Assembly (NCBI GenBank): GCA_014879845.1
Contig: JACSRI010000147.1
Coordinates: 1-64,000, forward strand
Direction: 5' to 3'
Origin: Opitutaceae bacterium
GTDB taxonomy: Bacteria > Verrucomicrobiota > Verrucomicrobiia > Opitutales > Opitutaceae
Length of the DNA stretch: 64,000 nucleotides
Below, piece by piece: positions 1-64,000 of the stretch; position 1 is the first letter of the stretch; each line of letters opens with the position of its first letter. The position numbers and the translations under genes are program-made. The notes beneath the pieces are model-generated. The model saw only the letters and a list, made by a program, of their open reading frames with translations. It did not search any database and had not been told where the DNA came from.

Positions 1-1250
1 CGGAAGCGATCCATGTCGACGACCTCCCAGCGAAAGCCGCCGGCCTCGAAGAAGTCGCCCGCCTTCGGGATGCGGCCGAAGTGTGTCATGATGAATCCGC
101 CGAGCGTCTGGAAGTCCGCGCGCTCCTCGCCCGGCAGGCGGGACACGCCCAGCACATCGCGCACATCGACGATCGCCATGGTCGCGTCGACCAACCAGGA
201 GCCGTCGGCGCGCTGGTGCGCCTCGGGCCCCGCGGGTTTGCCGCGCGAAGGCAGGTCGCCGACGATGGCCTCGAGCACGTCGATGAGGGTGACGATGCCG
301 CTGACCGTGCCGAACTCGTCGGTGACGAGCGCGATGTGGCGGCCCGTGCGCTTGAATGTCTCCAGGACCTGGATGCCGGTGACCGTCTCCGGGACGAAGA
401 GGGGCTTGGTCAGCAGGTCGCGCATCGGCGTCTGAAAGCCCGCGGCCGAGTTGGCCCAGAGGGCCTTGACCGAGAGCATGCCCACGATGTTGTCCGGACC
501 GCCGCGGTGCACGGGAAAGTAGGAATGCCCGCTGGCGACGATCTTGCGCCAGTTGACTTCATCGGGGTCGTCGAGATCGAGCCACACGATCTTCGGCCGC
601 GGGGTCATGATCGCCGGCACGGTGAGGTGATCGAGCTGCAGGACGCCCTCGACCATGCGTTTTTCCGCCTCGTGGAAGACCCCTTCGCTCAGGCCCTGCT
701 CGATGAGCAGCGAGACCTCCTCGTCGCTCACCGTCGCGCCCTTCGCGCGGCCGACGCCGAAGAGCTTGAGCACGCCCTCCGTCGCCCACGCGAGCAGAGA
801 GACGAGCGGCCCGCCGATGCGCGAGAGCCAGTTCATGGGGCGGGCGATGACGAGAGCCAGCCGCTCCGGGTGGGCCATGGCCAGGCGTTTGGGCACGAGT
901 TCGCCGAAGATCAGCTGGAGCACGGCGATGACCACGACGACCAGTCCGACCGCGAGCGAGTAGGCGTACTCGCCGAACGTGGGCTCCAGGATGGGTGCGA
1001 GTTTCTTGGCGATCGTCGTGCCACCAAACGCGCCGGCGACCACACCGATCAGGGTGATCCCCAACTGGATGGTGGACAGAAACCGCGCCGGCGCCTCGGC
1101 CAGGGCCAGCGCGATGGCCGCGCGCACGCTGCCCTGCCGGGCGAGCTTGCGCAGGTGCCCCTTGCGCGACGACACGACGGCGATCTCCGCTAGGGCGAAC
1201 AACCCGTTGGCCAGCAACAACCCAAGAACGATGACGGCTTCTGTCAACAC
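1..1250 (-). CDS. CNNM/CBS-domain transporter-like protein (HlyC/CorC family), C-terminus cut by window edge
   Basis: The N-terminus has hydrophobic segments typical of the CNNM (DUF21) membrane domain. Next comes a cytoplasmic CBS pair (VPAIMTPRPKIVWLDLDD; TDEFGTVSGIVTLIDVLEAI). The start of the C-terminal CorC_HlyC domain (FQTLGGFIMTHFGRIPKAGD) follows and runs off at position 1. Family members are implicated in Mg2+/Co2+ or Na+-coupled divalent cation export; haemolysis is only a historical name. A GTG at 1250 is used; a TTG at 1262 in the same frame is an alternative. It is transcribed divergently from a second, shorter CNNM/CBS protein at 1451, so the ~200 bp between them should hold both promoters. 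Long overlapping frames on the plus strand here are shadows of this gene. Confidence 0.9.
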   Translation of the reverse strand, partial: MLTEAVIVLGLLLANGLFALAEIAVVSSRKGHLRKLARQGSVRAAIALALAEAPARFLSTIQLGITLIGVVAGAFGGTTIAKKLAPILEPTFGEYAYSLAVGLVVVVIAVLQLIFGELVPKRLAMAHPERLALVIARPMNWLSRIGGPLVSLLAWATEGVLKLFGVGRAKGATVSDEEVSLLIEQGLSEGVFHEAEKRMVEGVLQLDHLTVPAIMTPRPKIVWLDLDDPDEVNWRKIVASGHSYFPVHRGGPDNIVGMLSVKALWANSAAGFQTPMRDLLTKPLFVPETVTGIQVLETFKRTGRHIALVTDEFGTVSGIVTLIDVLEAIVGDLPSRGKPAGPEAHQRADGSWLVDATMAIVDVRDVLGVSRLPGEERADFQTLGGFIMTHFGRIPKAGDFFEAGGFRWEVVDMDRF

Positions 1251-1450
1251 GATGAGGACCAACGACTAGGGCCACCCTGTCCCCACCTCAAACCCAATCG
1301 CCTCCCGGCCCGACGCTTGCCTATTCGTGCGATGATCATAACGACTCCGGATCGCATGACTCCTCATTCAGGTCGCACGACCGCCCGAGCCGGGGCCCGC
1401 CCGATCCCGCGGGCCCGCTTCGGCTCCGTCCACCGCTGGTGGACCTTCGC

Positions 1451-2521
1451 ATGAGTGCGTTCATCGTAGCCGTCATATTCACCGTCGGCGTCTCGTTTGT
1501 CTGCTCGCTGATGGAGGCGATGATCCTCAGCACGACCGTGACGGAGGTCGAGGCGCTGAAGAAACGCTCGCCCCGCCGCGGCCAGGCTCTCGAGCGACTG
1601 AAGAACGAGATCGGGGAGACCATCTCGACGATCCTTACGCTCAATACCGTGGCCAACACGCTCGGCGCCACGATCGTCGGCGGCCTCGCCGCCAAAGTGT
1701 TCGGCGACGCCTGGATCGGCGTGATCTCAGGCGCCCTGACGGTCGTGATCCTCATCTTCTCCGAAGTCATCCCGAAGAACCTTGGCGTGGCCTATCGCGA
1801 GTCCCTGCAACCGATCGCCGCCCTCCCCCTCGTCGGTCTCTGCAAGGCGCTCCAGCCCATCACCTACCTCTGCAACCTCTCCGTGCGCCTGTTCGTGCGC
1901 AAACGGCCCCAGAGCGGCACATCCTCCGACGAGGAGATCATCCTGCTGGCCGAGCGCAGCGCCAAGGAGGGCAGGCTCTCCGCCGCCGAATCGAGCATGA
2001 TCGCCAACGCGCTCTCGCTCGACGAGATCCGGGTCTCCGAGATCATGACACCGCGCTCGGTGGTCACCGCCCTCGATGCGGCCGCGACGGTGGCCGAGGT
2101 GTTTGTCCAGTACCGGAACATTCCCTTCGCACGCATCCCCGTCTACCAGGACGACCTCGACCACGTGGTCGGCCTGGTCCGCCGCCGCGACCTGCTCAAC
2201 GCCAAGGCCAACGATCAGGATCAGGCGCGCGTGGCCGACCTCAAGCAGGAGGTCCACTTCGTCCCCGAGACGGTCAGCGCCGCCACCGCGCTGCAGTTGT
2301 GCCTCAAGACGCATCAACAGCTCCTCGTCGTCGTGGATGAGTTCGGCTCGATCGCCGGCGTCGTGACGATGGAGGACATCATGGAGCACATCATCGGCCG
2401 CGAGATCTTCGAGAAGGACGACGTCGCCGTGGACATGCGCGAACTCGCCCGCGCCCGCGGCCACAAGGCCGCGATGCAGGGCCGGGGCGGCGCCGTGAAG
2501 ACCTCGACGGCGCGGCGCTGA
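1451..2521 (+). CDS. CNNM/CBS-domain transporter-like protein (HlyC/CorC family), short form
   Basis: 356 residues from the ATG at 1451; an in-frame GTG at 1439 is possible but less likely. The N-terminal ~170 residues form the CNNM membrane domain with the typical phrase FSEVIPKNLGVAYRESLQPI. Two CBS motifs follow (SEIMTPRSVVTALDAAATV; VVDEFGSIAGVVTMEDIMEH). Unlike its divergent neighbour it ends soon after the CBS pair and has no full CorC_HlyC domain; the C-terminal tail is basic and low in complexity. Predicted inner-membrane protein with a role in divalent-cation homeostasis by family membership. Substrate and direction cannot be read from the sequence. Confidence 0.88.
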   Translation: MSAFIVAVIFTVGVSFVCSLMEAMILSTTVTEVEALKKRSPRRGQALERLKNEIGETISTILTLNTVANTLGATIVGGLAAKVFGDAWIGVISGALTVVILIFSEVIPKNLGVAYRESLQPIAALPLVGLCKALQPITYLCNLSVRLFVRKRPQSGTSSDEEIILLAERSAKEGRLSAAESSMIANALSLDEIRVSEIMTPRSVVTALDAAATVAEVFVQYRNIPFARIPVYQDDLDHVVGLVRRRDLLNAKANDQDQARVADLKQEVHFVPETVSAATALQLCLKTHQQLLVVVDEFGSIAGVVTMEDIMEHIIGREIFEKDDVAVDMRELARARGHKAAMQGRGGAVKTSTARR

Positions 2522-2591
2522 AGCCGGCGGCACGTTCTTCGTCCTTTTCGCGGCGCGGTCCGGCTGGCTAGGTTGGCGCCGTCCGCTTCCA

Positions 2592-3440
2592 ATGACTCCC
2601 GACTATCACGTCCACACGCCGCACCCGTTCCTGATCGAGTTCACCGAGGGCGTCGGCATTCGCTTCTACGGCCTGGCCTACGTGCTCGGGTTCGTCATCG
2701 GCACGGGCCTGCTCTGGATCTACTGGCGGCGCGGCCGCTCGCCGTTCCATCCGGCGGCACAAGCCGACCTGGTCCTCGCGCTCATGGTCGGCACCATCGT
2801 GGGCGGGCGGCTCGGCTACTTCCTCTTCTATGCCCCGGCCACCCTCATCCACGAGCCGCTCCAGATCTTCCGCTTCTGGGATGGGGGCATGGCCAGCCAC
2901 GGCGGTTTCGTCGGGGTCTTCCTCGGGCTGTGGTGGACGGCGCACAAGCACAAGGTCCCGCTCGTCACCGCCGGCGACGTCGTCGTGACCCTCGCACCCG
3001 CCGGGCTGATGCTCGGCCGCCTCGCCAACTACATCAACGGCGAGCTCTGGGGCCGGGTCATCGAAAACCACGTCGCCTGGGCGGTGATCTTCCCGACCAG
3101 CGGCTCGCGCCTCCCGCGTCACCCCTCCCAGCTCTACGAAGCCGCGCTCGAGGGCCTGCTCCCGCTCCTCTACACGCAATGGCGGATCTGGCGCACACCG
3201 GTCATCGTGCAGCGGCCCGGGCGGCTCGCCGGCGAGTTCCTTCTCGGCTACGCGGCGGCGCGCGTGTTCTGCGAGCACTTCCGCGAGCACGACCTGGGCG
3301 TGCCGCCCTTCCTCGGCCTCAACCGCGGCGCCTGGCTCTCGCTCGGTCTCGTCGTCGCGGGCGTTTGGCTGATCGCGACCTCGGCCGCGCGCGGTCGCGC
3401 CGCGGCGGCGAAAGCGTACGAGAAGGAATCTCACCCGTAG
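2592..3440 (+). CDS. lgt: prolipoprotein diacylglyceryl transferase
   Basis: 282 residues, about the usual Lgt length, with multiple membrane segments. Lgt transfers diacylglycerol from phosphatidylglycerol to the lipobox cysteine of prolipoproteins, the first step of lipoprotein maturation in the inner membrane. Diagnostic stretches are IRFYGLAYVLGF near the N-terminus, GGMASHGGFVGVFLG around the essential His, and the signature GRLANYINGELWGR (the family usually has GRxGNF/YxNxE; here Ala replaces Gly). The end PSQLYEAALEGLL is also typical. ATG start 70 bp after the preceding gene. The window encodes several predicted lipoproteins that would need this enzyme. Confidence 0.95.
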   Translation: MTPDYHVHTPHPFLIEFTEGVGIRFYGLAYVLGFVIGTGLLWIYWRRGRSPFHPAAQADLVLALMVGTIVGGRLGYFLFYAPATLIHEPLQIFRFWDGGMASHGGFVGVFLGLWWTAHKHKVPLVTAGDVVVTLAPAGLMLGRLANYINGELWGRVIENHVAWAVIFPTSGSRLPRHPSQLYEAALEGLLPLLYTQWRIWRTPVIVQRPGRLAGEFLLGYAAARVFCEHFREHDLGVPPFLGLNRGAWLSLGLVVAGVWLIATSAARGRAAAAKAYEKESHP

Positions 3441-3525
3441 CGATGCCCGCGCTGGCGCCGGGTGTCCTGCGGCCACCCACTTTGGGCTGTGAAGCCTGCG
3501 GCCGGCCCGCGATAAACTCCCGCGC

Positions 3526-4302
3526 ATGAAGATCGTTCGTTGCCGGCTGCCCGACGGCCGGATCGTGGGCGGCTCGCTCCAGGCCGACGGCTCCGTGCGC
3601 ACCGAGGCCGGCGCGGTCGTGCGCGAGTTCGCCCTGCTCGCCCCGGTCGTGCCGACGAACATCATCGGCATCGGCCTGAACTACCGCAGGCACGCCGAGG
3701 AGGGCGGCAAGGGCGTGCCCGCGCGGCCGATGTGGTTCATGAAGACCTCCGGCGCGGTGCAGGATCCCGGCAGGCCGATCGTCATCCCGGTGGCCAACCC
3801 CAGCCACGAGGTCGACTACGAGGGCGAACTCGCCGTCGTGCTCGGCCGCGCCGCCCGCAACGTGACACGCACCGACGCGCTGTCGTATGTGCTCGGATAC
3901 ACCTGCGCCAACGACGTGAGCGCGCGCGACTGGCAGTTCAAGCTCGGCAACGGCCAGTTCTGCCACGGCAAGAGCTTCGACACCTTCTGCCCGCTCGGCC
4001 CGGTGCTCGTCACGCCGGACGAACTCGGCGACCCGCAGGCGCTGCGTCTGCGCACGCTCGTCAACGGCGAGGTCCGCCAGGACTGGTCGACCTCGGACAT
4101 GGTCTTCGATGTCGCTACGCTCATCGAATTCCTCAGCGCGAGCCGCACGCTGCCCGCCGGCACGGTGATCCTCACCGGCACGCCCCACGGCGTCGGCTAC
4201 GCGCGCACCCCACCCGCCTGGCTCAAGCCCGGCGACACCGTCTCCGTCGAGATCGAAAAGATCGGCACGCTGACAAGTCCAGTCGTGGCCGAGACGAACT
4301 GA
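3526..4302 (+). CDS. fumarylacetoacetate hydrolase-family protein
   Basis: 258 residues. The C-terminal three quarters match the FAH fold: GIGLNYRRHAEEGG, then the metal-binding acidic residues in HEVDYEGELAVVLGRAA, ANDVSARDWQFKLGNGQF, GKSFDTFCPLGPVLVTPDEL and LTGTPHGVGYARTPPAWLKPGD. Family members cleave C-C bonds or decarboxylate/isomerise beta-diketo acids (e.g. 2-hydroxyhepta-2,4-diene-1,7-dioate isomerase, acylpyruvase, oxaloacetate decarboxylase), using Mg2+ or Mn2+. The exact substrate cannot be assigned and no pathway partner is adjacent. It follows lgt by 85 bp on the same strand and may be co-transcribed. A nested inverted repeat lies immediately downstream. Confidence 0.88.
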   Translation: MKIVRCRLPDGRIVGGSLQADGSVRTEAGAVVREFALLAPVVPTNIIGIGLNYRRHAEEGGKGVPARPMWFMKTSGAVQDPGRPIVIPVANPSHEVDYEGELAVVLGRAARNVTRTDALSYVLGYTCANDVSARDWQFKLGNGQFCHGKSFDTFCPLGPVLVTPDELGDPQALRLRTLVNGEVRQDWSTSDMVFDVATLIEFLSASRTLPAGTVILTGTPHGVGYARTPPAWLKPGDTVSVEIEKIGTLTSPVVAETN

Positions 4303-4308
4303 ATTCTT

Positions 4309-4470
4309 GAACCACGGATGAACACGGATGGACACAGATCCAATCAAGGGAACCGCTGATCTGCGCTGATTCACGCTGGTGAAGGCTTCGGTATCAGCAC
4401 CCATCAGCGTAGATCAGCGGTTCTCCTCCTTCGGATCGAATCCGTGTTCATCCGTGTCCATCCGTGGTTA
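4309..4470. repeat. nested inverted repeat (dispersed palindromic element)
   Basis: Outer arms at 4309-4340 and 4437-4470 are near-complementary (ACCACGGATG-type units, with GGATGAACACGGATGGACAC on the left). Inner arms at 4351-4381 and 4395-4422 are also complementary, beginning AACCGCTGATCT. Together they could form a long cruciform or RNA hairpin of ~160 bp filling the gap between the FAH-family gene and asnS. Read on the minus strand it gives the phrase NHGWTRMNTD, which from general knowledge recurs as a spurious peptide in several bacterial phyla. It ends about 20 bp before the asnS start codon, so it may affect transcription or mRNA folding. Confidence 0.8.
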
Positions 4471-4489
4471 ACCTCCTTCTTCTTCCCAT

Positions 4490-5875
4490 ATGAAACGCAC
4501 CACCGTGAAAGAGGCGCTCGCCAGCGCCGGGCCGGTTGACCCGATCCTCGTCCAGGGCTGGGTCCGCACGCGCCGCGACTCCAAGGGTTTCTCATTCCTC
4601 GAGGTCAACGACGGCTCCTGCCTCAAAGGCCTGCAGGTGATCGTCGACGCCGCGCTGCCCGACTACGCGCATATCCAGCGCGCCACGACAGGCGCTTCGG
4701 TCGCCGTGACCGGCTCGCTCGTGCCCTCCAAAGGCCAGGGCCAGAAATGGGAGGTCGTGGCGAAGACGCTCGCAATCCTCGGCGAGGCCGACGCCACCTA
4801 CCCGCTGCAGAAAAAGGGCCACACCCTCGAGTTCCTGCGCGAGATCGCGCACCTGCGCCCGCGCTCGAATCTCTTCGGCGCGGTCTTCCGCGTGCGCAGC
4901 CGGCTCGCCTACGCCATCCACCAGTTCTTCCAGAGCCGCGGGTTCGTCTACGCGCACACGCCGATCATCACGGCGAGCGACTGCGAGGGCGCGGGCGAGC
5001 TGTTCCGCGTCACCACGCTCGACGCCAAGGCCCCGCCGCTGCGCGAGGATGGCGCGGTCGACTTCACCCAGGACTTCTTCAAGAAGAAGGCGTTTCTCAC
5101 CGTCAGCGGTCAGCTCGAGGCCGAGGTCTTCGCCTGCGCCTTCAGCAACGTCTACACCTTCGGCCCGACCTTCCGCGCGGAAAATTCCCACACCTCGCGC
5201 CACGCGAGCGAGTTCTGGATGATCGAGCCGGAGATCGCCTTTTGCGACCTCGCCGGCGACATGGACCTGGCCGAGGAGTTCGTCAAGGCGCTCATCCGCG
5301 ACGTGCGCGAGCACTGCGCGGAGGACCTCGAGTTCTTCGCCAAGTTCGTGGACAAGGAGCTGCTCACGCGCCTCGACTTCGTGCTCGAGCGCCCTTTCGT
5401 GCGCCTCAGCTACACGGACGCGGTCGACATCCTGCTCAACAGCGAAAAGACCTTCGAGTATCCGATTTCCTGGGGCACGAACCTGCAGAGCGAGCACGAG
5501 CGCTACCTCACCGAGGAGCACTTCAAGAGCCCGGTCACCGTCTACAACTACCCGAAGGAGATCAAACCGTTCTACATGCGGCTCAACGACGACGGGAAGA
5601 CGGTCACGGCCATGGACGTGCTCGTGCCCGGCATCGGCGAGATCGTCGGCGGCAGCCAGCGCGAGGAGCGGCTCGATGTGCTGCTCGACAACATGCGCCG
5701 CCACGGAATCAACGAAAAGGACTACTCGTGGTACGTGGACCTGCGGCGTTTCGGCACCGTGCCGCACGCGGGCTTCGGCCTCGGCTTCGAGCGCATGCTC
5801 ATGTTCGTGACCGGCGTGGGCAACATCCGCGACGTGATCCCGTTCGCCCGCACACCGGGCGTGTGCGAGTTCTGA
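4490..5875 (+). CDS. asnS: asparagine--tRNA ligase
   Basis: 461 residues, normal length for bacterial AsnRS. An N-terminal OB-fold anticodon-binding domain ([23 protein letters not shown], cut here: [16 protein letters not shown]) is followed by the class IIb catalytic core. Motif 2 is visible as [20 protein letters not shown] and motif 3 as [12 protein letters not shown]. The stretch [20 protein letters not shown] is typical of AsnRS/AspRS and the Asn-type ENSHTSRH favours AsnRS. It charges tRNA-Asn with asparagine in the cytoplasm. Translation starts at the ATG at 4490, just after the inverted repeat. It is convergent with the MBL-fold gene; a hairpin lies between them. Confidence 0.97.
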
Positions 5876-5894
5876 ACTCAGCCGCGCACCCCGG

Positions 5895-5965
5895 CCGCAT
5901 GTGGCACATGGCCCTACGTGCCGCTGCCGTGGCCGCGCTGCCCGGGCGCGGCCACACACATGCGG
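5895..5965. terminator. nested inverted repeat between convergent genes, possible bidirectional terminator
   Basis: Two nested perfect inverted repeats: outer arms CCGCATGTG (5895-5903) and CACATGCGG (5957-5965); inner arms GTGGCCGCG (5929-5937) and CGCGGCCAC (5947-5955) around a 9-nt loop. The site lies between the convergent ends of asnS and the MBL-fold gene, where a shared terminator is expected. No T-tract follows, so intrinsic termination is not proven. Confidence 0.5.
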
Positions 5966-6019
5966 CTCCGTCACGCCGCGCGTGTTGCGGCGTTTGCCAA
6001 ACGCGGCCACACCGCCGAA

Positions 6020-6865
6020 TCACCCGCAGTCGCTGAACGGGTTGAACTCCCGTTCGTTCGCGATGGTGGTGAGCGGGCCGTGGCCGGGCGCGACGACGGT
6101 CTCGCCGGGCAGCTCGCGCCAGAGACGCCGCGCGTGGCGCAGCACGCTGGCGCAGTCGTGGTAGCCGCCCCCGACCGAGCCGCAGAAGAAAAGGTCGCCG
6201 CTGAAGAGCACCTCGCGCGCGCCCGGACGGTCGGCACGGCCGACGAGGTAGCAGAAATGCTCGCCGCAGTGTCCCGGCGTCGAGAGAACCCGGATACGCA
6301 GGCCGGCGACCTCGAGCACCTCGCCGTCGCACAGCGCGCGGCGGCCCGCGGCGGCCGGCCCGGGGCCGAGGCAGTGCGGGAGTCCGAAGCGCTTCATCGT
6401 CTCGGCGCAGCCGCCGGTGTGGTCGCGGTCCCAATGCGTGACGAGATGGGCGTCGATGCGCGTGACGTCCCCCGGCCACGCGCGCTCGAGCGCGCGCGGG
6501 CAGCAGCCGCTGTCGATCAAGACCGCCTCCTCGGCCCCGCAGATCGAGGCGATGTAGGCGTTGACCACGCCGACGCCGTAGGGCATCGCGAGCACGCGCA
6601 GGCAGAAGGGCAGCCCGCCGGTCTCGGGCGCCGGATAGCGGTCCTCGGCGAGCGCGTGCAGGCCGGCGTCGTTGAGCCCGAGCACACGCGCCAACGCGGA
6701 GAGTTCGCGCGGCGAGATCTCGTAGCGGTAGTCGAGGACGTCCTTGATCCGGTTGATCTCGACCCCGGAGCGCGCGGCGAGGTCGTGCTCGCGCAGGCCG
6801 GCGGCTTTCATGGCCTTGTCGAGCACGTCACCCAACTCGTCTTCGAGCTCGGGGGAGTGAAGCAT
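6020..6865 (-). CDS. HTH-MBL fusion: N-terminal XRE-like domain plus metallo-beta-lactamase-fold hydrolase
   Basis: 281 residues. Residues ~10-75 look like an XRE-type helix-turn-helix (LREHDLAARSGVEINRIKDV, then SPRELSALARVLGL). Residues ~90-275 form a glyoxalase II-like MBL domain. The first metal motif reads THWDRDH (H144, D146, D148, H149), so the second His of canonical HxHxDH is Asp. Later ligands are present: STPGHCGEHFCY, LFSGDLFF and VAPGHGPLTT. Possible roles are thioester hydrolysis with a DNA- or protein-binding module, or a sensor. ATG at 6865, divergent from pyrE with a 77-bp shared promoter gap. The substrate is unknown and the altered ligand makes ordinary glyoxalase II activity uncertain. 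Confidence 0.8.
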   Translation of the reverse strand: MLHSPELEDELGDVLDKAMKAAGLREHDLAARSGVEINRIKDVLDYRYEISPRELSALARVLGLNDAGLHALAEDRYPAPETGGLPFCLRVLAMPYGVGVVNAYIASICGAEEAVLIDSGCCPRALERAWPGDVTRIDAHLVTHWDRDHTGGCAETMKRFGLPHCLGPGPAAAGRRALCDGEVLEVAGLRIRVLSTPGHCGEHFCYLVGRADRPGAREVLFSGDLFFCGSVGGGYHDCASVLRHARRLWRELPGETVVAPGHGPLTTIANEREFNPFSDCG

Positions 6866-6942
6866 CGATGCATCCTAGCAAATCCCGCGCGCGGGGCAAA
6901 AAAGGATTTTACCCGGATGCGTGGCGACCCAACCTCGCGCCC

Positions 6943-7539
6943 ATGGCCACGTCCACGCCGATAACGACCAACACCGACGCCGAGGTCCTGGAGATCTTTA
7001 AGCGCACGCGCGCGCTGCTCACGGGGCATTTCCTGCTCCGCTCCGGCCTGCACAGCGGCCATTTCTTCCAATGCGCCCAGGTGTGCCAGCACATGCCGGA
7101 GGTCGAGCGCCTCGGTGAACTGCTCGTCGCCAAGGTCGCGGCCTCCGGGATCAAGTACACCACCGTGCTCGCCCCGGCCATGGGCGGCCTGGTCGTTGGC
7201 CAGGAGTTCGCCCGGCGGTCGAAGGCGCGGTTCCTTTTCGCCGAGAAGGAGAACAACATCCTGGTGATGCGGCGTGGCTTCACCTTCGCCCGGGGCGAGA
7301 AAGTCATCGTGGTCGAGGACGTGATCACCCGCGGCGGTCGGGTGCAGGAGTGCCTGGACATCGTGCGCGCCGCGGGCGCAGAACCCGTCGCGGTGGCGGT
7401 GCTGGTCGACCGCAGCGCCGGCCAGGCGCGCTTCGACGTGCCCGCGATCTCGTTGCTGGAGTTGAGTTTCCCCACCTACCCGGCGGATCAGCTGCCCCCT
7501 GAACTGGCGGCCCTCCCGGCGACCAAGCCCGGGAGCTGA
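6943..7539 (+). CDS. pyrE: orotate phosphoribosyltransferase
   Basis: 198 residues from the ATG at 6943. An upstream in-frame ATG at 6868 would add a basic, atypical 25-residue tail and run almost to the divergent gene, so the inner start is preferred. Type I PRTase fold: LRSGLHSGHFFQCAQVCQHM near the N-terminus, APAMGGLVVGQEFARR, and the PRPP loop VIVVEDVITRGGRVQECLD. The enzyme converts orotate plus PRPP to orotidine monophosphate in de novo pyrimidine synthesis, in the cytoplasm. The short hinge and lengths fit the bacterial family that has 190-200 residues. It is the last clearly core gene before the accessory region. Confidence 0.93.
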   Translation: MATSTPITTNTDAEVLEIFKRTRALLTGHFLLRSGLHSGHFFQCAQVCQHMPEVERLGELLVAKVAASGIKYTTVLAPAMGGLVVGQEFARRSKARFLFAEKENNILVMRRGFTFARGEKVIVVEDVITRGGRVQECLDIVRAAGAEPVAVAVLVDRSAGQARFDVPAISLLELSFPTYPADQLPPELAALPATKPGS

Positions 7540-7553
7540 GCCTCGGCCGAGGC
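7540..7553. terminator. 14-bp perfect palindrome at the end of pyrE
   Basis: GCCTCGG/CCGAGGC forms an uninterrupted palindrome overlapping the pyrE stop codon region. It could form a small hairpin after pyrE, but no T-run follows, so the terminator call is weak. Confidence 0.3.
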
Positions 7554-7668
7554 CGCCGGCGGAACCGTGCCGGGGCGGTGAGGATCCCCATGATTTTGTT
7601 GCGCAGGCCGGGGACGTTCCGGAATCGTCGCCCCTTCATTCGTCCGGCGGCCTTCGGCCGAGGGACAT

Positions 7669-7714
7669 CGGGGTGCAGCTTAGCCTGGTAGAGCGCTACG
7701 TTCAGGGCCGTAGA
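7669..7714 (+). pseudogene. truncated tRNA-Pro (5' half only)
   Basis: Bases 7669-7714 match the first 45 bases of the intact tRNA-Pro at 50065 with few changes: a T-to-C after the acceptor strand and an altered anticodon loop. The anticodon stem CTACG/CGTAG is intact but encloses an 8-nt loop (TTCAGGGC) instead of the 7-nt TTCGGGA. Variable region, T-arm and 3' acceptor strand are absent; unrelated AT-richer sequence follows. It cannot make a functional tRNA. It most likely marks the left junction of an insertion. Confidence 0.8.
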
Positions 7715-7738
7715 TTGCTTACCTATGAAGAATTTCTG

Positions 7739-7773
7739 CGGTTCACAGTTCTGCGAGTAAAAGGTGTGAACCG
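7739..7773. repeat. 9-bp inverted repeat beside the tRNA fragment
   Basis: CGGTTCACA (7739-7747) and TGTGAACCG (7765-7773) are perfect inverted repeats separated by 17 bases. They start 25 bp after the tRNA-Pro fragment ends. The size and spacing would suit a dimeric protein site (recombinase arm/excisionase or a regulator). The rest of 7715-8180 has no convincing gene: one 109-codon plus-strand frame starts inside the tRNA remnant and resembles nothing recognised. Confidence 0.45.
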
Positions 7774-8074
7774 AAACGGCCAAGTTGACTCGGATTGTCC
7801 AACTTTTCCGGCCGCAGCAAAGCAACGAGATGATCGTGGTCGGAGCTACTTTCTGATCCCAGAACTGGGGGATTTCGACGCCGATATCCCACATGCTTCG
7901 AGGGCTTCACTTGGTATATTTTGCCGCTCGAATCTGCGCCCAAACCCACAACGATCTGCTCCAGTCGGAGACGACGGTGGCACCCGTGCTGCGAGCGACT
8001 AGCCGCCCTATCGCCACCGGACCCGGCAACCTCGCGTCGCCATTCCAGACCTTGTCCGAGCGCATCCGCAGGGT

Positions 8075-8091
8075 GATCGGAAAAACCGATC
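8075..8091. promoter_or_regulatory. inverted repeat upstream of the sensor kinase gene
   Basis: GATCGG-AAAAA-CCGATC lies about 90 bp before the GTG start of the kinase. It could be an operator or a small leader hairpin. No matching copy was noticed elsewhere, so function is a guess. Confidence 0.3.
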
Positions 8092-8180
8092 GCCTCAGTC
8101 CAAACCAGGCAGCATCTTCAAGACCAAGCAGCGTTCAGCGATGATCCAGCGCCGAGTCTGGGCATTCCCAGCCGACAATC

Positions 8181-11144
8181 GTGAGCCATCATTCCCCCTC
8201 CACTCGAGAGTCTGCATCTTCAGCAGAACTCGACCCCCAAAGGTGCCGGCACGAGCTCGAGGCGGCGCGCGCGCGGATCGCAGAACTTGAGGACTCTGGG
8301 AGGTTGCTGGCCGGTGAGGCACGCGTGCTCGAGGCTGTTGCACAAGGCATCTCTCTCCGCGAGCTGCTCGATTCCATATGCCGGCTCATTGAGGACATCT
8401 CGCGTGGCGCTTTGTGTAGCATCGTCCTGGTCGATCGGGCGGAAAACCAGCTCCGGCATGGCGCAGCCCCCAGCCTGCCGGAAAGCTTCAATTGCGCCAT
8501 CCACGGGCGGCCCATCGTCCCAGACGCAGGCCCGTGCGGGATGGCTGCCTTCACGCGCCAGCAGGTCGTCTCGGCTGACATCTCCGTCGACGATCGCTGG
8601 GACGCGCACCAATGGCGCGAACTTGCGGCAGCTCACGGAATCCGAGCGTGCTGGTCGACACCCATACTCGCCTCTGACGGCACCGCCGAAGCGACCTTTG
8701 CGGTCTATTGGCGCGAACCAAGGTCCCCCACCGACCTCGACCAGCGGCTGATTCGCCAGGCCACGCATCTGGCTGCCGTCGTGATCAAGCACAGCGAGGC
8801 GGTCACGGCTCACCAGCAAAGCGAACAGCGCCTACGCAGCATCGCGGACACCATTCCCGGTCTTGTGTGGAGCGTCGAGCCGGACGGAGAAGTCGACTTT
8901 CTCAACCAACGCTGGCGCGACTACACCGGACTCTCGCTATCCGACGCGCAAGGCTGGGGATGGCGCGTGGCGATCCATCCGGATGATCTGGGTCGGATCG
9001 AAGACTATTGGCGCCAGGTCCTCGGTTCCGGATCACCGGGAGAATTTGAAGCACGCCTGAGGCGCCACGACGGCGTCTTCCGGTGGTTTCTCTTTCGCGC
9101 GGTGCCCCTGCGAGACGCCACCGGTCGCGTCACAAAATGGTACGGACAGAATGTAGACATTCACGACCGCAGATGCGCTGAAGAGGCCCTCCAGGCCGCC
9201 AAGGCACGCTTCGAGGGCATTCTCGCGATCGCGGACGACGCGATCATCGCTGTGGATTCAGACCAGAGAATCCTCCTCTTCAATCGCGGCGCCGAACGAA
9301 TCTTCGGGTACGCCTCCTCGGCGATCCTCGGTCGCCCGTTGAGCACGCTCCTTCCGGAGCGATTCGCCGCGATGCACGACCGCCATCTGGAGACATTCGC
9401 ACGTTCACCCGAGATTTCCCGCTCCATGGCCCAGCGCAATGAGGTGTTCGGCCGCCGCAAGGATGGATCCGAGTTTCCTGCCGAGGCCTCCATCTCGAAA
9501 CTCACTCAAGGCGACGACGTTGTATTTACTGTCATCCTACGCGAGATCACGGAGAGACGGCGCCTGGAGAACCGCCTGCGTCAGAGCGAGCGTAACTTGG
9601 CGGAAGGTCAGCGCCTGACCAAGACCGGCAGTTGGACTCTGGATTTCAGAACCGGGGAGACGGACTGGTCGGTTGAAACGTGCCGCATTTTTGGTTTCCC
9701 GGATCCGCCCCCGTCTCCCCACTACAACGCGTTTCGAGCGCGCGTGCGTCCCGAAGACCGCGCTGCAGTCGACAACGGGCTGCGCGAGAGCTTTGAGACG
9801 GGAGAGCCTCGCCCGCTCGAGTACATCTTCATCCTGCCCGACGGCACGGAAAAGCACATCGAGACGATTTCGCAGCCCGTGCGCGACGAGACCGGTGCCG
9901 TGGTGCGCCTGATGGGCACGGTGATGGATGTCACGGCCCGCAAGCGGACGGAAGCGACCCTGCGCGCCGCCGAACTCCTGGCCCGCGGTCAGCTCAATGC
10001 GCTCACGCGCACGCTTGATGCGCTCGCGCTCGAGGCCGAACCGGATCGGATACGCGAACACGTGCTGCGCACGATCGCGGAACAATTGAGCGCGCACAGT
10101 TGCAGCGTCTGGCAGCGGGAGCCGGATACCGGGCTCATGACCTTCGCCTGCGCGCTGGAGAACGATCGTCTCGTGACGGGCCATGAACATACCATCGCGT
10201 CGATCTCGCCGTCACTGCGCATCGAGGACATCTGGCCGTGGCCCGAGGTCTTTCGCACCGGAAAACCATACCTTCTCGAGGATATTCGCCAAGGCCCCGA
10301 TTTTCCCTGGCGCGAGCACGTGCTGAAGCTCGGCATCGTGACGATCCTGATCGTTCCGATGCTCGTGGCAGGCGAAGTCCACGGAGTGATCGGCATCCGT
10401 TTCACTCGTGCCCGGAGCTTCCAGGCTGAAGAAATGGAACTCGCCCAGGCGCTTGCCAATCAGGCCATGCTGGCGATGCAGTTGAATCGGCTCTCGGCAG
10501 AAAGTCGTCGGACCGCTGTGATCGCCGAGCGCAACCGCATGGCACGAGATATCCACGACACACTGGCCCAGGGCTTCACCGGCGTTATTGTTCAATTGGA
10601 AGCCGCAGGTGATGCTTCGTCCAAAGGTCTGGCTGAAGATGCCAACGCGCACATGCATCGCGCCGCCGAATTGGCGCGCGAGAGCCTCAAAGAGGCGCGC
10701 CGTTCCGTCCGTGCGCTTCGGCCCCAGGCCCTCGAGGAGATGAGCCTCGGGGCGGCGCTGGGCGATATGATCAGCAAGATGACTGCCGGGACGAACCTCG
10801 CCGCGACGTTCTCGGTCCGCGGCACGCCGCTCGCGCTCCCACCCGCCTGGGAGGAGAATCTGCTCCGCGTGGGTCAGGAAGTTTTGACCAACACCTTGCG
10901 ACACACCCGTGCGAAGACTTTCATCGCCACGCTCTCGTTTCAGCCGAGCGAGATCCAGCTCTCGATGCGCGACGATGGTTGCGGCTTCGATCCGACCAGA
11001 AAGTCGGATGGATTCGGGCTCACAGGTATGCGAGAACGAGTTGAAAGCATGGGTGGCGCCATGGCGCTCAAGAGCGAGAACGGGGCCGGGACCGCCGTTT
11101 CGATCGTTCTGCCGCTTCCGTCGCCGTCAAAGGTCAGCGTATGA
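8181..11144 (+). CDS. GAF/PAS multi-sensor histidine kinase, NarL-type (HisKA_3)
   Basis: 987 residues with no clear membrane segment, so probably cytoplasmic. Order: N-terminal GAF (~50-210), three PAS domains with PAC ends (~215-330 with IADTIPGLVWSVEPDGEVDF; ~335-455 with DDAIIAVDSDQRILLFNRGA; ~460-590), a second GAF (~610-770), then the kinase core. The phosphoacceptor H792 lies in NRMARDIHDTLAQGFTGVIV, typical of HisKA_3. The ATPase domain ends with DDGCGFDP and GFGLTGMRERVESMGG. It should autophosphorylate and pass phosphate to the regulator encoded next, whose ATG overlaps its stop by 4 bp. GTG start at 8181. Signals are unknown; GAF/PAS may bind small molecules, haem or flavin. Confidence 0.9.
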   Translation: MSHHSPSTRESASSAELDPQRCRHELEAARARIAELEDSGRLLAGEARVLEAVAQGISLRELLDSICRLIEDISRGALCSIVLVDRAENQLRHGAAPSLPESFNCAIHGRPIVPDAGPCGMAAFTRQQVVSADISVDDRWDAHQWRELAAAHGIRACWSTPILASDGTAEATFAVYWREPRSPTDLDQRLIRQATHLAAVVIKHSEAVTAHQQSEQRLRSIADTIPGLVWSVEPDGEVDFLNQRWRDYTGLSLSDAQGWGWRVAIHPDDLGRIEDYWRQVLGSGSPGEFEARLRRHDGVFRWFLFRAVPLRDATGRVTKWYGQNVDIHDRRCAEEALQAAKARFEGILAIADDAIIAVDSDQRILLFNRGAERIFGYASSAILGRPLSTLLPERFAAMHDRHLETFARSPEISRSMAQRNEVFGRRKDGSEFPAEASISKLTQGDDVVFTVILREITERRRLENRLRQSERNLAEGQRLTKTGSWTLDFRTGETDWSVETCRIFGFPDPPPSPHYNAFRARVRPEDRAAVDNGLRESFETGEPRPLEYIFILPDGTEKHIETISQPVRDETGAVVRLMGTVMDVTARKRTEATLRAAELLARGQLNALTRTLDALALEAEPDRIREHVLRTIAEQLSAHSCSVWQREPDTGLMTFACALENDRLVTGHEHTIASISPSLRIEDIWPWPEVFRTGKPYLLEDIRQGPDFPWREHVLKLGIVTILIVPMLVAGEVHGVIGIRFTRARSFQAEEMELAQALANQAMLAMQLNRLSAESRRTAVIAERNRMARDIHDTLAQGFTGVIVQLEAAGDASSKGLAEDANAHMHRAAELARESLKEARRSVRALRPQALEEMSLGAALGDMISKMTAGTNLAATFSVRGTPLALPPAWEENLLRVGQEVLTNTLRHTRAKTFIATLSFQPSEIQLSMRDDGCGFDPTRKSDGFGLTGMRERVESMGGAMALKSENGAGTAVSIVLPLPSPSKVSV

Positions 11145-11797
11145 GTCTGCCCGAGATCACACGACCCGAAAAAGCCGCAGGCGCCATCCGCTTGGTTGTC
11201 GCAGACGACCATGTCACCGTTCTTGAGGGCCTGGTCGCAATCATCAGTCGACAAGCCGATATGCGCGTCGTTGGGCAGGCTTCCGATGGCGAACGCGCAG
11301 TCCAATTGTGCCGGGAGCATCATCCCGACATCGCCCTGCTCGACCTACGTATGCCCAGGCTCGACGGCGTCGAGGTCATCCAGGAGCTGCGCCAGGTGAA
11401 CGAGAAGATTCGAGCGATCGTGCTGACGACGTTCGATACGGATGCCGATATCGCCAAGGCCGTGCGGGCTGGAGCCAAAGGCTACCTGCTGAAGGACGCG
11501 CCCCGGGAGGAAATTCTTGCGTGTATCCGACGCGTGCATGCAGGCGAGACGTGCATTCCCGCCGCCCTCGTGGCCAAGCTGGCGGCCGGGATCAGCAGCG
11601 AGCCGGTTACTCCACGTGAACTTGATGTGCTCACCCTCCTGTCGCGCGGGTTGAGCAACAAGGAGATCAGTTCCAGGCTGAGCATCAGCGAAACGACCGT
11701 GAAGGCACATCTTCGGGCGATCTTCACCAAGCTCAATGTTCTCAGCCGCACGGAAGCCATCGCCGTGGCGACGCGGCGCGGACTCGTTCAGCTCTAG
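11141..11797 (+). CDS. NarL/FixJ-family response regulator
   Basis: 218 residues. The receiver domain (~12-130) has the acidic pocket in LVVADDHVTVLEG, phosphoacceptor D68 in ALLDLRMPRLDGVEV and the Lys in GYLLKDAPREEIL. The C-terminal LuxR-type HTH (~152-215) shows TPRELDVLTLLSRGLSNKEI and SETTVKAHLRAIFTKLNV. An ATGA overlap with the preceding kinase indicates translational coupling and a cognate pair. Once phosphorylated it should dimerise and bind DNA. An 18-bp perfect palindrome ~50 bp downstream, before the sigma-factor gene, is a possible target, but this is untested. Confidence 0.93.
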   Translation: MSLPEITRPEKAAGAIRLVVADDHVTVLEGLVAIISRQADMRVVGQASDGERAVQLCREHHPDIALLDLRMPRLDGVEVIQELRQVNEKIRAIVLTTFDTDADIAKAVRAGAKGYLLKDAPREEILACIRRVHAGETCIPAALVAKLAAGISSEPVTPRELDVLTLLSRGLSNKEISSRLSISETTVKAHLRAIFTKLNVLSRTEAIAVATRRGLVQL

Positions 11798-11847
11798 GCG
11801 CCTGGGATCTTCGTCAGGGTCCGCCGACCGATAGGCCCACGCCTTCC

Positions 11848-11865
11848 CTAGTTCGTACGAACTAG
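11848..11865. promoter_or_regulatory. 18-bp perfect palindrome, putative operator
   Basis: CTAGTTCGT/ACGAACTAG is an uninterrupted palindrome in the 315-bp gap between the response regulator and the sigma-factor gene. It is 248 bp before the sigma ATG. No T-tract follows, so an operator is more likely than a terminator. Nothing else recognisable is seen in 11798-12112. Confidence 0.5.
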
Positions 11866-12112
11866 CGCCGCATCGTTCGCCCGTAGCAGGGTTTTCGGCC
11901 CATACGATCGATGCTTCCTCATGCGCTGGCCTGCTAGGGTAGCGTCATGAATCCGGCTGCGCCAGCTCTCGCGAAAGCTCCAGCGCCCTCTCGATTCGGG
12001 ATGCCCCACGATCCGGCGGGTGGAAATCTGGTAGGCTGCCAAGCCAGGCCCGCACGCCCCGAACATAGTCTCACGGAGTCGGCCCCCGACCGGGCCAAGT
12101 CCACCTCGTAGG

Positions 12113-13096
12113 ATGACGACGGATTCCGAAGATCTTCGCGCCGTGCTGGCCGACCTGGAGCGTCGGGGCGAAGCAGCGCGCACTGCGGGCGATGAACCCT
12201 TGGCCGAGAAGCTCTTTCGCGAGGGCGTGGTGCGCCTGAGCGCACAGGTGAATACGACAGGCACACGTGACGGTTCGCAGATTTCCGAGGACGCCTTGCT
12301 GCTGGGCGCTCGCCTAGCCCTGCACGCGGGTGACCTAGAAAACGCCCGGCAGATTGCTGCGATCGCGCGTTCGAAAGCGCAGACGGAAGAGAGCATGAAA
12401 GCATGGCACGACCTGTTCGACATGGCCCTCTGGGGCGATGCGTGGCTGGTCGCTGCGGCAAGACGTGAACCTCCGGAGATGCCGGCGCTTGATGAACTTG
12501 TCGCGCGCCACTGGAAGACACTCTACGCACGCTGTCGCCTGCTTGCGCTCGACCATCACCGCGCCAGCGACCTCGCCCAACAGGCATGGTGCCGCATCCT
12601 GCGAGCACGCCAGGACCTCCGGCCCGGTGGCAACTTTCGCGGCTACCTGCTCGCAGCGGCGACGAACCTGTGGCGCGACTCACTTCGCTCCTCTCAACGG
12701 GCTGGTCCACTCTCCGATCAGCGCCTTTCCTGCCTGGATGAAGTGCTTTCGACCGATGCGGAGTCCTCCACGGCGCTTCGCGATGTCCTTCCCGACGCGA
12801 AATCGATCCGCGCCCGCGATACGATCCATCTGCGCATGGACATCGATCGGGCTCTCGCCCAACTCTCGCCGTTGATGCGCGAGGTACTCGTCTGCCGCCT
12901 GATCTCGGGCGAATCCTGCGCCTCGATCGGCGCGCGTCACGGACGCACCGAGCAGACCGTCAGCGGATGGGTGCGCGAGGCAATTCGCGAAATGAAGCGC
13001 CTGCTCGAGGAGCCAGTCGAACGCGAACCCCAGAACGACGACGTCAAAGTCGCACGCACGCCGAGTCGCTCGACCCCGCACGCGATCCGAGGCTGA
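12113..13096 (+). CDS. ECF-like RNA polymerase sigma factor with N-terminal extension
   Basis: 327 residues, longer than the usual 170-220 of ECF factors. Residues ~125-200 carry region 2 (LVARHWKTLYARCRLLALDH, ASDLAQQAWCRILRARQDL and a -10-recognition-like stretch NFRGYLLAAATNLWRDSLR). Residues ~240-305 carry region 4 (ALAQLSPLMREVLVCRLISG, SCASIGARHGRTEQTVSGWV). The first ~120 residues are helical, charged and unassigned; they may act as a built-in regulatory domain. ATG at 12113. No anti-sigma gene is adjacent: the next gene is convergent. The upstream kinase/regulator pair on the same strand may control it. Confidence 0.82.
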   Translation: MTTDSEDLRAVLADLERRGEAARTAGDEPLAEKLFREGVVRLSAQVNTTGTRDGSQISEDALLLGARLALHAGDLENARQIAAIARSKAQTEESMKAWHDLFDMALWGDAWLVAAARREPPEMPALDELVARHWKTLYARCRLLALDHHRASDLAQQAWCRILRARQDLRPGGNFRGYLLAAATNLWRDSLRSSQRAGPLSDQRLSCLDEVLSTDAESSTALRDVLPDAKSIRARDTIHLRMDIDRALAQLSPLMREVLVCRLISGESCASIGARHGRTEQTVSGWVREAIREMKRLLEEPVEREPQNDDVKVARTPSRSTPHAIRG

Positions 13097-13214
13097 CACT
13101 CGTCGGCGCGAACCGGGGCGGCGCGAAACGCTCGCATCGCCGTTGTCGGAGTTGGTCGGCGGTAGCCTCGGCATCTGCCGTTCCCGCCGGAACCTCCGCC
13201 CTCGCAGGGCGCCT

Positions 13215-14027
13215 CTACGTTCGAAGCGCGACAGAGGTGCGAGCGACCTTGTCCGTGGCCCAGGCGAGCGCGAAGTCTGCGACCTCTTCCCAGCCTTGCT
13301 CGGCGATGATATAGTGGCTTCGGCCGGCAAACTCCTTGTATTCGGTCACTGCTGACGAAGCGCGGTGCCTGCGGAATATCTTCCGGCTCAGGGCCGCCGG
13401 CATGATGACGTCCTTTTCTCCACCGACGACGAGCATCGGTGGGCGAGCTGGGTTGCGGAAGTTGACCGCGGTAGAAGCCCCGGGTGTGACGTTGGCCAAG
13501 GCCGCCTGAAAGATCGCTCGTCCCGATGCGGGTATCACCTGCGCCTCGTACTCTCGACGGGCGTCTGCCTCCGTCAGTGTATTGGCAAAAACCCGCCACC
13601 ATTGCGGGAACGAGAAGATGAACGTGCTCCGGTAGTTCAGCGGATTCGCCAGGGCACCGGTCAACGCGCCGTAGGTCGAGAAAGGGAGCAGGTAGATGCC
13701 CTTCGGCGGCACGGAATCGATCGCGACGACAGCGGCACCGAGGCCTCGATCCGCCAGGGCCTGCGTGACCAGCCCGCCATACGAATGCCCCATGATGATC
13801 GGCGGTTCAGGCAACTCACGGATGATGCGCGCGTAGTGCTCGATCACATCCTCTGCACCGACCCCATGCAGACTCGATGCATCGCGACGCATCTCGGCCG
13901 GGCTCCCTTCCACACCCGGCCACGCGGGTGCCAGCACCGTGTATCCCTGGGCTTCATAGCGGCGTTTGAACTTGTCCCAACTGAGCGGCGTGACCCAAAG
14001 GCCGTGAATCAAGATGATGGTGTTCAT
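13215..14027 (-). CDS. alpha/beta hydrolase
   Basis: 270 residues from the ATG at 14027 (MNTIILIHGLWVTPLSW); a longer frame upstream adds an atypical tail. The oxyanion region is IHGLW, the nucleophile elbow is MGHSYGGLVT, an acid lies in VVGGEKDVIMP and the His in FAGRSHYIIAEQ. It resembles the esterase/haloperoxidase-like hydrolases often found with oxidative-stress genes. Substrate unknown. It lies 63 bp after an aldo/keto reductase gene on the same strand and is probably the last gene of a four-gene run that starts at 16896. Convergent with the sigma-factor gene. Confidence 0.85.
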   Translation of the reverse strand: MNTIILIHGLWVTPLSWDKFKRRYEAQGYTVLAPAWPGVEGSPAEMRRDASSLHGVGAEDVIEHYARIIRELPEPPIIMGHSYGGLVTQALADRGLGAAVVAIDSVPPKGIYLLPFSTYGALTGALANPLNYRSTFIFSFPQWWRVFANTLTEADARREYEAQVIPASGRAIFQAALANVTPGASTAVNFRNPARPPMLVVGGEKDVIMPAALSRKIFRRHRASSAVTEYKEFAGRSHYIIAEQGWEEVADFALAWATDKVARTSVALRT

Positions 14028-14090
14028 GATGGGTAGCTTGGTGGCTGCGCTGTTCAGGAAGTGTCCGGCGTCTTGCACGCCTCGATGCGG

Positions 14091-15125
14091 TCAGCGGACG
14101 GCGTGACCACGCGCGGCGCGCTTCGCGAGTTTTCCCCCGGCGACCCGTTGCATGCTCGCCGCGACGAAGTCGTGAGGAAATCCCAGGGAAACCGCACTGG
14201 CCTCGTCGAGCCGCCGCAGGTGCTCGTCGGAGAGGCGCACGTCCGAGGCTGCGAGATTGTCGGCCAGTTGCTCAGGCGTGCGCGGCCCGAGAATGGGGAG
14301 CGTGCCCCTTGCCAGTACCCACGCGATCGCCGCCTGACCCGGCGAGCAGTTCAGTTCCTGCGCGACCGCCAGCACCGCATCGACGGCCGCCGTCTTGCGT
14401 GCATCGCTCTCGCCGTGAACGACGGCCCCCAGTCCCTGCGCTCGGCCGGATTCACCCTTCCGATATTTGCCAGTCAGCAGGCCGCCACCGAGCGGCGACC
14501 AACTGACCACACCAAGATCAAATGCTGCCGCCATCGGCAGAAGTTCACGCTCTGGAGTCCTCTCCACCAGGCTGTACTCGATTTGCAGCGCAGCGAGTGG
14601 TGCCAAGCCGCGCAAGTTGGCAAGAGTCGCCGCCGTCGCCACTCGCCACGCTGGGAAATCCGAGAGCCCGATATAGAGCGCCTTGCCGCTCCGCACCAAC
14701 AGGTCGAGGCCGAGCATGATCTCGTCAATCGGTGTCACACTGTCGGGCATGTGGACCCAGAGGAGATCGACGCGGTCGGTCTTCAGTCGTCGCAGACTCG
14801 CCTCCACCGACTGGACCATGGCCCTTCGACTATTGCCGACACCCAGCGGCCCCGGATTCGCGCTGTCGCCCAGCGAGAACTTCGAGGCGAGGAAAATCTC
14901 GTCGCGTTCGGCTGCGATAAACTCACCCACCATCGATTCGGATTGGCCGAACTGATATTGATCGGCGGTGTCGATGAAGTTTCCGCCTGCGTCGCGATAG
15001 CCGCGATACACGCTGAAAGCCTCGTCGCGGTCAGATCCGTATCCCCACCCCTTTCCGAAGTTGGCGGTGCCAAGCGCGAATGCAGACAGATGAAGGCCGG
15101 TGTGGCCAAAGTTACGATGGTGCAT
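14091..15125 (-). CDS. aldo/keto reductase
   Basis: 344 residues, (beta/alpha)8 family. Catalytic residues are visible: Asp and Tyr in FIDTADQYQFGQSES, Lys in IFLASKFSLG, and His in DLLWVHMPDSVTP. The C-terminal NADPH-binding part includes WVLARGTLPILGPRTPEQLA. The enzyme reduces aldehydes or ketones, probably as detoxification in the cytoplasm. ATG at 15125 preceded by an AGGA-type ribosome site. It sits 36 bp downstream of an alpha/beta hydrolase gene and upstream of another, forming a small reductase/hydrolase operon. Confidence 0.93.
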   Translation of the reverse strand: MHHRNFGHTGLHLSAFALGTANFGKGWGYGSDRDEAFSVYRGYRDAGGNFIDTADQYQFGQSESMVGEFIAAERDEIFLASKFSLGDSANPGPLGVGNSRRAMVQSVEASLRRLKTDRVDLLWVHMPDSVTPIDEIMLGLDLLVRSGKALYIGLSDFPAWRVATAATLANLRGLAPLAALQIEYSLVERTPERELLPMAAAFDLGVVSWSPLGGGLLTGKYRKGESGRAQGLGAVVHGESDARKTAAVDAVLAVAQELNCSPGQAAIAWVLARGTLPILGPRTPEQLADNLAASDVRLSDEHLRRLDEASAVSLGFPHDFVAASMQRVAGGKLAKRAARGHAVR

Positions 15126-15161
15126 GAGGTGTCCTATGAGAGTGCGTTGCTCCGGCGGGCC

Positions 15162-16079
15162 TCATCCTTGGGTCCGCGTGAGGAACTCCAGGATATACCC
15201 GACCATCAGTTCTGGATGCTGATGTTGCGGTGCGTGTCCCGTGTCAGAGATCAGGATGAACTGGGCGCTGGGAAGCTTCCCGATCAGTGGATACCAGTTC
15301 TCCACTGGATTGCTGGTGTCCGCATCTCCGCTCACGATGAGCAGCGGCACCGGAAGCGTGCTCAACCGCGCTCGTCGTCCGCTCGCGTCCGCCCGATACG
15401 TCCCGTGCGCATCGAGAAACGGCTTGAACTGACTCATCGAAGACGGGATGCGATCCGCCACACCCTTGCGCGCGTAGATCCGCTCGTGCGATCGCTTCGC
15501 GGCGAGACGACTCCGTTCCGATGAGGGGACGAAGAACAGAACCTCCTCGTCGTCGAGGTCGTTGACTGGCCTGAGCGCCCGCTCCAGGAATCCGGGATCG
15601 ATAGCGTGGGTCGTGGCACCCGGCGGATTGGTGCCGAGCAGAATCGCGTGGGTGACGCGCTCCGGATGCTCGACCACGAACGACTGCACCGCGAACCCTC
15701 CCCACGACCAGCCAAGGATCGTGAATTTCTCCAGCGCCAGCGCCTGGACGAGCGCATCAAGGAACGCGACAACTTGCCCCATATCCGAAGGCAACATCCC
15801 CGAAGAGTATCCAACGCCCGGATAGTCGAAGGTGATGACACGACGGTGTCGCGCGAGTTCATCCAGGAAGAGCGGATCCCACGTGTCCAGGGTGCCGCGG
15901 AAGCGATTCGCCAGCAGGATCGTCGCCCCGCGACCCGCCTCGCGATACGCGATCCTGTCCCCATTCACCTCGACGTAACGAGTCGGTGAATCACCTGCAT
16001 TGTGGTCTGCCACCACCGCCGGAACGTTCGCCGTTACGCCCAGCGTGGTAGCCGAGGTGTGTCGCATGGACAAAGTCAT
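15162..16079 (-). CDS. alpha/beta hydrolase (NRFRG-type)
   Basis: 305 residues from the ATG at 16079, which has a good AAGGAGAG ribosome site; an upstream in-frame start at 16106 lacks one. The nucleophile motif is LGWSWGGFAV, an acid is in IVSGDADTSNP and the His in ISDTGHAPQHQH. The usual HG oxyanion motif is replaced by LLANRFRGTLDTWDP, a pattern known in a sub-group of hydrolases annotated as haloperoxidase- or oxidoreductase-like. The N-terminal ~40 residues before YVEVNGDRIAYREAG are unassigned. Substrate unknown. Likely co-transcribed with the downstream aldo/keto reductase. Confidence 0.87.
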   Translation of the reverse strand: MTLSMRHTSATTLGVTANVPAVVADHNAGDSPTRYVEVNGDRIAYREAGRGATILLANRFRGTLDTWDPLFLDELARHRRVITFDYPGVGYSSGMLPSDMGQVVAFLDALVQALALEKFTILGWSWGGFAVQSFVVEHPERVTHAILLGTNPPGATTHAIDPGFLERALRPVNDLDDEEVLFFVPSSERSRLAAKRSHERIYARKGVADRIPSSMSQFKPFLDAHGTYRADASGRRARLSTLPVPLLIVSGDADTSNPVENWYPLIGKLPSAQFILISDTGHAPQHQHPELMVGYILEFLTRTQG

Positions 16080-16209
16080 GATGTGTCTCTCCTTCCTGCC
16101 GCGCACGCGGCCTTGCTAGGATTCGCCGTTCACGGAACTCGGTGCCACGTGCGGTCCCCGCCCCACCCGTATTTGAGTCCGGGGCGAGGACACACCCGCT
16201 TGCGGGCGA

Positions 16210-16896
16210 TCAATGCGCCGACGTCGCCACCGGACGATACTCCGGGAATTCCGTCTGCGGAGCCTGGTGAACCATGGTGTAGGCGTACTCCACACCGGCC
16301 CCATAGGCGCCGAAGTGCGTCTTCACGATGTCCATCACCGCGTCGTACGTGCCACGTGAGGCCCAGTCGCGCTGCCACTCCAGCATGACCGAAAGCGCTG
16401 TCACCGGCTTCGCACCGGCCTGAATCACACGCTTCATCGCGTTCTCGTGCGCGAGCAAGCTGACGTCACCACAGCAGTCTTCGACCACGAAGACGGAGTA
16501 GCCGTCGAAGATCGCCTGGATGGTCGGCAAGGCGACGCAGGTCTCGGTCCAGAGGCCGGAAAGGACGATGTTCTTGCGACCGGTCTTCTTGATCGCGGCG
16601 ACGAAGTTGGCGTCGTCCCACGAGTTCATCGTCGACCGCTCGATCGGCACCTCGCCCTTGAAGACCGCCTGGATCTGCGGCCACATGTATCCGCTGAATG
16701 CCTTCGTCTCGACCGTGCTCAGCACGACCGGCACGCCGAAGACGCGCGCGGCTTTCGAAAGCGCCACGTTGTTGTTGATGATCGACTGGCGATCATGAGA
16801 TGCGACGCCGAAGAGCATCTGCGGCTGGAGATCGATGATCGCGACGACGGAGTTGTCAGGAGTGAGGAGGCCTTTTTCGGACAGCTTTGTGTTCAT
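16210..16896 (-). CDS. isochorismatase-family hydrolase (YcaC-like)
   Basis: 228 residues from the ATG at 16896 (MNTKLSEKG). The catalytic Asp is in SVVAIIDLQPQMLFG and the nucleophilic Cys in GLWTETCVALPTIQAIFDGY, both typical of cysteine hydrolases of the isochorismatase fold. The overall pattern is closest to YcaC-type proteins of uncertain substrate. The C-terminal extension (TYDAVMDIVKTHFGAYGAGV) is common in this sub-group. It begins the run of detoxification genes that continues leftward to 13215, 201 bp after the lipoprotein gene of the upstream cassette. Confidence 0.88.
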   Translation of the reverse strand: MNTKLSEKGLLTPDNSVVAIIDLQPQMLFGVASHDRQSIINNNVALSKAARVFGVPVVLSTVETKAFSGYMWPQIQAVFKGEVPIERSTMNSWDDANFVAAIKKTGRKNIVLSGLWTETCVALPTIQAIFDGYSVFVVEDCCGDVSLLAHENAMKRVIQAGAKPVTALSVMLEWQRDWASRGTYDAVMDIVKTHFGAYGAGVEYAYTMVHQAPQTEFPEYRPVATSAH

Positions 16897-17097
16897 AGGA
16901 TCGAGGGTGTCTGGGCTGGCCCGGCCGAGGAACTCTCGCCGGACGCGCCCCATGTCGTTTTCTGCGTTTCAGCACCGGTCGATCTGGCATGGCGAGCATT
17001 CCATGGTCGCACACCGATCGCCGGCACCTCTACTTACGCCGGCGGGCGGTGGAATGAAAACGCGTCGCCCATCAGCCGAGATTTTCCAGCGTCACCC

Positions 17098-17874
17098 TCA
17101 GCGCCCCTTGCCATCGACCACTGCCCGAGCGACGACGTATCCGCCGACCTGAGGCAGCACATCGAGTCGGGCAAACGGCTCGAAGCCCGGCCTTACCACG
17201 AGGACCGCATAACTCGATCCGGTGTGCGTCCACGTCGACCACGAGTTGTCCGGCTGTATCGAGTGCTGGGCGCCGCCGACCGGCTGGATGTACCAGGCAT
17301 CGGCACGGGCGTAGACGAGCACCTTGTAGCCAGGCTTGATCTCGCCGCTGACCGTTCCCGAGATATCCGCCCGGGTTTCCGGGCCGCCGTGGGGATCATA
17401 CGGCGGCACCGTACTGATCTCCACACCCACCGCCGGGATGAGGCTGTTCTGCACCACCGCCCGCTTCTCATCCATGGAGAGATCGACAGATGATTCGGCG
17501 ACCACCTGACCATCGCGCCGCACGACGACCGACACTCGATCGCGCGTCGCTCCGGGCGAAAACCGGAACACCGTCGTGGGCCACTCCGTCTCCTGGGGCT
17601 GACACGTTCCCGCCACCGCAAACCACGTGTAACGCACACCCGCTTGAGGCCCGCTCACCTGGGCCATGATCTCGACCCGGCCGATGTCCGAATCGTTGGA
17701 AGGCTGCACGTGCAAGGTCACACGGGTCGCGTCGCTGCGGGCACAACCCGCGAACACTACCAGCAAGCCGGCATATGCGACCACGGCAACGATGCGGCCG
17801 GAGCGCGCAAGGCCACACCACCAGCTCGCAACGCATCGGGCATGCCGGAAGAAGAGATCTTGGATTCTATTCAT
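17098..17874 (-). CDS. predicted lipoprotein, third gene of a membrane Lon-like protease cassette
   Basis: 258 residues from the ATG at 17874. That ATG overlaps the end of the preceding membrane-protein gene by 8 bp, which indicates translational coupling and fixes the start. A signal peptide (~18-40) ends in a lipobox, LLVVFAGCARS, so the mature protein should be lipid-anchored. Residues ~45-140 look like a beta-rich, Ig-like domain. Residues ~175-250 (YKVLVYARADAWYIQPVG, SWSTWTHTGSSYAVLVVRPG) form a second beta-rich unit; its exact family was not identified. No catalytic motif is visible. Its operon position suggests a periplasmic partner or sensor for the membrane protease-like protein. 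Confidence 0.75.
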   Translation of the reverse strand: MNRIQDLFFRHARCVASWWCGLARSGRIVAVVAYAGLLVVFAGCARSDATRVTLHVQPSNDSDIGRVEIMAQVSGPQAGVRYTWFAVAGTCQPQETEWPTTVFRFSPGATRDRVSVVVRRDGQVVAESSVDLSMDEKRAVVQNSLIPAVGVEISTVPPYDPHGGPETRADISGTVSGEIKPGYKVLVYARADAWYIQPVGGAQHSIQPDNSWSTWTHTGSSYAVLVVRPGFEPFARLDVLPQVGGYVVARAVVDGKGR

Positions 17875-19561
17875 AACCCAGGCTGTTGAGATACGAGACG
17901 TGATAGCGCCCCACACGTTCTCCCGAGACATACTCTCGTCCGAGGAAGCGGCGTCTGCGCTCGATCCAGACGACACCTTCGTCCTCGCGGTCGTAGACTT
18001 GGTGACTCGCCCGCCGCAGCGCGAGTTCGGCACGGACGCCACCACGCGCCCCGCCATAGCGCTCGAAATCGACGCGACGGTTGGACCAGAATTCCGATTC
18101 GAGAACTGCACGGAAGTGACGCGGCGATTCCGCATCGATGCTGACCCAAAGGTAGTAGGGAGAGGGCGAGCCCGGCGTCACCACGGCCGGAGCAGGTGGA
18201 GGCCGAAGGATCGCGAGAAGATCCGGACCGGCCGCGCCCACGGTTGCCATGACCAGGACCGCAACAATGTTCATACCCAACTGCCGCCAGGACCACAGGC
18301 CGCCGAGCGTCATGAGCGCGTGCGCCACATGGCCGCACCGATGAATCCGCAATGTGTCCGAGTCGGCCGCAAAGCCCACGCTTGGCTCCACGGCAGCCGC
18401 CTCGATGCCGTGCGGCACTCGACCGGATGCATCGCTCCGTGGTGACGCGACCTGCTTGAGGGCGTGGGAATGCCGCCACGGTAGGAGGAGATTGGATATG
18501 CTCTCATGCCGGCTGCAGGCCCGCACCTTGGCATCGACGAGCACCGGGCGCACCGCTCCCGTCGGCGTGACGGTTCCGCTCGCCGCCCATCTCGCGACAG
18601 CCGTGTCCGTCAACTCCAGCACGTGCCGCCAGAGGCCTGCATCCGACGACGCGTCCTTCTCGCTTCGATAGGCCGCGAGCAACATGCCGAGGCAGAAGGG
18701 CAATCCGGCTGACGCTCCCTTCACCGTCAATCCGCCCGACATGGAGAGTCGCACCTGCCCATGGACCAGCCGACCCGCCAGCCGCCGGCCTCGTCGCCAG
18801 GTGCGCCAACACTCGCGCCCAAGCAGCGTGCCTTGCGTGAGCAGCAGCGCGCCCACCAACCCGGAGAGCACGGCGACGATGCCTTCGAGCGACGCGCCGG
18901 GCTCCGGTCCCCACAACAAGCGCACGATCAGCCCCACGGCAGCCAGCCACCCCACGGTCACGGCCGTGTTTGTGATTCGGCTGTATCCACGTCGTCCTCC
19001 GACCAGCCAGAGCGCGAGGAGAATGGCCAGGCCACGTCCTTTGAGCGTGCCTATGGAGGCCTGCCTCGCAGCTTCGAGGTCGGTCGATTCAGCGCAAAAG
19101 CCGTCTCCGACCACTCGCGACGCGGACGTATCCGGATCCGGCGGCAGCAGCACCGCTTCCAGGCGCCGGACATCGCTCGCTTCACCCTGGCTCTGCTCCG
19201 CCACGACCACGGCGGAGATCGTGGCACACCCGTACCCCGTGCGGAACGGTGCGAACGCGTACCAGCGATCGAAGGGCGGCACGTGCGCCAGTTGCGCCAG
19301 CACGAACCGCGGCACTTCGGCGTGGTCGCGGCTCTCCACTTCGTTTGTCCATGCGCTGGAAATCCAGTCGATCAGGGCGCTCTGCGCGTGCTCACTGCGT
19401 CCGATCGCGGCGATCGCGCTGCGGTCGTCTTCGCTCGCGACATGCCGATACCATTCATCCCAGTGGCCGGCCAGGCCGTGCAACGGACCGCGCAGGACCA
19501 GACCGTCGCGGAATGCCTCACGCGCCCAGTGCCAGAAGGTCCAGAACCAAACGTAGCTCAT
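17867..19561 (-). CDS. integral membrane protein with a Lon-like (S16) Ser-Lys protease domain and no AAA+ module
   Basis: 564 residues. Hydrophobic stretches at ~177-188, 195-217 and 224-245 suggest three membrane passes; another lies at ~428-446. Residues ~265-365 resemble the Lon proteolytic domain. A GASAGLPFCLGMLLAAY segment supplies candidate Ser284, WAASGTVTPTGAVRPV matches the Lon TGEVTLxGxVxPV strand, and LVDAKVRACSRHESISNLLLP supplies candidate Lys345 at the Lon KEKLLAA position (motif quoted in part). The Ser-Lys spacing is 61, longer than in Lon (~43), because of an insert. There is no Walker motif or ATPase domain. The N-terminal ~170 residues are Trp-rich and unassigned. Middle gene of a three-gene minus-strand cassette; start ATG at 19561. 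Confidence 0.7.
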   Translation of the reverse strand: MSYVWFWTFWHWAREAFRDGLVLRGPLHGLAGHWDEWYRHVASEDDRSAIAAIGRSEHAQSALIDWISSAWTNEVESRDHAEVPRFVLAQLAHVPPFDRWYAFAPFRTGYGCATISAVVVAEQSQGEASDVRRLEAVLLPPDPDTSASRVVGDGFCAESTDLEAARQASIGTLKGRGLAILLALWLVGGRRGYSRITNTAVTVGWLAAVGLIVRLLWGPEPGASLEGIVAVLSGLVGALLLTQGTLLGRECWRTWRRGRRLAGRLVHGQVRLSMSGGLTVKGASAGLPFCLGMLLAAYRSEKDASSDAGLWRHVLELTDTAVARWAASGTVTPTGAVRPVLVDAKVRACSRHESISNLLLPWRHSHALKQVASPRSDASGRVPHGIEAAAVEPSVGFAADSDTLRIHRCGHVAHALMTLGGLWSWRQLGMNIVAVLVMATVGAAGPDLLAILRPPPAPAVVTPGSPSPYYLWVSIDAESPRHFRAVLESEFWSNRRVDFERYGGARGGVRAELALRRASHQVYDREDEGVVWIERRRRFLGREYVSGERVGRYHVSYLNSLGYE

Positions 19562-19600
19562 AGGCGTGATCCGTGATATCGCAGGCGGACGCCGCTCAAC

Positions 19601-20149
19601 TCATGGAGACGGCAGACAACGCAAGATGAGCCGGAACGGCATCGGATCGGTTACGCGGAGGGTGCCCCACGCTTGTTCGAGTGCCGGTGGAACGTCGCTC
19701 TCGATGCGGTATTCCCGCTCCGTGGAGCGCAGCGCGGGCGCTTCCATCAACGCCCCGGACGGCGAATCCGCGACGAACGTGGCGGCAAATGCTTCGGCCT
19801 GCAGTGCTGCATCCGACTCGAGTTGCACGCGCAACCGCAGCTTGCCGTCGCGCACATAGAAGAAGAGTACGCGGGCTGCCGCATCCACGCCCTCGCCTTG
19901 GGACGAGACCACGAGGACCGGAACCAAATGGCTGCCGCTCGCGCGCTGATGTTCCGACATCGCGTACCCATAATTTGCCCTCATGCGCTCGAGGTGCGTC
20001 GCTAGTGCTCGGAAACGCTCCGGCCAGGCTTCCCACCATGGGCGCGCCTGCTCGACCAAACGAGCCGCGCGCGGGGCAGGTGGTGCTTCGCTTTCCGCAC
20101 ATGCTTCGCGCCAGCGGAGCAGCCGCAAAACCGTAACTTCAGGCTTCAT
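19601..20149 (-). CDS. hypothetical protein, first gene of the Lon-like protease cassette
   Basis: 182 residues, soluble by eye, with no signal peptide or membrane segment. The N-terminal half is helical and rich in Arg/Ala/Trp (LVEQARPWWEAWPERFRALA). The C-terminal half is beta-rich (VPVLVVSSQGEGVDAAARVL; LRVTDPMPFRLILRCL). No family or catalytic motif is recognised. It lies 39 bp upstream of the membrane protease-like gene on the same strand, so the two are probably co-transcribed. It could be an adaptor, substrate or regulator. ATG at 20149. Confidence 0.65.
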   Translation of the reverse strand: MKPEVTVLRLLRWREACAESEAPPAPRAARLVEQARPWWEAWPERFRALATHLERMRANYGYAMSEHQRASGSHLVPVLVVSSQGEGVDAAARVLFFYVRDGKLRLRVQLESDAALQAEAFAATFVADSPSGALMEAPALRSTEREYRIESDVPPALEQAWGTLRVTDPMPFRLILRCLPSP

Positions 20150-20498
20150 CGCGAAATGGATCCTTGCGGCCTGCTACCGACATGGGAACGCACACCCGCC
20201 CTCCGGCCACCCGAGCGACCGAACATCGCGGCGACCGGCAGTCGGACTAGATCATTCACGGTCGCGCGACGAAGCCCTTGCGACTCAGCCGCGGTCACCG
20301 GCACGGGCGACGCGTTTTCAGTCCTGACACACGTCGCGTCGGAACGGTGCCAGAACGGTGGTTTCGTAAAGAAGCATGCTGCACAGGGATCTCCTCCCTG
20401 AGGCCTTACGTTCGCGCCGGCCGAACTGAAAACGTGACCGAAGCTTTTCTTTCCGGCGCGTTACATCGCCACCCTGCCCGCCCGACTCAGCCCCTAAA
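20150..20498. other. 349-bp intergenic region, no gene recognised
   Basis: This gap lies upstream of the three-gene protease-like cassette and downstream of the esterase gene, both on the minus strand, so it should contain the cassette promoter. Short frames on both strands have no ribosome sites or recognisable products. No clear palindrome or terminator with a T-tract was seen. Confidence 0.5.
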
Positions 20499-21143
20499 CT
20501 AAACGCGCACCGCCAACTCGCCAATCCGTGCCCGCAGCCATTCAAGCTCCCCAGGGAATAGTGCGTGTGCCGCACCAGCATAGACCTGGCGCGTGACCGA
20601 TGCCTTGGACCGGGCGAAGACAGCGGCGCTCTCCTGGACAAACGGGAGCGGGATGTGGCTGTCTGACTCAGCGCACGCGATGAGCACGGGCGTCTGTTTC
20701 ATATCGATGACTGGCCGGGGCGAGTCGATCGGTCCGATCAACGCCCCGCTCAGTCCAGCGACAAACGCGAATCGATCAGGGTGCCGGAATGCATATTCGA
20801 GTGCGAGACAGGCCCCTTGCGAGAAACCCACGAGTCCGATGCGCTCGCGCGGCACACCGGTCGCTTCCGCCTCCCTGATCAGACTCCCGATCGCGCGAAG
20901 CCCCTGCGACAGCCATGGCTCGTTCGAAGCCAGCGGCGCCAGAAAGCGGTTCGGATACCACGTGCCGTCTGCCGCCGACGGCGCGAGGAAGGCGATTCCA
21001 TCAGCAGCCAGCGCTTGGGCGAGCTCCGCCATGTCGTGGCCGGACGAGCCCCGGCCATGGAGGAGAATCACGGCCGCGTGAGCGCGCTCGAGGGCGGTGC
21101 CGTAGCGCAGCGTGGTTACGTCGGAGGGTGAGTTCATCGGCAT
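20499..21143 (-). CDS. carboxylesterase/phospholipase-type hydrolase (MhqD-like)
   Basis: 214 residues of the alpha/beta hydrolase fold, esterase D/YpfH type. The oxyanion site is ILLHGRGSSGHDM, the nucleophile is in LVGFSQGACLALEYAF, the acid in IACAESDSHIPLP and the His in AGAAHALFPGE. The previous gene in the operon encodes a VOC-family ring-cleaving dioxygenase-like protein. In Bacillus the mhqO-mhqD pair of the same two families responds to quinones and electrophiles. By analogy this protein may hydrolyse a ring-cleavage or quinone-derived product. ATG at 21143; 33 bp after the dioxygenase gene. Start and family are firm, substrate is not. Confidence 0.88.
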   Translation of the reverse strand: MPMNSPSDVTTLRYGTALERAHAAVILLHGRGSSGHDMAELAQALAADGIAFLAPSAADGTWYPNRFLAPLASNEPWLSQGLRAIGSLIREAEATGVPRERIGLVGFSQGACLALEYAFRHPDRFAFVAGLSGALIGPIDSPRPVIDMKQTPVLIACAESDSHIPLPFVQESAAVFARSKASVTRQVYAGAAHALFPGELEWLRARIGELAVRV

Positions 21144-21176
21144 CGTTCGTTGAGGTTTCTGGATACGGCGCGAACG

Positions 21177-22154
21177 TCAGCTGCGGGTCGCGATCGGCAT
21201 CGGGTGGTTCGTTGGGCGCGGCGCACGCAGCGGTGGCAGCAGGGCTTCGATCTCACGTCGAGCCGGCTCGAATTGGCCGGGTAGCTTGAGGGCGGTGCCG
21301 AGCGAATCCACAGGCTCGTCCACCGCAAAACCCGGAATATCGGTGGCGATTTCGAAGAGAATGCCTCCGCGCTCGCGGTAGTAGATCGAACGAAAATAGC
21401 TGCGATCGCGCACGGGCGAGACGACAAAGCCCGCTCCGGTCAGGAGCGCGTGTGCGTTCTTCTGTGCAGCATCATCCACCACCCCCCACGCGACGTGATG
21501 GATCGTTCCGACCCCGCCAATACCCTCGACGGCATCCGCCCCGGCGATCACGTCGATGAACGTACCGGGCGTCCTGAGAACTGTCGCGTATCGCGCACGA
21601 CCGCCTTCGCTGCGCACATGACGGTAGCCCATGACTCCGGTCAACAACTGCGTTGTCGGTTCGGCTCTAGTCACGGTCAGCTCGGTGGTGTGCAGACCTC
21701 GGAGCGCATGCTCCTGAGGCACACCCGCGCCGGACCAGCCGTTCCGTGAATCGCCCACCGCGCCCACGATCTCGATCGGGATCCCGTCAGGGTCGACGAA
21801 TGTCACCACATCCTCGCCGAAGCGGATCTGTCGCAAGGCCGCAACCCCGTGCGCGGTGAGCCGCTCGACCCAATAGGTGAGCGATTCTGGTGCAGCGGAA
21901 AAACTCAGCCGGGTCGACTGCCCCGCGCCAACCCGGCCGCGACCAGCGCCGCCTGGCCAATAGAAGAACGTGACGATGGATCCCGGGGCGCCGTTCGTGT
22001 CGCCGTAATACAGGTGATAGGCGCTGGGATCGTCGAAGTTGACCGTCTTCTTGACCAGGCGCAGCCCGAGCAAGCCGGCGTAGAAATCGACATTGCGTTG
22101 TGGATCACTGGCGATCGCCGTGACGTGATGAATTCCGTGGATGAGTGTGTTCAT
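21177..22154 (-). CDS. VOC-family ring-cleaving dioxygenase-like protein (MhqO-like)
   Basis: 325 residues from the ATG at 22154 (MNTLIHGIHHVTAIASDPQR). Two glyoxalase/VOC halves are visible: ~5-150 with HHVTAIASDPQRNVDFYAG and ~150-290 with LRGLHTTELTVTRAEPTTQL and GTIHHVAWGVVDD. The late stretch YFRSIYYRERGGILFEIATD carries the terminal metal Glu. The family is annotated as ring-cleaving dioxygenase and linked to hydroquinone/quinone resistance (MhqO/MhqA). It is placed between a cupin gene (11 bp upstream) and the esterase gene, supporting a common operon. Metal and substrate are not determinable here. Confidence 0.92.
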   Translation of the reverse strand: MNTLIHGIHHVTAIASDPQRNVDFYAGLLGLRLVKKTVNFDDPSAYHLYYGDTNGAPGSIVTFFYWPGGAGRGRVGAGQSTRLSFSAAPESLTYWVERLTAHGVAALRQIRFGEDVVTFVDPDGIPIEIVGAVGDSRNGWSGAGVPQEHALRGLHTTELTVTRAEPTTQLLTGVMGYRHVRSEGGRARYATVLRTPGTFIDVIAGADAVEGIGGVGTIHHVAWGVVDDAAQKNAHALLTGAGFVVSPVRDRSYFRSIYYRERGGILFEIATDIPGFAVDEPVDSLGTALKLPGQFEPARREIEALLPPLRAPRPTNHPMPIATRS

Positions 22155-22165
22155 GGTGGTGTCCT

Positions 22166-22516
22166 TCAAGCAAACGGGATGAAGAGCGAGCGTCGTGTAC
22201 CCGCGTTGATCTGGCGGGTCCGGTGCCCGCGACCGTCCGTATCCTCGAGTTGGAGCACATCGCCGCCGACGAACCTGCGCACGGCACCGTCGCCCGTCTC
22301 GATCTCGATTTCGCCGTCGAGCAACACGACCCACTGTTTCTGCGGCGCGGGATGCCAATCAAAGTCGTAGTCGCCGGAGGTCTCGCGAAAGATCAATGCC
22401 CCGGCCGGATGCCGCCCCGAGAGCCGGCCGATCGTTCCGGCCGGCTCGAGCGGGATCTCGCGATCTTCGAAGTGCGTGACGCCATCGGCATCCGCTTGGA
22501 TCCGGGTGATTTTCAT
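22166..22516 (-). CDS. cupin-domain protein
   Basis: 116 residues forming a single small cupin barrel. The core strands WVVLLDGEIEIETGDGAVRR and FVGGDVLQLEDTDGRGH are typical. The first motif carries only part of the usual metal ligands (FDWHPAPQKQ), so metal binding is uncertain. It is the gene directly before the MhqO-like dioxygenase, 11 bp away, and probably belongs to the same operon. Possible roles are a small dioxygenase/isomerase or a binding protein. ATG at 22516. Confidence 0.82.
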   Translation of the reverse strand: MKITRIQADADGVTHFEDREIPLEPAGTIGRLSGRHPAGALIFRETSGDYDFDWHPAPQKQWVVLLDGEIEIETGDGAVRRFVGGDVLQLEDTDGRGHRTRQINAGTRRSLFIPFA

Positions 22517-22604
22517 GTCGTCACGATACCACGTCCCCGGCGGACGCCTAGTGCGTCCCCGGTGTAGCCGCTATGCCTGCCGTGCATATCGTCCGCCACG
22601 CCGC

Positions 22605-23177
22605 TCACACCTCGTGCGCCTCGACTTTCCACAGCAGCTTGTCGAGCGCCCGGGACACCTGCGTGAAGACATCGCTTGTATCCAGATCGCCCGCTTCAGC
22701 CGCGGCATCGATCGCCGAGCGCGCGGACTTCGCCACAGCAGCCAGGGAGTTGCCAAGGGCCCGGATGTGGTCGCCGCCCGCCAGAAGCCGCGCGTCGTAG
22801 GGAGGCAGGCTCGACTCCCGTGCCACGACCTCTGCCGTGCCGAGCGCGAGACCTCCGAGCGCCACCGCACGCTCGGCGACGTCGTCCGCGAGTTCGGCCA
22901 CATCGTCATCGATGCTGTCGAACAGCTCGTGCAGCGCGATGAACTGGAGACCCTTCACATTCCAGTGCGCTTGTTTGGCGCGCAGGCGCAGATCGATGAG
23001 CAGCACGAGCTGTTGGCTCAAGAGACCGACCGACGTCGCACGCACCGTTTCCGGCAGGTCGTGACGCGATGACCAGACGATCGCCGGTGCGCGTGCAGGC
23101 GCCGAGCCACCCTCTTGAGAGGGATTCGTATCGCGCGCCTCACGACGGCCGGCCTCTCGGTTCGACGCATCAAGCAC
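22605..23177 (-). CDS. dps: Dps-family ferritin-like protein
   Basis: 190 residues starting at a GTG. The ferroxidase-site helices are recognisable in LRAKQAHWNVKGLQFIALHE and LFDSIDDDVAELADDVAERA; the His of AHWNVKG and the Asp/Glu of the second stretch are the usual metal ligands. Dps forms a 12-mer that oxidises Fe2+ with H2O2 and can shield DNA. The N-terminal ~40 residues are longer than in most Dps and basic, which may aid DNA binding. Its start lies 2 bp after the stop of the chloroperoxidase-like gene, so both are coupled. Fits the oxidative-stress theme of this run. Confidence 0.9.
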   Translation of the reverse strand: MLDASNREAGRREARDTNPSQEGGSAPARAPAIVWSSRHDLPETVRATSVGLLSQQLVLLIDLRLRAKQAHWNVKGLQFIALHELFDSIDDDVAELADDVAERAVALGGLALGTAEVVARESSLPPYDARLLAGGDHIRALGNSLAAVAKSARSAIDAAAEAGDLDTSDVFTQVSRALDKLLWKVEAHEV

Positions 23178-23179
23178 GC

Positions 23180-24190
23180 TCAGGCCCTCGCGAATTCCAG
23201 GAGGTCGGCGTTGAACCGCTCCTTGCTCGTGTCGCCCAGACTGTGGGAGCCCCCTTCATAGATCTTCAGGATGGCGCCCTTGACGAGCTTGGATGACAGC
23301 ATCGCTGCGCCCTGAATCGGCACGATCTGATCGTCGTCGCCGTGAATGATCAGGGTGGGCACGTCGAACTTCTTGAGGTCCTCCGTGAAGTCGGTTTCCG
23401 AGAACGCCTTGATGCAATCATACGCGTTCTTGTGGCCGGACATCATGCCCTGCATCCACCAGGACTGAATCAGCCCCTTGGAGACCTTGGCGCCAGGCCG
23501 GTTGAAGTTGAAGAACGGCCCGCTCGCCACATCGAGGAAGAACTGCGCGCGGTCCGCGAGATAGGCTGCGCGGAAGCCGTCGAACACCTCCATCGGCAAA
23601 CCGACAGGATTGTTCTTCGATTTGAGCATGATCGGCGGCACAGCTCCCATGAGCACGGCCTTCTTGACCCGCTTGGTGCCGTGCCGACCGATATAGCGCG
23701 CCACCTCTCCGCCCCCGGTCGAGTGACCGACCATCATCACGTCTTTGACGTCGAGCGCGGTGAACAGCTCGTTGAGATCGTCGGCGTAGGTGTCCATCTC
23801 ATTGCCGTTCCACGGCTGGCTCGACCGTCCATGGCCCCGACGGTCGTGGGCGATGCACCGGAACCCGTGCGAGGCGAGGTGAAACATCTGCGCCTCCCAG
23901 GCATCTGCTGACAGCGGCCATCCGTGACTGAAGGAAATCACCGGACCTGTTCCCCAGTCCTTGTAGTAGATCGTCGTGCCGTCGCGTGTCGTGAATGTGC
24001 TCATACGTTGTTGGATTGGTTTGGATGTTGTTGCTTGCGGAAGCGGTGAGTCGGCGCCCGTCGCCGCCCAAGACGCCGAGGCTAGGGCGGCCGCGCCGAG
24101 CGCGGTTCCCGCATTGAGCAGGAACGTGCGGCGCGACATGCTGGGCGCTTCGACGGATGAGCTGAGTGCAGTTGGGTGGTCGTTTTGCAT
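23180..24190 (-). CDS. non-haem chloroperoxidase-like alpha/beta hydrolase with Tat signal
   Basis: 336 residues. A twin-arginine signal is visible near the start ([20 protein letters not shown]), so the folded protein should be exported. The mature part matches cofactor-free haloperoxidases/arylesterases: [30 protein letters not shown] oxyanion region, [13 protein letters not shown], nucleophile [16 protein letters not shown], acid [10 protein letters not shown] and His in [11 protein letters not shown]. Such enzymes hydrolyse esters and can form peracids with H2O2. Alternative start at the internal ATG just before SRRTF. It precedes dps directly, in an operon with DoxX and amidohydrolase genes. 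Confidence 0.9.
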
Positions 24191-24281
24191 GTTCGTCGGG
24201 CGGAACTGGCAGGGATTGTTCGGAGGCGCTCACCTCGCACCGCTGTGCGCCGGTGAGCCCCACTTCTGCCGGCACTCGTTA

Positions 24282-24755
24282 CTACGTCGGCTCCTCGAAT
24301 CCTGAAAATGCCGCCGTCTTTCGCAGCGCGATCCGCGCGTCGATCGAGTACCGACCACCGCCGATCATCGCGACCGTCGCCAGAATCGCCGCATACAGCA
24401 TCGCCAATTCCGGGCTACTGCCCGTCGTGAGATTCTGGACAATGGCCACGCCCATGGTGGCCGCGAGCAGGCACGCGTTCAGCCGTGTCCGCCACCCAAC
24501 CACGATCAACGCACCACAGACGACTTGGATGAGCGTCGCCACCCACGCGAAGACCAACGGCGCCGGCAGATGCATCGCGGCAACTTCCTCCACAAGCGGC
24601 CACGGCGTGTCGCGTCGCAGCAAGGTCCAACCTCCCGCAGCCTTGTGGCAGCCATGGACAGAGACGATCAGAAGCCCCCCGACACTCCGCAGCAGCAGTG
24701 AGGACCACGACACCGCGCCCGCCGGATCTTCGCTCTGAAAGCGCGCCGATGCCAT
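24282..24755 (-). CDS. DoxX-family membrane protein
   Basis: 157 residues with four hydrophobic segments: LLLRSVGGLLIVSVHGCHKA, PAPLVFAWVATLIQVVCGAL, RLNACLLAATMGVAIVQNLT and LAMLYAAILATVAMIGGG. This pattern is typical of DoxX/DoxD-like inner-membrane proteins, several of which act in redox or thiol stress. No specific catalytic residues can be named. The gene lies 24 bp after the amidohydrolase gene and 91 bp before the chloroperoxidase-like gene, all on the minus strand. Confidence 0.85.
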   Translation of the reverse strand: MASARFQSEDPAGAVSWSSLLLRSVGGLLIVSVHGCHKAAGGWTLLRRDTPWPLVEEVAAMHLPAPLVFAWVATLIQVVCGALIVVGWRTRLNACLLAATMGVAIVQNLTTGSSPELAMLYAAILATVAMIGGGRYSIDARIALRKTAAFSGFEEPT

Positions 24756-24779
24756 GTCGCGATTTCTCGCCTCACCGCC

Positions 24780-26633
24780 CTAGAACGCGAAGCAACTGCA
24801 CCCGGAGCCCCAAAGTCCGAGCCCGCCGTCCCATGCGCCATGGCGCGGGGCGCCGGCATGCCCATGACGATGGTGGTGATGGTGGCAGCACGATGCCGTG
24901 TGCGCGTGAGCCGCGGCCGCCCTCGCAAATCCCGGAGCGCCATAGCCGCCGAACCGCGCCACCGGTGACCACTCCGGCAGCACGGGAATCGGCGCGGGAG
25001 CCAGATCGCTGAACTCATCGGCCCCGTACACGATTCGTCCACCCACCACGGTCAGCACCGCACTGATGCGCTGGATACGCTCATCCGGAACGGAGAAATA
25101 GTCATCCGAAAGGACCGCGAGGTCGGCAAGTTGCCCCGGAACGATCGCACCCTTCTTGCCGGTCTCCGAAGAGAACCAGCTGCTGCCGATCGTGTAGAGA
25201 CGAAGCGCCTCCTCCCGGCTGAGACGGTTCTGCTCGGGATAGAGCTCCAGCCCGCCGGCGGTTCGACCGGTGGTCAACCAGTAGAGCGAAACCCACGGGT
25301 TGTAGCTGGCGACGCGTGTGGCGTCGGTTCCCGCACCCACGGGAATTCCCATCTCGAGCATGCGGCGCACAGGAGGTGTGCGCTCAGCCGCCTGTTTGCC
25401 GTAACGTTCGACGAAATATTCCCCTTGATACGCCATGCGATGCTGCACCGCGATGCCGCCTCCGAGCGCGCGAATGCGCTCCAAGCTGTGATCCGAGACG
25501 GTCTCCGCATGATCGAAGAACCAGTTCAGTCCGGTCAGCGGCACCTCACGATGCACCTCCTCGAAGACATCAAGGAAGCGGCGGATCGACTCGTCATAGG
25601 TCGCGTGCAGACGGAACGGCCAGCGGTTCTTGGCCAACACCGTGACGACCTCCTTCAACTCGCCTTCGAGCGAAGGTGGCAAGTCCGGTCGCGGTTCGAG
25701 GAAGTCCTCAAAGTCGGCGGCAGAGAACACGAGCATCTCGCCCGCTCCGTTCATGCGGAAGTAGTCGTCTCCCTTGCCCGGTTCCGTCATCTTGATCCAC
25801 CGCACAAAGTCGTCCTTTTCCTGCTTCGGGCGCTGGGTGAAGAGATTATAGGCGATGCGCAGGGTAAGTTCGCCGCGGGCGTGCAGGTCGTTGATGATCG
25901 CGTAGTCGTCCGGATAGTTCTGAAAACCGCCGCCGGCGTCGATGATGCTCGTGACGCCGAGCCGGTTGAGCTCGCGCATGAAGTGCCGCGTGGAGTTGGC
26001 CTGGTGCTCGGGCGGGAGCTTCGGCCCTTTCGCCAGAGTCGCGTAGAGAATCGTCGCGTTCGGCCGCGCGATGAGCAGGCCGGTGGGATGGCCGTGCTTG
26101 TCGCGCTGGATCTCGCCGCCGGGAGGATTCGGCGTGTCCTTGGTGTAGCCGACAGCGCGCAGCGCGGCCTGGTTGAGCAGCGCGCGACAGTAGAGATGCA
26201 GAATGAATACGGGCGTATCGGGCGCCGCGGCGTTCAGCTCCTCGAGCGTCGGCATGCGGCGTTCCGCAAACTGAAACTCCGACCAACCGCCGACCACACG
26301 CACCCACTGTCCCGGGGGTGTGCGCGCCGCCTGTTCACGCAACATCGCGAGGGCATCGACGAGGGACGGCACACCGTCCCATCGCAGCTCGAGGTTGTAG
26401 TTCAACCCGCCCCGGATGACATGCAGGTGCGAATCGTTCAGTCCCGGGATTACCGTCCGTCCATGCAGATCGACGACGCGCGTGGTCCCGGTGCGGAGGG
26501 CGATCATCTCGGCGTCGCGCCCGGTCGCGAGGATCCGGCCATCCTTGATCGCGACCGCCTCGACGAACCTGTTGCGCTCGTCCTGTGTGGCGATCCGGCC
26601 GTGGGTGAGAATCAGGTCTGCTGTTGATTTCAT
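24780..26633 (-). CDS. YtcJ-like metal-dependent amidohydrolase with His/Cys-rich tail
   Basis: 617 residues from the ATG at 26633 (MKSTADLILTHGRIATQDE). Amidohydrolase family 3 features: DLHGRTVIPGLNDSHLHVIR with the HxH metal motif, FRLHATYDESIRR, GLNWFFDHAETVSDHSLERI and GAGTDATRVASYNPW with the late metal Asp. The domain ends with GQLADLAVLSDDYFSVPDER. After ~residue 570 comes an unusual tail, HTASCCHHHHHRHGH, followed by a Gly-rich end with GCSCFAF. The tail could bind Ni, Zn or Cu or aid metal loading. The substrate (amide, carbamate or ester) is unknown. Probably co-transcribed with the ABM-domain gene 25 bp upstream. Confidence 0.9.
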   Translation of the reverse strand: MKSTADLILTHGRIATQDERNRFVEAVAIKDGRILATGRDAEMIALRTGTTRVVDLHGRTVIPGLNDSHLHVIRGGLNYNLELRWDGVPSLVDALAMLREQAARTPPGQWVRVVGGWSEFQFAERRMPTLEELNAAAPDTPVFILHLYCRALLNQAALRAVGYTKDTPNPPGGEIQRDKHGHPTGLLIARPNATILYATLAKGPKLPPEHQANSTRHFMRELNRLGVTSIIDAGGGFQNYPDDYAIINDLHARGELTLRIAYNLFTQRPKQEKDDFVRWIKMTEPGKGDDYFRMNGAGEMLVFSAADFEDFLEPRPDLPPSLEGELKEVVTVLAKNRWPFRLHATYDESIRRFLDVFEEVHREVPLTGLNWFFDHAETVSDHSLERIRALGGGIAVQHRMAYQGEYFVERYGKQAAERTPPVRRMLEMGIPVGAGTDATRVASYNPWVSLYWLTTGRTAGGLELYPEQNRLSREEALRLYTIGSSWFSSETGKKGAIVPGQLADLAVLSDDYFSVPDERIQRISAVLTVVGGRIVYGADEFSDLAPAPIPVLPEWSPVARFGGYGAPGFARAAAAHAHTASCCHHHHHRHGHAGAPRHGAWDGGLGLWGSGCSCFAF

Positions 26634-26658
26634 GAATACGTTTCCCAAGTGGTTGAGG

Positions 26659-27216
26659 TCAGCTGCGGCCGAAGAGCCAGCGCGCGAAGATCCGTGTGAG
26701 GATGGGCATGACGACCCAGGCCAGGGACGCCACGACCACGAGGTTGATGGGGACGTTGAGAAGCAAAGGCGGCCAATCCGGGAAGGCTCGCTTGGCGACG
26801 GGTGGAATGAGCGCGGCGAGCGGGTACACGCCGAGAAAGGTCACCGCGGCCATCTTCCATCGCGGCGGCGCCTTATGCGGTCGGTCCGGCAAGGTGAACC
26901 ATCCTGCCAGCCCGCTCATCTCCTCGATGTAAGGATCCTGCTCACAAAACTCGCGCAGGTGCCGCATCCACGCCGCGTACTCGGAGGTGGCCTTGAACGA
27001 TCGCCGCGCCTCGGCATCGGCAAAGCGGGCGACCACCGTGTAGTCGCGCGACTCCGGCGGCGACGGTCGCAGCACGTGCAGCCCGAGGTTGCCCGGTTGC
27101 TCGAGCGCGAAGGTGGTGAACTCACGCATCGCCGTCTCGAATGCGCTTTCGCATCCCGGCTTCACGCGCCGGTGCGCAACTACGGTGATTGGGTCCTTTT
27201 CGAGTGTCGCAGGCAT
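26659..27216 (-). CDS. ABM-domain protein with C-terminal membrane segments
   Basis: 185 residues from the ATG at 27216 (MPATLEKDPITVVAHRRVKP). Residues ~10-105 fit the antibiotic biosynthesis monooxygenase (ABM) fold, a small ferredoxin-like barrel: CESAFETAMREFTTFALEQP, YTVVARFADAEARRSFKAT. Two hydrophobic helices follow (~125-145, AVTFLGVYPLAALIPPV; ~155-180, NLVVVASLAWVVMPILTR). This ABM-plus-two-helices layout is common in proteins of unknown function. It begins the minus-strand run with amidohydrolase, DoxX and chloroperoxidase-like genes. A longer upstream in-frame start would add a less typical tail. Confidence 0.83.
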   Translation of the reverse strand: MPATLEKDPITVVAHRRVKPGCESAFETAMREFTTFALEQPGNLGLHVLRPSPPESRDYTVVARFADAEARRSFKATSEYAAWMRHLREFCEQDPYIEEMSGLAGWFTLPDRPHKAPPRWKMAAVTFLGVYPLAALIPPVAKRAFPDWPPLLLNVPINLVVVASLAWVVMPILTRIFARWLFGRS

Positions 27217-27395
27217 GATGAAGGCCGGAGGGCAAACCTCCTGGCCGACACGATTACCTACGCCGCGAACGGACGGACCGAAAACCAGGCGCCCCAGAAA
27301 CTTGATCAACGACGAAAATCACATCCAACAACCGCTCCGGGTCCTTCATGCACCAGTCCTGACAAAAAGCAGCCCGCGCAGGTCGCCGAATCCGG

Positions 27396-28175
27396 CTACC
27401 CGACAGCTGACTCCCGTTCTGGATCACAGCTGACAATGACCGTTCTTCGAATCCGGGGCGGAGGTTCCCTCCGTTCGTCGAGGAGCACCAGGAGTTGGTG
27501 GACGGCCTCCTTACCCAGAGCCCATGCATCATCGAGACTCCGTGGCATGGATGAACCTCGTTTGTCGGATTCGAGGTCGATCCTGACCGATCGTGGTCCA
27601 GCCGCTCCCTGTCGCATGCACACAACTGACATCGAGGGGATCGCCTGTAGTTCGGCGGCGTTGAAGACCTCCCGCGCCGGAACCACGATAGCGCCGCGAA
27701 TCCCTCGCCACGCGATCACATCGACGACTCGCCATGGCGAAAGACGCTTCAAAGACAGGTCGAGCACGTCGATTCCATAGCCGAACTGCTCGGCGTAGGC
27801 ACGAGCGCCGCGTAGAAATCGATCCACAGCGGCTTGGTCTTCGTCAAAGGAGACGATCGCCGCAAGCGCCTCCTTGTAGCGCACCGCTCTCAGCGTTCTC
27901 AGGTCCGTCATGAACCGGGACATCGCCGGATCGAGAACGTATCCAAGTCGTCGAGCAACCGCTTCGACTCGTGCCCGAGTCTCGGGTGTCACCGATGGAC
28001 TCCCCCGCAACGCGTGCGATACCGTGGTCCGCGACACCCCCGCAGCCATGGCCACCTGCCGCATCGTTACGTTTGTTCTCACCCGCAATCGCGGAACGAC
28101 CGCTCGCTGACCCTCGCCATCGTCTCCGCCGCGACGATGGTCGACGGTTGTAGCCATGGACCGGCACAGAGTCAT
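27396..28175 (-). CDS. LacI-family transcriptional regulator, shortened sensor domain
   Basis: 259 residues against ~330-345 for the family. The DNA-binding domain is complete: MRQVAMAAGVSRTTVSHALR then PETRARVEAVARRLGYV. The first part of the periplasmic-binding-like domain follows (FGYGIDVLDLSLKRLSPWRV, VIAWRGIRGAIVVP). After SVRIDLESDKRGSSMPRSLD the sequence jumps to the typical end, WALGKEAVHQLLVLLDE, so about 80-90 central residues seem to be missing. The ATG at 28175 overlaps the RND permease stop as ATGA, indicating coupling. The reading frame is open, so it may be a functional short form that no longer binds an effector, or a decaying gene. Confidence 0.8.
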   Translation of the reverse strand: MTLCRSMATTVDHRRGGDDGEGQRAVVPRLRVRTNVTMRQVAMAAGVSRTTVSHALRGSPSVTPETRARVEAVARRLGYVLDPAMSRFMTDLRTLRAVRYKEALAAIVSFDEDQAAVDRFLRGARAYAEQFGYGIDVLDLSLKRLSPWRVVDVIAWRGIRGAIVVPAREVFNAAELQAIPSMSVVCMRQGAAGPRSVRIDLESDKRGSSMPRSLDDAWALGKEAVHQLLVLLDERREPPPRIRRTVIVSCDPERESAVG

Positions 28176-31100
28176 CCGGTCGCCTTAGCGCCTCCTGCCG
28201 CGGACCGGCCCAATTGAGCGGGCTGGGACTCGCTGGTCCGAAATCGACGCTTGAGCCGCAGCTTGAACTCATCGACGAGTTCGAAGACGACGGGCACGAC
28301 GAGCAGGCTGAGCGCGGTCGACGTTATGAGGCCGCCCATCACCGCGAGCGCCATCGGGCCACGGAAGGCCGAGGATACGCCGAGTTGCAGGGCCATGGGC
28401 ATCATGCCGGCAATCATGGCGAACGTCGTCATGATGATCGGGCGCGCACGCTTGTGGCAGGCGTCGACGAGAGCCTCGGTGCGCGACAGACCGTGCTCGT
28501 CACGCGCCATGATGGCGTACTCGACAAGCAGGATGGAGTTCTTCGTCACGATGCCCATCAGCATGATCAGCCCGATGAGCGAAGAGAGCGAGAGGCTGTA
28601 CCCACATATCGCCAACGCGGCGAAGGCTCCGCCGACAGAGAGAGGAAGCGCGGTCAGGATGGTGATCGGCTGCAGGAAGTCGTGGAACAACAGCACGAGC
28701 ACGGCGTAGACGCAGAAAACCCCCGCCCCCATCGCGAGGCCGAAGCCACCGAAGAGTTCCGCTTGTTGCTCCGACTCACCCGACGCCACGCGACGGATAC
28801 CGGAAGGCAGGTCGCGCAGTGACTCCAGGGCCTCGACCTGCTTGTTGATCTCTCCGATCGGGCGTCCCTCGGTCTCGATGACGATCGTGACATTTCGGCT
28901 GCGATCAATGCGGTCGATCTGCGCCGGGCCGCCCTCGACCGCAATGCGTGCGACACTCGCGAGCGGCACCGGCCCGTTCACGGACGTTACACGCAAATGC
29001 CGGATCGTCTCGAGGGTCGATCGATCCTCCTGCGGCAGTTGCGTGCGGATGTAGAGCTGGCGATTGGGAAGGTTGAGCCGAGGTAGGTTCTGATCGTAGT
29101 CGCTGGTCGTGGCGACGCGGACGGCCTGGCTGATCGCCGCGGTGCTCACGCCCAGTTCCGCGGCACGAGCAAAGTCTGGCTGCACGACGAGTTCCGGCCG
29201 AAGCAGGCTTGCCGTCGATGAGACGTTGCCAAGTCCGGGCAGCGTCCGCAGGTCGGCCATGATTCGACGGGTCGCCTCGATGAGCAGCCGCTGATCATCT
29301 CCGGCCAGCACGAGCATCACCTGCTGTCCCGACGTGTTGCCACCGAGCCCCAGTCGCGCGCCCGGGATTTCCGCGAACCGCGCACGCAGCGCGCGCTCGA
29401 TCTCGACCTGCGACCGATCGCGCTCGTTCGCTGGCACAAGTGAGACGACCAAGCTGGCGCGTCGCACCTCGGCGGCGCTGCCGCCCGATCCACCGATGCG
29501 GCCCGCGTTCGCGGCGCCGACGGTGGTGTAGACATTCCTGACCTCCGGGTTGGCCGCCACGATCCGGCGTGCATGTTCGGCCAGAAGGATGGTGTTTTCG
29601 ATCGTGCTTCCCGGCGGTGCCTCGACTGTCACGAGGATCTGGTTCTGATCCTCGGCGTCGACGAAGTTGGTCGGGATGAACGCAAGGAGAGAAACTGAAG
29701 CGATGAGAAAACCCATCGCACCTGCCATCGTCTTGAACGGATGACGCAGACATGTGCGCACCGCCCGCAGATAGAGCGTCATCAGACGCCCATCCGCATC
29801 GTGGGCCGTGTCGGGCGCACGCGGCTTCATCAGCACCGCGGCCATCATCGGCGTGAGCAGCCGCGCCACGAGGAGCGAGAACAGCACGGCAATCGACGCC
29901 GTCCACCCGAACTGCTTGAAAAACTTCCCGGCGATGCCGCCCATGAACGCCGTGGGCAGGAAGACCGCGACGAGCGTCAGTGACGTGGCGATCACCGCGA
30001 GTCCGATTTCGTTGGCCGCCTCGAGCGAGGCATTCCGGGGCGACTTCCCTCCACGCAGGTGGCGCTCGATATTCTCGATCTCGACGATCGCGTCGTCCAC
30101 GAGCACACCGATGATCAGCGTGAGCGCAAGCAGTGTGATGGAGTTGAGCTGAAATCCGAGCATCGCGATCACCGCAAACGTCGGAATGACCGACAGCGGC
30201 AACGCCACGGCTGAGACAAAGGTAGCCCTCCAGTCGCGCAGGAAGAAGAACACCACGACCACAGCGAGAAAAGCACCCTCGTAGAGCGAGTGCATGGCCG
30301 CGTCGTAGTTGCTCAGGACCGGCTCGATCGTGTTGTTGACCTCGCGGATCGCGACATGCGGGTGCGCCTCGACGATCTCGCCCACCTTCGCACGCACGCG
30401 GGCGGCGACCGCCACCTCGCTTGCGCCACGCGATCGGGTGATCTGAAAACTCACGACCGGTCGCCCATCGACGTAGGCAGCCTGCCGGGGCTCCGCTGTG
30501 GTGTCGCGCACACGCGCGACGGCATCGAGCCGGATGGCGCGTCCGTCGGTGAGTGCGATGGGCAATGCCGCGAGATCCTCCACGCGCTCCGCCGGGCTGC
30601 TGGTGCGCACCGACTGTTCGAGCCCACCGAGATTGGTCCGGCCGCCCGGGGCCTCCTGCTGGACCAGTCGCACCTGTGCGGACACATCGGCGGCGGAGAC
30701 ACCGAGCGCGAGCAGGCGGGTGGGATCGAGTTCGACGCGAATCTCCCGGTCCACTCCACCGAGACGGGCCACCTCGCCGACGCCGTCGACAGCGAGCAAT
30801 ACCTTGCCCACGTCGTTGTCGACAAACCACGACAACTCCACCTCATCCATCGCTTCCGATTCCACAGCGAAGGTAAGGATCGCCCCGCCGGTCGTGTTGA
30901 CCCGGGAAATGATCGGATCCTGCATCTCGGGCGGCAGCTTGTTGCGGACGCGGTCGACCGCGTTGCGCACGTCGCTGACAGCCTCTTGCAGGTTCTTCTC
31001 GAGATCGAACTCGATGGTCGTGACCGAGGTGCCATCGTTGACTGTGGAGTAGATGTGTCGAACGGAGCCGACGGTGGAGACACTGTCCTCGATGCGCCGG

Positions 31101-31291
31101 GTCACCTCGGTCTCGAGCGTCGACGGCGTGGCGCCCGGCAGCACGGCCGTGACCACGACCATCGGAAAGTCGAGATCGGGCAGGTGCTGCACCGGAAGCT
31201 TGCGATAGCCCACCACGCCCGCGACGCACAATAGCGCGAACAACAGGATCGAGGGGATGGGCTTGCGGATGGCCCAGGCCGAGAAGTTCAC
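28172..31291 (-). CDS. RND-family efflux permease (AcrB/MdtB-like)
   Basis: 1,039 residues, the normal size for a hydrophobe/amphiphile RND pump. Family signs: an N-terminal helix with RKPIPSILLFALLCVAGVVG, porter domain phrases (PVQHLPDLDFPMVVVTAVLP, RIEDSVSTVGSVRHIYS), and the proton-relay Asp pair in LIIGVLVDDAIVEIENIERH (part of TM4). Twelve membrane segments are expected. It couples inward proton flow to drug or solute export. The adaptor gene precedes it with a 4-bp ATGA overlap and the LacI-type gene follows with another, giving a tight three-gene operon. No TolC gene is present, so it may share the outer-membrane channel encoded at 56269-57621. Confidence 0.95.
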   Translation of the reverse strand: MNFSAWAIRKPIPSILLFALLCVAGVVGYRKLPVQHLPDLDFPMVVVTAVLPGATPSTLETEVTRRIEDSVSTVGSVRHIYSTVNDGTSVTTIEFDLEKNLQEAVSDVRNAVDRVRNKLPPEMQDPIISRVNTTGGAILTFAVESEAMDEVELSWFVDNDVGKVLLAVDGVGEVARLGGVDREIRVELDPTRLLALGVSAADVSAQVRLVQQEAPGGRTNLGGLEQSVRTSSPAERVEDLAALPIALTDGRAIRLDAVARVRDTTAEPRQAAYVDGRPVVSFQITRSRGASEVAVAARVRAKVGEIVEAHPHVAIREVNNTIEPVLSNYDAAMHSLYEGAFLAVVVVFFFLRDWRATFVSAVALPLSVIPTFAVIAMLGFQLNSITLLALTLIIGVLVDDAIVEIENIERHLRGGKSPRNASLEAANEIGLAVIATSLTLVAVFLPTAFMGGIAGKFFKQFGWTASIAVLFSLLVARLLTPMMAAVLMKPRAPDTAHDADGRLMTLYLRAVRTCLRHPFKTMAGAMGFLIASVSLLAFIPTNFVDAEDQNQILVTVEAPPGSTIENTILLAEHARRIVAANPEVRNVYTTVGAANAGRIGGSGGSAAEVRRASLVVSLVPANERDRSQVEIERALRARFAEIPGARLGLGGNTSGQQVMLVLAGDDQRLLIEATRRIMADLRTLPGLGNVSSTASLLRPELVVQPDFARAAELGVSTAAISQAVRVATTSDYDQNLPRLNLPNRQLYIRTQLPQEDRSTLETIRHLRVTSVNGPVPLASVARIAVEGGPAQIDRIDRSRNVTIVIETEGRPIGEINKQVEALESLRDLPSGIRRVASGESEQQAELFGGFGLAMGAGVFCVYAVLVLLFHDFLQPITILTALPLSVGGAFAALAICGYSLSLSSLIGLIMLMGIVTKNSILLVEYAIMARDEHGLSRTEALVDACHKRARPIIMTTFAMIAGMMPMALQLGVSSAFRGPMALAVMGGLITSTALSLLVVPVVFELVDEFKLRLKRRFRTSESQPAQLGRSAAGGAKATG

Positions 31292-32430
31292 CGACGTCCT
31301 CCACCCTGCAGGGCCACGGTGGATTCACCCGACTTCAGCGAGCGGTCCGGCTCAGCGATCACGACCAAATCGCCCTCCTCGAGAAAACTTCCACCCGACG
31401 CGACAATCCGATCCCCACCGCTCAGGCCTTCGGTGATCTCGACTTGCAACCCGCGGCGCCGGCCCGGGACGACCTTCATCTGGCGCACGCGGCGCTCGTC
31501 ATCGACCTTCATCACGTACTGAAAGCCATCACGATAGACGATCGACGACTCGGGCACGTGCAGCGCCGGCGCCGTTCCGATCTCCACCACGCCTGCGGCA
31601 AACATTCCGGCCCGCAGGACACCCGGCTCCGGAAGATCGACATAGAGCAGGCCCATCAAGGTCGCGGCATCGATCACGGGTGAAACCGCCCGGACCGTGC
31701 CGATCACCGAGCCCTGTCCGCGAGCTTCGACCACCACGCGCTGGCCGACCACGACCCGCGCCAGCTCGTCGGCCGGCAGCGTCCCTCGCCACTCGAGCCG
31801 ATTCTGGCGGATCATGCGAAAGAGTTCCGAGCCCGTGCCCACCACGGCGCCAACTGTCGCCGCCCGGGACGAGATCACGCCATCGTCGGGCGCGACGACC
31901 ATCGCTTGTTTCATTCTCAAGCGCTGCGCCTCCAGCCGGGCCGCAGCGGCACTTAGGCGTGCGATGCCCGCGCGCTCCGACGCGACCTGTTGCGCGAGGT
32001 GCTCCGGGCTCACCACACGCGTCTCGGCAAGGCCCCGCGCACGCTCGGCCTGCTCGCGCGCGAACGCCAGCGCCGCTTCCGCCTCGGCGACGGCAGCCTC
32101 GGCTTGCGCGATGTCGACGCGCACCGACTCGTCGCGGAATCGCGCGAGCACTTGTCCCTTGGATACACGATCGCCGACATCAACCAGCACGTCATCCAGC
32201 GGCAGGCCGCCAATCTCGGCTCCAACGATCGACTCCTGCCACGCGTCGACGCTTCCGGTCCCAGCGACCACCTCCGGCCACTCGGCCACGGCGGGCGATA
32301 CCAGCGAGACGGTCAGGGCCGGCTTGCTCTCGGCACCTGGGTTGCCCGACCCGCGGCCGCACCCGGCGACAGACAGCAGCACGGACAGGTACAGGAGCCC
32401 ACGTCCAACGGCTGAATTTGTAGATTTCAT
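31288..32430 (-). CDS. RND efflux periplasmic adaptor lipoprotein
   Basis: 380 residues from the ATG at 32430 (MKSTNSAVGRGLLYLSVLLS). A signal peptide ends in a lipobox, LLSVAGCGRG, so the protein should be lipid-anchored. The lipoyl-like half GAEIGGLPLDDVLVDVGDRV, an alpha-helical hairpin (~100-180, rich in Ala/Glu/Arg) and the second lipoyl half PDDGVISSRAATVGAVVGTG are clear. Beta-barrel and membrane-proximal parts follow (VPESSIVYRDGFQYVMKVDD). It should bridge the inner-membrane pump and an outer-membrane TolC-type channel. Coupled to the downstream permease by an ATGA overlap. Confidence 0.93.
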   Translation of the reverse strand: MKSTNSAVGRGLLYLSVLLSVAGCGRGSGNPGAESKPALTVSLVSPAVAEWPEVVAGTGSVDAWQESIVGAEIGGLPLDDVLVDVGDRVSKGQVLARFRDESVRVDIAQAEAAVAEAEAALAFAREQAERARGLAETRVVSPEHLAQQVASERAGIARLSAAAARLEAQRLRMKQAMVVAPDDGVISSRAATVGAVVGTGSELFRMIRQNRLEWRGTLPADELARVVVGQRVVVEARGQGSVIGTVRAVSPVIDAATLMGLLYVDLPEPGVLRAGMFAAGVVEIGTAPALHVPESSIVYRDGFQYVMKVDDERRVRQMKVVPGRRRGLQVEITEGLSGGDRIVASGGSFLEEGDLVVIAEPDRSLKSGESTVALQGGGRR

Positions 32431-32476
32431 CAGATCAGTACCCGCGGCCTGGGTGATATCCCAGACTTGAGGGCGG

Positions 32477-33574
32477 TCAGTGACCCGTCCCGCTGGCGCC
32501 CAGGTAGTTGCCATACCCGACCACGAGCGTGGAGAGCACGAGCACGGCGATGCCGGCGAAGATGTAGCCGTGGGTGCGGTGACTCGATCCCTTCCACTCC
32601 TTGAGCACGATGCCCCAAAGCGAGCTGAACAGGATGATGCTGGCCATGTGCAGGGTCCAACTCGAGAACTCGTACTGCCCCATCTTCGTCTGGCCCATGC
32701 TGTAGAAGAAAAACTGCAGATACCACGTCACGCCGGCCATCGCCGAAAAAGCGTAGTTGGTGACCAGTGACGCGCGGCCAGAGCCCGCATCCACTGCAGG
32801 CTTCAGCGCACCATACTCGCCGAGGCTGCGGTTGCGCATGGCGAGGATCAGGCACCAGATCGAATTGGTTGTGATGCCGCCGAGCAGCACGACGATCAGC
32901 ACCGGCAGATTTTGCCAGAGATCGGAGCCGCCGTTGTCCGCGAGTGACTGACGCGCGAGGTCGGCAATCGGTTTGCCCGCCGCGAGCCCGTAAGCGAAAC
33001 ACGAGCTCATCACGCCCGAGAACACCGCGACCAAGAGGCCGCGGCGGAAGTTGAACTCGCGCACCGACGCCTTCTTTTGCTCAGGGCTGAGTTCGCGCTC
33101 CTTGCGCACACCGGCCATCCCGCACAGTCCGATGCCTCCGAGACAGACGGCGACACCGAGCAGCACGTAGCGTCCCGACACGCTGGCGGCGATCGTCCCG
33201 AGTTCACCCGCGAAGAGCGGCGGCATGAGCGTGCCGAAGGCCGAGCAAAAACTCAGCGCCACCGCCATGCCGAGGCCGATGCCAAGATAACGCATGGTCA
33301 GGCCAAAGGTGAGGCCGCCCAGGCCCCAGAGCGCCCCGAAGACGTAGGCCCAGAGCACGCTGCCCGCCGGCGCCGCGCGCAGCACGGCGAACAAGTCGGG
33401 CACGAGCAGGCTCGCGAAGAACCACGGCGCGACGATCCACGAGAAGAATCCACCGACGAGCCAATAGGTCTCCCACGACCAGCGTTTCACGCCGCGGTAC
33501 GGCAGATAAAAACTCGCGGACGCGAAGCCGCCGAGCCAGTGATAGATCAGACCGAGGAGTGGATTGGCGCCCAT
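32477..33574 (-). CDS. rhaT: L-rhamnose/proton symporter RhaT
   Basis: 365 residues with about ten hydrophobic segments. The start MGANPLLGLIYHWLGGFASA and the phrases YLPYRGVKRWSWETYWLVGG, GLTFGLTMRYLGIGLGMAVA and WCLILAMRNRSLGEY are characteristic of RhaT of the drug/metabolite transporter superfamily. It imports L-rhamnose with protons across the inner membrane. Its gene begins 30 bp after the GH3 gene stop, and the operon upstream encodes a GH78 rhamnosidase and a TonB receptor, so it should take up the released rhamnose. No rhamnose catabolic genes (rhaA, rhaB, rhaD) are present in the window. Confidence 0.94.
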   Translation of the reverse strand: MGANPLLGLIYHWLGGFASASFYLPYRGVKRWSWETYWLVGGFFSWIVAPWFFASLLVPDLFAVLRAAPAGSVLWAYVFGALWGLGGLTFGLTMRYLGIGLGMAVALSFCSAFGTLMPPLFAGELGTIAASVSGRYVLLGVAVCLGGIGLCGMAGVRKERELSPEQKKASVREFNFRRGLLVAVFSGVMSSCFAYGLAAGKPIADLARQSLADNGGSDLWQNLPVLIVVLLGGITTNSIWCLILAMRNRSLGEYGALKPAVDAGSGRASLVTNYAFSAMAGVTWYLQFFFYSMGQTKMGQYEFSSWTLHMASIILFSSLWGIVLKEWKGSSHRTHGYIFAGIAVLVLSTLVVGYGNYLGASGTGH

Positions 33575-33604
33575 GGGAAAACGATTTGATGCGGATCGGA
33601 CGTC

Positions 33605-35977
33605 TCACTCGCCCTGGTTCACGGCCTGCAGGATACCCTGGAGCATCTCTTCGCTGAACACGCCCCCCGAGACCTGCACGAGCTTGCACAGCGGCATCTC
33701 GTTCATGAAGACAACGATCGTGTCGCGGGCCTTCCTGGCCGCGGCCTGTGCCTCGGGCGAGTCGGTCGGATCCGCCGCGGGCGCCGTGGCGAGCGCTCCC
33801 TGCACGAACTGCTCGTAGAGCGCCTGGCTCGCCGGGTGCCCGGCCAGTTCGCCGAGCGGCGAATAGCGGGTGAGCTTCGGGTGCCCGCGCCGGAAGCCCT
33901 CGACCGCGAGGACCTGTTTCAGCGGAAGCTCGCGCGACGAGCCACCGGCGAGCAGTTCAAAGCTCCCCGTATCCACCACCCAATCATGCACGCGAACATC
34001 GTACCACGCGAAGTCCCGAACCGTCAGCGCGAAGGTCACGGTCTTCTCCTCACCCGGCGCGAGGGTCACCTTGGCGAAATGCTTCAGCTCCTTGTCCGGA
34101 CGCAGCACCGACCCACCGAGCTGTCGGACATAGAGCTGCACGACCTCCGCCCCCGCGCGCTTGCCTGTGTTCATCACCGAAACATGCACGCGCACGCCGT
34201 CCTGCGCCTTGACGTTCGCCGCCTCGGACTTGATTCCCGTGTAGGCAAAGGTCGTGTAGCTTAGCCCGAACCCGAAGGGAAACTGCGGCGCGATTCGGCG
34301 CGCGTCATAGGAGCGATAGCCGACGAACAGACCCTCACCGTAAAGGGCTTGGCCGTTGCGACCGGGGAAATTTGGGAATGCCGGCGTGTCCTCGATCCTC
34401 GCCGGAAATGTCTCCGCCAGCCGGCCGGACGGATTGACGCGACCGGTCAGCACATCTGCGATCGCGCCTGCGCCAGCCTGTCCGCCGAGATAAGCCTCGA
34501 CGATCGCCTTGACACGCGGCGCCCACGGCATGGCCACTGGTGAGCCGTTCATCAACACGACGATCGTGTCCGGTTGCACGGCCATGACGGCCTCGACGAG
34601 CCGGTTGTGTCCAGCGGGGAGATCGAGGTTCTTCCGATCGAATCCCTCGGATTCAAAGCTGTCGGGCAGGCCGATCACGACGATCGCGCGATCTGCCTTC
34701 TTCGCAGCCTCGCGTGCCTCGGCGAGAAGCGCGTCGGTGGTGCCCCCGTCCACGTCATAGCCCGCTGCAAAGGTCAGATTCTTCGCGCCGACAATCGCGC
34801 CGAGTTCGTCGACGACATTGTCCAGCCGGATCGGATTCACCTGTGAGCTGCCGGCGCCCTGGTGGCGCGCGAACCGTGCGAAGCCTCCGATGACCGCGAT
34901 TCGCCCGGCGCGGGCCGGATCGATGGGCAACGTATTGCCGTCGTTCTTGAGCAGGACGATTCCTTCGCCAGCGGCCCGGCGCGCCAGCGCATGGTGCGCG
35001 TCGGCGTCGAAGGTGGCGCCCGGCTTGGCCGCAGCATGCGCGCGCAGCGTCAACTCAAGGATGTCGGTGACGCGCGCATCGAGCACGGCGATGTCGAGCC
35101 TTCCCGAGATGACCGCCGCGACGATGCGGCGGTCGTTGAGACCGTTTGAGCCCGGCATCTCGAGATCGAGGCCGGCCTGCACGCCCGCCACGCGATCATC
35201 GACCGCACCCCAGTCGGACACGACGAGGCCCCGATACCCCCATTTCCCACGCAGGACATCCGTAAGCAAACCCCGGTGCTGTGACACGTAGGTGCCGTTG
35301 AGCTTGTTGTAAGAGCACATCACCGTCCACGGCTGTGCGTCCTTCACGGCCATCTCGAAGGCGGGCAGGTAGATTTCATGCAGCGTGCGCTCATCGACGA
35401 TCGAATCGCTGACCATCCGCTCCCATTCCTGGTTGTTGGCCGCGAAGTGCTTGATCGAGGCACCGACGCCTTGGCTCTGCACGCCCCGTATCCATGCTGT
35501 GGAGAGCCGGCCAGCGAGGATCGGATCCTCGGAAAAATACTCGAAATTGCGTCCACCCAGCGGCGAGCGCTTCATGTTCGCGCCCGGTCCGAGTAGAATC
35601 TGCACCCCGCGGGCCTGCGCCTCGCGACCGAGCGCGACACCGACCTCTTCGATCAACTCCACATTCCAGGTCGCCGCGAGCCCGGGCGCCGTCGGGAAGC
35701 ACGTCGCTGGCAGGCTCTGCGACAGGTTGCCGGGAGCGGCATCCGGCGCGGTCCGGCGCACGCCGTGCGGTCCATCGGTGAGCACGATCGACGGGATGCC
35801 AAGTCGCTCGATCGGCTTGGTGGACCACATGTCGCGTCCCGAGCACAGCGCGGCCTTCTCCTCGAGTGTAAGCTGGGACACGAGCGACTGCGCCTGGGTG
35901 CGAAAATCGATGTCATTCGCCGAGGCGTAGAAAGGCAGCGCGGACGCAGAAAGCGCGAAGAATATCGTGGTCTTCAT
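33605..35977 (-). CDS. exported glycoside hydrolase family 3 enzyme (beta-glucosidase-like)
   Basis: 790 residues from the ATG at 35977. A short signal peptide is present (MKTTIFFALSASALPFYASA). The GH3 N-terminal barrel shows LTLEEKAALCSGRDMW, GIPSIVLTDGPHGVRR and the nucleophile Asp in GYRGLVVSDWGAVDD. The C-terminal alpha/beta sandwich and fibronectin III-like domain are visible (YGEGLFVGYRSYDARRIAPQ, FGFGLSYTTFAY, VVQLYVRQLGGSVLRPDKEL). Likely a periplasmic exo-beta-glycosidase that acts on oligosaccharides after rhamnose removal. A 28-bp palindrome at 36052-36079 upstream suggests its own regulated promoter. Exact linkage specificity is not readable. Confidence 0.94.
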   Translation of the reverse strand: MKTTIFFALSASALPFYASANDIDFRTQAQSLVSQLTLEEKAALCSGRDMWSTKPIERLGIPSIVLTDGPHGVRRTAPDAAPGNLSQSLPATCFPTAPGLAATWNVELIEEVGVALGREAQARGVQILLGPGANMKRSPLGGRNFEYFSEDPILAGRLSTAWIRGVQSQGVGASIKHFAANNQEWERMVSDSIVDERTLHEIYLPAFEMAVKDAQPWTVMCSYNKLNGTYVSQHRGLLTDVLRGKWGYRGLVVSDWGAVDDRVAGVQAGLDLEMPGSNGLNDRRIVAAVISGRLDIAVLDARVTDILELTLRAHAAAKPGATFDADAHHALARRAAGEGIVLLKNDGNTLPIDPARAGRIAVIGGFARFARHQGAGSSQVNPIRLDNVVDELGAIVGAKNLTFAAGYDVDGGTTDALLAEAREAAKKADRAIVVIGLPDSFESEGFDRKNLDLPAGHNRLVEAVMAVQPDTIVVLMNGSPVAMPWAPRVKAIVEAYLGGQAGAGAIADVLTGRVNPSGRLAETFPARIEDTPAFPNFPGRNGQALYGEGLFVGYRSYDARRIAPQFPFGFGLSYTTFAYTGIKSEAANVKAQDGVRVHVSVMNTGKRAGAEVVQLYVRQLGGSVLRPDKELKHFAKVTLAPGEEKTVTFALTVRDFAWYDVRVHDWVVDTGSFELLAGGSSRELPLKQVLAVEGFRRGHPKLTRYSPLGELAGHPASQALYEQFVQGALATAPAADPTDSPEAQAAARKARDTIVVFMNEMPLCKLVQVSGGVFSEEMLQGILQAVNQGE

Positions 35978-36051
35978 TGGGGATGGAAGGGGCCCTGTTG
36001 GGGAACCGGACACTCACGAGAAAACACAGCCATCGAGGCGCTGCACAGTGA

Positions 36052-36079
36052 GGCGATTAGTGAAAAACCACCGCTTGCC
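36052..36079. promoter_or_regulatory. operator-like palindrome upstream of the GH3 gene
   Basis: The site has GGCGA, TT, AGTGA, AAAA, CCACC, GC and TTGCC in order. It matches 24 of 28 bases of the perfect palindrome at 43831-43858 between the TonB receptor and the sensor gene. It lies 75 bp before the GH3 start codon, in the 219-bp gap after the rhamnosidase fusion. A shared regulator site is the simplest reading. Confidence 0.6.
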
Positions 36080-36196
36080 CGGAGCGGCCCGGCACGCACG
36101 GATCCGCCCGCCGGCGCCGACCACCGCCGAGGCAAGAGGCACGGGGCAGCCGAGTCCCCGGAAGGGACCGCGTCTCGGCGGTGCGGAGCTGGCGCG

Positions 36197-39100
36197 CTAT
36201 TTCCGCGTCACGTGCTCGTCGAGAAACGCCGTCATCTTGCGCATCGCGAGCTGCGACTCCGGTGAGTCCGGCACCATCGGCTGGAACACATGGATCATGC
36301 CCTCGTAGAGATCGAGGATAGCGGGCTGGCCGGCGCTCTCGATTGCCTGGTATTGCCGCACGCAACTGCTCAGGAAGATCTCCCGGGTGCCTCCCTGGAT
36401 CAGCGTCGGCGGAAAGCCCTTGGTATAGTCTCCATAGACTGGCGACACATAGGGATTCTTCACGTCCGCGGGATCGGCGTAGGCGTCAGCGCAGGGCTTC
36501 ATCCCTTCGGGTGAGATGATCGGGTCGGCATCGCGCAGGGTCACATACGATTCACCGGCGCCAGACAGATCGGCGCAGGGCGACCAGAGCACTGCCGCCG
36601 CCGGGAGGCCGAGACCTCGATCCCGCATCCGCAACACCGCGCCGGCAGCCAGGCCACCGCCGGCTGAATCACCGCAGATCGCAATGTTCCGCAGCGCGTA
36701 GCCCTCCTGCTGGAGAGCCTGAAAGACCGCCAGCACTTCATCGATGATCCGCGGCCACTTGGCCCGTGGCGCGACGGTGTAGTCGACCGAGATCAGACGC
36801 AGCTTTGTCGCGTCGGCGATGAAGAGCGAGCAGTAGAGCGTCGAGCGGACCGAGCCCATCGTATAGCCGCCGCCATGACAGTAGACGAGGATGCGTCCGT
36901 CGTCCTTCCAGCCGCGCGGCTTCACGTCGAGGACCGGGGTGCCTCCCAGCGTACGCGGGGCGAGTTCCGGCTGATAGCGCTCGAGCAGCGAGGATTCGTA
37001 TTGCGTGAGCATCTCCTCATTGCGGCGCCAGCGTTCCGCCCAGGCCGCGGCGTCGAGCGACGGCTGTGGATCGCGATTTGCGACGGTGAACGGCGGGGTG
37101 CGCAGAAACGCCTGCCACGCGGGAGAGATGGTGTCCGGGATGTAGAGGCTCGCCCCAGCCTTCGCGGGAGCCGTCGCGGCGGCGAGTTCGGCATCGATCG
37201 CCGCGAGCTTCTCGGGCGTGAGCATTTCCGGGAAGTACTCCTTCAGGGCACGCAGCGTGAGGTGACCTGCCTGGGCGATCTGCGGACTCGCCAGGAGCGT
37301 GGGCAGGTGTCGCGCGAGCACGGCCCGCGCCGACGGATCGGCAAGCAGGGCGCTCACCGTCGAGTGGGTCGAGAGCGTGCTGCCGGTCTGCGCGGCCGGT
37401 GGGCTGAGCTTCGCGAGCTCGTCCGCGATCGTCGTGAGCACCGCGTCGGGCAGCGCATCCTCGGCGTAGCTCTGGAGCTGCCGGAGCGTGATGCCCCGGG
37501 CCATGGCGAACTGAGGGTTCGCGATCATCGCGGCGATGTGTTTCTCGAGCACGGCCTTGGCTGCCGGGTGGTCGAGCAACTCACCGATCTTGGTGTCGAG
37601 GCCAAATCCGGAGCCGGCCGCCGGCACGGGTGCGGGCACAGCGGTCGCCAGCTCCGCACCGATCGCTTGCAGCTTCGCGTCCGTGAGCACGTCCTTCACG
37701 TGGGGCTGCAGTTGCCTGAGAGTGATGCCGCGCGCCATGGCGAACTGCGGCGCGTCGATCATCGCGCCGAGGTGCTTCGCGAGCACGGCCTTCGTCGCGG
37801 GATGGTCGAGCAGATCGCCGATCTTCGAGTCGAGACCGAGAGGGGCAGACCCGGACGGCGCGGGCGCCTGGGGCGGCGCGGCCGGCGCGGCATGCGGCGT
37901 GGACGGCGCGGCGGCGCCGAGCGCGACGAGGTCGGCATCGATGGCCTTGAGACGGTCCTCGGTGAAGTAGTCGGCAGCAAACTCCGCGACCTTGCGCAAC
38001 GTCATCGAGGCGGCCTGGGAAAACTCCGGATTGTTCGCCGCCTCCGGGGCGTGCTTCTGCAGGATCGCCAGCGTCGCCGGATCCGCCAGCAGGTCGCCGA
38101 TGAGCGAGGCGTCCACCGACCACTTGGGCGGGCCGAGTTTCGCCAGTGCGGCCGCGATCATGCCGAGCCGCTCCGTCGTGAAATACTCCGGTGCAAAATC
38201 ATGTAGCTGCGCGAAGGTGGCCTCGCGCGCCTGCTCGAACTCCGGGTTGTTGATCGCTTCCGGAATGACGGCCATCAACGCCGCCTTGGCCGCGGGATCG
38301 TCGAGGAGCACGCCGATCTTGGTGTTCAGCGAGTATCCGGCGGAATCGGTCACCTGCACCTTCACCTTCGTCGCGCGTTCTTCTTCCTCGGCGTTGCTCT
38401 TGCCAGGCACCGGCGGCGCGGACACCGCGCGCGCAAGGTAAGGCGCGCGGAAGCGATAGTCTCCCGAGCCGGCGGAAAACACCGCGGCACCACGTTCCAT
38501 GCGCAGGAATTTCAATCCCGGAGCCTGCGCCGCAGGCTGGTCACCCTCACGCACGTCGGCGGCGGACGTCGCGGGCACGTGGATCTCGCCCGCGAGGTTG
38601 GGCGGCAGTGTGACCGCGAGCGTCAGTTCGCCGCGCTCGATGCTCCAACTCGTGGCAATGCGGCCACGCACGCTGTCGTAATGTCCCCGGGCGAAGTTCA
38701 CCCCGGGTCCGGGCTCGGGCCGGATCACGACGCGGGCAAATCCGGGATCGCCATCGATGCCCAGCACGGTGCGGTAGAGCCACTCCACGCAGGAGCCGTA
38801 GGCGTAGTGATTGAACGAATTCATGCCGGCGTCGCCGAAGCCGTGCGCCTTCGTGAAACTGTTCCAGCGCTCCCAGATCGTGGTCGCACCCTGTGCGACC
38901 GAATAGCCCCACGAGGGAAACTCCGTGCCCGTGATCGTGTAATACGCGCCGTCGGTGTGGCCGACGTCCGTGAGCGTGGGCAGCAGCAGATTCACGCCGA
39001 GGAAGCCGACGCCGAGACGCCAGTTGCGATCCTCCAGATTCTTGACGAGATGGCTGGTGGCCGCGGTGCGCTGCTCGGGCGTGAGCAGGTCGAAGCGCAA

Positions 39101-41191
39101 GGCGAGCAGGTGCGCGGTCTGCGACTTGTGTTCTCCAATGGAGCCGTCGGCGTTGATGAACTTCTTCTGGAACGCGGCACGCACTTCCTCGAAGAGCTGG
39201 CGGTAGGACGCAGCGTCTTCACCCTTCCCGAGCGCCGACGCCATCTCGGCCATGAGCTTCGCGTCGTAGGCGAGATAGGCCGTCGAGATGAGGTGCTTTT
39301 CCGTGATGCCGCCGATTGCGAGCCAGTCGCCGTAACCGCGGTTGGGAGCGATCAGGCCCTGCGACTGCCCGCGGACGTATTCGACGTAGCGACGCATGGC
39401 CTCGTAGTTCCGCTCCAGCACGCGCGTGTCGCCGTACACTTTCCACAGGGTCCACGGGATGATGATACCGGCATCGGCCCAGCCCGCCGCCGAGCCCTTG
39501 AAGCCGATCGGCGCGGTATCGTTGAACGCGCCCTCCGACGACTGGGTGTCGACGAGGTCGTCCATCCACTTCGTCATGAAGGCGGCGATGTCCTGATTGT
39601 ACGCCCCGGTGCGGACAAACACCTGCGCATCGCCGGTCCACCCGAGTCGCTCGTCGCGCTGCGGACAATCCGTCGGCACCTCGAGATAGTTGGAGAGCTG
39701 GCCCCACCGCGTGTTCGACCAAATTTGGTTCAACAGGGCGCTCGAACTCTCGAACGCACCCGCGTCGGCGTTGGCCGTGCTGAGCACGACCCCGGTGATC
39801 GTGGCCGCGGGAGGCGGCTTCGTCAGTCCTTCGACCTGCACGTAGCGGAACCCGTGAAAGGTGAAGCGCGGTTCCCAGGTCTCCACGCCGCCACCTCGGC
39901 ACACGTAGGTGTCGATCACGCGCGCCGTGCGCAGGTTTTCCACGTAGACGGTGCCATCCGGCTGCAACATCTCCGCGAAGCGCATCCGCACGACCGTGCC
40001 AGCGGGCTCGTCCACCGTCAGGTGGGCGAAGCCCGCAAAGTTCTGACCGAGGTCGAAAACATAGGTGCCCGCCTTCGGCTCGTTGACCGCGACGGTGGGG
40101 CGCTCGGCCACGCGCCGAACCGCCGGTGCCGGATGGCGGCGCAGAATTGCCGGTACGCTCTCCGCACCCGTGGCCACGGCGCTCCAAGCGCGATCGTCGA
40201 AGCCGGGCGCGTCCCAGCCCTTCTGCTCGAGGCGCGCATCATACGATTCGCCGGCCTGCATGTCGGCCTCGAGGATCGGCCCCGTGCTCGCCTTCCATGA
40301 GGCGTCCGTGGCGATCACCTGGCTGCGGCCTGAGGCATCGAAAAGGTGGAGTTCAGCGCGAAGGCGGGTGTTTTTCCCGTAGATGTTTTGGCCGAAGGCG
40401 CCGACATTGCCGCGGAACCAACCGTCCGCGAGAAGGGCTCCGACGGCATTGTTTCCCGCGCGCAGGAGCGCCGTGACGTCGTAGGCCCGGTAGTAGAGTC
40501 GCTTCCGATAACCGGTCCAGCCGGGCGTGAAATACTCGTCGCCGACGCGTCGTCCGTTGAGCCGCGCCTCGACATTGCCCAGCGCCGTGACGTAGAGCAC
40601 GGCCCGCGCGGGCGCCTTGGCCACGGTGAACTCCTTGCGTAGTTGTGTCACCGGCACGTAAGTGCGCTTCTCCTGAGCGGGCGGCAGCCAAGACGCACCC
40701 GAGGGCGGCACGCCGTCGAGGCCGATCCATTCCGCGCGCCAAGCTTCACCGGAGAGCAGACCCATGCTCCAGGTCGCCGGCGAACTCCATGCGGACTGTT
40801 GGCCCGATCCGTCAGTCACCTGCACCTTCCAGAAGACCTGTGTGTGCGCAGTGAGCGCCTTGCCCGCGTAGGCGATCTGCGCGGTGTCCGCCGATTTCGT
40901 GGCCACATCCCAGAGGTCCCCGCGATCCTTTTCGAGCGCCGCGAGCGTCGAGGCGACTAGGATACGGTAGCCGGCCTGGACCTGGCCTCGCGAGCCAGGG
41001 GCTGCTTCGAGGCGCCAGCTCAGGCGCGGCGCGGACTCATCGATGCCAATTGGATCGACGAGATACTCGCAGCGCAGGTCGACGACCTTGAGCGGCGACG
41101 GAGAGCTCTTCGGCGCCGCTCCAAGTGGGAGTGCCGCCAGCAGGGCGACCGCATGCACGACAAACCAGGCACGGACAGAATCAAAGTTCAT
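36197..41191 (-). CDS. GH78 alpha-L-rhamnosidase fused to five helical repeats and an esterase
   Basis: 1,664 residues in one open frame, about twice a normal rhamnosidase. A signal peptide (~1-26) is followed by the GH78 region (~35-935): LRCEYLVDPIGIDESAPRLS, GWTGYRKRLYYRAYDVT, the catalytic-acid segment PTDCPQRDERLGWTGDAQVF with E514, and GATTIWERWNSF. Residues ~955-1338 hold five ~65-residue helical repeats starting near 955, 1028, 1118, 1196 and 1272, each with a (K/V)IG-LLDxPAAKAVLxKH start and an LTxExLAAIDAELA end. Residues ~1345-1664 form an HSL-type esterase: CHGGGYTMGS, nucleophile S1509 in CGDSAGGGLAAG, H1634 in EGMIHVFQ. Probably periplasmic; removes terminal rhamnose and an ester group from the same glycan. 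Confidence 0.9.
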   Translation of the reverse strand: MNFDSVRAWFVVHAVALLAALPLGAAPKSSPSPLKVVDLRCEYLVDPIGIDESAPRLSWRLEAAPGSRGQVQAGYRILVASTLAALEKDRGDLWDVATKSADTAQIAYAGKALTAHTQVFWKVQVTDGSGQQSAWSSPATWSMGLLSGEAWRAEWIGLDGVPPSGASWLPPAQEKRTYVPVTQLRKEFTVAKAPARAVLYVTALGNVEARLNGRRVGDEYFTPGWTGYRKRLYYRAYDVTALLRAGNNAVGALLADGWFRGNVGAFGQNIYGKNTRLRAELHLFDASGRSQVIATDASWKASTGPILEADMQAGESYDARLEQKGWDAPGFDDRAWSAVATGAESVPAILRRHPAPAVRRVAERPTVAVNEPKAGTYVFDLGQNFAGFAHLTVDEPAGTVVRMRFAEMLQPDGTVYVENLRTARVIDTYVCRGGGVETWEPRFTFHGFRYVQVEGLTKPPPAATITGVVLSTANADAGAFESSSALLNQIWSNTRWGQLSNYLEVPTDCPQRDERLGWTGDAQVFVRTGAYNQDIAAFMTKWMDDLVDTQSSEGAFNDTAPIGFKGSAAGWADAGIIIPWTLWKVYGDTRVLERNYEAMRRYVEYVRGQSQGLIAPNRGYGDWLAIGGITEKHLISTAYLAYDAKLMAEMASALGKGEDAASYRQLFEEVRAAFQKKFINADGSIGEHKSQTAHLLALRFDLLTPEQRTAATSHLVKNLEDRNWRLGVGFLGVNLLLPTLTDVGHTDGAYYTITGTEFPSWGYSVAQGATTIWERWNSFTKAHGFGDAGMNSFNHYAYGSCVEWLYRTVLGIDGDPGFARVVIRPEPGPGVNFARGHYDSVRGRIATSWSIERGELTLAVTLPPNLAGEIHVPATSAADVREGDQPAAQAPGLKFLRMERGAAVFSAGSGDYRFRAPYLARAVSAPPVPGKSNAEEEERATKVKVQVTDSAGYSLNTKIGVLLDDPAAKAALMAVIPEAINNPEFEQAREATFAQLHDFAPEYFTTERLGMIAAALAKLGPPKWSVDASLIGDLLADPATLAILQKHAPEAANNPEFSQAASMTLRKVAEFAADYFTEDRLKAIDADLVALGAAAPSTPHAAPAAPPQAPAPSGSAPLGLDSKIGDLLDHPATKAVLAKHLGAMIDAPQFAMARGITLRQLQPHVKDVLTDAKLQAIGAELATAVPAPVPAAGSGFGLDTKIGELLDHPAAKAVLEKHIAAMIANPQFAMARGITLRQLQSYAEDALPDAVLTTIADELAKLSPPAAQTGSTLSTHSTVSALLADPSARAVLARHLPTLLASPQIAQAGHLTLRALKEYFPEMLTPEKLAAIDAELAAATAPAKAGASLYIPDTISPAWQAFLRTPPFTVANRDPQPSLDAAAWAERWRRNEEMLTQYESSLLERYQPELAPRTLGGTPVLDVKPRGWKDDGRILVYCHGGGYTMGSVRSTLYCSLFIADATKLRLISVDYTVAPRAKWPRIIDEVLAVFQALQQEGYALRNIAICGDSAGGGLAAGAVLRMRDRGLGLPAAAVLWSPCADLSGAGESYVTLRDADPIISPEGMKPCADAYADPADVKNPYVSPVYGDYTKGFPPTLIQGGTREIFLSSCVRQYQAIESAGQPAILDLYEGMIHVFQPMVPDSPESQLAMRKMTAFLDEHVTRK

Positions 41192-41335
41192 GGATCAAAA
41201 GCTTCCCGGATTCGCTCGGAGACAGGAGCAAGCGCCCGATGCAGAGGACATCGCGGCAGCGGACAAAAGCAACGCGGCGGCCGGGATGCGTCCTCGACGT
41301 GTCCACGGCCGCCACGACCCAACACCCCAAAAGGG

Positions 41336-43732
41336 TCAGAAACTGAACTTGGCAGTCACGCCAAGCTCACGCGGTGGGTTCAGCGTCACCATGCGGTATC
41401 CGGAGACCCACGTGCCGATGACATTGCTGCTGCCGCGGTTCGTCTCCACTTGCTCATCGAGGGCGTTCTTGGCCCAGAGGGTGACCTCCCAGCGACGATC
41501 CGAACTGCGCAGACCGACAAAGAGGTCGACCGTGGAGTAACCCGGAAGCTCAGGATCTGGCACATTGCGGATCTCGCGCTCGCCCTTGTAGTAGAAAAGC
41601 CCCCGCGTGAACCACTCCATGGTACGCATGGGACGAGTCCACTCGATCGTGCTGCTGAACGTGAACTTAGGAGCATCGCCCAGCGTCACGCCGCCGATGT
41701 CCGTGTAGCTCACCTGCTCGCCGGGTGTGTTGAAGACGGGATTTCCATTGGCGTCAAACACGCCTGAAGGCGCCATCGTTCCGTCGGCCCAGGTCGCCTT
41801 GGCGTAGGCCGTGTTCACGCCGAGCACGACGCGCCCGGGCAGTGAGGCCGTGGCCCCGAGTTCGATGCCCTTGGATTCGGCATCGCCGTTGAAGGTGATG
41901 CCAACGACATCGTCCTGGAATCCATCCGCCTGGTAGTCGACCGGGATGAACCCCGAGTGGGAGATGTAGCCGCTGAACTTCTGCATGAACAGCGCCGCAT
42001 TGAATTGGAGGCGGTTGTCGTTCACCGCGCCCTTCACGCCGAGTTCGAAGCCGTTCGACGTCTCCTCGGAGAAGTGCAGGTATTTCTCGTCGAGCTGGGC
42101 GGAGGTGCGGAAAGCTGTTCCACCTGGACGATAGGAGCGCCCGTAGGTGAGGTAGGTATTCACACCGGGCCGGAGCTTGTAGGACAAGCTCGCCGAGCCG
42201 GTGAACGGATCGCCCTCGAGGCTTGAGGCGCTGTCGATGCCGAGCGCCGGATCACTCTGCGCGAGGCTGCTCTCGATCTTCTGATAGCGAGCCCCGAGTT
42301 CGAGCCGCCACGCGTCGTCGAACTTGAAGGTCTGCGTCGTGAATACGCCCTTGTAGCTGCCGGAACCGTCCATCGTCAGGTTTAGCGGGATCTCCATGTC
42401 CGGCGCCCGCGGTACCGGGCTCGACGAGACGAAGGGATTCGGGCCATCGAACCAGAGCCGCGCCGCAACCTGCTGCACCGAACCGCTGGTCTCACTGTCT
42501 TCGTAGTAAAGGCCGAAGACATAGTCCCACTTTTCGTGCTCCACCGAGGAGAACCGAAGTTCGTACGAGTAGGTCTCGGACTCGATGTAGAGCAACTGGG
42601 GCGAGCTGTATCCATAGATCAGGTTCATCTGATTGTAGAACTCGCCGGAGATGTCGTTCGACGTCGCGTGACGGCCCGCGATGAGCGAAAGGCGGTGGTC
42701 CTTGGGAAGGTCCCAGTCGACCGTGAGCGAGGTGAGGATCGGGTTGTCTTCGTACGTGTCCATGCCGGGCGCGACCGCCAGCCGGTCCGACGGACGGACT
42801 CCGGAAGGCAGCGGCGCGCCGTAGGTCGCGTCACCCTCGACGGAGTTGGCGCGCACGAGTTCCTGCTCGAGCCACTGGTGCGTGAGATTGACCTCGATGT
42901 CGTCGGTCGGCTTCCAGCCGATCGTGCCGCGATAACTGCGCGTGTGGCTGCGGGTGTCCTCGTCGAGGTAGATATTGTGAATGTCGCCGGCCGCGTTGGC
43001 ATCGTAGACGCCGGCCAGGCGCACGGCGAGTTTGCCGGACACGATCGGGATGTTGATCGCCGCCTGCGTGTTCACGAGGTCGATGTCGGAGAGCGACTGC
43101 TCGATGTTGAACCCAAATTTCTCGAGATCGGGACGACGGGCCGCGTAGGTGATTGCTCCGCCGGGCGAAGAACGTCCGCGCAGCGTACCCTGAGGGCCGC
43201 GCAGCACCTCGATCTGCCCCACGTCATACATCGAGCGAAAGGCAGTGTTCGCACTCACCGGCACTTCGTTCCAATACATGTCGACCGAGGCCGTCGTGCC
43301 GGAGTCAGGATTGAAGGCGATGCCACGCAGGCTCGGCACCGGACTGCGCGGGTCGGGCTTCATGTCGAGGCCGGGGCTGACCACTTCGATGTCCGATACA
43401 TCGAGGAGGTTGAAGTTTTCGACAGTCTTGGCGTCGACGGCGACCACGGCCATCGGCACCTCCTGGAGCGGACGAGAAATCTTGTCGGCCGTGACCATGA
43501 CGACCGGAAGCGTGACGATATTCTCGTCCTCCGTGTCGGATGCATTGGTCGTCGCAGGGGCTTCCGGAGCCTCGGGTGTGGACTGTGCGCTCAAGTAGAC
43601 CGGAGAGACACAGGCGACGGCGAGCAGCGCCGCGGCGCGCACGCAAAACCTGCGTGAAGGATCGAAAATGCCACGGCGACGGGATGTGCCGGAGCACGTT
43701 TGGCCAGGGGAACGGCGGCAAACTGCATTCAT
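41336..43732 (-). CDS. TonB-dependent outer-membrane receptor
   Basis: 798 residues. A long basic N-terminus leads into a signal peptide (AALLAVACVSPVYLSAQS). A TonB-box-like stretch (IVTLPVVMVTADK) precedes the plug domain: PLQEVPMAVVAVDAKTVENF, SVPSLRGIAFNPDSGTTAS in part, IEVLRGPQGTLRGRSSPGGA. The rest is a 22-strand-type barrel ending in an aromatic residue (LGVTAKFSF), as required for outer-membrane insertion. It probably imports rhamnosylated oligosaccharides using TonB energy. It heads the rhamnoside operon, 144 bp before the GH78 fusion, and is divergent from the hybrid sensor gene. Confidence 0.92.
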   Translation of the reverse strand: MNAVCRRSPGQTCSGTSRRRGIFDPSRRFCVRAAALLAVACVSPVYLSAQSTPEAPEAPATTNASDTEDENIVTLPVVMVTADKISRPLQEVPMAVVAVDAKTVENFNLLDVSDIEVVSPGLDMKPDPRSPVPSLRGIAFNPDSGTTASVDMYWNEVPVSANTAFRSMYDVGQIEVLRGPQGTLRGRSSPGGAITYAARRPDLEKFGFNIEQSLSDIDLVNTQAAINIPIVSGKLAVRLAGVYDANAAGDIHNIYLDEDTRSHTRSYRGTIGWKPTDDIEVNLTHQWLEQELVRANSVEGDATYGAPLPSGVRPSDRLAVAPGMDTYEDNPILTSLTVDWDLPKDHRLSLIAGRHATSNDISGEFYNQMNLIYGYSSPQLLYIESETYSYELRFSSVEHEKWDYVFGLYYEDSETSGSVQQVAARLWFDGPNPFVSSSPVPRAPDMEIPLNLTMDGSGSYKGVFTTQTFKFDDAWRLELGARYQKIESSLAQSDPALGIDSASSLEGDPFTGSASLSYKLRPGVNTYLTYGRSYRPGGTAFRTSAQLDEKYLHFSEETSNGFELGVKGAVNDNRLQFNAALFMQKFSGYISHSGFIPVDYQADGFQDDVVGITFNGDAESKGIELGATASLPGRVVLGVNTAYAKATWADGTMAPSGVFDANGNPVFNTPGEQVSYTDIGGVTLGDAPKFTFSSTIEWTRPMRTMEWFTRGLFYYKGEREIRNVPDPELPGYSTVDLFVGLRSSDRRWEVTLWAKNALDEQVETNRGSSNVIGTWVSGYRMVTLNPPRELGVTAKFSF

Positions 43733-43830
43733 AGTTCGTGGGGTGTTTGGGTATGAGTCGCCCGAAGTTGTTTTGGGGCCAACTCCGGTCTTGGTCGCAG
43801 TTCACTCGAACCCGGCGGAGTGCCAACGGT

Positions 43831-43858
43831 GGCGATTAGTGGAAAACCACTGGTCGCC
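43831..43858. promoter_or_regulatory. 28-bp palindrome in the receptor/sensor divergent promoter
   Basis: Outer arms GGCGA (43831-43835) and TCGCC (43854-43858) and inner arms AGTGG (43838-43842) and CCACT (43847-43851) are perfect inverted repeats around AAAA. It lies in the 178-bp gap between the divergent TonB receptor and hybrid-sensor genes. A 24/28 copy lies before the GH3 gene. Candidate binding site for the locus regulator (48612 response regulator or an outside LacI-type protein). Confidence 0.7.
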
Positions 43859-43910
43859 GCGGCCGGCGGTGGCGCAAATCTGGTCGCCCACCCCACCGAC
43901 ACCGACCAGC

Positions 43911-46900
43911 ATGAATGCCGTCGTCCACGCGAAAGCGCCGCGCGCGAGCCCCATCCGATCGCCGGTGAACTTACCCTCAACACGCCGATTGCACCCCACA
44001 ACCACACGCCTTGTGGTGATCGCGCTCGGCCTCGGCGCTGCGTGGCTTGCCTCAGACGTCCAGGCCCAAAGCGCGCACGACACGGCCTCCGGCTGGCGGC
44101 AATCCGGCCGAGGCCTGCCCCTGATCTCCACGTTCGATCTTCCGCCCACGCGCCACAACGGCGAGGTCTGGTCGTTCGCGTCGGCCGAGCACGGACGGAT
44201 CTGGATCGGATCGGATGAGCTGTTTCTCTTCGACGGCAAGGCGCGCGAGAAGATCGACCTGCCGGTGGATACCTACGCCGTGCGCGCGCTCGCGCACGAT
44301 GCCGCGGGCCGCCTCTGGATCGGGGCCATCGGCGAGATCGGCCACCTCGAGCCCACGCCCACGGGCGGCTGGCGCTACGTCTCCGCGCGTGAGGACATCC
44401 AGGCCGCCGGTGTCGATGACCTGCGCGATATCTGGCGCGGCTTCGGCACGCCGGAGGGCGTGGTCTTCGTGGCCGACCAGCAAGTGCTTCGGGTCACCGA
44501 CCACCGGATCGAACGATGGCGGCTGCCCACACCGTTCTCGACGCTCCTCGGCAGCGAGGACGGAGAAAACCTCTGGATCTTCCAGGGCGACGTAGGTCTC
44601 TTGCGCATGGCCCGAGGCGGTCCGGAACTCGCGCTGCCGATGGCGGACCTTCCCGCCTCCGTCGTGTTCTGGGCGTTGACTCCAGAGAGCATCCAGCCCT
44701 TCGCGGCTGGCACGCCCAGCCTGCTCGGCACAGTCGACGGCGTCTTCGCGCGTCAGGATGGTTCGTGGATCCGGTTGCCGAATCTCTCCGCCGCGCTGGC
44801 CGGCAAACTCCCGCTGCATGCGACGATGATCGACCCGCAGTCGGTGGTCGTCGGCAGCTACCTCGGTGGACTTGTCATCGCCTCGCTCGACGACCAGGTC
44901 CTGGCCGTGCTCGATCGCACCAGCGGGCTGCCGCACGACACGATCACCGGCGTGTGGTTCGACCGCGCCGGATTCGTCTGGGCGGGATATCCAGGCGGTC
45001 TTGCCCGGATCGAGGCAAGCGGCGCAGTCTCCCTCTTCGAGACCCGCAACGGCGTTAACGATCCCGTTCTGAAAGTCCTGCCGCATCGAGGAGAGACTTT
45101 TGTTCTCACCCGGCGTCAATTGAGCCGCCTCGCGCCCGGTCGGGCCGGCCGGCCGGCGACAGCAGTACCCGCGGCCATTCTGCAGATTCCCCTTTCTGAT
45201 GCCATCAGCGTGGGTGATGAACTGCTTTTCAGCGGCTACGGCGGCGGCATCTGGCGGCTGGTGGACAACCAGCCCCAGTCGGTCGCGGCGGCTCCGGGTT
45301 TCATCTTCGGGCTTCAGGCCGGTCAACACGTTCCCCAGACGCTGCTCGTCCTGCGGAACACGACGATCGAGGAACTCGCGCTGACCAACACCGGCGATGT
45401 CGCCACGCAGGCGTCGTCGGCCGACTTGGGTGCCTACCCGCTCAATATGGTGCGAGACGCGCTGGGCGACATCTGGGTCGCGACGGTGACGCGAGGCGTG
45501 TTCCGATTCCGGCCCTCGCCCGGCGCGGCCGGCTCCTCGCCACTGACGTTGGTCAAGCACTACCGCGAGGGTGACGGTCTGCCTTCGGCAACCCAGCGCC
45601 CAAGGCTCGCAGCCGTCGGCGGTCGCGTCTTCGTGCTCTCGGAGCGCGAGATCCTCACCTACGACGCCTCCGGCGATCGCTTCGTTGCCGAACCTGCCTT
45701 CCGGCCCTGGATCGGCGTCGCCGCCACGACTTCCTCCGATCCCGCCGTGGCCTACTGGCTCGTACGCGAGAACCGCGACAATGCCGCAGCACCCGTGCTC
45801 ATCCGCGTCAGGGTGGACGATCGCGAGACCTCGCCGACGTGGGAGGCGATTCATACCCCGGACTTCGACCAGGCCGGGAGCATCGCCGGTCTCAGCACCA
45901 CGGATACCGACGGGGGCAGCCTATGGCTGGCTGGCAGTCGAGCCACAGTCCGCCTCTCCCTGCCCAATCTGGGCGCACCGCCGCCGATGCCCCGCCTCGC
46001 GATCCAGCGCATCAGGCGCAACGAACACGACCTCTCCCTGCCAAGTCCGGGCGCAGAACTCCGTCTCGCCCCCGACACGACGCGACTGAGCATCGAACTC
46101 GCCGGCGTGGCCCGCGCGAGCGGCAATACGGTCTACGCCCAAGCCTCGCTCGGCGGGCTTTCAGACGCGTGGATGGCACCCCAGGAGGAGCCGACGTTTT
46201 CCTTCACCGGATTGCGGCCCGGGCGGTACACCTTTCGCGCTCGCTCCGTGGACCCATTTGGGCGCACCGGCGCGGAGGCGACGTTGCTCTTCACGCTCGA
46301 GGCGCCGTGGTACCAGCGCGCGCCGGCGATCGCCGGCTATGTCCTCGCCGGCCTGCTCCTCGTGTTCGGCGGTGTGCGGTGGCGCCTGCGCCACCTCCGG
46401 CGCCAGAACGAGCGCCTCAACCGCATCGTCGACGAGCGCACGCGCGAACTCGCCCACTCGAATGTGGTGAAGAATGAGTTTCTCGAGAATATCAGCCACG
46501 AGATCCGCAACCCGCTCAACGGCATCGCCAACCTCGTCGACCTCCTTCGCGACGCGCCATTGCAGACCGAGGAGCGACGCCTCGCCCAGTCACTCGGACG
46601 CTCGACCGAACATCTCAAGCGGGTTTTCTCTGACGTGCTTGGGTACACGAAACTCGAATACGGACATGTCCAGGTCGACGCCGCGCCGTTTTCACTGCTC
46701 CAGTTGCTCGAGGACGTCGTCGCGCTCTTCGGCGTGGAGGCGCGCGAGCACAAGACCGAGCTGACGCTGCGCCCTGCGGGCGACTTCGCCGACGGATTCC
46801 GCGGAGACGCGGAAAAGGTCCGCACGATCGTAGGGAACTACGTGAGCAATGCGCTGAAGTACGCGCCAGGCGCGCCAGTTGAGATCGAGGTCCGCAGTCA

Positions 46901-47996
46901 ACCCGGCGACGATGCGGCGCACGCGCTGGTGTGGATCGGCGTGCGGGATCACGGCCCAGGCCTATCCACCGAGGAGCAGGCGAAACTCTTCCAGAAGTTC
47001 TCGCGAGGCGACCGCGCCAAGGCGCAGGGCGTCTCCGGCACCGGCCTGGGCCTCGCCCTGTGCCGCGGGCTCGCCGAACTGATGGAGGGCTCCGCCGGTG
47101 TGATCAGCGAGCCCGGCCGTGGTTCGACTTTCTGGCTCGAGTTGCCGCTCGAGCGCGCCTCCCGGCCGGCCCCGGCGGCCGTCGCAACCCACGGAAGCGA
47201 CGACCAAGCCGGACCTGCCCACGCGCTCATCGTCGACGATCAGGAATACAATCAAGCCGTGCTGCGCGGCATCGCGCGTCGCCTCGGCTTCGCCGCCGAT
47301 GTGGCCTCCCATGCCGGCGAAGTCTGGCCGCTGATCGAGCGGCACACCTACTCCACTGTGTTCCTCGACTGGGAACTGCCGGGCATGAACGGCGGGGAAA
47401 TCGCGCGCCGACTGCGTGCCCACCCGCACACGCGCGACGCAGTCATCATCGCCACGACGGCCCACGACACCGACGACATCCGCCAGCGCTGCCTTGAGGC
47501 GCAGATGGATGGGTTCGCCCTCAAGCCGTTCGACACGACGCGGCTTCGCAGGATTCTCGAGACCGCAGTGTCGCGTCGGGCCGGTCGCTCGAGTCCGGCG
47601 TCGGCGGCCGAGGAGACTTCAGCGCCGACGCCTGGCGCCAGCGAAGCTGGTCTCAATCTCAGCGCCTTCGGCGATTTCGCGGTCGGCGATCCCGCCCACG
47701 CCCGACAGGCGGTTTCGCTCTATCTCGCGGCACTCGATGATGAACTGACCTCGCTGCGCGCGTCTCTCGCTTCGGCGGACCGTGAAGCCGTCGCCCGACG
47801 CGCCCACCGCCTGCGCTCGCACGCGTCACTCGTCAACGGCATCGCCCTGAGCACCGCCGCACAGCATCTCGTCGCCGCGGCGCGCGACCCTTCCGTATCT
47901 GACTGGCAGGCACACGCACCCGGCGTCTTCGCCGCGGCCGAGGCGCTGCGCACCGCGATCAGTTCTCTGGCAGCGTCCCCGAGCGCAGACGCGTGA
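43911..47996 (+). CDS. hybrid two-component sensor: propeller-Y_Y_Y-kinase-receiver-Hpt
   Basis: 1,361 residues from the ATG at 43911; longer frames upstream cross the operator. A signal/anchor (TRLVVIALGLGAAWLASDVQ) precedes a periplasmic beta-propeller (~60-700, repeated GRIWIGSD/GRLWIGA/GFVWAGYPGG motifs) and a Y_Y_Y domain (FSFTGLRPGRYTFRARSVDP). One membrane helix (~800-822) leads to a HisKA domain with H863 (ENISHEIRNPLNGI), an ATPase domain (GVSGTGLGLALCRGL), a receiver with D1153 (VFLDWELPGMNG) and an Hpt domain with H1299 (RRAHRLRSHAS). Unlike Bacteroides HTCS proteins it lacks an AraC domain, so it should relay phosphate to a separate regulator. Likely senses rhamnosyl oligosaccharides in the periplasm. 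Confidence 0.92.
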   Translation: MNAVVHAKAPRASPIRSPVNLPSTRRLHPTTTRLVVIALGLGAAWLASDVQAQSAHDTASGWRQSGRGLPLISTFDLPPTRHNGEVWSFASAEHGRIWIGSDELFLFDGKAREKIDLPVDTYAVRALAHDAAGRLWIGAIGEIGHLEPTPTGGWRYVSAREDIQAAGVDDLRDIWRGFGTPEGVVFVADQQVLRVTDHRIERWRLPTPFSTLLGSEDGENLWIFQGDVGLLRMARGGPELALPMADLPASVVFWALTPESIQPFAAGTPSLLGTVDGVFARQDGSWIRLPNLSAALAGKLPLHATMIDPQSVVVGSYLGGLVIASLDDQVLAVLDRTSGLPHDTITGVWFDRAGFVWAGYPGGLARIEASGAVSLFETRNGVNDPVLKVLPHRGETFVLTRRQLSRLAPGRAGRPATAVPAAILQIPLSDAISVGDELLFSGYGGGIWRLVDNQPQSVAAAPGFIFGLQAGQHVPQTLLVLRNTTIEELALTNTGDVATQASSADLGAYPLNMVRDALGDIWVATVTRGVFRFRPSPGAAGSSPLTLVKHYREGDGLPSATQRPRLAAVGGRVFVLSEREILTYDASGDRFVAEPAFRPWIGVAATTSSDPAVAYWLVRENRDNAAAPVLIRVRVDDRETSPTWEAIHTPDFDQAGSIAGLSTTDTDGGSLWLAGSRATVRLSLPNLGAPPPMPRLAIQRIRRNEHDLSLPSPGAELRLAPDTTRLSIELAGVARASGNTVYAQASLGGLSDAWMAPQEEPTFSFTGLRPGRYTFRARSVDPFGRTGAEATLLFTLEAPWYQRAPAIAGYVLAGLLLVFGGVRWRLRHLRRQNERLNRIVDERTRELAHSNVVKNEFLENISHEIRNPLNGIANLVDLLRDAPLQTEERRLAQSLGRSTEHLKRVFSDVLGYTKLEYGHVQVDAAPFSLLQLLEDVVALFGVEAREHKTELTLRPAGDFADGFRGDAEKVRTIVGNYVSNALKYAPGAPVEIEVRSQPGDDAAHALVWIGVRDHGPGLSTEEQAKLFQKFSRGDRAKAQGVSGTGLGLALCRGLAELMEGSAGVISEPGRGSTFWLELPLERASRPAPAAVATHGSDDQAGPAHALIVDDQEYNQAVLRGIARRLGFAADVASHAGEVWPLIERHTYSTVFLDWELPGMNGGEIARRLRAHPHTRDAVIIATTAHDTDDIRQRCLEAQMDGFALKPFDTTRLRRILETAVSRRAGRSSPASAAEETSAPTPGASEAGLNLSAFGDFAVGDPAHARQAVSLYLAALDDELTSLRASLASADREAVARRAHRLRSHASLVNGIALSTAAQHLVAAARDPSVSDWQAHAPGVFAAAEALRTAISSLAASPSADA

Positions 47997-48612
47997 ATCC
48001 CTTTTCCGTCGCGTAGCGGATGAGGTGCGAGGAGCTGTGCAGCCCGAGCTTGCTCATGATGCTGCAGCGGTGGTTCTGGATCGTGTTCGGCGACAGGCCC
48101 ATCTGTTTGGCGATCTCGCTGTTGGTGTAGCCGCGCCCGACCAGCACCAACACCTCCTGCTCGCGATCGGAGAGGAGCTTGTTGAACGCCGCCGGCTCCT
48201 CCCGCAGGCGTTTCCATACTTCGCGCACGACCGGGGACAGGTAGCGGCGCCCCTCCATCACCGTCGTCACGGCCTCGCGCAACGCGTCCATGGGCTGTCC
48301 GGTCTTGTCCACAAACCCCTCGATGCCCGACTGCAGCACGCGGTGGACGGTGACATCGTCCGTGTGCGATGACAGCGCGATCACCCGCGCCCGCGGCGCG
48401 GCCTTACGAAGTTCATCGAGGAGGTCGAGACCGTCGAGGTCGGGAAGCTCGAGATCGAGGATCACCAGGTCGGGCCCGAGCGTGCGGCACTGCTCCAGCG
48501 CCGACTTCCCATCCGCCGCCTGGCCCACGGCCTCGGGCTTGAATGCCGTCCGGCACGCGCCCGCCAACAAGTCGCGCATCATGGCGTGGTCCTCGACGAT
48601 GACGATCTTCAC
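47959..48612 (-). CDS. NarL/FixJ-family response regulator
   Basis: 217 residues from a GTG at 48612 (V/MKIVIVEDHAMMRDLLAG). The receiver has the phosphoacceptor in LVILDLELPDLDGLDL and a Lys in GFVDKTGQPMDAL. The LuxR-type HTH shows LSDREQEVLVLVGRGYTNSE and LSPNTIQNHRCSIMSKLGL. Its 3' end overlaps the 3' end of the hybrid-sensor gene by 38 bp, tail to tail. It is the likely partner of that sensor through the Hpt domain, and the likely activator of the rhamnoside operon, perhaps through the 28-bp palindromes. This pairing rests on position only. Confidence 0.9.
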   Translation of the reverse strand: MKIVIVEDHAMMRDLLAGACRTAFKPEAVGQAADGKSALEQCRTLGPDLVILDLELPDLDGLDLLDELRKAAPRARVIALSSHTDDVTVHRVLQSGIEGFVDKTGQPMDALREAVTTVMEGRRYLSPVVREVWKRLREEPAAFNKLLSDREQEVLVLVGRGYTNSEIAKQMGLSPNTIQNHRCSIMSKLGLHSSSHLIRYATEKGFTRLRSGTLPEN

Positions 48613-48827
48613 AGTTCCGAGTCTGTGGGCGATACGCTCAAGAAGCAATTTTCCATCAAGCCGTGGCCACCTCCTGACTACAGGCGCCCGGCCGGCTCGC
48701 CTCAAGTAGCGCCGCGGCGACCGCCCTCCGCGAATGGAAACCTTGTCATGCACCAAAGCTCCGCAAGACTTCGGCTCGTCTGGTCTTCACCGGAATCCAG
48801 CTGGCTAGGTCCGCAGCCTTCCACGAA

Positions 48828-49148
48828 GTGCTCCGCGGCGGACATGAGTTTGCCCGGAGCTGCAAGCCGTCCTATCTCTCCATCGTGGAGAATCTCAAAA
48901 GCGACATCGCAGCCCTGCCGGACAACGCACGGCTTGAACTGATGGAATGGATTGAGGCTGCGGTTGGAGGCGCCCGGCCGCGCACCAGCCCGACCATCGA
49001 ACACCTCCAACTGGCCGTGCTGAGGTTTCCGCCCGACGACATGCTGGACCTCTCACAATGGATCATGGACATCACCTTCGAGCGCCAGCCGGCGCCGCTG
49101 GGCGATGTATTGGAGCGTGCCATCCAGGGATTCAAACGCACCTCTTGA
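48828..49148 (+). CDS. small protein with two similar helical units, hypothetical
   Basis: 106 codons from a GTG; a second GTG at 48885 would give 87. Two halves look alike: IVENLKSDIAALPDNARLEL + MEWIEAAV and IEHLQLAVLRFPPDDMLDLS + QWIMDI. Each resembles the short 'LPxxxRxELxxWI' helix seen in addiction-module component proteins. No toxin partner is adjacent. No strong ribosome site is seen, so the start is uncertain. It lies between the rhamnoside regulator and the pseudogenes beside tRNA-Pro. Confidence 0.5.
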   Translation: MLRGGHEFARSCKPSYLSIVENLKSDIAALPDNARLELMEWIEAAVGGARPRTSPTIEHLQLAVLRFPPDDMLDLSQWIMDITFERQPAPLGDVLERAIQGFKRTS

Positions 49149-49336
49149 GCCGCCAGTCTCGATCAGGTCGGCGCGCGATGGACGACAGTCAGCATCAACC
49201 AATCTCACGTTCGCATGATCCATCGACGCCGAACGCCGCTTCTCATCGTTTGCTCGAGCCGGCCGTGGTAGCCGCACGCCCTTGACCGGCCAGGCGATCG
49301 CACCGTTGCATTCTCTGAACCCGACCAGGAGGCGCC

Positions 49337-49565
49337 ATGACCACTCACCTATCCCAGGACAACGACGACCTCTCCAGCTTTCGAAATCACGAGCAAGCGC
49401 CGCAAGGGCTTCCCATCTGAGTCGCAGGTCAGGCGCGGCCTGCGCATCGTCCACGGGGACAAGGTCCTCGAGGAGAAGCTCGGGCGCAACGATCCCTGCC
49501 CGTGTGGATCAGGGAGGCGGTTTCAAGAACTGCTGCCTGCAGTCCGGTCGCTTCGACGGATCTCC
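49337..49565 (+). pseudogene. frameshifted SEC-C motif gene
   Basis: An AGGAGG ribosome site (49327-49332) precedes an ATG ([13 protein letters not shown]). The frame must shift near 49380 to read [20 protein letters not shown] and on to [15 protein letters not shown]. It must shift again at the TTT at 49521-49523 to continue as [12 protein letters not shown]. The joined sequence is a clear SEC-C zinc-binding motif (CPCGSGxxFKxCC). Each break is one extra T in a TTTC context. No stop follows in the last frame, and antisense integrase-like sequence begins, so the 3' end is also lost. Confidence 0.7.
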
Positions 49566-49926
49566 GCGAGGGTACTTCTTTCCGGGATTGACCCGGATGT
49601 TGCAGCATGCCCGCGGCGACGTGCATCTCCGCTGCGGTCGGCAGAAATGGCGGCGCCACCGACCCGTCCTCGGCCTTGCCGAACTTCTCGAAGACGGCCT
49701 CGGCCTCCTTCAGCCAGGACTCCGGAAGAAGCGTCTCCACTGTTCTCCACGTTTTTCCTTGTGTCGCCCGTCTCAGAAGTTCATCCCGAAACGCTTCCGC
49801 GGCTTCGACCGTGGAGAAGTTCTTTTGCACACGCATCCCCAGGATCGTTCCTGTCAGCCGGAAGGACATTGTTCCGCTCCGGTTCTTGAACGGAATGATC
49901 TTCAGGGAGTGGTCTCGACGAGCCAT
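49565..49926 (-). pseudogene. truncated integrase-like gene (N-terminal DNA-binding part)
   Basis: From the ATG at 49926 the frame reads [20 protein letters not shown] then [20 protein letters not shown] and [14 protein letters not shown]. This resembles the arm-binding N-terminus of tyrosine recombinases, where a short beta-sheet reading 'S(Y/F)RLxGxxxGxRVxKNF' is common. The core-binding and catalytic domains (Arg...HxxR...Tyr) are absent. After ~residue 120 the frame runs antisense to the SEC-C remnant. Position, 139 bp from tRNA-Pro and pointing away, is that expected for an island integrase. The family call is from pattern memory and needs a search. Confidence 0.5.
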
Positions 49927-50064
49927 GGAAAGCAGCTCACAGACGGTTCACAAAACCTGACAAAATCGGGCGAAACGTGGTGAAGCAAACTTGCCAGAAG
50001 CAAGGCCGAGACTATCGTGGAAAACACTCTCAACAAGAGAGTTACAATTGAACTGAATGGACAT

Positions 50065-50141
<77 letters not shown>

Positions 50142-50247
50142 TTTTGGATCACACGCGCCATGGGCGCGTCCGGCCGGAGGTGCCCCGCGGGACCCGCATG
50201 GCGTCCAGGGAAGGATCTGCCCGATTCGGATCTTGGAGCGACGCCCG

Positions 50248-50850
50248 TTATTCGTCGGGCCCGTCGAGCTTGGGCATGTCGGCCTCGGCCACGCCGAACG
50301 CGCGCAGCTGGGGCTTGACCACCTTCTCGTAGCAGTCCGGGCAGCACCCGTGGCTGAAGCGCGTGCCCGCGCGCTCCCTGAAGTAGGTCTCCACGCTCGT
50401 CCAGTAGGCCTCGTCGTTGCGCACCTTCTTGCAGTAGGTGCAGATCGGCAGGAACGACTCGAGAGTCTTCAGGTCGCTGGTGAACCCGAGGATGCGCTCG
50501 GCCACGCGCAGACGCAGGCGCAGGTCGCGCACGACCACGGGCTTGGTGAGGAAGTCGTCCACGCCGGCGGCGAAGGCCTCCTCGAGGTTGGCATCGGTCG
50601 CGCCCTGCTGGGTGATGAGGATGAAACTCACGTAGTCCTCGCGCTCGTTGCGGATGCGCCGGCACAGCTCGAGCCCGTCGAGCCTGGGTAGTTGCCAATC
50701 GGAGACAACGACGCGCAGGGACTTGTCACGCATGTGCTCCCAGGCGGACTCGCCGTCGGCGGCCAGCACGACGCGGTGGCCCAGGGAACTCAGCGACGAG
50801 CTCAGGACGAGCTGTGCAACAGGATCATCTTCGACGGCGAGTATGTTCAT
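50248..50850 (-). CDS. response regulator with C-terminal Cys-rich motif
   Basis: 200 residues. The receiver (~1-125) starts MNILAVEDDPVAQLVLSSSL and has the phosphoacceptor in RVVVSDWQLPRLDGLELCRR and a late Lys in DDFLTKPVVVRDL. A short tail follows: ICTYCKKVRNDEAYWTSVET and FSHGCCPDCYEKVV. Paired CxxC motifs of this kind occur at the ends of some PAS/receiver proteins and may bind zinc. No DNA-binding domain is present, so output is probably through protein contact. The ATG overlaps the stop of the large hybrid kinase gene as ATGA, so it is the coupled downstream partner. Confidence 0.9.
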   Translation of the reverse strand: MNILAVEDDPVAQLVLSSSLSSLGHRVVLAADGESAWEHMRDKSLRVVVSDWQLPRLDGLELCRRIRNEREDYVSFILITQQGATDANLEEAFAAGVDDFLTKPVVVRDLRLRLRVAERILGFTSDLKTLESFLPICTYCKKVRNDEAYWTSVETYFRERAGTRFSHGCCPDCYEKVVKPQLRAFGVAEADMPKLDGPDE

Positions 50851-53800
50851 GGGGAGAGCAGGCCACGGCGGACGAATTCCGCGCTCAACTCCTGCCAGAC
50901 TGCGCGCGCGGTGGCAACACGCGCGGGGACCTCGGCGAGCGCGCCGGCGCGCACGGCCTGCTCGACCGCCGCAAACGCGGCGCGGGCGCGCGGGGCGCCG
51001 GCGTTGGCGCTGCTGCCGGCCAACGTGTGGGCGGCGCGGGCGAGATCGTCGAGCCGGCCGGAGTCCAGCAGCGCGGGCATCTCGTCGAGACGAGTCGCCG
51101 TTTCCCGGGTGTAGAGGGCGACGACCTCCGCCAGGAGCGACGGACCGTGCAGCCCGGGAAGGTCGCGCAGGCCCTCAAGAAACGGTTCGTCGACGAGCGG
51201 CTCCGCGCCGGCGCCGGCAAGCAGCGGTGCGGGATCATGTGCCGGCGGGGGATCGCCCGCTCCGGCATCGGTCCGACCCGCACCCGTGAGCCCGCAGCGC
51301 TCGAGCACGGCGCGGACTTCGGCCGCCCGCATGGGCTTGCTCACGTAGTCATCCATGCCCGCCTCGCGGCATTTCGCGCGGTCGCTCTCCATCGCGAAGG
51401 CGGTGAGCGCGATCACCCGCTGTTTCGGATCAATCCCTGCGATCACCCCGCTGCGCACCCTCCGGGTGGCTTCGTAGCCGTCGAGCTCGGGCATCTGGCA
51501 ATCCATGAACACGACATCGTAGTGCGCCTCAGCCAGGCGCTCGAGGGCGATGCGCCCGTTGTCCGCCATGTCGACGCGGTGTCCGAGGCTCTCGAGGACC
51601 ATGCGGGCGACGAGCTGGTTGGTCGGATTGTCCTCGGCCACGAGGATGTCGAGACCACCCGCGGCCGCGGCTTCCGGCCCGGGACGGAGCGTCGCGCCCC
51701 TCGACTGAACCTCCGTGCCAGCCGGCACATGGCGCGCCTGCGAGAGCGCCACGCGCAACTGGGCGAGACGCACCGGCTTGGCCAGCACGGCGGCGCATCC
51801 GAGCCCATCGAGCTCATGGGGCGCCGGCGCGGCACCGGCCGGGTTCAGGAGCACGAGCGCCACCTCGTCCGCGGAAAACGTCTCGCGCACGCGGCGCGCG
51901 AACACCAGGCCGTCCGTCCCGGGCATGGCCCGGTCGACGAGGATCACCCGGCGCCCGGCCCGAGCCCGCGGCGCGGCGAGCACGTCCAGGGCCGCGGCCG
52001 CACCCTCCGCGGCGGAGGCACGGACTCCGAGCGCGCGGAGCTGGCGCAGGAGCGCGGCGCGCGCGGCCGCATTGTCGTCGACGACCAGTACATCCAAGTC
52101 GGCATCCTCCCCGCCAACCGGCTCGCCCGGGGTGCGCGGCAGGTCGAGCTCGATCCAGAACTCCGAGCCCCGCCCCGGCTCGCTGGTGAAGTCGAGCCGC
52201 CCGCCCATGAGTTCCATGAGCTGGCGCGAGATGGCCAGGCCGAGGCCCGTGCCGCCGAAGCGCCGCGTGGCCGACGAGTCGACCTGGGTGAAGGCGCTGA
52301 AGAGCCGGTCGCGGAACTCGCTCGCGATCCCGATGCCGGTGTCCCGCACGGCCACACGCAGCCGCCCGGTGCCGGTGCCCGTCGGCATGACCGAGGCGGC
52401 CACGACGACCTCGCCGCGATCGGTGAACTTGACCGCGTTGCCGATGATGTTGAGCAACACCTGGCGGATGCGGCCCGGGTCGCCCTCGAGCACGTCGGCC
52501 GCGAGCGCGGGGTCGGCATCGAGCACGAACTCGAGTCCCTTGCGCTGGGCCCGGCCCGCGAGGAGCGAGACCGAATCCTCGAGCAGCGGCAGGGGCTCGA
52601 AGGGCTCGGGGTTGAGGCGGAACTTGCCCGCCTCGATGCGGGAGAAGTCGAGGATGTCGTTGATGATCTCGAGGAGGTTCTCCGCGCTGCCCTGGATGAG
52701 CTGCGCCATCTCGTTCTGCGTGGGATCAAGCGGCGTGCCCAGGAGCAGGTCGACCGTGCCGATGATGCCGTTCATCGGGGTGCGGATCTCGTGGCTCATG
52801 GTGGCGAGGAACTCCGACTTGAGCCGCGAGGTCTCGACCGCCTCGTCGCGTGCGCGGGCGAGGTCGCTCGCGATCTGCTGCTGCGCGCTCACGTCGTTGA
52901 GGCTGACCACGACGGCCTGCACGCCGCCCGCCGGGTCGTGGATCACGGCGGTGTCGATCGAGACCCAGACGAGCGAGCCATCCGGGCGCGGGAGGCCCAT
53001 GACGACGTCGCGCACCGGCGCCGCCGTGCGCCGGGTCACGGAGACCGGGAATTCATCCGCCGGATACACTCGGCCATCGACACGGACGGCACGCCAGGCC
53101 TCGGGGGCCGAGAGTTCCCCCTCCAGCTGCTCCCGCGTGGCCCCGAGCAGCCGGCAGGCCGCGGCGTTGCACTCGAGGACGCGCCCGCCGGCGTCGAGCA
53201 GCATCAGGCCCTCGCGCACGGCGCCGAAGATGGTCGAGAGGCGCGCCTGCGACTGCCGCACCTGCTCGAGCACACGGCGGCGGTCGGTAATGTCGCGATT
53301 GACCCCCACCACGCGCACGGCGCGCCCGTCGGGACCAAGGATGGCGAGATCTGAGGCGCTGAGGTAGCGGATCTCATCGTCGCCGTAGCGGATGATGCGA
53401 AACTCCCGCTGACTGCGGCCGGCCTCGCGCACGGTCCTCTGCAAGGCGGCCTCCTGGGCAAGCAGATCGTCGGGGTGCACGCAATGGCGCCAGTCATCGT
53501 AGGACACGCGCCCGCCCACCGTCGGCGCCATGCCGTAGAGCGCGAACATGGCCGCATCCCAGGTGAGCGTGCCCGTCGCCACATCCCACTCCCAGACGGC
53601 GATGCCCGCAGCCTCGTTGGCGAGGCGCAGCCGGGACTGTTCGATGCGCAGCGACTGCTCGAGCGCGCGCCTCTCGGTGAGGTCGTGGGCGATGCCGAGG
53701 TAGCCCGTGATCGTGCCGGCATCGTCGCGCAGGGCGGTGACGCTCAGGAGCACGGGCACGCGCGTGCCGTTGCGCCTGACGTACGTCCACTCCCGCTGCT

Positions 53801-55973
53801 CGACCTCCCCGCGGGCGGCCCGCGCCACGAACACCTCGAAGCCCGGCTCGAGCCTGCGTCCCAGCTCGGCGGAGAGCTCGGTCGCGCGGGCCACCACCTC
53901 CTCGGGCAGGTGGAAGATCGCCGGCGTCTGGCGCCCGATGAGTTCCTCGCGACGGTAGCCCAGCATCGTCTCGGCCCCGCGGTTGAAGATGCGGATCGTG
54001 CCGTCGGTCTCCGTCGCGATGATACTGTAGGTCGTGCCGTCGAGCACGGCGCGGTGCAGCCGGTTGATGCCCGCGAGGGTGGCCTGCGCGGCCGAGAGCT
54101 CGGCGGTCCGGGTCGTCGCGATCTCGCGCGCGTGCCGGCCGATCGACTGCAGGCTCACGCCGAGGCCCGCGAGCAGGAGGGTGACGAGCGCGAGGCTCGT
54201 GGCCGTGAGCACCGATGCCACGGGGCTGGCGACCTCGAACGTGGCGCTGCGATTCCACGCGAGCGTGACGAGGTTTCCCGCCAGCTCGATCACCGCGGTT
54301 CGCTCAAAGCCCGCCGGCGCTCCCTGGTGCGAGGAGAAGAGCATCGCCTCGGCCGAGATCGACCGCCCGTCGAAGACCGTCATCTCCAGCTCCGGGGAGA
54401 CGAAGACGTTCTTGAAAAACTCCTCGGCCACGAACGCGGCAAACACCCAGCCCACGTGCGCGGCCCGGCGCTCGGCCACCGTGGCCGGCAGCGGCCCGCG
54501 GCCGTAGATGGGATGGAAGACCAGGAAGCCGGCACGCGTCCCGGTGTTCATGAGCATCTGGATACGGCTGCTGGCCCGGGGCTCGCCCGCATCGCGCGCC
54601 TCCTCGGCGGCCTGCCGGCGGCGCGCCTCCGAGGCCAGGTCGAGCCCGGGCCGGTCGCGGTTGCGCTCCGCGGGCTCGGCAAAGGCGATCAGGAAGCGTT
54701 CGCCGGGGAGCGGGCCGGTGCCATCGGGGACGAGACTCACCGTGTAGTTGGATTCCCCATCCGCGCGCCGGCGATTGACGAAGTCGGCCTCCTCGCGCGC
54801 GAGGACGCGCCGGGCCACACCCAGAGCATGGATACCGGGCAGCCGCTCGTCCAGGCGCAGCGCGGCGACAAACCGCTGCCACTCCTCGCGGTCGACCTCC
54901 TTCGACGCGCCAAACAGACCCTCGCCCGCACGCAACGCCTCCAGGTAGGTCGCCAAACGCTGGCGCGTGGTGCGCTCGGTGTCGGCCGCCAGCCCCGCGA
55001 GGCGCTGCGCGTCGGTGTCGAGCCGCTCGCGGTGCAGGTGGGCGAACGCCCAGCCGCTCACCATCCAGCCGACGATGAGAAACAACCCGGCGGTCCCGAG
55101 CGCACCGGCCGCCGCAAACACCGGCAGCACGAGCGCCGCGACCGCGACGGACCCGAGGAAGAACTGGAGAAAGAGCAGGTTGTCATTGAGCGACCCGCCG
55201 ACAAACGGGCCGTGGCTCAGGATCGCCGCGGCGATCCCGACGGCGGAGATGCCGATGGCGCCGGCTTTGGCGCCGAGTTCTCCGCCGATCCGTGTCACCA
55301 CCAGCAGCGCGGGAAAAAGTACGAAGAGAAACGATTCGCCGGGCGGGGTGAAAAACACCGCACCCGCGGTCGCCACCGCCCCGGCGACAGCCACCATCCA
55401 TCTCAAGTCTGTGAAGGTGGTTCGCCACGCACGACGTCCGATCGCCAACATCAGGGGCACGACGGCCAGCGTGCCGATGGCGTCGCCGAGCCACCAGGTC
55501 CAGAGCAGCGCCGGCAGTCCGCGCTCTCCGCCCGTGCCGGTGGCGGCCAGTGTCGCGATCCCGACCGCGGCGCTGCACAGCGGTGCCACCAACGCCGCGG
55601 AGCCGCACGCCGCCGCCTCCCAGAGGAGCACCAACGACGTCCGGTGCGCGCGCAGGCGCGCGATGATCCACGCGCCGAGGACGGCCTCCCCGGTGTTGCC
55701 GGCCGCGACGAGTGCGGCCCCCCACGCGGGAAGCGGGCCCGAGAGATTGGCGACAAACGCCCCCACCATCACCGCGGGCCACAGGCGAACGCCTCCGAGG
55801 ACCAGCCCGCCGATCGCCACGCCCGTGGCGGGCCAGACCGGCGAGACCGAGCCATGGATCGACGCCAGTCTCAACCCGAACCGCGCGGCCACGACATAGG
55901 CCGCTGTCAGCAACAAGCCACCCACCAGCACTCGGGCGAGCCGGGGCCGTGAGGCATCGGGAGCGATGGGCAT
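50847..55973 (-). CDS. MASE1-CHASE-PAS hybrid sensor kinase with two receivers and Hpt
   Basis: 1,708 residues from the ATG at 55973 (GTG at 56000 also possible). Order: MASE1 membrane domain (~15-300, VSPVWPATGVAIGGLVLGGV), CHASE periplasmic sensor (~310-560), three PAS domains (first with YSIIATETDGTIRIFNRGAE; a second with GIAVWEWDVATGTLTWDAAM; a third with GLMLLDAGGRVLECNAAACR), HisKA (FLATMSHEIRTPMNGIIGT), ATPase (RRFGGTGLGLAISRQLMELM), two receivers (DVLVVDDNAAARAALLRQ; DILVAEDNPTNQLVARMV) and a C-terminal Hpt (ARAAHTLAGSSANAGAPRAR). The first receiver keeps its phosphoacceptor region as VILVDRAMPGTDG. It probably relays phosphate to the coupled regulator downstream. The signal is unknown. 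Confidence 0.92.
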   Translation of the reverse strand: MPIAPDASRPRLARVLVGGLLLTAAYVVAARFGLRLASIHGSVSPVWPATGVAIGGLVLGGVRLWPAVMVGAFVANLSGPLPAWGAALVAAGNTGEAVLGAWIIARLRAHRTSLVLLWEAAACGSAALVAPLCSAAVGIATLAATGTGGERGLPALLWTWWLGDAIGTLAVVPLMLAIGRRAWRTTFTDLRWMVAVAGAVATAGAVFFTPPGESFLFVLFPALLVVTRIGGELGAKAGAIGISAVGIAAAILSHGPFVGGSLNDNLLFLQFFLGSVAVAALVLPVFAAAGALGTAGLFLIVGWMVSGWAFAHLHRERLDTDAQRLAGLAADTERTTRQRLATYLEALRAGEGLFGASKEVDREEWQRFVAALRLDERLPGIHALGVARRVLAREEADFVNRRRADGESNYTVSLVPDGTGPLPGERFLIAFAEPAERNRDRPGLDLASEARRRQAAEEARDAGEPRASSRIQMLMNTGTRAGFLVFHPIYGRGPLPATVAERRAAHVGWVFAAFVAEEFFKNVFVSPELEMTVFDGRSISAEAMLFSSHQGAPAGFERTAVIELAGNLVTLAWNRSATFEVASPVASVLTATSLALVTLLLAGLGVSLQSIGRHAREIATTRTAELSAAQATLAGINRLHRAVLDGTTYSIIATETDGTIRIFNRGAETMLGYRREELIGRQTPAIFHLPEEVVARATELSAELGRRLEPGFEVFVARAARGEVEQREWTYVRRNGTRVPVLLSVTALRDDAGTITGYLGIAHDLTERRALEQSLRIEQSRLRLANEAAGIAVWEWDVATGTLTWDAAMFALYGMAPTVGGRVSYDDWRHCVHPDDLLAQEAALQRTVREAGRSQREFRIIRYGDDEIRYLSASDLAILGPDGRAVRVVGVNRDITDRRRVLEQVRQSQARLSTIFGAVREGLMLLDAGGRVLECNAAACRLLGATREQLEGELSAPEAWRAVRVDGRVYPADEFPVSVTRRTAAPVRDVVMGLPRPDGSLVWVSIDTAVIHDPAGGVQAVVVSLNDVSAQQQIASDLARARDEAVETSRLKSEFLATMSHEIRTPMNGIIGTVDLLLGTPLDPTQNEMAQLIQGSAENLLEIINDILDFSRIEAGKFRLNPEPFEPLPLLEDSVSLLAGRAQRKGLEFVLDADPALAADVLEGDPGRIRQVLLNIIGNAVKFTDRGEVVVAASVMPTGTGTGRLRVAVRDTGIGIASEFRDRLFSAFTQVDSSATRRFGGTGLGLAISRQLMELMGGRLDFTSEPGRGSEFWIELDLPRTPGEPVGGEDADLDVLVVDDNAAARAALLRQLRALGVRASAAEGAAAALDVLAAPRARAGRRVILVDRAMPGTDGLVFARRVRETFSADEVALVLLNPAGAAPAPHELDGLGCAAVLAKPVRLAQLRVALSQARHVPAGTEVQSRGATLRPGPEAAAAGGLDILVAEDNPTNQLVARMVLESLGHRVDMADNGRIALERLAEAHYDVVFMDCQMPELDGYEATRRVRSGVIAGIDPKQRVIALTAFAMESDRAKCREAGMDDYVSKPMRAAEVRAVLERCGLTGAGRTDAGAGDPPPAHDPAPLLAGAGAEPLVDEPFLEGLRDLPGLHGPSLLAEVVALYTRETATRLDEMPALLDSGRLDDLARAAHTLAGSSANAGAPRARAAFAAVEQAVRAGALAEVPARVATARAVWQELSAEFVRRGLLSP

Positions 55974-56268
55974 GGGAGAGTTGATACCCGGTCGGGACAC
56001 ACCCCCCGCCTTCGGAGATCACCCGGGCTGGGCGGACTCCGATTCAGGGTGAATCCTTCATCCGTGTATCGGCGCGGAATGACGATGCCAAAACCCATCC
56101 TGCTGGGCCTGTGGCGCACCGCCCCGGCCAATCCCCCACCCGACGCCCGCTGATCGCTGGACCGTCAAAGGACGCGCGATGGGGTGACACACCGCCGCGA
56201 CCCACCCCTCGAGGCGGGTTCGCCGAGCAGACCCGCGTCTTGGAAAAACAACGCCGGACCGGACGACG

Positions 56269-57621
56269 TCAGGGCGTCTCGGCGGCCGGCGGCGCCTCAC
56301 CGGGCCGCTGCACACCGGCAGGCAAACCCGCGAGCGCGGCGACACGCAGCAGGCCGGCTGTGGCGAGGTTGGCCTCGTAGAGCGCCTGCGCTTCATTGAG
56401 CCGGGCCTCGGTCAGGGCCACCTGGGTCTGCAGCACATCGAGCTGGGTACCGGCGCCGGCCGCATACCGCGAACGGGCCAGCCGCAGGCTTTCCTCGGCC
56501 TGCTCGACGACCTTCTGTGAAGCGCGGACGAGTTCCGCCGCCTCGAGGTAACTTGAGTAGGCCTGCCGCACCTCGGCCTCGATCGCGATCTTGGCCTCGT
56601 CGAGATAGAGGCGGGCCTGCTCGAGGCGGGACTTGGCCTGGCGCACGCGGCCGCGCGTCTCGCGGCCGTCGAAGATCGCCCACGAGCCCTGCACCCCGAC
56701 GTTCCAGCCGTCGACCGTCGTGCCAATATCGCTCGTGTAGGCGGACTTCTTCACCTGGTAACCGCCAAAAAGCGCCACCGTGGGTTTGCTGCCTGAGGCC
56801 GCGGTATCGACCCCGCTCTCGGCCGCCGCGACCTGGTGCTCGAGCTGGCGGATCTCCGGGCGGTTGGCGAGGGCCGAGCCGAGGAGCGACTCGAGCGTGT
56901 ACTCGCGGTTCTCGAACGTGAGCTCGCCAACCAGGCTCTCGACCGTCCAGTCGCCGGCCGGCAGGCCGACCACGCGGAGCAGCTCGACCGCGGCAAGGCG
57001 GTAGTCGTTGCGCGCGCGGATGAGCGGCGGCTGGCCGTTGGCCAGGGCGACCTCGGCGCGGAGCTGCTCGAAAGGCGAGCCGCTGCCGGCCTTCACGCGC
57101 GAGCGCGCGTTGGCCAGTTCCTCCTCGAGGAGCTTGACCGACTGCTCCTGCACGCCGACCTGCTCGCGCGCGAGCAACACGGCGTAGTAGCGCGTGCGCA
57201 CGTCGAAGAGCGCCTGCTGCACGGCGGCCTCGAAGGCGGCCATCGCGGCATCCTGCGCGGCCTTGCTCGACTTGATCGACGAGCTGACCGCACCGCCGGT
57301 GTAGAGGGCCTGGGTGGCCGTGACACCCGTCGACCACGACTCGGGCTCGCCGGCCGTCGTGCCGGCCGGGGTCTTGAGCAGGCCCTCATCGACCTGCGTG
57401 TAGCCCGCGTCGATGCTCACGGTCGGCAGCTGGCCGGCCTTGGCGGACATGACCACGCCGGTGGCCTCCTCGTACTGGGCGCGAGCCTGGCGGATGGTGT
57501 AGTTGTTTTCCAACGCCAGGGCGATCGCCTGGTCGAGATCGACCGTCGCAGGACGCTCGGCGGCAAATGCGCCGGAGGCGGCAACCAGAAGGGCGAGACA
57601 CGTGGTGACTTGGACTTTCAT
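56269..57621 (-). CDS. TolC-family outer-membrane efflux protein
   Basis: 450 residues from the ATG at 57621 with signal peptide (TTCLALLVAASGAFAAERPA). Two outer-membrane efflux repeats are visible, each beginning with a DLDQAIALALENNYTIRQAR- or TLESLLGSALANRPEIRQLE-type helix (quoted in part). Long Ala/Glu/Arg helices form the periplasmic tunnel. It forms a trimeric exit duct for the RND pump encoded 40 bp upstream in the same operon. It may also serve the TolC-less RND pair at 28172-32430. Confidence 0.94.
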   Translation of the reverse strand: MKVQVTTCLALLVAASGAFAAERPATVDLDQAIALALENNYTIRQARAQYEEATGVVMSAKAGQLPTVSIDAGYTQVDEGLLKTPAGTTAGEPESWSTGVTATQALYTGGAVSSSIKSSKAAQDAAMAAFEAAVQQALFDVRTRYYAVLLAREQVGVQEQSVKLLEEELANARSRVKAGSGSPFEQLRAEVALANGQPPLIRARNDYRLAAVELLRVVGLPAGDWTVESLVGELTFENREYTLESLLGSALANRPEIRQLEHQVAAAESGVDTAASGSKPTVALFGGYQVKKSAYTSDIGTTVDGWNVGVQGSWAIFDGRETRGRVRQAKSRLEQARLYLDEAKIAIEAEVRQAYSSYLEAAELVRASQKVVEQAEESLRLARSRYAAGAGTQLDVLQTQVALTEARLNEAQALYEANLATAGLLRVAALAGLPAGVQRPGEAPPAAETP

Positions 57622-57661
57622 AGACAAGAGGCGGGAAGCGAGGGACGCGGGAGGCGCGAGG

Positions 57662-60600
57662 TTAAGCCGGACGCGGCGTGGGCGACGAGGCGGAAACCCC
57701 GGCGGGCAACGGCGCCGGCGTCGCGCCAGCGTGGCCGGACTTGTGCCCGTGCGAGGGCGTCGCCTCGCCCGGGGCCGTGTTCTCCCGCTCGCCGGCGTGC
57801 TCCTTGGCGATGAGCATGTAGATCGCGGGGATGACCAGGAGCGTGAAGATCGTGCCGAGCGTCATGCCCGCAACCACGATGATGCCGATCGAGTTGCGCG
57901 CGGCCGCGCCGGCGCCGGTCACGAGCGTGAGCGGGAAGTGGCCGCAGACCGTGGCGACGCTGGTCATGATCACCGGGCGCAGGCGCGTGAGCGTGGCCTG
58001 GCGCAGGGCCGCGAGCTTGGGCAGGCCGGAGCGCTGCAGCTCGTTGGCGAACTCCACGATGAGGATGCCGTTCTTGGCCACGAGGCCCACGAGCGTCACC
58101 AGGCCGATCTTGGCGTAGATGTTGAGCGTGGTCGTCCAGCCGTCGGTCCAGAAGGACATGCCCGGCACGGGGAACTTCAGGAAGGTGAAGATGAGCGCGC
58201 CGAACATCGCCAGCGGCACCGAGCCGAGCAGGATGATCCACGGGTCGCGGAAGCTGTTGAACTGGGCCGCGAGCACCAGGAAGATGAGGATCAGCGCGAG
58301 GGCGAACATCTGCAGGAACTGCGCATTGCCGCCCTCGAGGCGGAGCTGCCGCGACTCGCCGGTGTAGTCGATCTTGTAGCCCTGGGGCAGGATCTTCGCG
58401 GCCTCGTCCTCGAGCAGGCGCAGGGCGTCGTCGAGCGGAATGCCGGCCATGCCGGAGATCGTCACCGAGTTAAGCTGCTGGAAGCGCTTGAGCGCGCGCG
58501 GCTGCACCTCGTCGCGCATCGTCGCCACCGTGCTGAGCGGGACGAGTGCGCCGTTCGGACCGGTCACGTAGATGTCGGCGAGTTGGTCGGGCGTGAGGCG
58601 GTCCGCGCGCTGGATCTGCGGGATCACCTTGTAGCTGCGGCCGTCGATGGAGAAGCGGTTGACGTAGTTGCCGCCCACCGCGGCGCCGAGGTCGGCGCCG
58701 ACCTGCTGGAGACTCAGGCCGAGCGACGCCACCTTTTCGCGATCGAGCACGATCTCCGCCTTCGGCAGGTCGTACTTCATGTCGACGTCGGCGAAGTAGA
58801 ACTGGCCCGACTTCATCGCGGCGAGCTTGAGCTGGTTGGCGAACTCGATGAGTTCCTTCTCCCCGGCGGTCGAAGCGATGACAAACTCCACGGGGAACTG
58901 GCTGCCGCCCGGCAGCGCGCCCGGGACGATGGAGAACACATCCACGCCGGGGACCTGGGCCAGGCGCGTGGCGAGGTCCTGCTGGACGGCCGAGGTCGTC
59001 CGCTCGCGTTCGCCCCAGGGCTTGGCGACAAAACCCGCGAAGCCGCCGCCCGGGCTGGTGATCTGGAACGAGTAGGCGTACTCCGGCGTCTCCTGGAACA
59101 TCCGCTGCACCTCCTCGGTGTAGGGCACGACCTGGTCGATGGTCGAGTTGGCCGGGCCGTTGACGATGCCGAAGACGATGCCCTGGTCCTCCACCGGGGC
59201 GAGTTCCTGCTTCGACATCATGAACATCGGGATGGTGAGCAGGAAGAGGATGAGCCACACCGCATAGACGGCCGGGCGATACTTCAGCGTCACGTCGAGC
59301 ACACGCGCGTAGGAGCGCTTGAACAACTCGAAGCCCGCGTTGATGTGCTCGGGCAGCCAGCCGTGCTCGACCTTGGCGTTGAGCAGCTTGGCCGACATCA
59401 CGGGCGAGAGTGTCAGCGCCACCACGCCGGAGATCATGACCGCGCCGGCGAGGGTGAAGGCGAACTCGCGGAAGAGCGTGCCGGTGAGGCCGCCGGCCAA
59501 GCCGATGGGCGTGTAGACGGCCGCCAGCGTGATGGTCATGGCGATGACCGGGCCGACCAGCTCGCGCGCGCCCAGGTAGGCGGCCTGCAGCGGCGTCTGC
59601 CCCTCGCGCAGGTGGCGCTCGACGTTTTCCACCACGACGATGGCGTCGTCGACGACCAGACCGACGGAGAGCACGATGGCGAGCAGCGTGAGCAGGTTGA
59701 GCGTGAACCCGAAGACCTGCATCAGGAAGACCGCACCGATGAGCGAGACCGGGATCGCCACGATCGGGATGAGCACCGTGCGCAGCGAACCGAGGAAGAG
59801 AAAGATCACGATTGCGACGATGACCAGCGTCTCGCCCAGGGTCTGGTAGACCTCGCTGATGGCGTCATTGATGTACTCGGTCGCATCATACGCGACCCGG
59901 CCGGTCATGCCGGTGGGCAGGTCGTTCTGCAGCGCCTCGACCTCCGTGCGGATGCGCGCAATCACGTCGAGGGAGTTGGCGTTGGGGAGCACCCAGATGC
60001 CCATGAACACCGCCTGCTCGCCGGAGAAGCGCACCTCGGAGTCGTAGTTGTCGGCGCCGAGCACGACGTCGGCGACGTCGCCCAGGCGCACGAAGGCGCC
60101 GCCGCTCTCGCGGATGACCAGCTGCTGGAACTCCTCCACCGTGCTCAGGTCGGTGTTGGCCGTGAGCGGCACCTGCACGAGCGCGCCGCGCGTCGAGCCG
60201 ACGGCGGAGAGGTAGTTGTTCGCCCCGAGCGCCTGGCGCACCTGCGCCGGGCTGATGTTGAGCGCGGCCATCTTCGCCGGATCGAGCCAGATGCGCATCG
60301 CGAAGGTGCGGCCGCCGAGGATGTCGGCGCGCTGCACACCCTCGACCGCGGCGAGGCGCGGCTGCACCACGCGCACGAGGTAGTCGGTGATCTCGTTGGC
60401 CTGGAGCGAATCGGAAGTGAAGCTGAGGTAGGCCGAGGCGAACTGGCTGTCGGCCGTCTCGATGTTGATGATCGGCACCTCCGCCTCGGGCGGGAGGTCG
60501 CCGCGCACCTGGTCGACCTTCGAGCCGATCTCGGCCAGGGCCTTGGTCGAGTCGTAGTTGAGCTTCAGGCGTGCCGTGATCGTGGATACACCGAGCGAGC

Positions 60601-60850
60601 TCGAGGAGGAGAGGTAGTCGATGCCGTCGGCCGCCGCGATGGCGCGCTCGAGCGGCACGGTGATGAAGCCCTTCACCAGGTCGGCGTCGGCGCCGACATA
60701 GACCGTGGTGACGGTGATCGAGGCGTTCTCGCTGCGCGGGTACTGCCGCACGTTGAGCGTGCGGTAGGCCTGGATACCGGCGACGATGATGACGAGGTTG
60801 ACGACGAAGGCCAGGACGGGCCGTCGGATGAAAAGGTCGGTGATCTTCAT
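57662..60850 (-). CDS. RND-family efflux permease
   Basis: 1,062 residues. Start MKITDLFIRRPVLAFVVNLV, porter phrases VRQYPRSENASITVTTVYVG and VQRADILGGRTFAMRIWLDP, and the proton-relay Asp pair in VLSVGLVVDDAIVVVENVER are typical of the MexF/MdtB-like hydrophobe/amphiphile RND family. Twelve membrane helices. Driven by the proton gradient, it should export drugs or other toxic compounds with the adaptor (upstream) and TolC protein (downstream). The C-terminal tail is short, rich in Ala/Pro/His. A 1,140-codon open frame on the opposite strand is a codon-bias shadow. Confidence 0.96.
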   Translation of the reverse strand: MKITDLFIRRPVLAFVVNLVIIVAGIQAYRTLNVRQYPRSENASITVTTVYVGADADLVKGFITVPLERAIAAADGIDYLSSSSSLGVSTITARLKLNYDSTKALAEIGSKVDQVRGDLPPEAEVPIINIETADSQFASAYLSFTSDSLQANEITDYLVRVVQPRLAAVEGVQRADILGGRTFAMRIWLDPAKMAALNISPAQVRQALGANNYLSAVGSTRGALVQVPLTANTDLSTVEEFQQLVIRESGGAFVRLGDVADVVLGADNYDSEVRFSGEQAVFMGIWVLPNANSLDVIARIRTEVEALQNDLPTGMTGRVAYDATEYINDAISEVYQTLGETLVIVAIVIFLFLGSLRTVLIPIVAIPVSLIGAVFLMQVFGFTLNLLTLLAIVLSVGLVVDDAIVVVENVERHLREGQTPLQAAYLGARELVGPVIAMTITLAAVYTPIGLAGGLTGTLFREFAFTLAGAVMISGVVALTLSPVMSAKLLNAKVEHGWLPEHINAGFELFKRSYARVLDVTLKYRPAVYAVWLILFLLTIPMFMMSKQELAPVEDQGIVFGIVNGPANSTIDQVVPYTEEVQRMFQETPEYAYSFQITSPGGGFAGFVAKPWGERERTTSAVQQDLATRLAQVPGVDVFSIVPGALPGGSQFPVEFVIASTAGEKELIEFANQLKLAAMKSGQFYFADVDMKYDLPKAEIVLDREKVASLGLSLQQVGADLGAAVGGNYVNRFSIDGRSYKVIPQIQRADRLTPDQLADIYVTGPNGALVPLSTVATMRDEVQPRALKRFQQLNSVTISGMAGIPLDDALRLLEDEAAKILPQGYKIDYTGESRQLRLEGGNAQFLQMFALALILIFLVLAAQFNSFRDPWIILLGSVPLAMFGALIFTFLKFPVPGMSFWTDGWTTTLNIYAKIGLVTLVGLVAKNGILIVEFANELQRSGLPKLAALRQATLTRLRPVIMTSVATVCGHFPLTLVTGAGAAARNSIGIIVVAGMTLGTIFTLLVIPAIYMLIAKEHAGERENTAPGEATPSHGHKSGHAGATPAPLPAGVSASSPTPRPA

Positions 60851-60980
60851 GCGATCAGAGATCGGGGGAAAGGAGGCGGAAGTCAGGAATCAGGAGACAG
60901 GTGGCGAGATGCGGGCGGCGGGTGACGGGCGGCTGCTGACATGCTCGCTACCCGCTGCTCACGACTCGCCACTTTCCCCA

Positions 60981-62117
60981 TCAGGTGTTCGGGAGTTCCG
61001 GGGCGAGCCTGGGCTCGGTCACACCGAGCGTGCTCTCCATGATCACGGAACCCTGGCGGAGCTTCAGCCCACCGTTGGTCACGATGCGCTCCCCGGCCTT
61101 CAGGCCCGAGACCACCGTGACGAAGTCGCCGCGGCGCGCGCCGAGGCGCACGTTGCGCAGCTCGGCCACGAGCGGCTTCTTGCCATCGGCGCCGGGCTTG
61201 CCCTCGGCGGCGACGAAGACGGTCGAGCCGTAGGGGGCATAGACGACCGCGGTCTCGGGGATCGCGAGCACGTGGTCGGCCTCCGGCTGGACCACGTCGA
61301 CGGTCACGAACATGCCCGGGCGGAGCTTGCCGTCGGTGTTGGCCAGCGTCGCCTGCATGCGCACGCTACGCGTGACGGCGTCGACCTCGGGATTGACGGC
61401 CGTGAGCTTGCCCTCGAAGTGTGCTTCCGGATACGCGTCGGACTTCACGCGCACGACCATGCCCTCGGCGATCGCCCCGAGCCGCTGCTGCGGGAGGGAA
61501 AACTCCACGTAGACCGGATCGAGCGCCTGGAGCGAGACGACGGCGGCGCCCTTGGTGAGGAACTGGCCGACATTGATCTGGCGGATGCCGAGGCGGCCGC
61601 CGAAGGGGGCTGTCACCGTCTTCTTCGCGATGACGGCGCGGAGGTTCTCGACCTGGGCCCGGGTCTGCTTGACCGTGGCCTCGGCCGCATCGAGATCGGC
61701 CTTCGAGATGGTGCTGCTGGCGAAGAGCTCACGGGTGCGCTCGAGCGTGGTGACGGCGAGGTCGGCCGCGGCTTCGGCCGAGGCGAGCTGGGCGAGTTCG
61801 ACTTCCGTGTCGAGGCGCACGAGCGGCTGGCCGGCGGTGACGGTCGAGCCCGGCTCGAACAGGATCTCGCGCACCGTGCCCTCGGCCTCGGCGGAGACGA
61901 TCACGCCCTGGAAGGCCGCGACCGAGCCGACCGCGGCGATGCGGTTTTCCCACTCCTCCTCGCGCACTTCGCCGAGACTGACGAAGGCGGGAGGCTCGGA
62001 TTGCTCGCCCATGGCCATGAGCGTGCGAATCTGCAGAATCTTGATGCCGGCGATCGCGCCGACGATGGGCAGGGCCACGAGCAGGCCGAGGGCGAATACG
62101 AGGATCTTCTTGAGCAT
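60981..62117 (-). CDS. RND efflux periplasmic adaptor
   Basis: 378 residues. One N-terminal membrane anchor (KKILVFALGLLVALPIVGAI) and no lipobox. Lipoyl-like halves (VSAEAEGTVREILFEPGSTV; APFGGRLGIRQINVGQFLT), a helical hairpin (~100-165), beta-barrel (DPVYVEFSLPQQRLGAIAEG) and membrane-proximal domain (IPETAVVYAPYGSTVFVAAE) follow the family order. It links the permease and the TolC-type channel. First gene of the efflux operon, 130 bp before the permease. The promoter region upstream contains three TGACG-N3-CGTCA sites shared with the divergent TetR gene. Confidence 0.95.
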   Translation of the reverse strand: MLKKILVFALGLLVALPIVGAIAGIKILQIRTLMAMGEQSEPPAFVSLGEVREEEWENRIAAVGSVAAFQGVIVSAEAEGTVREILFEPGSTVTAGQPLVRLDTEVELAQLASAEAAADLAVTTLERTRELFASSTISKADLDAAEATVKQTRAQVENLRAVIAKKTVTAPFGGRLGIRQINVGQFLTKGAAVVSLQALDPVYVEFSLPQQRLGAIAEGMVVRVKSDAYPEAHFEGKLTAVNPEVDAVTRSVRMQATLANTDGKLRPGMFVTVDVVQPEADHVLAIPETAVVYAPYGSTVFVAAEGKPGADGKKPLVAELRNVRLGARRGDFVTVVSGLKAGERIVTNGGLKLRQGSVIMESTLGVTEPRLAPELPNT

Positions 62118-62305
62118 GGAAGGCGCGGAAAGGCCGCGAGGTTGGTCAGGTTGGGTCGAAGGGAGATACGGTGGCGCAGGTCAGCGTGTTGGCCAGCGAC
62201 GCGGTGAGAATCCACGCGGCGTCGAACCGGCGATGTCCCCACGACGAACGGCCGCGGGTACAACGGACACTACACGGAAATGACAAGGGAGTTGCATGAA
62301 AGTTC

Positions 62306-62415
62306 TGACGATCCGTCATCGAACCCGGCCCCCGAGCACCGACACAACTGCGTCGAACGCCCGAGGTGGATCCGATGAAGATAAATGACGGATCGTCATT
62401 TTTGACGTTGCGTCA
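62306..62415. promoter_or_regulatory. three TGACG-N3-CGTCA palindromes, probable TetR operators
   Basis: Identical half-sites occur at 62306-62318 (TGACGATCCGTCA), 62386-62398 (TGACGGATCGTCA) and 62403-62415 (TGACGTTGCGTCA). All lie in the 348-bp gap between the divergent TetR-family gene (GTG at 62466) and the efflux operon (62117). The last two are centred 17 bp apart. The pattern fits autoregulation and repression of the pump by the TetR-type protein. The rest of the gap shows no gene. Confidence 0.8.
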
Positions 62416-62465
62416 ACTCAAAATCCGATTCTTTTTGCCGAAGACGTTACTCACTCGTTTCAGTC

Positions 62466-63179
62466 GTGACTCCCCGCAAACAATCCCAGATCGCCGAACG
62501 CGAGGCCGCCATCCTCGAGATCGCCTCCGACATCATCTCCCGTGAGGGCGCGCACGCGCTCACCATGGAGCGGGTGCTCGCCCGGGTGGATTTCTCGAAA
62601 GGCACGCTCTACAACCACTTCACCTGCCGCGAGGACCTGCTCGTGGCGGTGCACGCGCAGTGCTTCGAGGCGCACCTCTCCTATTTCGAGCGCGGCGCGC
62701 TCTTCCGCGGCTGCCCGCGCGAGCGTTTCGCCGCCGCCGGCATGGGGGCGCAGATCATGCACGAGCTCGACCCGCGCCCCTTCCAGTTCTCCCTCAACGA
62801 CACGATCCTCGCCGTCGCCTCGGAGCGGTGGCGCGAGCTGTTCCGCCACTACCACCGCGAGACGATCGCCGTGTTCACCGGGATCGTGCGCGACGCCCTC
62901 GCCCGCGGCGACCTGCCGGCCGGCACCGATCCCGAGCGCGTGACCCTCGGCGTCTGGTCGCTGAGCTGTGGCGCGGAGGACATCCACGAGAGCGGCCTGC
63001 TCCCCCAGCGGCTCACGGCCGAGGACTTCAACCGCCTGCGCAGCCAACTGATCGAGACCCTGCTCGACGGCTTCGGCTGGCACCCCCTGTCGTCAGAACT
63101 CGACTACGCGCAGGCGCGCGAGCGCATCCTGCGGGAGATCTTCCCCGACGAGGCGCGCAAGCTCGGGCTGCTGCGGTAG
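62466..63179 (+). CDS. TetR/AcrR-family transcriptional regulator
   Basis: 237 residues from a GTG at 62466. The N-terminal HTH reads EREAAILEIASDIISREG, ALTMERVLARVDFSKGTLYN and HFTCREDLL, as in TetR proteins. The ligand-binding part (~65-237) is helical and has no recognised sub-family. It is divergent from the RND efflux operon and is the obvious candidate to repress it, releasing DNA when a pump substrate binds. Three matching palindromes lie in the gap, the nearest 51 bp before its start. Convergent with the creD-like gene, 26 bp apart. Confidence 0.93.
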   Translation: MTPRKQSQIAEREAAILEIASDIISREGAHALTMERVLARVDFSKGTLYNHFTCREDLLVAVHAQCFEAHLSYFERGALFRGCPRERFAAAGMGAQIMHELDPRPFQFSLNDTILAVASERWRELFRHYHRETIAVFTGIVRDALARGDLPAGTDPERVTLGVWSLSCGAEDIHESGLLPQRLTAEDFNRLRSQLIETLLDGFGWHPLSSELDYAQARERILREIFPDEARKLGLLR

Positions 63180-63205
63180 CTAGCGCACGCGAGGGCCCGC
63201 GCGGC

Positions 63206-64000
63206 TCACGCCTTCGCCGGCGCGCGGCTCTCGATCGACGACCAGTCGAGCCGTCGCGTGAACCACATCGCTGCCGCAAGCAGCGCGAAGAGCGCGCCCG
63301 TGCCCGAGAGAAGGGCGTAGTCCTGCAACTGCAGCATGAAGTAGACGTACCCGTAGGTGCCGGCCAGACCCGCGGTGACGAGGAGCGAACGCGCCCCGGC
63401 GCGCAGTACGCTCCACGAATACCCGCCGACCAGCGCCGTCGAGACCGTCGCCGCCGCGGCATAGGCGGTCGCGACCGGCGCGAACTCCGCCAGCGCGAGA
63501 AAGCCCAGGTAGAACAACACCAGCGCCGCGCCGACCATCAGGTACTGCAGCGGGTGCACCCGCACAGGCGAGGTCACCTCGATGAGGAAATACACCGCGA
63601 AGACCAGCGTGAGGACGAGGAGGGCGTACTTGAGCGAGCGCTCGACCATGCGGTAGGTGTCGACCGGCGTGGCCAGCGTCACGCCCAGCGCCGATGCGGC
63701 GAGCACGTGCGCCCGCAGGCCCTCGCGCCCCGGCTGCTCGATCCACGCCGACGGGAAAGCCCGGCCGAAATGCGTGGTGGCCCAGCGCGCCGAAAAGCCC
63801 TCCGCGGCCACGGTACGCTCGGCCGGCAGATACGCGCCGTCGAAACTCGGATCGGCCCAGGCGCCGCGCAGCGCGACGGAGTTGGCTTCACCGACCGGCA
63901 CGACAGCGATGCGCGTGCTGCCCTGCAGCGAGAGCGTGCAGGCGAAGGGCGCACGCGCCCCGGCCTCGTCCGCGAGCCCGGCCGGCGCCTCGATGCCGCC
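63206..64000 (-). CDS. creD: CreD-family inner-membrane protein, N-terminus cut by window edge
   Basis: The open frame enters at 64000 and ends at 63206, giving ~264 residues of the C-terminal part. The soluble segment (TLSLQGSTRIAVVPVGEANS, WATTHFGRAFPSAWIEQPGR) and DTYRMVERSLKYALLVLTLV are typical of CreD. Several membrane helices follow, including VRVHPLQYLMVGAALVLFYL and LAEFAPVATAYAAAATVSTA. CreD in E. coli belongs to the CreBC regulon and maintains envelope integrity; in other bacteria it affects beta-lactam response. Local creB/creC genes are not visible in the window. Confidence 0.88.
   Translation of the reverse strand, partial: GGIEAPAGLADEAGARAPFACTLSLQGSTRIAVVPVGEANSVALRGAWADPSFDGAYLPAERTVAAEGFSARWATTHFGRAFPSAWIEQPGREGLRAHVLAASALGVTLATPVDTYRMVERSLKYALLVLTLVFAVYFLIEVTSPVRVHPLQYLMVGAALVLFYLGFLALAEFAPVATAYAAAATVSTALVGGYSWSVLRAGARSLLVTAGLAGTYGYVYFMLQLQDYALLSGTGALFALLAAAMWFTRRLDWSSIESRAPAKA

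Follow-up and report, generated by a model that had tools for sequence, protein, structure and literature searches.

In CalpL/T/S, a type III CRISPR system with a Lon-SAVED protease, the substrate of the protease is an anti-sigma factor, whose cleavage frees an ECF sigma factor (PMC11417357, PMC12751052). Release of an ECF sigma factor by regulated proteolysis, either of an anti-sigma factor or of an extension of the sigma factor itself, is also described, for example for IutY, which uses Prc and the metalloprotease RseP (PMC8999054). Bacillus subtilis YlbL is a membrane-bound PDZ-Lon protein that contains a Ser-Lys S16 domain and no ATPase (PMC6051672). Archaeal LonB carries a membrane insert in its AAA+ module, LonC is a soluble protein with a degenerate AAA+ module, and the catalytic Ser and Lys residues of LonA and LonB are separated by 42 residues (PMC9569914). 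The published S16 proteins without an ATPase that are compared here are either soluble, held at the membrane by a helix that is not part of the domain, or anchored via the AAA+ module.

A three-gene cassette in a 64,000-nucleotide stretch of DNA from an Opitutaceae bacterium (GCA_014879845.1 JACSRI010000147.1:1-64000; hereafter, the window) was compared with these systems. Its central 564-residue protein is almost certainly an S16 (Lon-type) protein. Like CalpL/T/S, the cassette combines a Lon-type protease lacking AAA+ with an ECF sigma factor gene and a soluble third protein in the anti-sigma position. However, it has no SAVED domain and no nearby CRISPR array, its S16 domain contains a membrane insert, and its partner is a lipoprotein; a CalpL-type assignment was rejected on the first two grounds. 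YlbL consists of an N-terminal transmembrane domain and a PDZ domain in addition to S16, whereas the cassette protease has its transmembrane helices inside the S16 domain and gives no PDZ match with Pfam, for which reason a YlbL-type PDZ-Lon was rejected. Archaeal LonB resembles the cassette protease in being a Lon protein that is anchored in the membrane and has a membrane segment inserted, but the cassette protein lacks an AAA+ module and carries its insert in the proteolytic domain. As with LonC and other ATP-independent S16 proteins, proteolysis is expected to proceed without ATP; unlike LonC, the cassette protease has no AAA+ module at all. Lon proper (LonA, LonB, LonBA and LonC) was rejected because of the missing AAA+ module and a Ser-Lys interval of 60 rather than 42 residues. 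The cassette is similar to IutY in that an envelope signal would reach an ECF sigma factor through proteolysis, but its candidate protease is of the S16 type, and a membrane helix is absent from the candidate anti-sigma protein.

The three open reading frames placed at 17098–20149 by the initial annotation are all found there on the minus strand. They encode the 182-residue soluble protein (19601–20149), the membrane Lon-like protease (17867–19561; identified from the ORF, the S16 profile comparison and an AF2 model) and a 258-residue lipoprotein-like protein (17098–17874). The 8-nt overlap described between the protease and lipoprotein genes (ATGAATAG) is real. The only other genome found with the cassette is that of Opitutaceae bacterium EW11, a member of the same family (phylum Verrucomicrobiota), in which the three genes are likewise consecutive, stand in the same order and retain the 8-nt overlap. 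The protease, the 182-residue protein and the lipoprotein are 44, 42 and 44% identical, respectively, between the two genomes. This co-occurrence, which the initial annotation had proposed to search for, exceeds chance and bears out a three-gene unit. None of the three proteins has a significant match in Pfam, NCBIfam, PHROGs or PADLOC.

In EW11, the operon is headed by an ECF-type sigma factor gene directly upstream of the cassette, and the GTG start of the 182-residue protein gene overlaps the stop of the sigma gene by 4 nt. The orthologue in the window (12113–13096, plus strand) encodes a 327-residue protein that is 45% identical to the EW11 sigma factor (E 1.9e-74, versus 4.5e-11 for the next-best sigma factor in the window genome). 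It contains Sigma70 regions 2 and 4 (PF04542, 6.5e-10; PF04545, 7.9e-6; both above cut-off) and is the fourth gene of the system, beyond the interval 17098–20149. A sigma factor is thus encoded with the protease in both genomes, as in CalpL/T/S, although in the window it is on the opposite strand and is separated from the lipoprotein side of the cassette by ∼4 kb with four unrelated enzyme genes. The difference from the EW11 operon indicates that a rearrangement took place in one lineage without dispersing the parts of the operon. The cassette neighbors in the window are small metabolic enzymes. A promoter motif common to the sigma gene, the cassette and the operon of EW11 was sought, with only short imperfect matches as the result; these, assessed without a null, are not judged meaningful.

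The sigma gene favors signaling among the three roles that had been proposed (signaling, quality control and conflict). A transmembrane signaling protease that acts with its partners and frees the ECF sigma factor is given an even chance of being the correct reading. The 182-residue protein is the candidate substrate or anti-sigma protein. It sits where the anti-sigma factor of CalpL/T/S would, without recognizable homology, and it resembles no known anti-sigma factor and has no match in Pfam, NCBIfam, PHROGs or PADLOC. Inspection of the translation by eye finds no long hydrophobic segment, and neither this nor the family searches place the protein among membrane anti-sigma factors, which combine a cytoplasmic sigma-binding domain with a membrane helix.

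The other two proposed roles survive as rivals. The cassette is carried by two of 252 genomes of the family, the 223 genomes of the order add none, and a phylum sample of 388 genomes yields only the same two certain matches. Beyond Verrucomicrobiota, coverage consists of pattern-limited contig scans, plasmids and viral contigs. The contig scan found no match with the single protease protein and only EW11 with a second query (A1), the plasmids contain no match for the protease, the 182-residue protein or the sigma factor, and the viral contigs contain no cassette relatives. Three weak extra matches (L005, L010 and L011) are short and low-scoring and were not taken as relatives. Since the cassette occurs in two genomes only, its conservation rests on one comparison. 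A membrane quality-control or maturation protease would trim membrane or envelope proteins without ATP, much as YlbL does. The lipoprotein and the 182-residue protein would serve as its adaptors, and the sigma factor would regulate the operon without belonging to the client pathway of the protease. ATP-independent membrane S16 proteases do exist, as YlbL illustrates (PMC6051672), and genome G000 has no Lon_C match at E ≤ 1e-3, such that another protease could take over some duties. General quality control nevertheless predicts a wide distribution, against the two genomes observed, and it does not account for a sigma gene that is coupled to the 182-residue protein gene in EW11 and lies within 4 kb in the window; this reading is considered unlikely.

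A rare and patchy distribution would suit a conflict or phage-defense module, in which infection or a foreign signal activates the protease, and the protease either sets the sigma factor free or damages the cell. Such a module would be a membrane-bound form of CalpL/T/S and would work in a similar way. Several observations weigh against such a module, and its probability is put at a low value. PADLOC gives no match for the four proteins, and the defense and phage libraries return nothing but generic sigma factors and regulators. No CRISPR-like array is present at 7000–27000 of the window. The protease has no SAVED domain. Moreover, the lipoprotein partner points to an envelope signal, and the gene neighborhood is metabolic. 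A SAVED search of the genome carries no weight here, as it gave no match in the control genomes either. Release of the ECF sigma factor by a signaling protease remains the preferred reading.

The S16 assignment of the 564-residue protein made by the initial annotation holds in both profile comparison and modeling. Profile-profile comparison with Lon domains (hhalign) yields a score of 43.0 for the S16 catalytic half (residues 269–420; 18302–18757, minus strand), beyond all of 400 composition-preserving column shuffles (mean 15.1, s.d. 2.5, maximum 24.6). For the catalytic core alone, the hhalign probability is 85% (E 5.8e-6). An S16 HMM trained on the Lon domains of the phylum detects the window protein weakly (E 0.047) and the EW11 protein at a lower level still; in its ranking, the window protein comes just under the genuine S16 relatives, and all shuffles and unrelated ORFs score below it. 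Plain Pfam and NCBIfam HMMs do not detect S16 in the 564-residue protein, and no relevant match for the protease was obtained by sequence search of the PDB, either with the full profile or with the core. In the profile alignment, VRLSMSGGLTVKGASAGL pairs with a Lon strand and the segment of the catalytic Ser. Further window/Lon pairs are SGTVTPTGAVRPV/MTGEITLRGKVLPI, DAKVRAC/KEKVLAA and ISNLLLP/IKEIILP. The protein contains no Walker A or B pattern and no Pfam domain, in agreement with the reported absence of an ATPase. Proteolysis by the S16 domain, and its independence of ATP, are predicted.

All motifs listed in the initial annotation, GASAGLPF with Ser284, SGTVTPTGAVRP and VDAKVRAC with Lys345, are present in the 564-residue protein. 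The candidate nucleophile Ser284 (codon 18710–18712, minus strand) and the candidate general base Lys345 (codon 18527–18529, minus strand) are kept in both known members, in the order typical of S16, and align with the Lon catalytic pair in 15 of 15 Lon rows. The window protease has only five lysines in 564 residues, and just two of them, Lys281 and Lys345, are common to the EW11 protein. Both are located within the motif region, and Lys281 matches the Lys directly preceding DGPSAG in Lon. The block around Ser284 is among the more conserved parts of the protein (10 of 13 residues identical between the window and EW11, compared with 44% overall). The 60-residue interval between Ser and Lys is the same in both members. 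The GG that precedes the Lys region is lost in the window protease.

The fold was modeled with AF2 for residues 100–430, using an alignment of the two cassette sequences and 15 domains (Lon or LonB-like) taken from viral contigs; these Lon rows bias the model toward a Lon-like result. The model has a pLDDT of 76.5 and a pTM of 0.75. Every match listed by Foldseek is a Lon-type domain, with Lon proteolytic domains at the top (E 3.6e-6). VIA-align superposes the model on the E. coli Lon proteolytic domain (1rr9_A) over 177 of its 182 residues, at 2.6 Å and with a Z-score of 19.2, and the superposed model range 12–324 corresponds to protein residues 111–423. The S16 protease fold is well supported. 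A full-length AF2 model from the two sequences only has a pLDDT of 39.5 and is meaningless past the N-terminal helical region; in the VIA comparison, it gives common helical matches only (Z < 8).

Because the superposition on 1rr9_A spans residues 111–423, the first S16 strands and helix precede the membrane segments and the catalytic half follows them. The first half (residues 111–173; 19043–19231, minus strand) consists of three strands and a helix in the AF2 model, mostly with pLDDT values of 81–94. It is separated from the catalytic half by a membrane insert (residues 174–268; 18758–19042, minus strand), in which hydropathy, K/R-rich flanks and model helices predict a transmembrane hairpin (∼195–217 and 225–247). 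In the N-terminal half, the Lon rows are aligned to the first two strands only; the third strand and the helix have on average 0 and 0.5 of 15 Lon rows aligned, respectively. Despite this near absence, both elements have a pLDDT of ∼90 and lie inside the superposed range. Sequence comparison of the N-terminal half with Lon and LonB-like profiles is not significant to suggestive, and the split of the domain is thus a claim from the model. On this basis, the S16 domain is very probably divided by the membrane insert. The initial annotation gave residues 250–370 for the domain, which is far longer; it starts at ∼111, and the membrane segments interrupt it. The two findings named there as counterevidence, a predicted structure lacking the S16 fold and homologues lacking the Ser and Lys residues, were both looked for, and the fold and the residues were found instead. 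As a whole, that interpretation is partly supported, and it missed the sigma factor partner, the membrane split and the fact that the cassette is extremely rare (two genomes).

RadA and ComM have Lon-like domains that are believed to bind partners without cutting. These domains likewise superpose well on the model, and the 564-residue protein could by extension be an inactive S16-like scaffold that has kept the fold and binds its partners as a pseudoprotease. The 60-residue Ser-Lys interval, in place of the 42 residues of LonA and LonB (PMC9569914), and the lost GG point in the same direction. A scaffold would, however, leave the conservation of both Ser and Lys at 44% identity unexplained, together with the 10 of 13 identities in the Ser block and the retention of Lys345 as one of only two shared lysines. 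Loss of activity is accordingly rated improbable, and an active signaling protease is preferred.

Several hydrophobic stretches (∼169–188, 195–219, 221–248 and 426–453) are observed by hydropathy in the 564-residue protein, consistent with the membrane segments first proposed for it. K/R-rich flanks (residues 186–200 and 247–264) enclose the hairpin, and the hairpin loop contains no K or R. The flanks on the S16 side contain three and seven K/R residues in the window protein and three and six in the EW11 protein. In the simplest reading of this positive-inside pattern, both S16 halves and the N-terminal helical region are cytoplasmic, a short helix (residues 176–191) lies along the membrane, the hairpin is inserted in the S16 domain, and a further transmembrane helix follows at ∼428–450 (18212–18280, minus strand; predicted by hydropathy). 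The remaining C-terminal region (residues 452–564; 17870–18208, minus strand) comprises a Pro-rich linker and a domain, which would be periplasmic in the same reading, and is 55% identical to that of EW11. The N-terminus of the protease is an aromatic segment that could form an extra membrane element. An inverted topology, with a periplasmic S16 domain that cuts the lipoprotein or envelope proteins and an indirect link to the sigma factor, could draw on this segment and on the simplicity of the hydropathy method, but it is very improbable given the K/R residues on the S16 side of the hairpin (3+7 in the window, 3+6 in EW11), their absence from the loop and the lack of an export signal in the 182-residue protein and the sigma factor.

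In the preferred signaling mechanism, for which CalpL/T/S is the closest working model, the lipoprotein and the C-terminal part of the protease would lie on the periplasmic side, where they would sense a condition of the envelope, and the S16 domain and N-terminal helical region would face the cytoplasm. Movement of the inserted hairpin, or oligomerization, might rearrange the split S16 domain such that Ser284 and Lys345 become active. The protease would then cleave to a limited extent and without ATP. Its most likely target would be the 182-residue protein, the alternative being the N-terminal extension that the sigma factor carries. This cut would free the ECF sigma factor and redirect transcription. 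A more specific proposal, a one-protein receptor-protease, is tentative and somewhat against the odds: with the S16 domain split by the hairpin, a periplasmic signal received through the tail of the protease and the lipoprotein would directly switch the cytoplasmic, ATP-independent Ser-Lys protease and release the sigma factor. Equally tentatively, such a receptor-protease would need neither a site-1/site-2 cascade nor a second messenger.

A catalytic domain interrupted by membrane helices would allow an envelope signal to be coupled directly to proteolysis. Together with the ECF sigma factor and the soluble middle protein, it would constitute a CRISPR-free counterpart of CalpL/T/S. If so, the release of sigma factors by Lon-type proteases may represent a wider signaling design.

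Inspection by eye finds a lipobox that satisfies a relaxed rule in the lipoproteins of both genomes (VFAGC and FSSGC). Its C-terminal domain matches acidobacterial proteins from Acidisarcina and Granulicella (E 3e-7), which also begin like lipoproteins and whose genes adjoin those of sensor histidine kinases. One such kinase was checked and contains regulator-propeller repeats. The occurrence of the domain beside sensor kinases fits a putative periplasmic sensing role for the lipoprotein. In the two sigma factors, an N-terminal extension of ∼120 residues is shared at 36% identity. Among relatives of this extension, the sigma factor of genome G134 was set aside as a further case of the system; it adjoins a Ser/Thr kinase with a β-propeller and occurs without the cassette.

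Immediately upstream of the ECF sigma factor gene of the window, positions 8181-11797 (plus strand) encode a sensor histidine kinase of the GAF/PAS type together with a response regulator of the LuxR type. A series of genes for small metabolic enzymes on the minus strand flanks the protease cassette on both sides (positions 13215-16953 and 20499-26648), and some of these genes lie between the sigma factor gene and the cassette. The flanking genes encode alpha/beta hydrolases, an aldo/keto reductase and isochorismatase-like, glyoxalase-like and amidohydrolase proteins. In another Opitutaceae genome, a sigma factor related to that of the window (locus L122, positions 6167-7225) adjoins a Ser/Thr kinase with a beta-propeller, and the protease cassette is absent alongside it.

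The cassette lipoprotein shares an unnamed domain, covered by no Pfam family, with two acidobacterial lipoprotein-like proteins from Acidisarcina and Granulicella (L013, positions 5881-6972, and L014, positions 5896-6993). Both acidobacterial proteins contain an additional C-terminal domain besides the shared one, and their genes are adjoined by sensor histidine kinase genes.

The Opitutaceae appear to lack canonical Lon. When the whole genome containing the window was searched for Lon_C (PF05362), nothing reached E <= 1e-3, and at the same threshold this domain was also not found in most of the sampled Opitutaceae, whereas a clear Lon is present in many other genomes of the phylum. A Lon-type domain is observed in a BrxL-like protein encoded in a relative's genome (L021, positions 1459-3450). 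This protein, assigned by eye from its sequence, is possibly a member of a BREX defence locus.

Follow-up and report, generated by a model that had tools for sequence, protein, structure and literature searches.

One gene in the window, the 64,000-nucleotide stretch of Opitutaceae DNA that we analyzed, encodes a protein of 1,664 residues in which a predicted GH78 alpha-L-rhamnosidase, five tandem copies of an uncatalogued domain and a predicted HSL-type esterase follow one another. Judged by its sequence, this protein most likely has two activities, deacylating and de-rhamnosylating acylated rhamnosides, and its repeat array most likely is a modular joint. A more specific version, to which we give a probability of about 0.5, is that the enzyme would be secreted and would act with both modules on plant glycosides that are acylated and rhamnosylated, the array serving as both a multivalent connector and a recombination joint. 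The gene and its parts are as follows.

36197..41191, minus strand: whole target gene, 1,664 aa (signal-like N-terminus, GH78, five repeats, HSL esterase)
41117..41191, minus strand: signal-peptide-like N-terminus, residues 1-25, judged by eye
38546..41086, minus strand: GH78 alpha-L-rhamnosidase module, residues 36-882 (Pfam)
39650..39652, minus strand: E514, aligned with catalytic acid E636 of SaRha78A
38870..38872, minus strand: E774, aligned with catalytic base E895 of SaRha78A
38135..38344, minus strand: repeat R1, residues 950-1019
37919..38128, minus strand: repeat R2, residues 1022-1091
37850..37918, minus strand: Pro/Ala-rich linker between R2 and R3, residues 1092-1114; the model has low pLDDT there
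37640..37849, minus strand: repeat R3, residues 1115-1184
37406..37615, minus strand: repeat R4, residues 1193-1262, the copy modelled by AlphaFold
37175..37384, minus strand: repeat R5, residues 1270-1339
36200..37156, minus strand: HSL-type (Abhydrolase_3) esterase, residues 1346-1664

The target frame starts with ATG and has no internal stop over its 1,664 aa. GC content at the third codon position was 0.75 to 0.89 in all 16 of its 104-codon blocks, linkers included. The initial annotation had described one uninterrupted frame that joins GH78, the repeats and a complete HSL-type esterase, and both Pfam and a repeat HMM bear this description out. It had also named an assembly or sequencing error joining two genes as the event that would undo it. 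Such a join is ruled out because homologues in two other genera have the same order of parts, and the third-position GC is uniform with no internal stop.

In Pfam, the GH78 region is made up of Ig_Rha78A_N, Bac_rhamnosid_N, Bac_rhamnosid, Bac_rhamnosid6H and Bac_rhamnosid_C (E-values in the region, 2.5e-115, 1e-53, 5.3e-32, 3.9e-31 and 3e-16), and the six-hairpin catalytic domain with its flanking beta-domains is present. SaRha78A (PDB 3w5m) aligned across nearly all of the region (E=5.6e-229). Its catalytic acid is E636 and its catalytic base E895, according to the available portion of PMC7263609. These residues paired with E514 and E774, so that both GH78 catalytic carboxylates are found in the target; the position of E774 was counted along the displayed query line, the matching SaRha78A chain line being incomplete there. 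E514 had been proposed as a catalytic residue before, and the alignment agrees; the second residue, E774, was absent from that proposal. NCBIfam equivalog names (Stmyc rhamnosidase, GTSAG HSL and, for the neighbouring GH3, arabinopyranosidase) scored under their own cut-offs and served as hints only. We concluded that the target carries a complete predicted GH78 alpha-L-rhamnosidase module.

Abhydrolase_3 matched residues 1435 to 1637 (profile positions 1 to 209 of 210; E 4.1e-44). HGGG at 1439, S1509 in GDSAGG and H1634 were all found where they had been placed before. E1604, which aligned with a Glu in EstD11 (PDB 7at0; E=4e-46 against the target esterase), is the putative catalytic acid. 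We concluded that the target also carries a complete predicted HSL/Abhydrolase_3 esterase. Two catalytic modules that both appear complete support the idea that one enzyme deacylates and de-rhamnosylates.

Residues 883 to 1424 had no Pfam match at E<=1. The five repeats that they include are about 70 aa each and 35 to 70% identical to one another, with pairwise z-scores of 16 to 39 in 10 of 10 pairs (against 300 shuffles). The number of repeats had been given correctly before and the starts to within a few residues, whereas the length had been put at about 65. All five repeat matches in the window's own genome fall within the target protein. A Pfam match to fvmX1 (E 0.0065) and single-sequence Pfam matches around copies of the domain were taken as chance, and weak partial PDB sequence matches (GDSL esterases, CCR4-NOT and others) were discarded. 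A literature search of limited scope, with few terms, turned up no account of the domain. No family in the Pfam-A and NCBIfam releases searched corresponds to the repeat, and we concluded that it is an uncatalogued domain, absent from those releases.

Position 50 is the sole conserved aromatic of the repeat (42 of 44 copies; 1 aromatic column of 72), Cys occurs in 0 of the 44 copies, and the conserved polar positions are R/K at 40, Q at 48 and K/R at 25. In the sequence alignment, most of the conservation is of the kind that a hydrophobic core would produce. AlphaFold modelled a single copy (R4; 42-row alignment) as five helices with pLDDT 91.5 and pTM 0.79, by which the repeat is predicted to be a compact helical fold. 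The model of the repeats-plus-esterase region, built on a 3-row alignment, was poor (pLDDT 56, pTM 0.31).

The top five PDB rows returned by Foldseek for the repeat model were the GH3 enzymes PSTG1 and BglB (E 0.4 to 0.95). With VIA-align, the model matched GH3 C-terminal tails at Z 7.2 (7ms2, residues 675-750; rmsd 2.7 over 66 residues), 6.4 (9lql) and 5.8 (8j9f); taken alone, a Z below 8 is weak evidence of a relation. In hhalign, the repeat profile matched a GH3-tail profile with Prob 95.9 and E 6e-9 over 66 columns. That profile was made from five tails, including those of the GH3 adjoining the target and of the genomes G057 and G081. Repeat-profile A4 matched the 7ms2 tail at E 0.0047. 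The tail in the window scored just 2.6 bits against the five-repeat HMM.

33614..33883, minus strand: C-terminal tail of the adjoining GH3, residues 711-800, related to the repeat but divergent

The profiles and the model together indicate that the repeat is homologous to the C-terminal tail of GH3 beta-glucosidases, its best structural and profile relatives. The literature searched yielded no papers on the structure of this tail. GH3 tails occur in Firmicutes (7ms2; Subdoligranulum), and repeat-like copies other than GH3 tails probably occur there as well. GH3 matches extending into the tail recur in plasmid records of Arthrobacter, Rhodococcus and Subdoligranulum. Small proteins of the DUF1858 type (2k53, 2k5e and 2fi0, which we take to be members of PF08984) reached Z 4.9 to 5.7 against the repeat model, a range that VIA-align calls common. 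Membership of the repeat in DUF1858 was rejected (hhalign Prob 8 over 14 columns, with two DUF1858 sequences only; no Pfam match); any similarity would be one of fold alone, without sequence support.

A profile search built from the five repeats, as suggested in the initial annotation, showed the domain to be spread widely but unevenly. Sphingomonads commonly have single copies, for the most part as secreted-type proteins of about 100 aa. R4 matched 22 of 72,556 plasmid records by tblastn, all from Alphaproteobacterial genera and 20 of the 22 from sphingomonads; the five records that we read closely encode proteins of about 100 aa with signal-like N-termini. A phage origin was rejected, with matches to R4 in 0 of 50,697 phage records (tblastn). 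Scanning genome contigs with two short motifs of the standalone proteins yielded 67 loci, mostly from Sphingomonadales but also from Nitrospirillum, Caulobacter, Aestuariicella, Paraburkholderia and Burkholderiales MAGs. By a crude test, 62 of 72 copies in genome-contig loci have a signal-like N-terminus ahead of them. Profile scans found a copy in 64 of 298 genomes from the family that includes Novosphingobium sp. Chol11 and in 6 of 240 from the class of that strain; in the phylum to which Paraburkholderia belongs, 7 of 249 had one. The centre genome is counted in all three figures. The available part of a periplasmic proteome of N. aromaticivorans (PMC3608174) allowed no link to the domain.

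Copies are also fused to a range of enzymes. Cytochrome P450 ORFs have a C-terminal copy at five loci (L026, L046, L048, L049 and L057; Pfam on two of the five), and an enoyl-CoA hydratase is fused to a copy at L093. GH78 has one N-terminal copy at L171 and L172, type-B carboxylesterase (COesterase) one C-terminal copy at L174 and L175, a BD-FAE esterase one copy at L187, and GH5 two copies at L113. At L117:1303-3210, a signal-like N-terminus and one copy precede a PQQ dehydrogenase propeller. Two adjoining genes at L173:2477-3900 each end in a copy; the longer (373 aa) had no Pfam match at 1e-5, and a GST-like assignment made by eye was dropped. Burkholderiales-type MAG ORFs (L089-L092 and L094), near-identical across several MAGs and about 68 aa from an internal ATG, consist of one copy without an obvious signal peptide. 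Long ORFs at L051, L065, L068, L142 and L168-L170 were left out as fusions; by eye, they are apparent spurious upstream extensions of standalone copies.

Within the family, the profile search found the repeat in 3 of 252 genomes and 3 of 49 genera, the window's included (3 of 250 genomes with an earlier, first profile). Only 2 of 387 genomes in a phylum sample matched, namely the window's own and one with a weak 35-residue match. Each of the three proteins, P0001 (the window protein), P0002 (from G057) and P0003 (from G081), has exactly five copies by the repeat HMM, in one chain of about 1,700 aa. The esterase of P0002 is of the HSL type, like that of the window protein (64% identity). The GH78 of P0003 is 75% identical to that of P0001, and its esterase is BD-FAE versus Abhydrolase_3 in the window; the best local alignment between these esterases has 35 of 113 residues identical. 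They belong to different Pfam families and on that evidence are unrelated. R1, R2 and R3 correspond in order among the homologues, whereas R4 and R5 have traded places between the window protein and P0002: window R4 pairs with P0002 R5 (72%) and window R5 with P0002 R4 (58%). R5 of P0003 is at most 45% identical to every other copy. Together with its esterase it matched, at 50.7% identity over query residues 5 to 366, a Novosphingobium ORF that has a signal-like N-terminus followed by one copy and then a BD-FAE esterase. The most economical interpretation is that the last repeat of P0003 was exchanged together with its esterase, as one unit. The closest relatives of the window's modules in the plasmid collection were from a Sphingobium plasmid for the esterase (54.4% over query residues 151 to 413) and from Gemmatirosa for GH78 (44%), and the modules may thus have different histories. 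P0002 and P0003 have lipobox-like N-termini (homologues at L016:9918-15020 and L017:5854-10971) and the target has none, so that members may differ in how they are anchored to the membrane.

The target lies in a locus with the following neighbours.

33605..36013, minus strand: GH3 glycosidase, adjoining the target
32477..33574, minus strand: RhaT L-rhamnose/H+ symporter (Pfam/NCBIfam)
41336..43732, minus strand: TonB-dependent receptor, upstream of the target
28172..32514, minus strand: RND efflux permease and membrane-fusion protein
43668..47996, plus strand: divergent hybrid two-component sensor/regulator (Reg_prop, Y_Y_Y, HisKA, HATPase, receiver, Hpt)

G081 has the TonB receptor, the GH3 and RhaT in common with the window; G057, whose contig stops close to the target homologue, has the GH3 and RhaT. 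The divergent hybrid two-component system, beside the TonB receptor, probably regulates the locus, in which we saw no GH106. At 50847-56000 lies a 1,717-aa hybrid kinase with MASE1, CHASE, several PAS, receivers and Hpt, adjoined by a second RND efflux set (56269-62117). The bifunctionality proposed at the outset is also supported by an esterase that appears to have been exchanged yet is present in all three homologues, and by the RhaT and GH3 genes next to the target.

A GH3 similar to the window's was present in 14 of the 67 loci, versus an expectation of 0.8 based on the density of GH3 in 50 of these genomes (243 in 223.8 Mb); the loci are related to one another, so this enrichment does not represent 67 independent events. 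GH78 or GH106 was present in 9 of the 67, and 7 of these 9 also have GH3. TetR_N was found in 24 of 67 upstream versus 6 of 62 downstream neighbours (129 of 134 immediate neighbours tested, near-copies excluded; each set includes plasmid loci L024-L028). In Sphingobium yanoikuyae, a standalone copy follows GH39, and a P450 with a C-terminal copy lies nearby. The tomato-root isolate Sphingobium sp. TomTYG65 has the order GH78, HSL esterase, GH106, GH3, followed by TetR and a standalone copy, beyond which lie a transposase, an RND pump and a TonB receptor. The available portion of PMC10653915 reports that SpGH3-1, SpGH106-1 and SpGH78-1 of Sphingobium sp. RC1 act on steroidal saponins, that the locus numbers of SpGH3-1, SpGH106-1 and SpGH78-1 are consecutive but for one gene before SpGH78-1, and that six saponin GHs are present in all alpha-tomatine-degrading isolates; the same portion does not mention a small standalone protein for the RC1 cluster. 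From gene order and families, we infer that the TomTYG65 cluster is orthologous to the RC1 saponin cluster, as far as that portion describes it. The parts of the window locus (GH78-five repeats-esterase, GH3, RhaT, TonB receptor and RND pump) are close to those of the sphingomonad cluster, and for this reason we read the target as a probable deacylating rhamnosidase for acylated plant rhamnosides, possibly saponins.

In the mechanism that we propose, the HSL esterase would remove an acyl group from an acylated rhamnosylated plant glycoside, the GH78 module would take off terminal L-rhamnose, which RhaT next door would import, and the neighbouring GH3 would remove the sugar after it. The array would be a non-catalytic modular joint made of a small helical domain. 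It may keep the catalytic ends flexibly spaced and present several faces on which partner enzymes with a copy of the domain could dock, the GH3 tail being one candidate, and its repeated sequence may be a recombination joint where one esterase replaced another. The substrate, the docking and the recombination mechanism are what we infer for the target. Separate single-copy fusions to GH78, COesterase and BD-FAE esterase count for the array as connector; against it, many copies stand alone, a form that a pure linker does not need, the tail of the adjoining GH3 scores low with the five-repeat HMM, the repeats-plus-esterase model is poor, and the array is confined to 3 of the 252 genomes of the family.

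The main rival to a connector is that the domain binds or solubilizes a hydrophobic aglycone (steroid, triterpene or lignan) and presents the glycoside to the fused enzyme, five copies raising avidity or load. Copies occur in Novosphingobium sp. Chol11, Croceicoccus estronivorus and Aestuariicella hydrocarbonica, whose names point to steroid or hydrocarbon degradation and which we presume to have such metabolism. The P450 fusions and the TetR-type regulator as upstream neighbour in 24 of 67 cases are consistent with this role, as is the standalone copy beside the TomTYG65 GH78-HSL-GH106-GH3 cluster, whose order matches that of the RC1 saponin genes in the available portion of PMC10653915. PSTG1, whose C-terminal domain is a top structural match of the repeat, hydrolyses the lignan glycoside sesaminol triglucoside (available part of PMC3622683). 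Set against these points are the conserved positions, which are mostly as expected of a hydrophobic core, and the enoyl-CoA hydratase fusion, which fits less well; we consider aglycone binding rather unlikely.

An inert flexible spacer, without partner or ligand, would suit the modest identity among the target copies (35-70%), the Pro/Ala-rich linkers and the low pTM of the repeats-plus-esterase model. It would not lead one to expect exactly five copies in 3 of 3 homologues, standalone proteins of about 100 aa in many genomes (a copy in 64 of 298 of one family) or conserved polar residues at positions 40 (R/K), 48 (Q) and 25 (K/R), and we judge it improbable. The initial annotation had offered a spacer alongside binding of glycan or of the cell envelope. 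Of the two, the spacer is the less improbable; what speaks against the binding role is that enzymes of a cytoplasmic type (P450 and enoyl-CoA hydratase ORFs) carry the domain as well. The apparent secretion of the enzyme would fit glycan or envelope binding, and so would an array sitting between catalytic modules, where some CBM-bearing enzymes have their binding modules. However, the lipobox-like N-termini of P0002 and P0003 would anchor through lipid rather than repeats, the short Burkholderiales proteins are a copy without an obvious signal peptide, just position 50 is a conserved aromatic, and there was no match to a CBM family of Pfam in residues 883-1424 at E<=1. This role seems to us very improbable.

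A wider reading, which we put forward tentatively and hold to be somewhat doubtful, is that the repeat is an unrecognised accessory domain of bacterial saponin or steroid-glycoside catabolism that, as a small secreted protein or in fusions with rhamnosidases, esterases, P450s and dehydrogenases, delivers hydrophobic glycosides or docks enzymes, the array being a recombination joint at which the esterase can change and the rhamnosidase stay. The domain is predicted to fold well and deserves a name; it occurs as a secreted protein of about 100 aa, in P450 and esterase fusions, in rhamnosidase fusions on either end and as a five-copy array. Should it dock enzymes or carry aglycones, this would go some way to explain how bacteria in soil cope with toxic plant glycosides of low solubility, and the design of bifunctional enzymes for deglycosylation would gain a natural joint whose ends can be swapped.

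The target resembles several known systems in its parts and differs from each in how they are joined. SaRha78A (3w5m/3w5n) matches nearly the whole GH78 region, with a corresponding acid/base pair; unlike the target, its solved chain (1,043 aa) has nothing matching the repeats or the esterase. EstD11, of the HSL type (bacterial family IV), shares HGGG, GDSAGG and the C-terminal His, whereas the target esterase is the C-terminal module of a rhamnosidase. The tails of BglB (7ms2) and PSTG1 (8j9f, 9lql) have a similar helical fold and a profile that appears homologous, but each GH3 tail is one longer C-terminal copy, in contrast to five tandem copies between two enzymes. DUF1858 (PF08984) may have a similar compact helical arrangement, but the repeat has no sequence match to it and no Cys in its 44 copies. 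Like the window locus, the RC1 cluster combines GH78 with GH3, and it also has GH106; the related isolate TomTYG65 has, within or next to an RC1-like cluster, an HSL esterase as well as the domain in standalone form. In the sphingomonad saponin cluster these are separate genes, whereas in the window the rhamnosidase and the esterase are fused in one protein.
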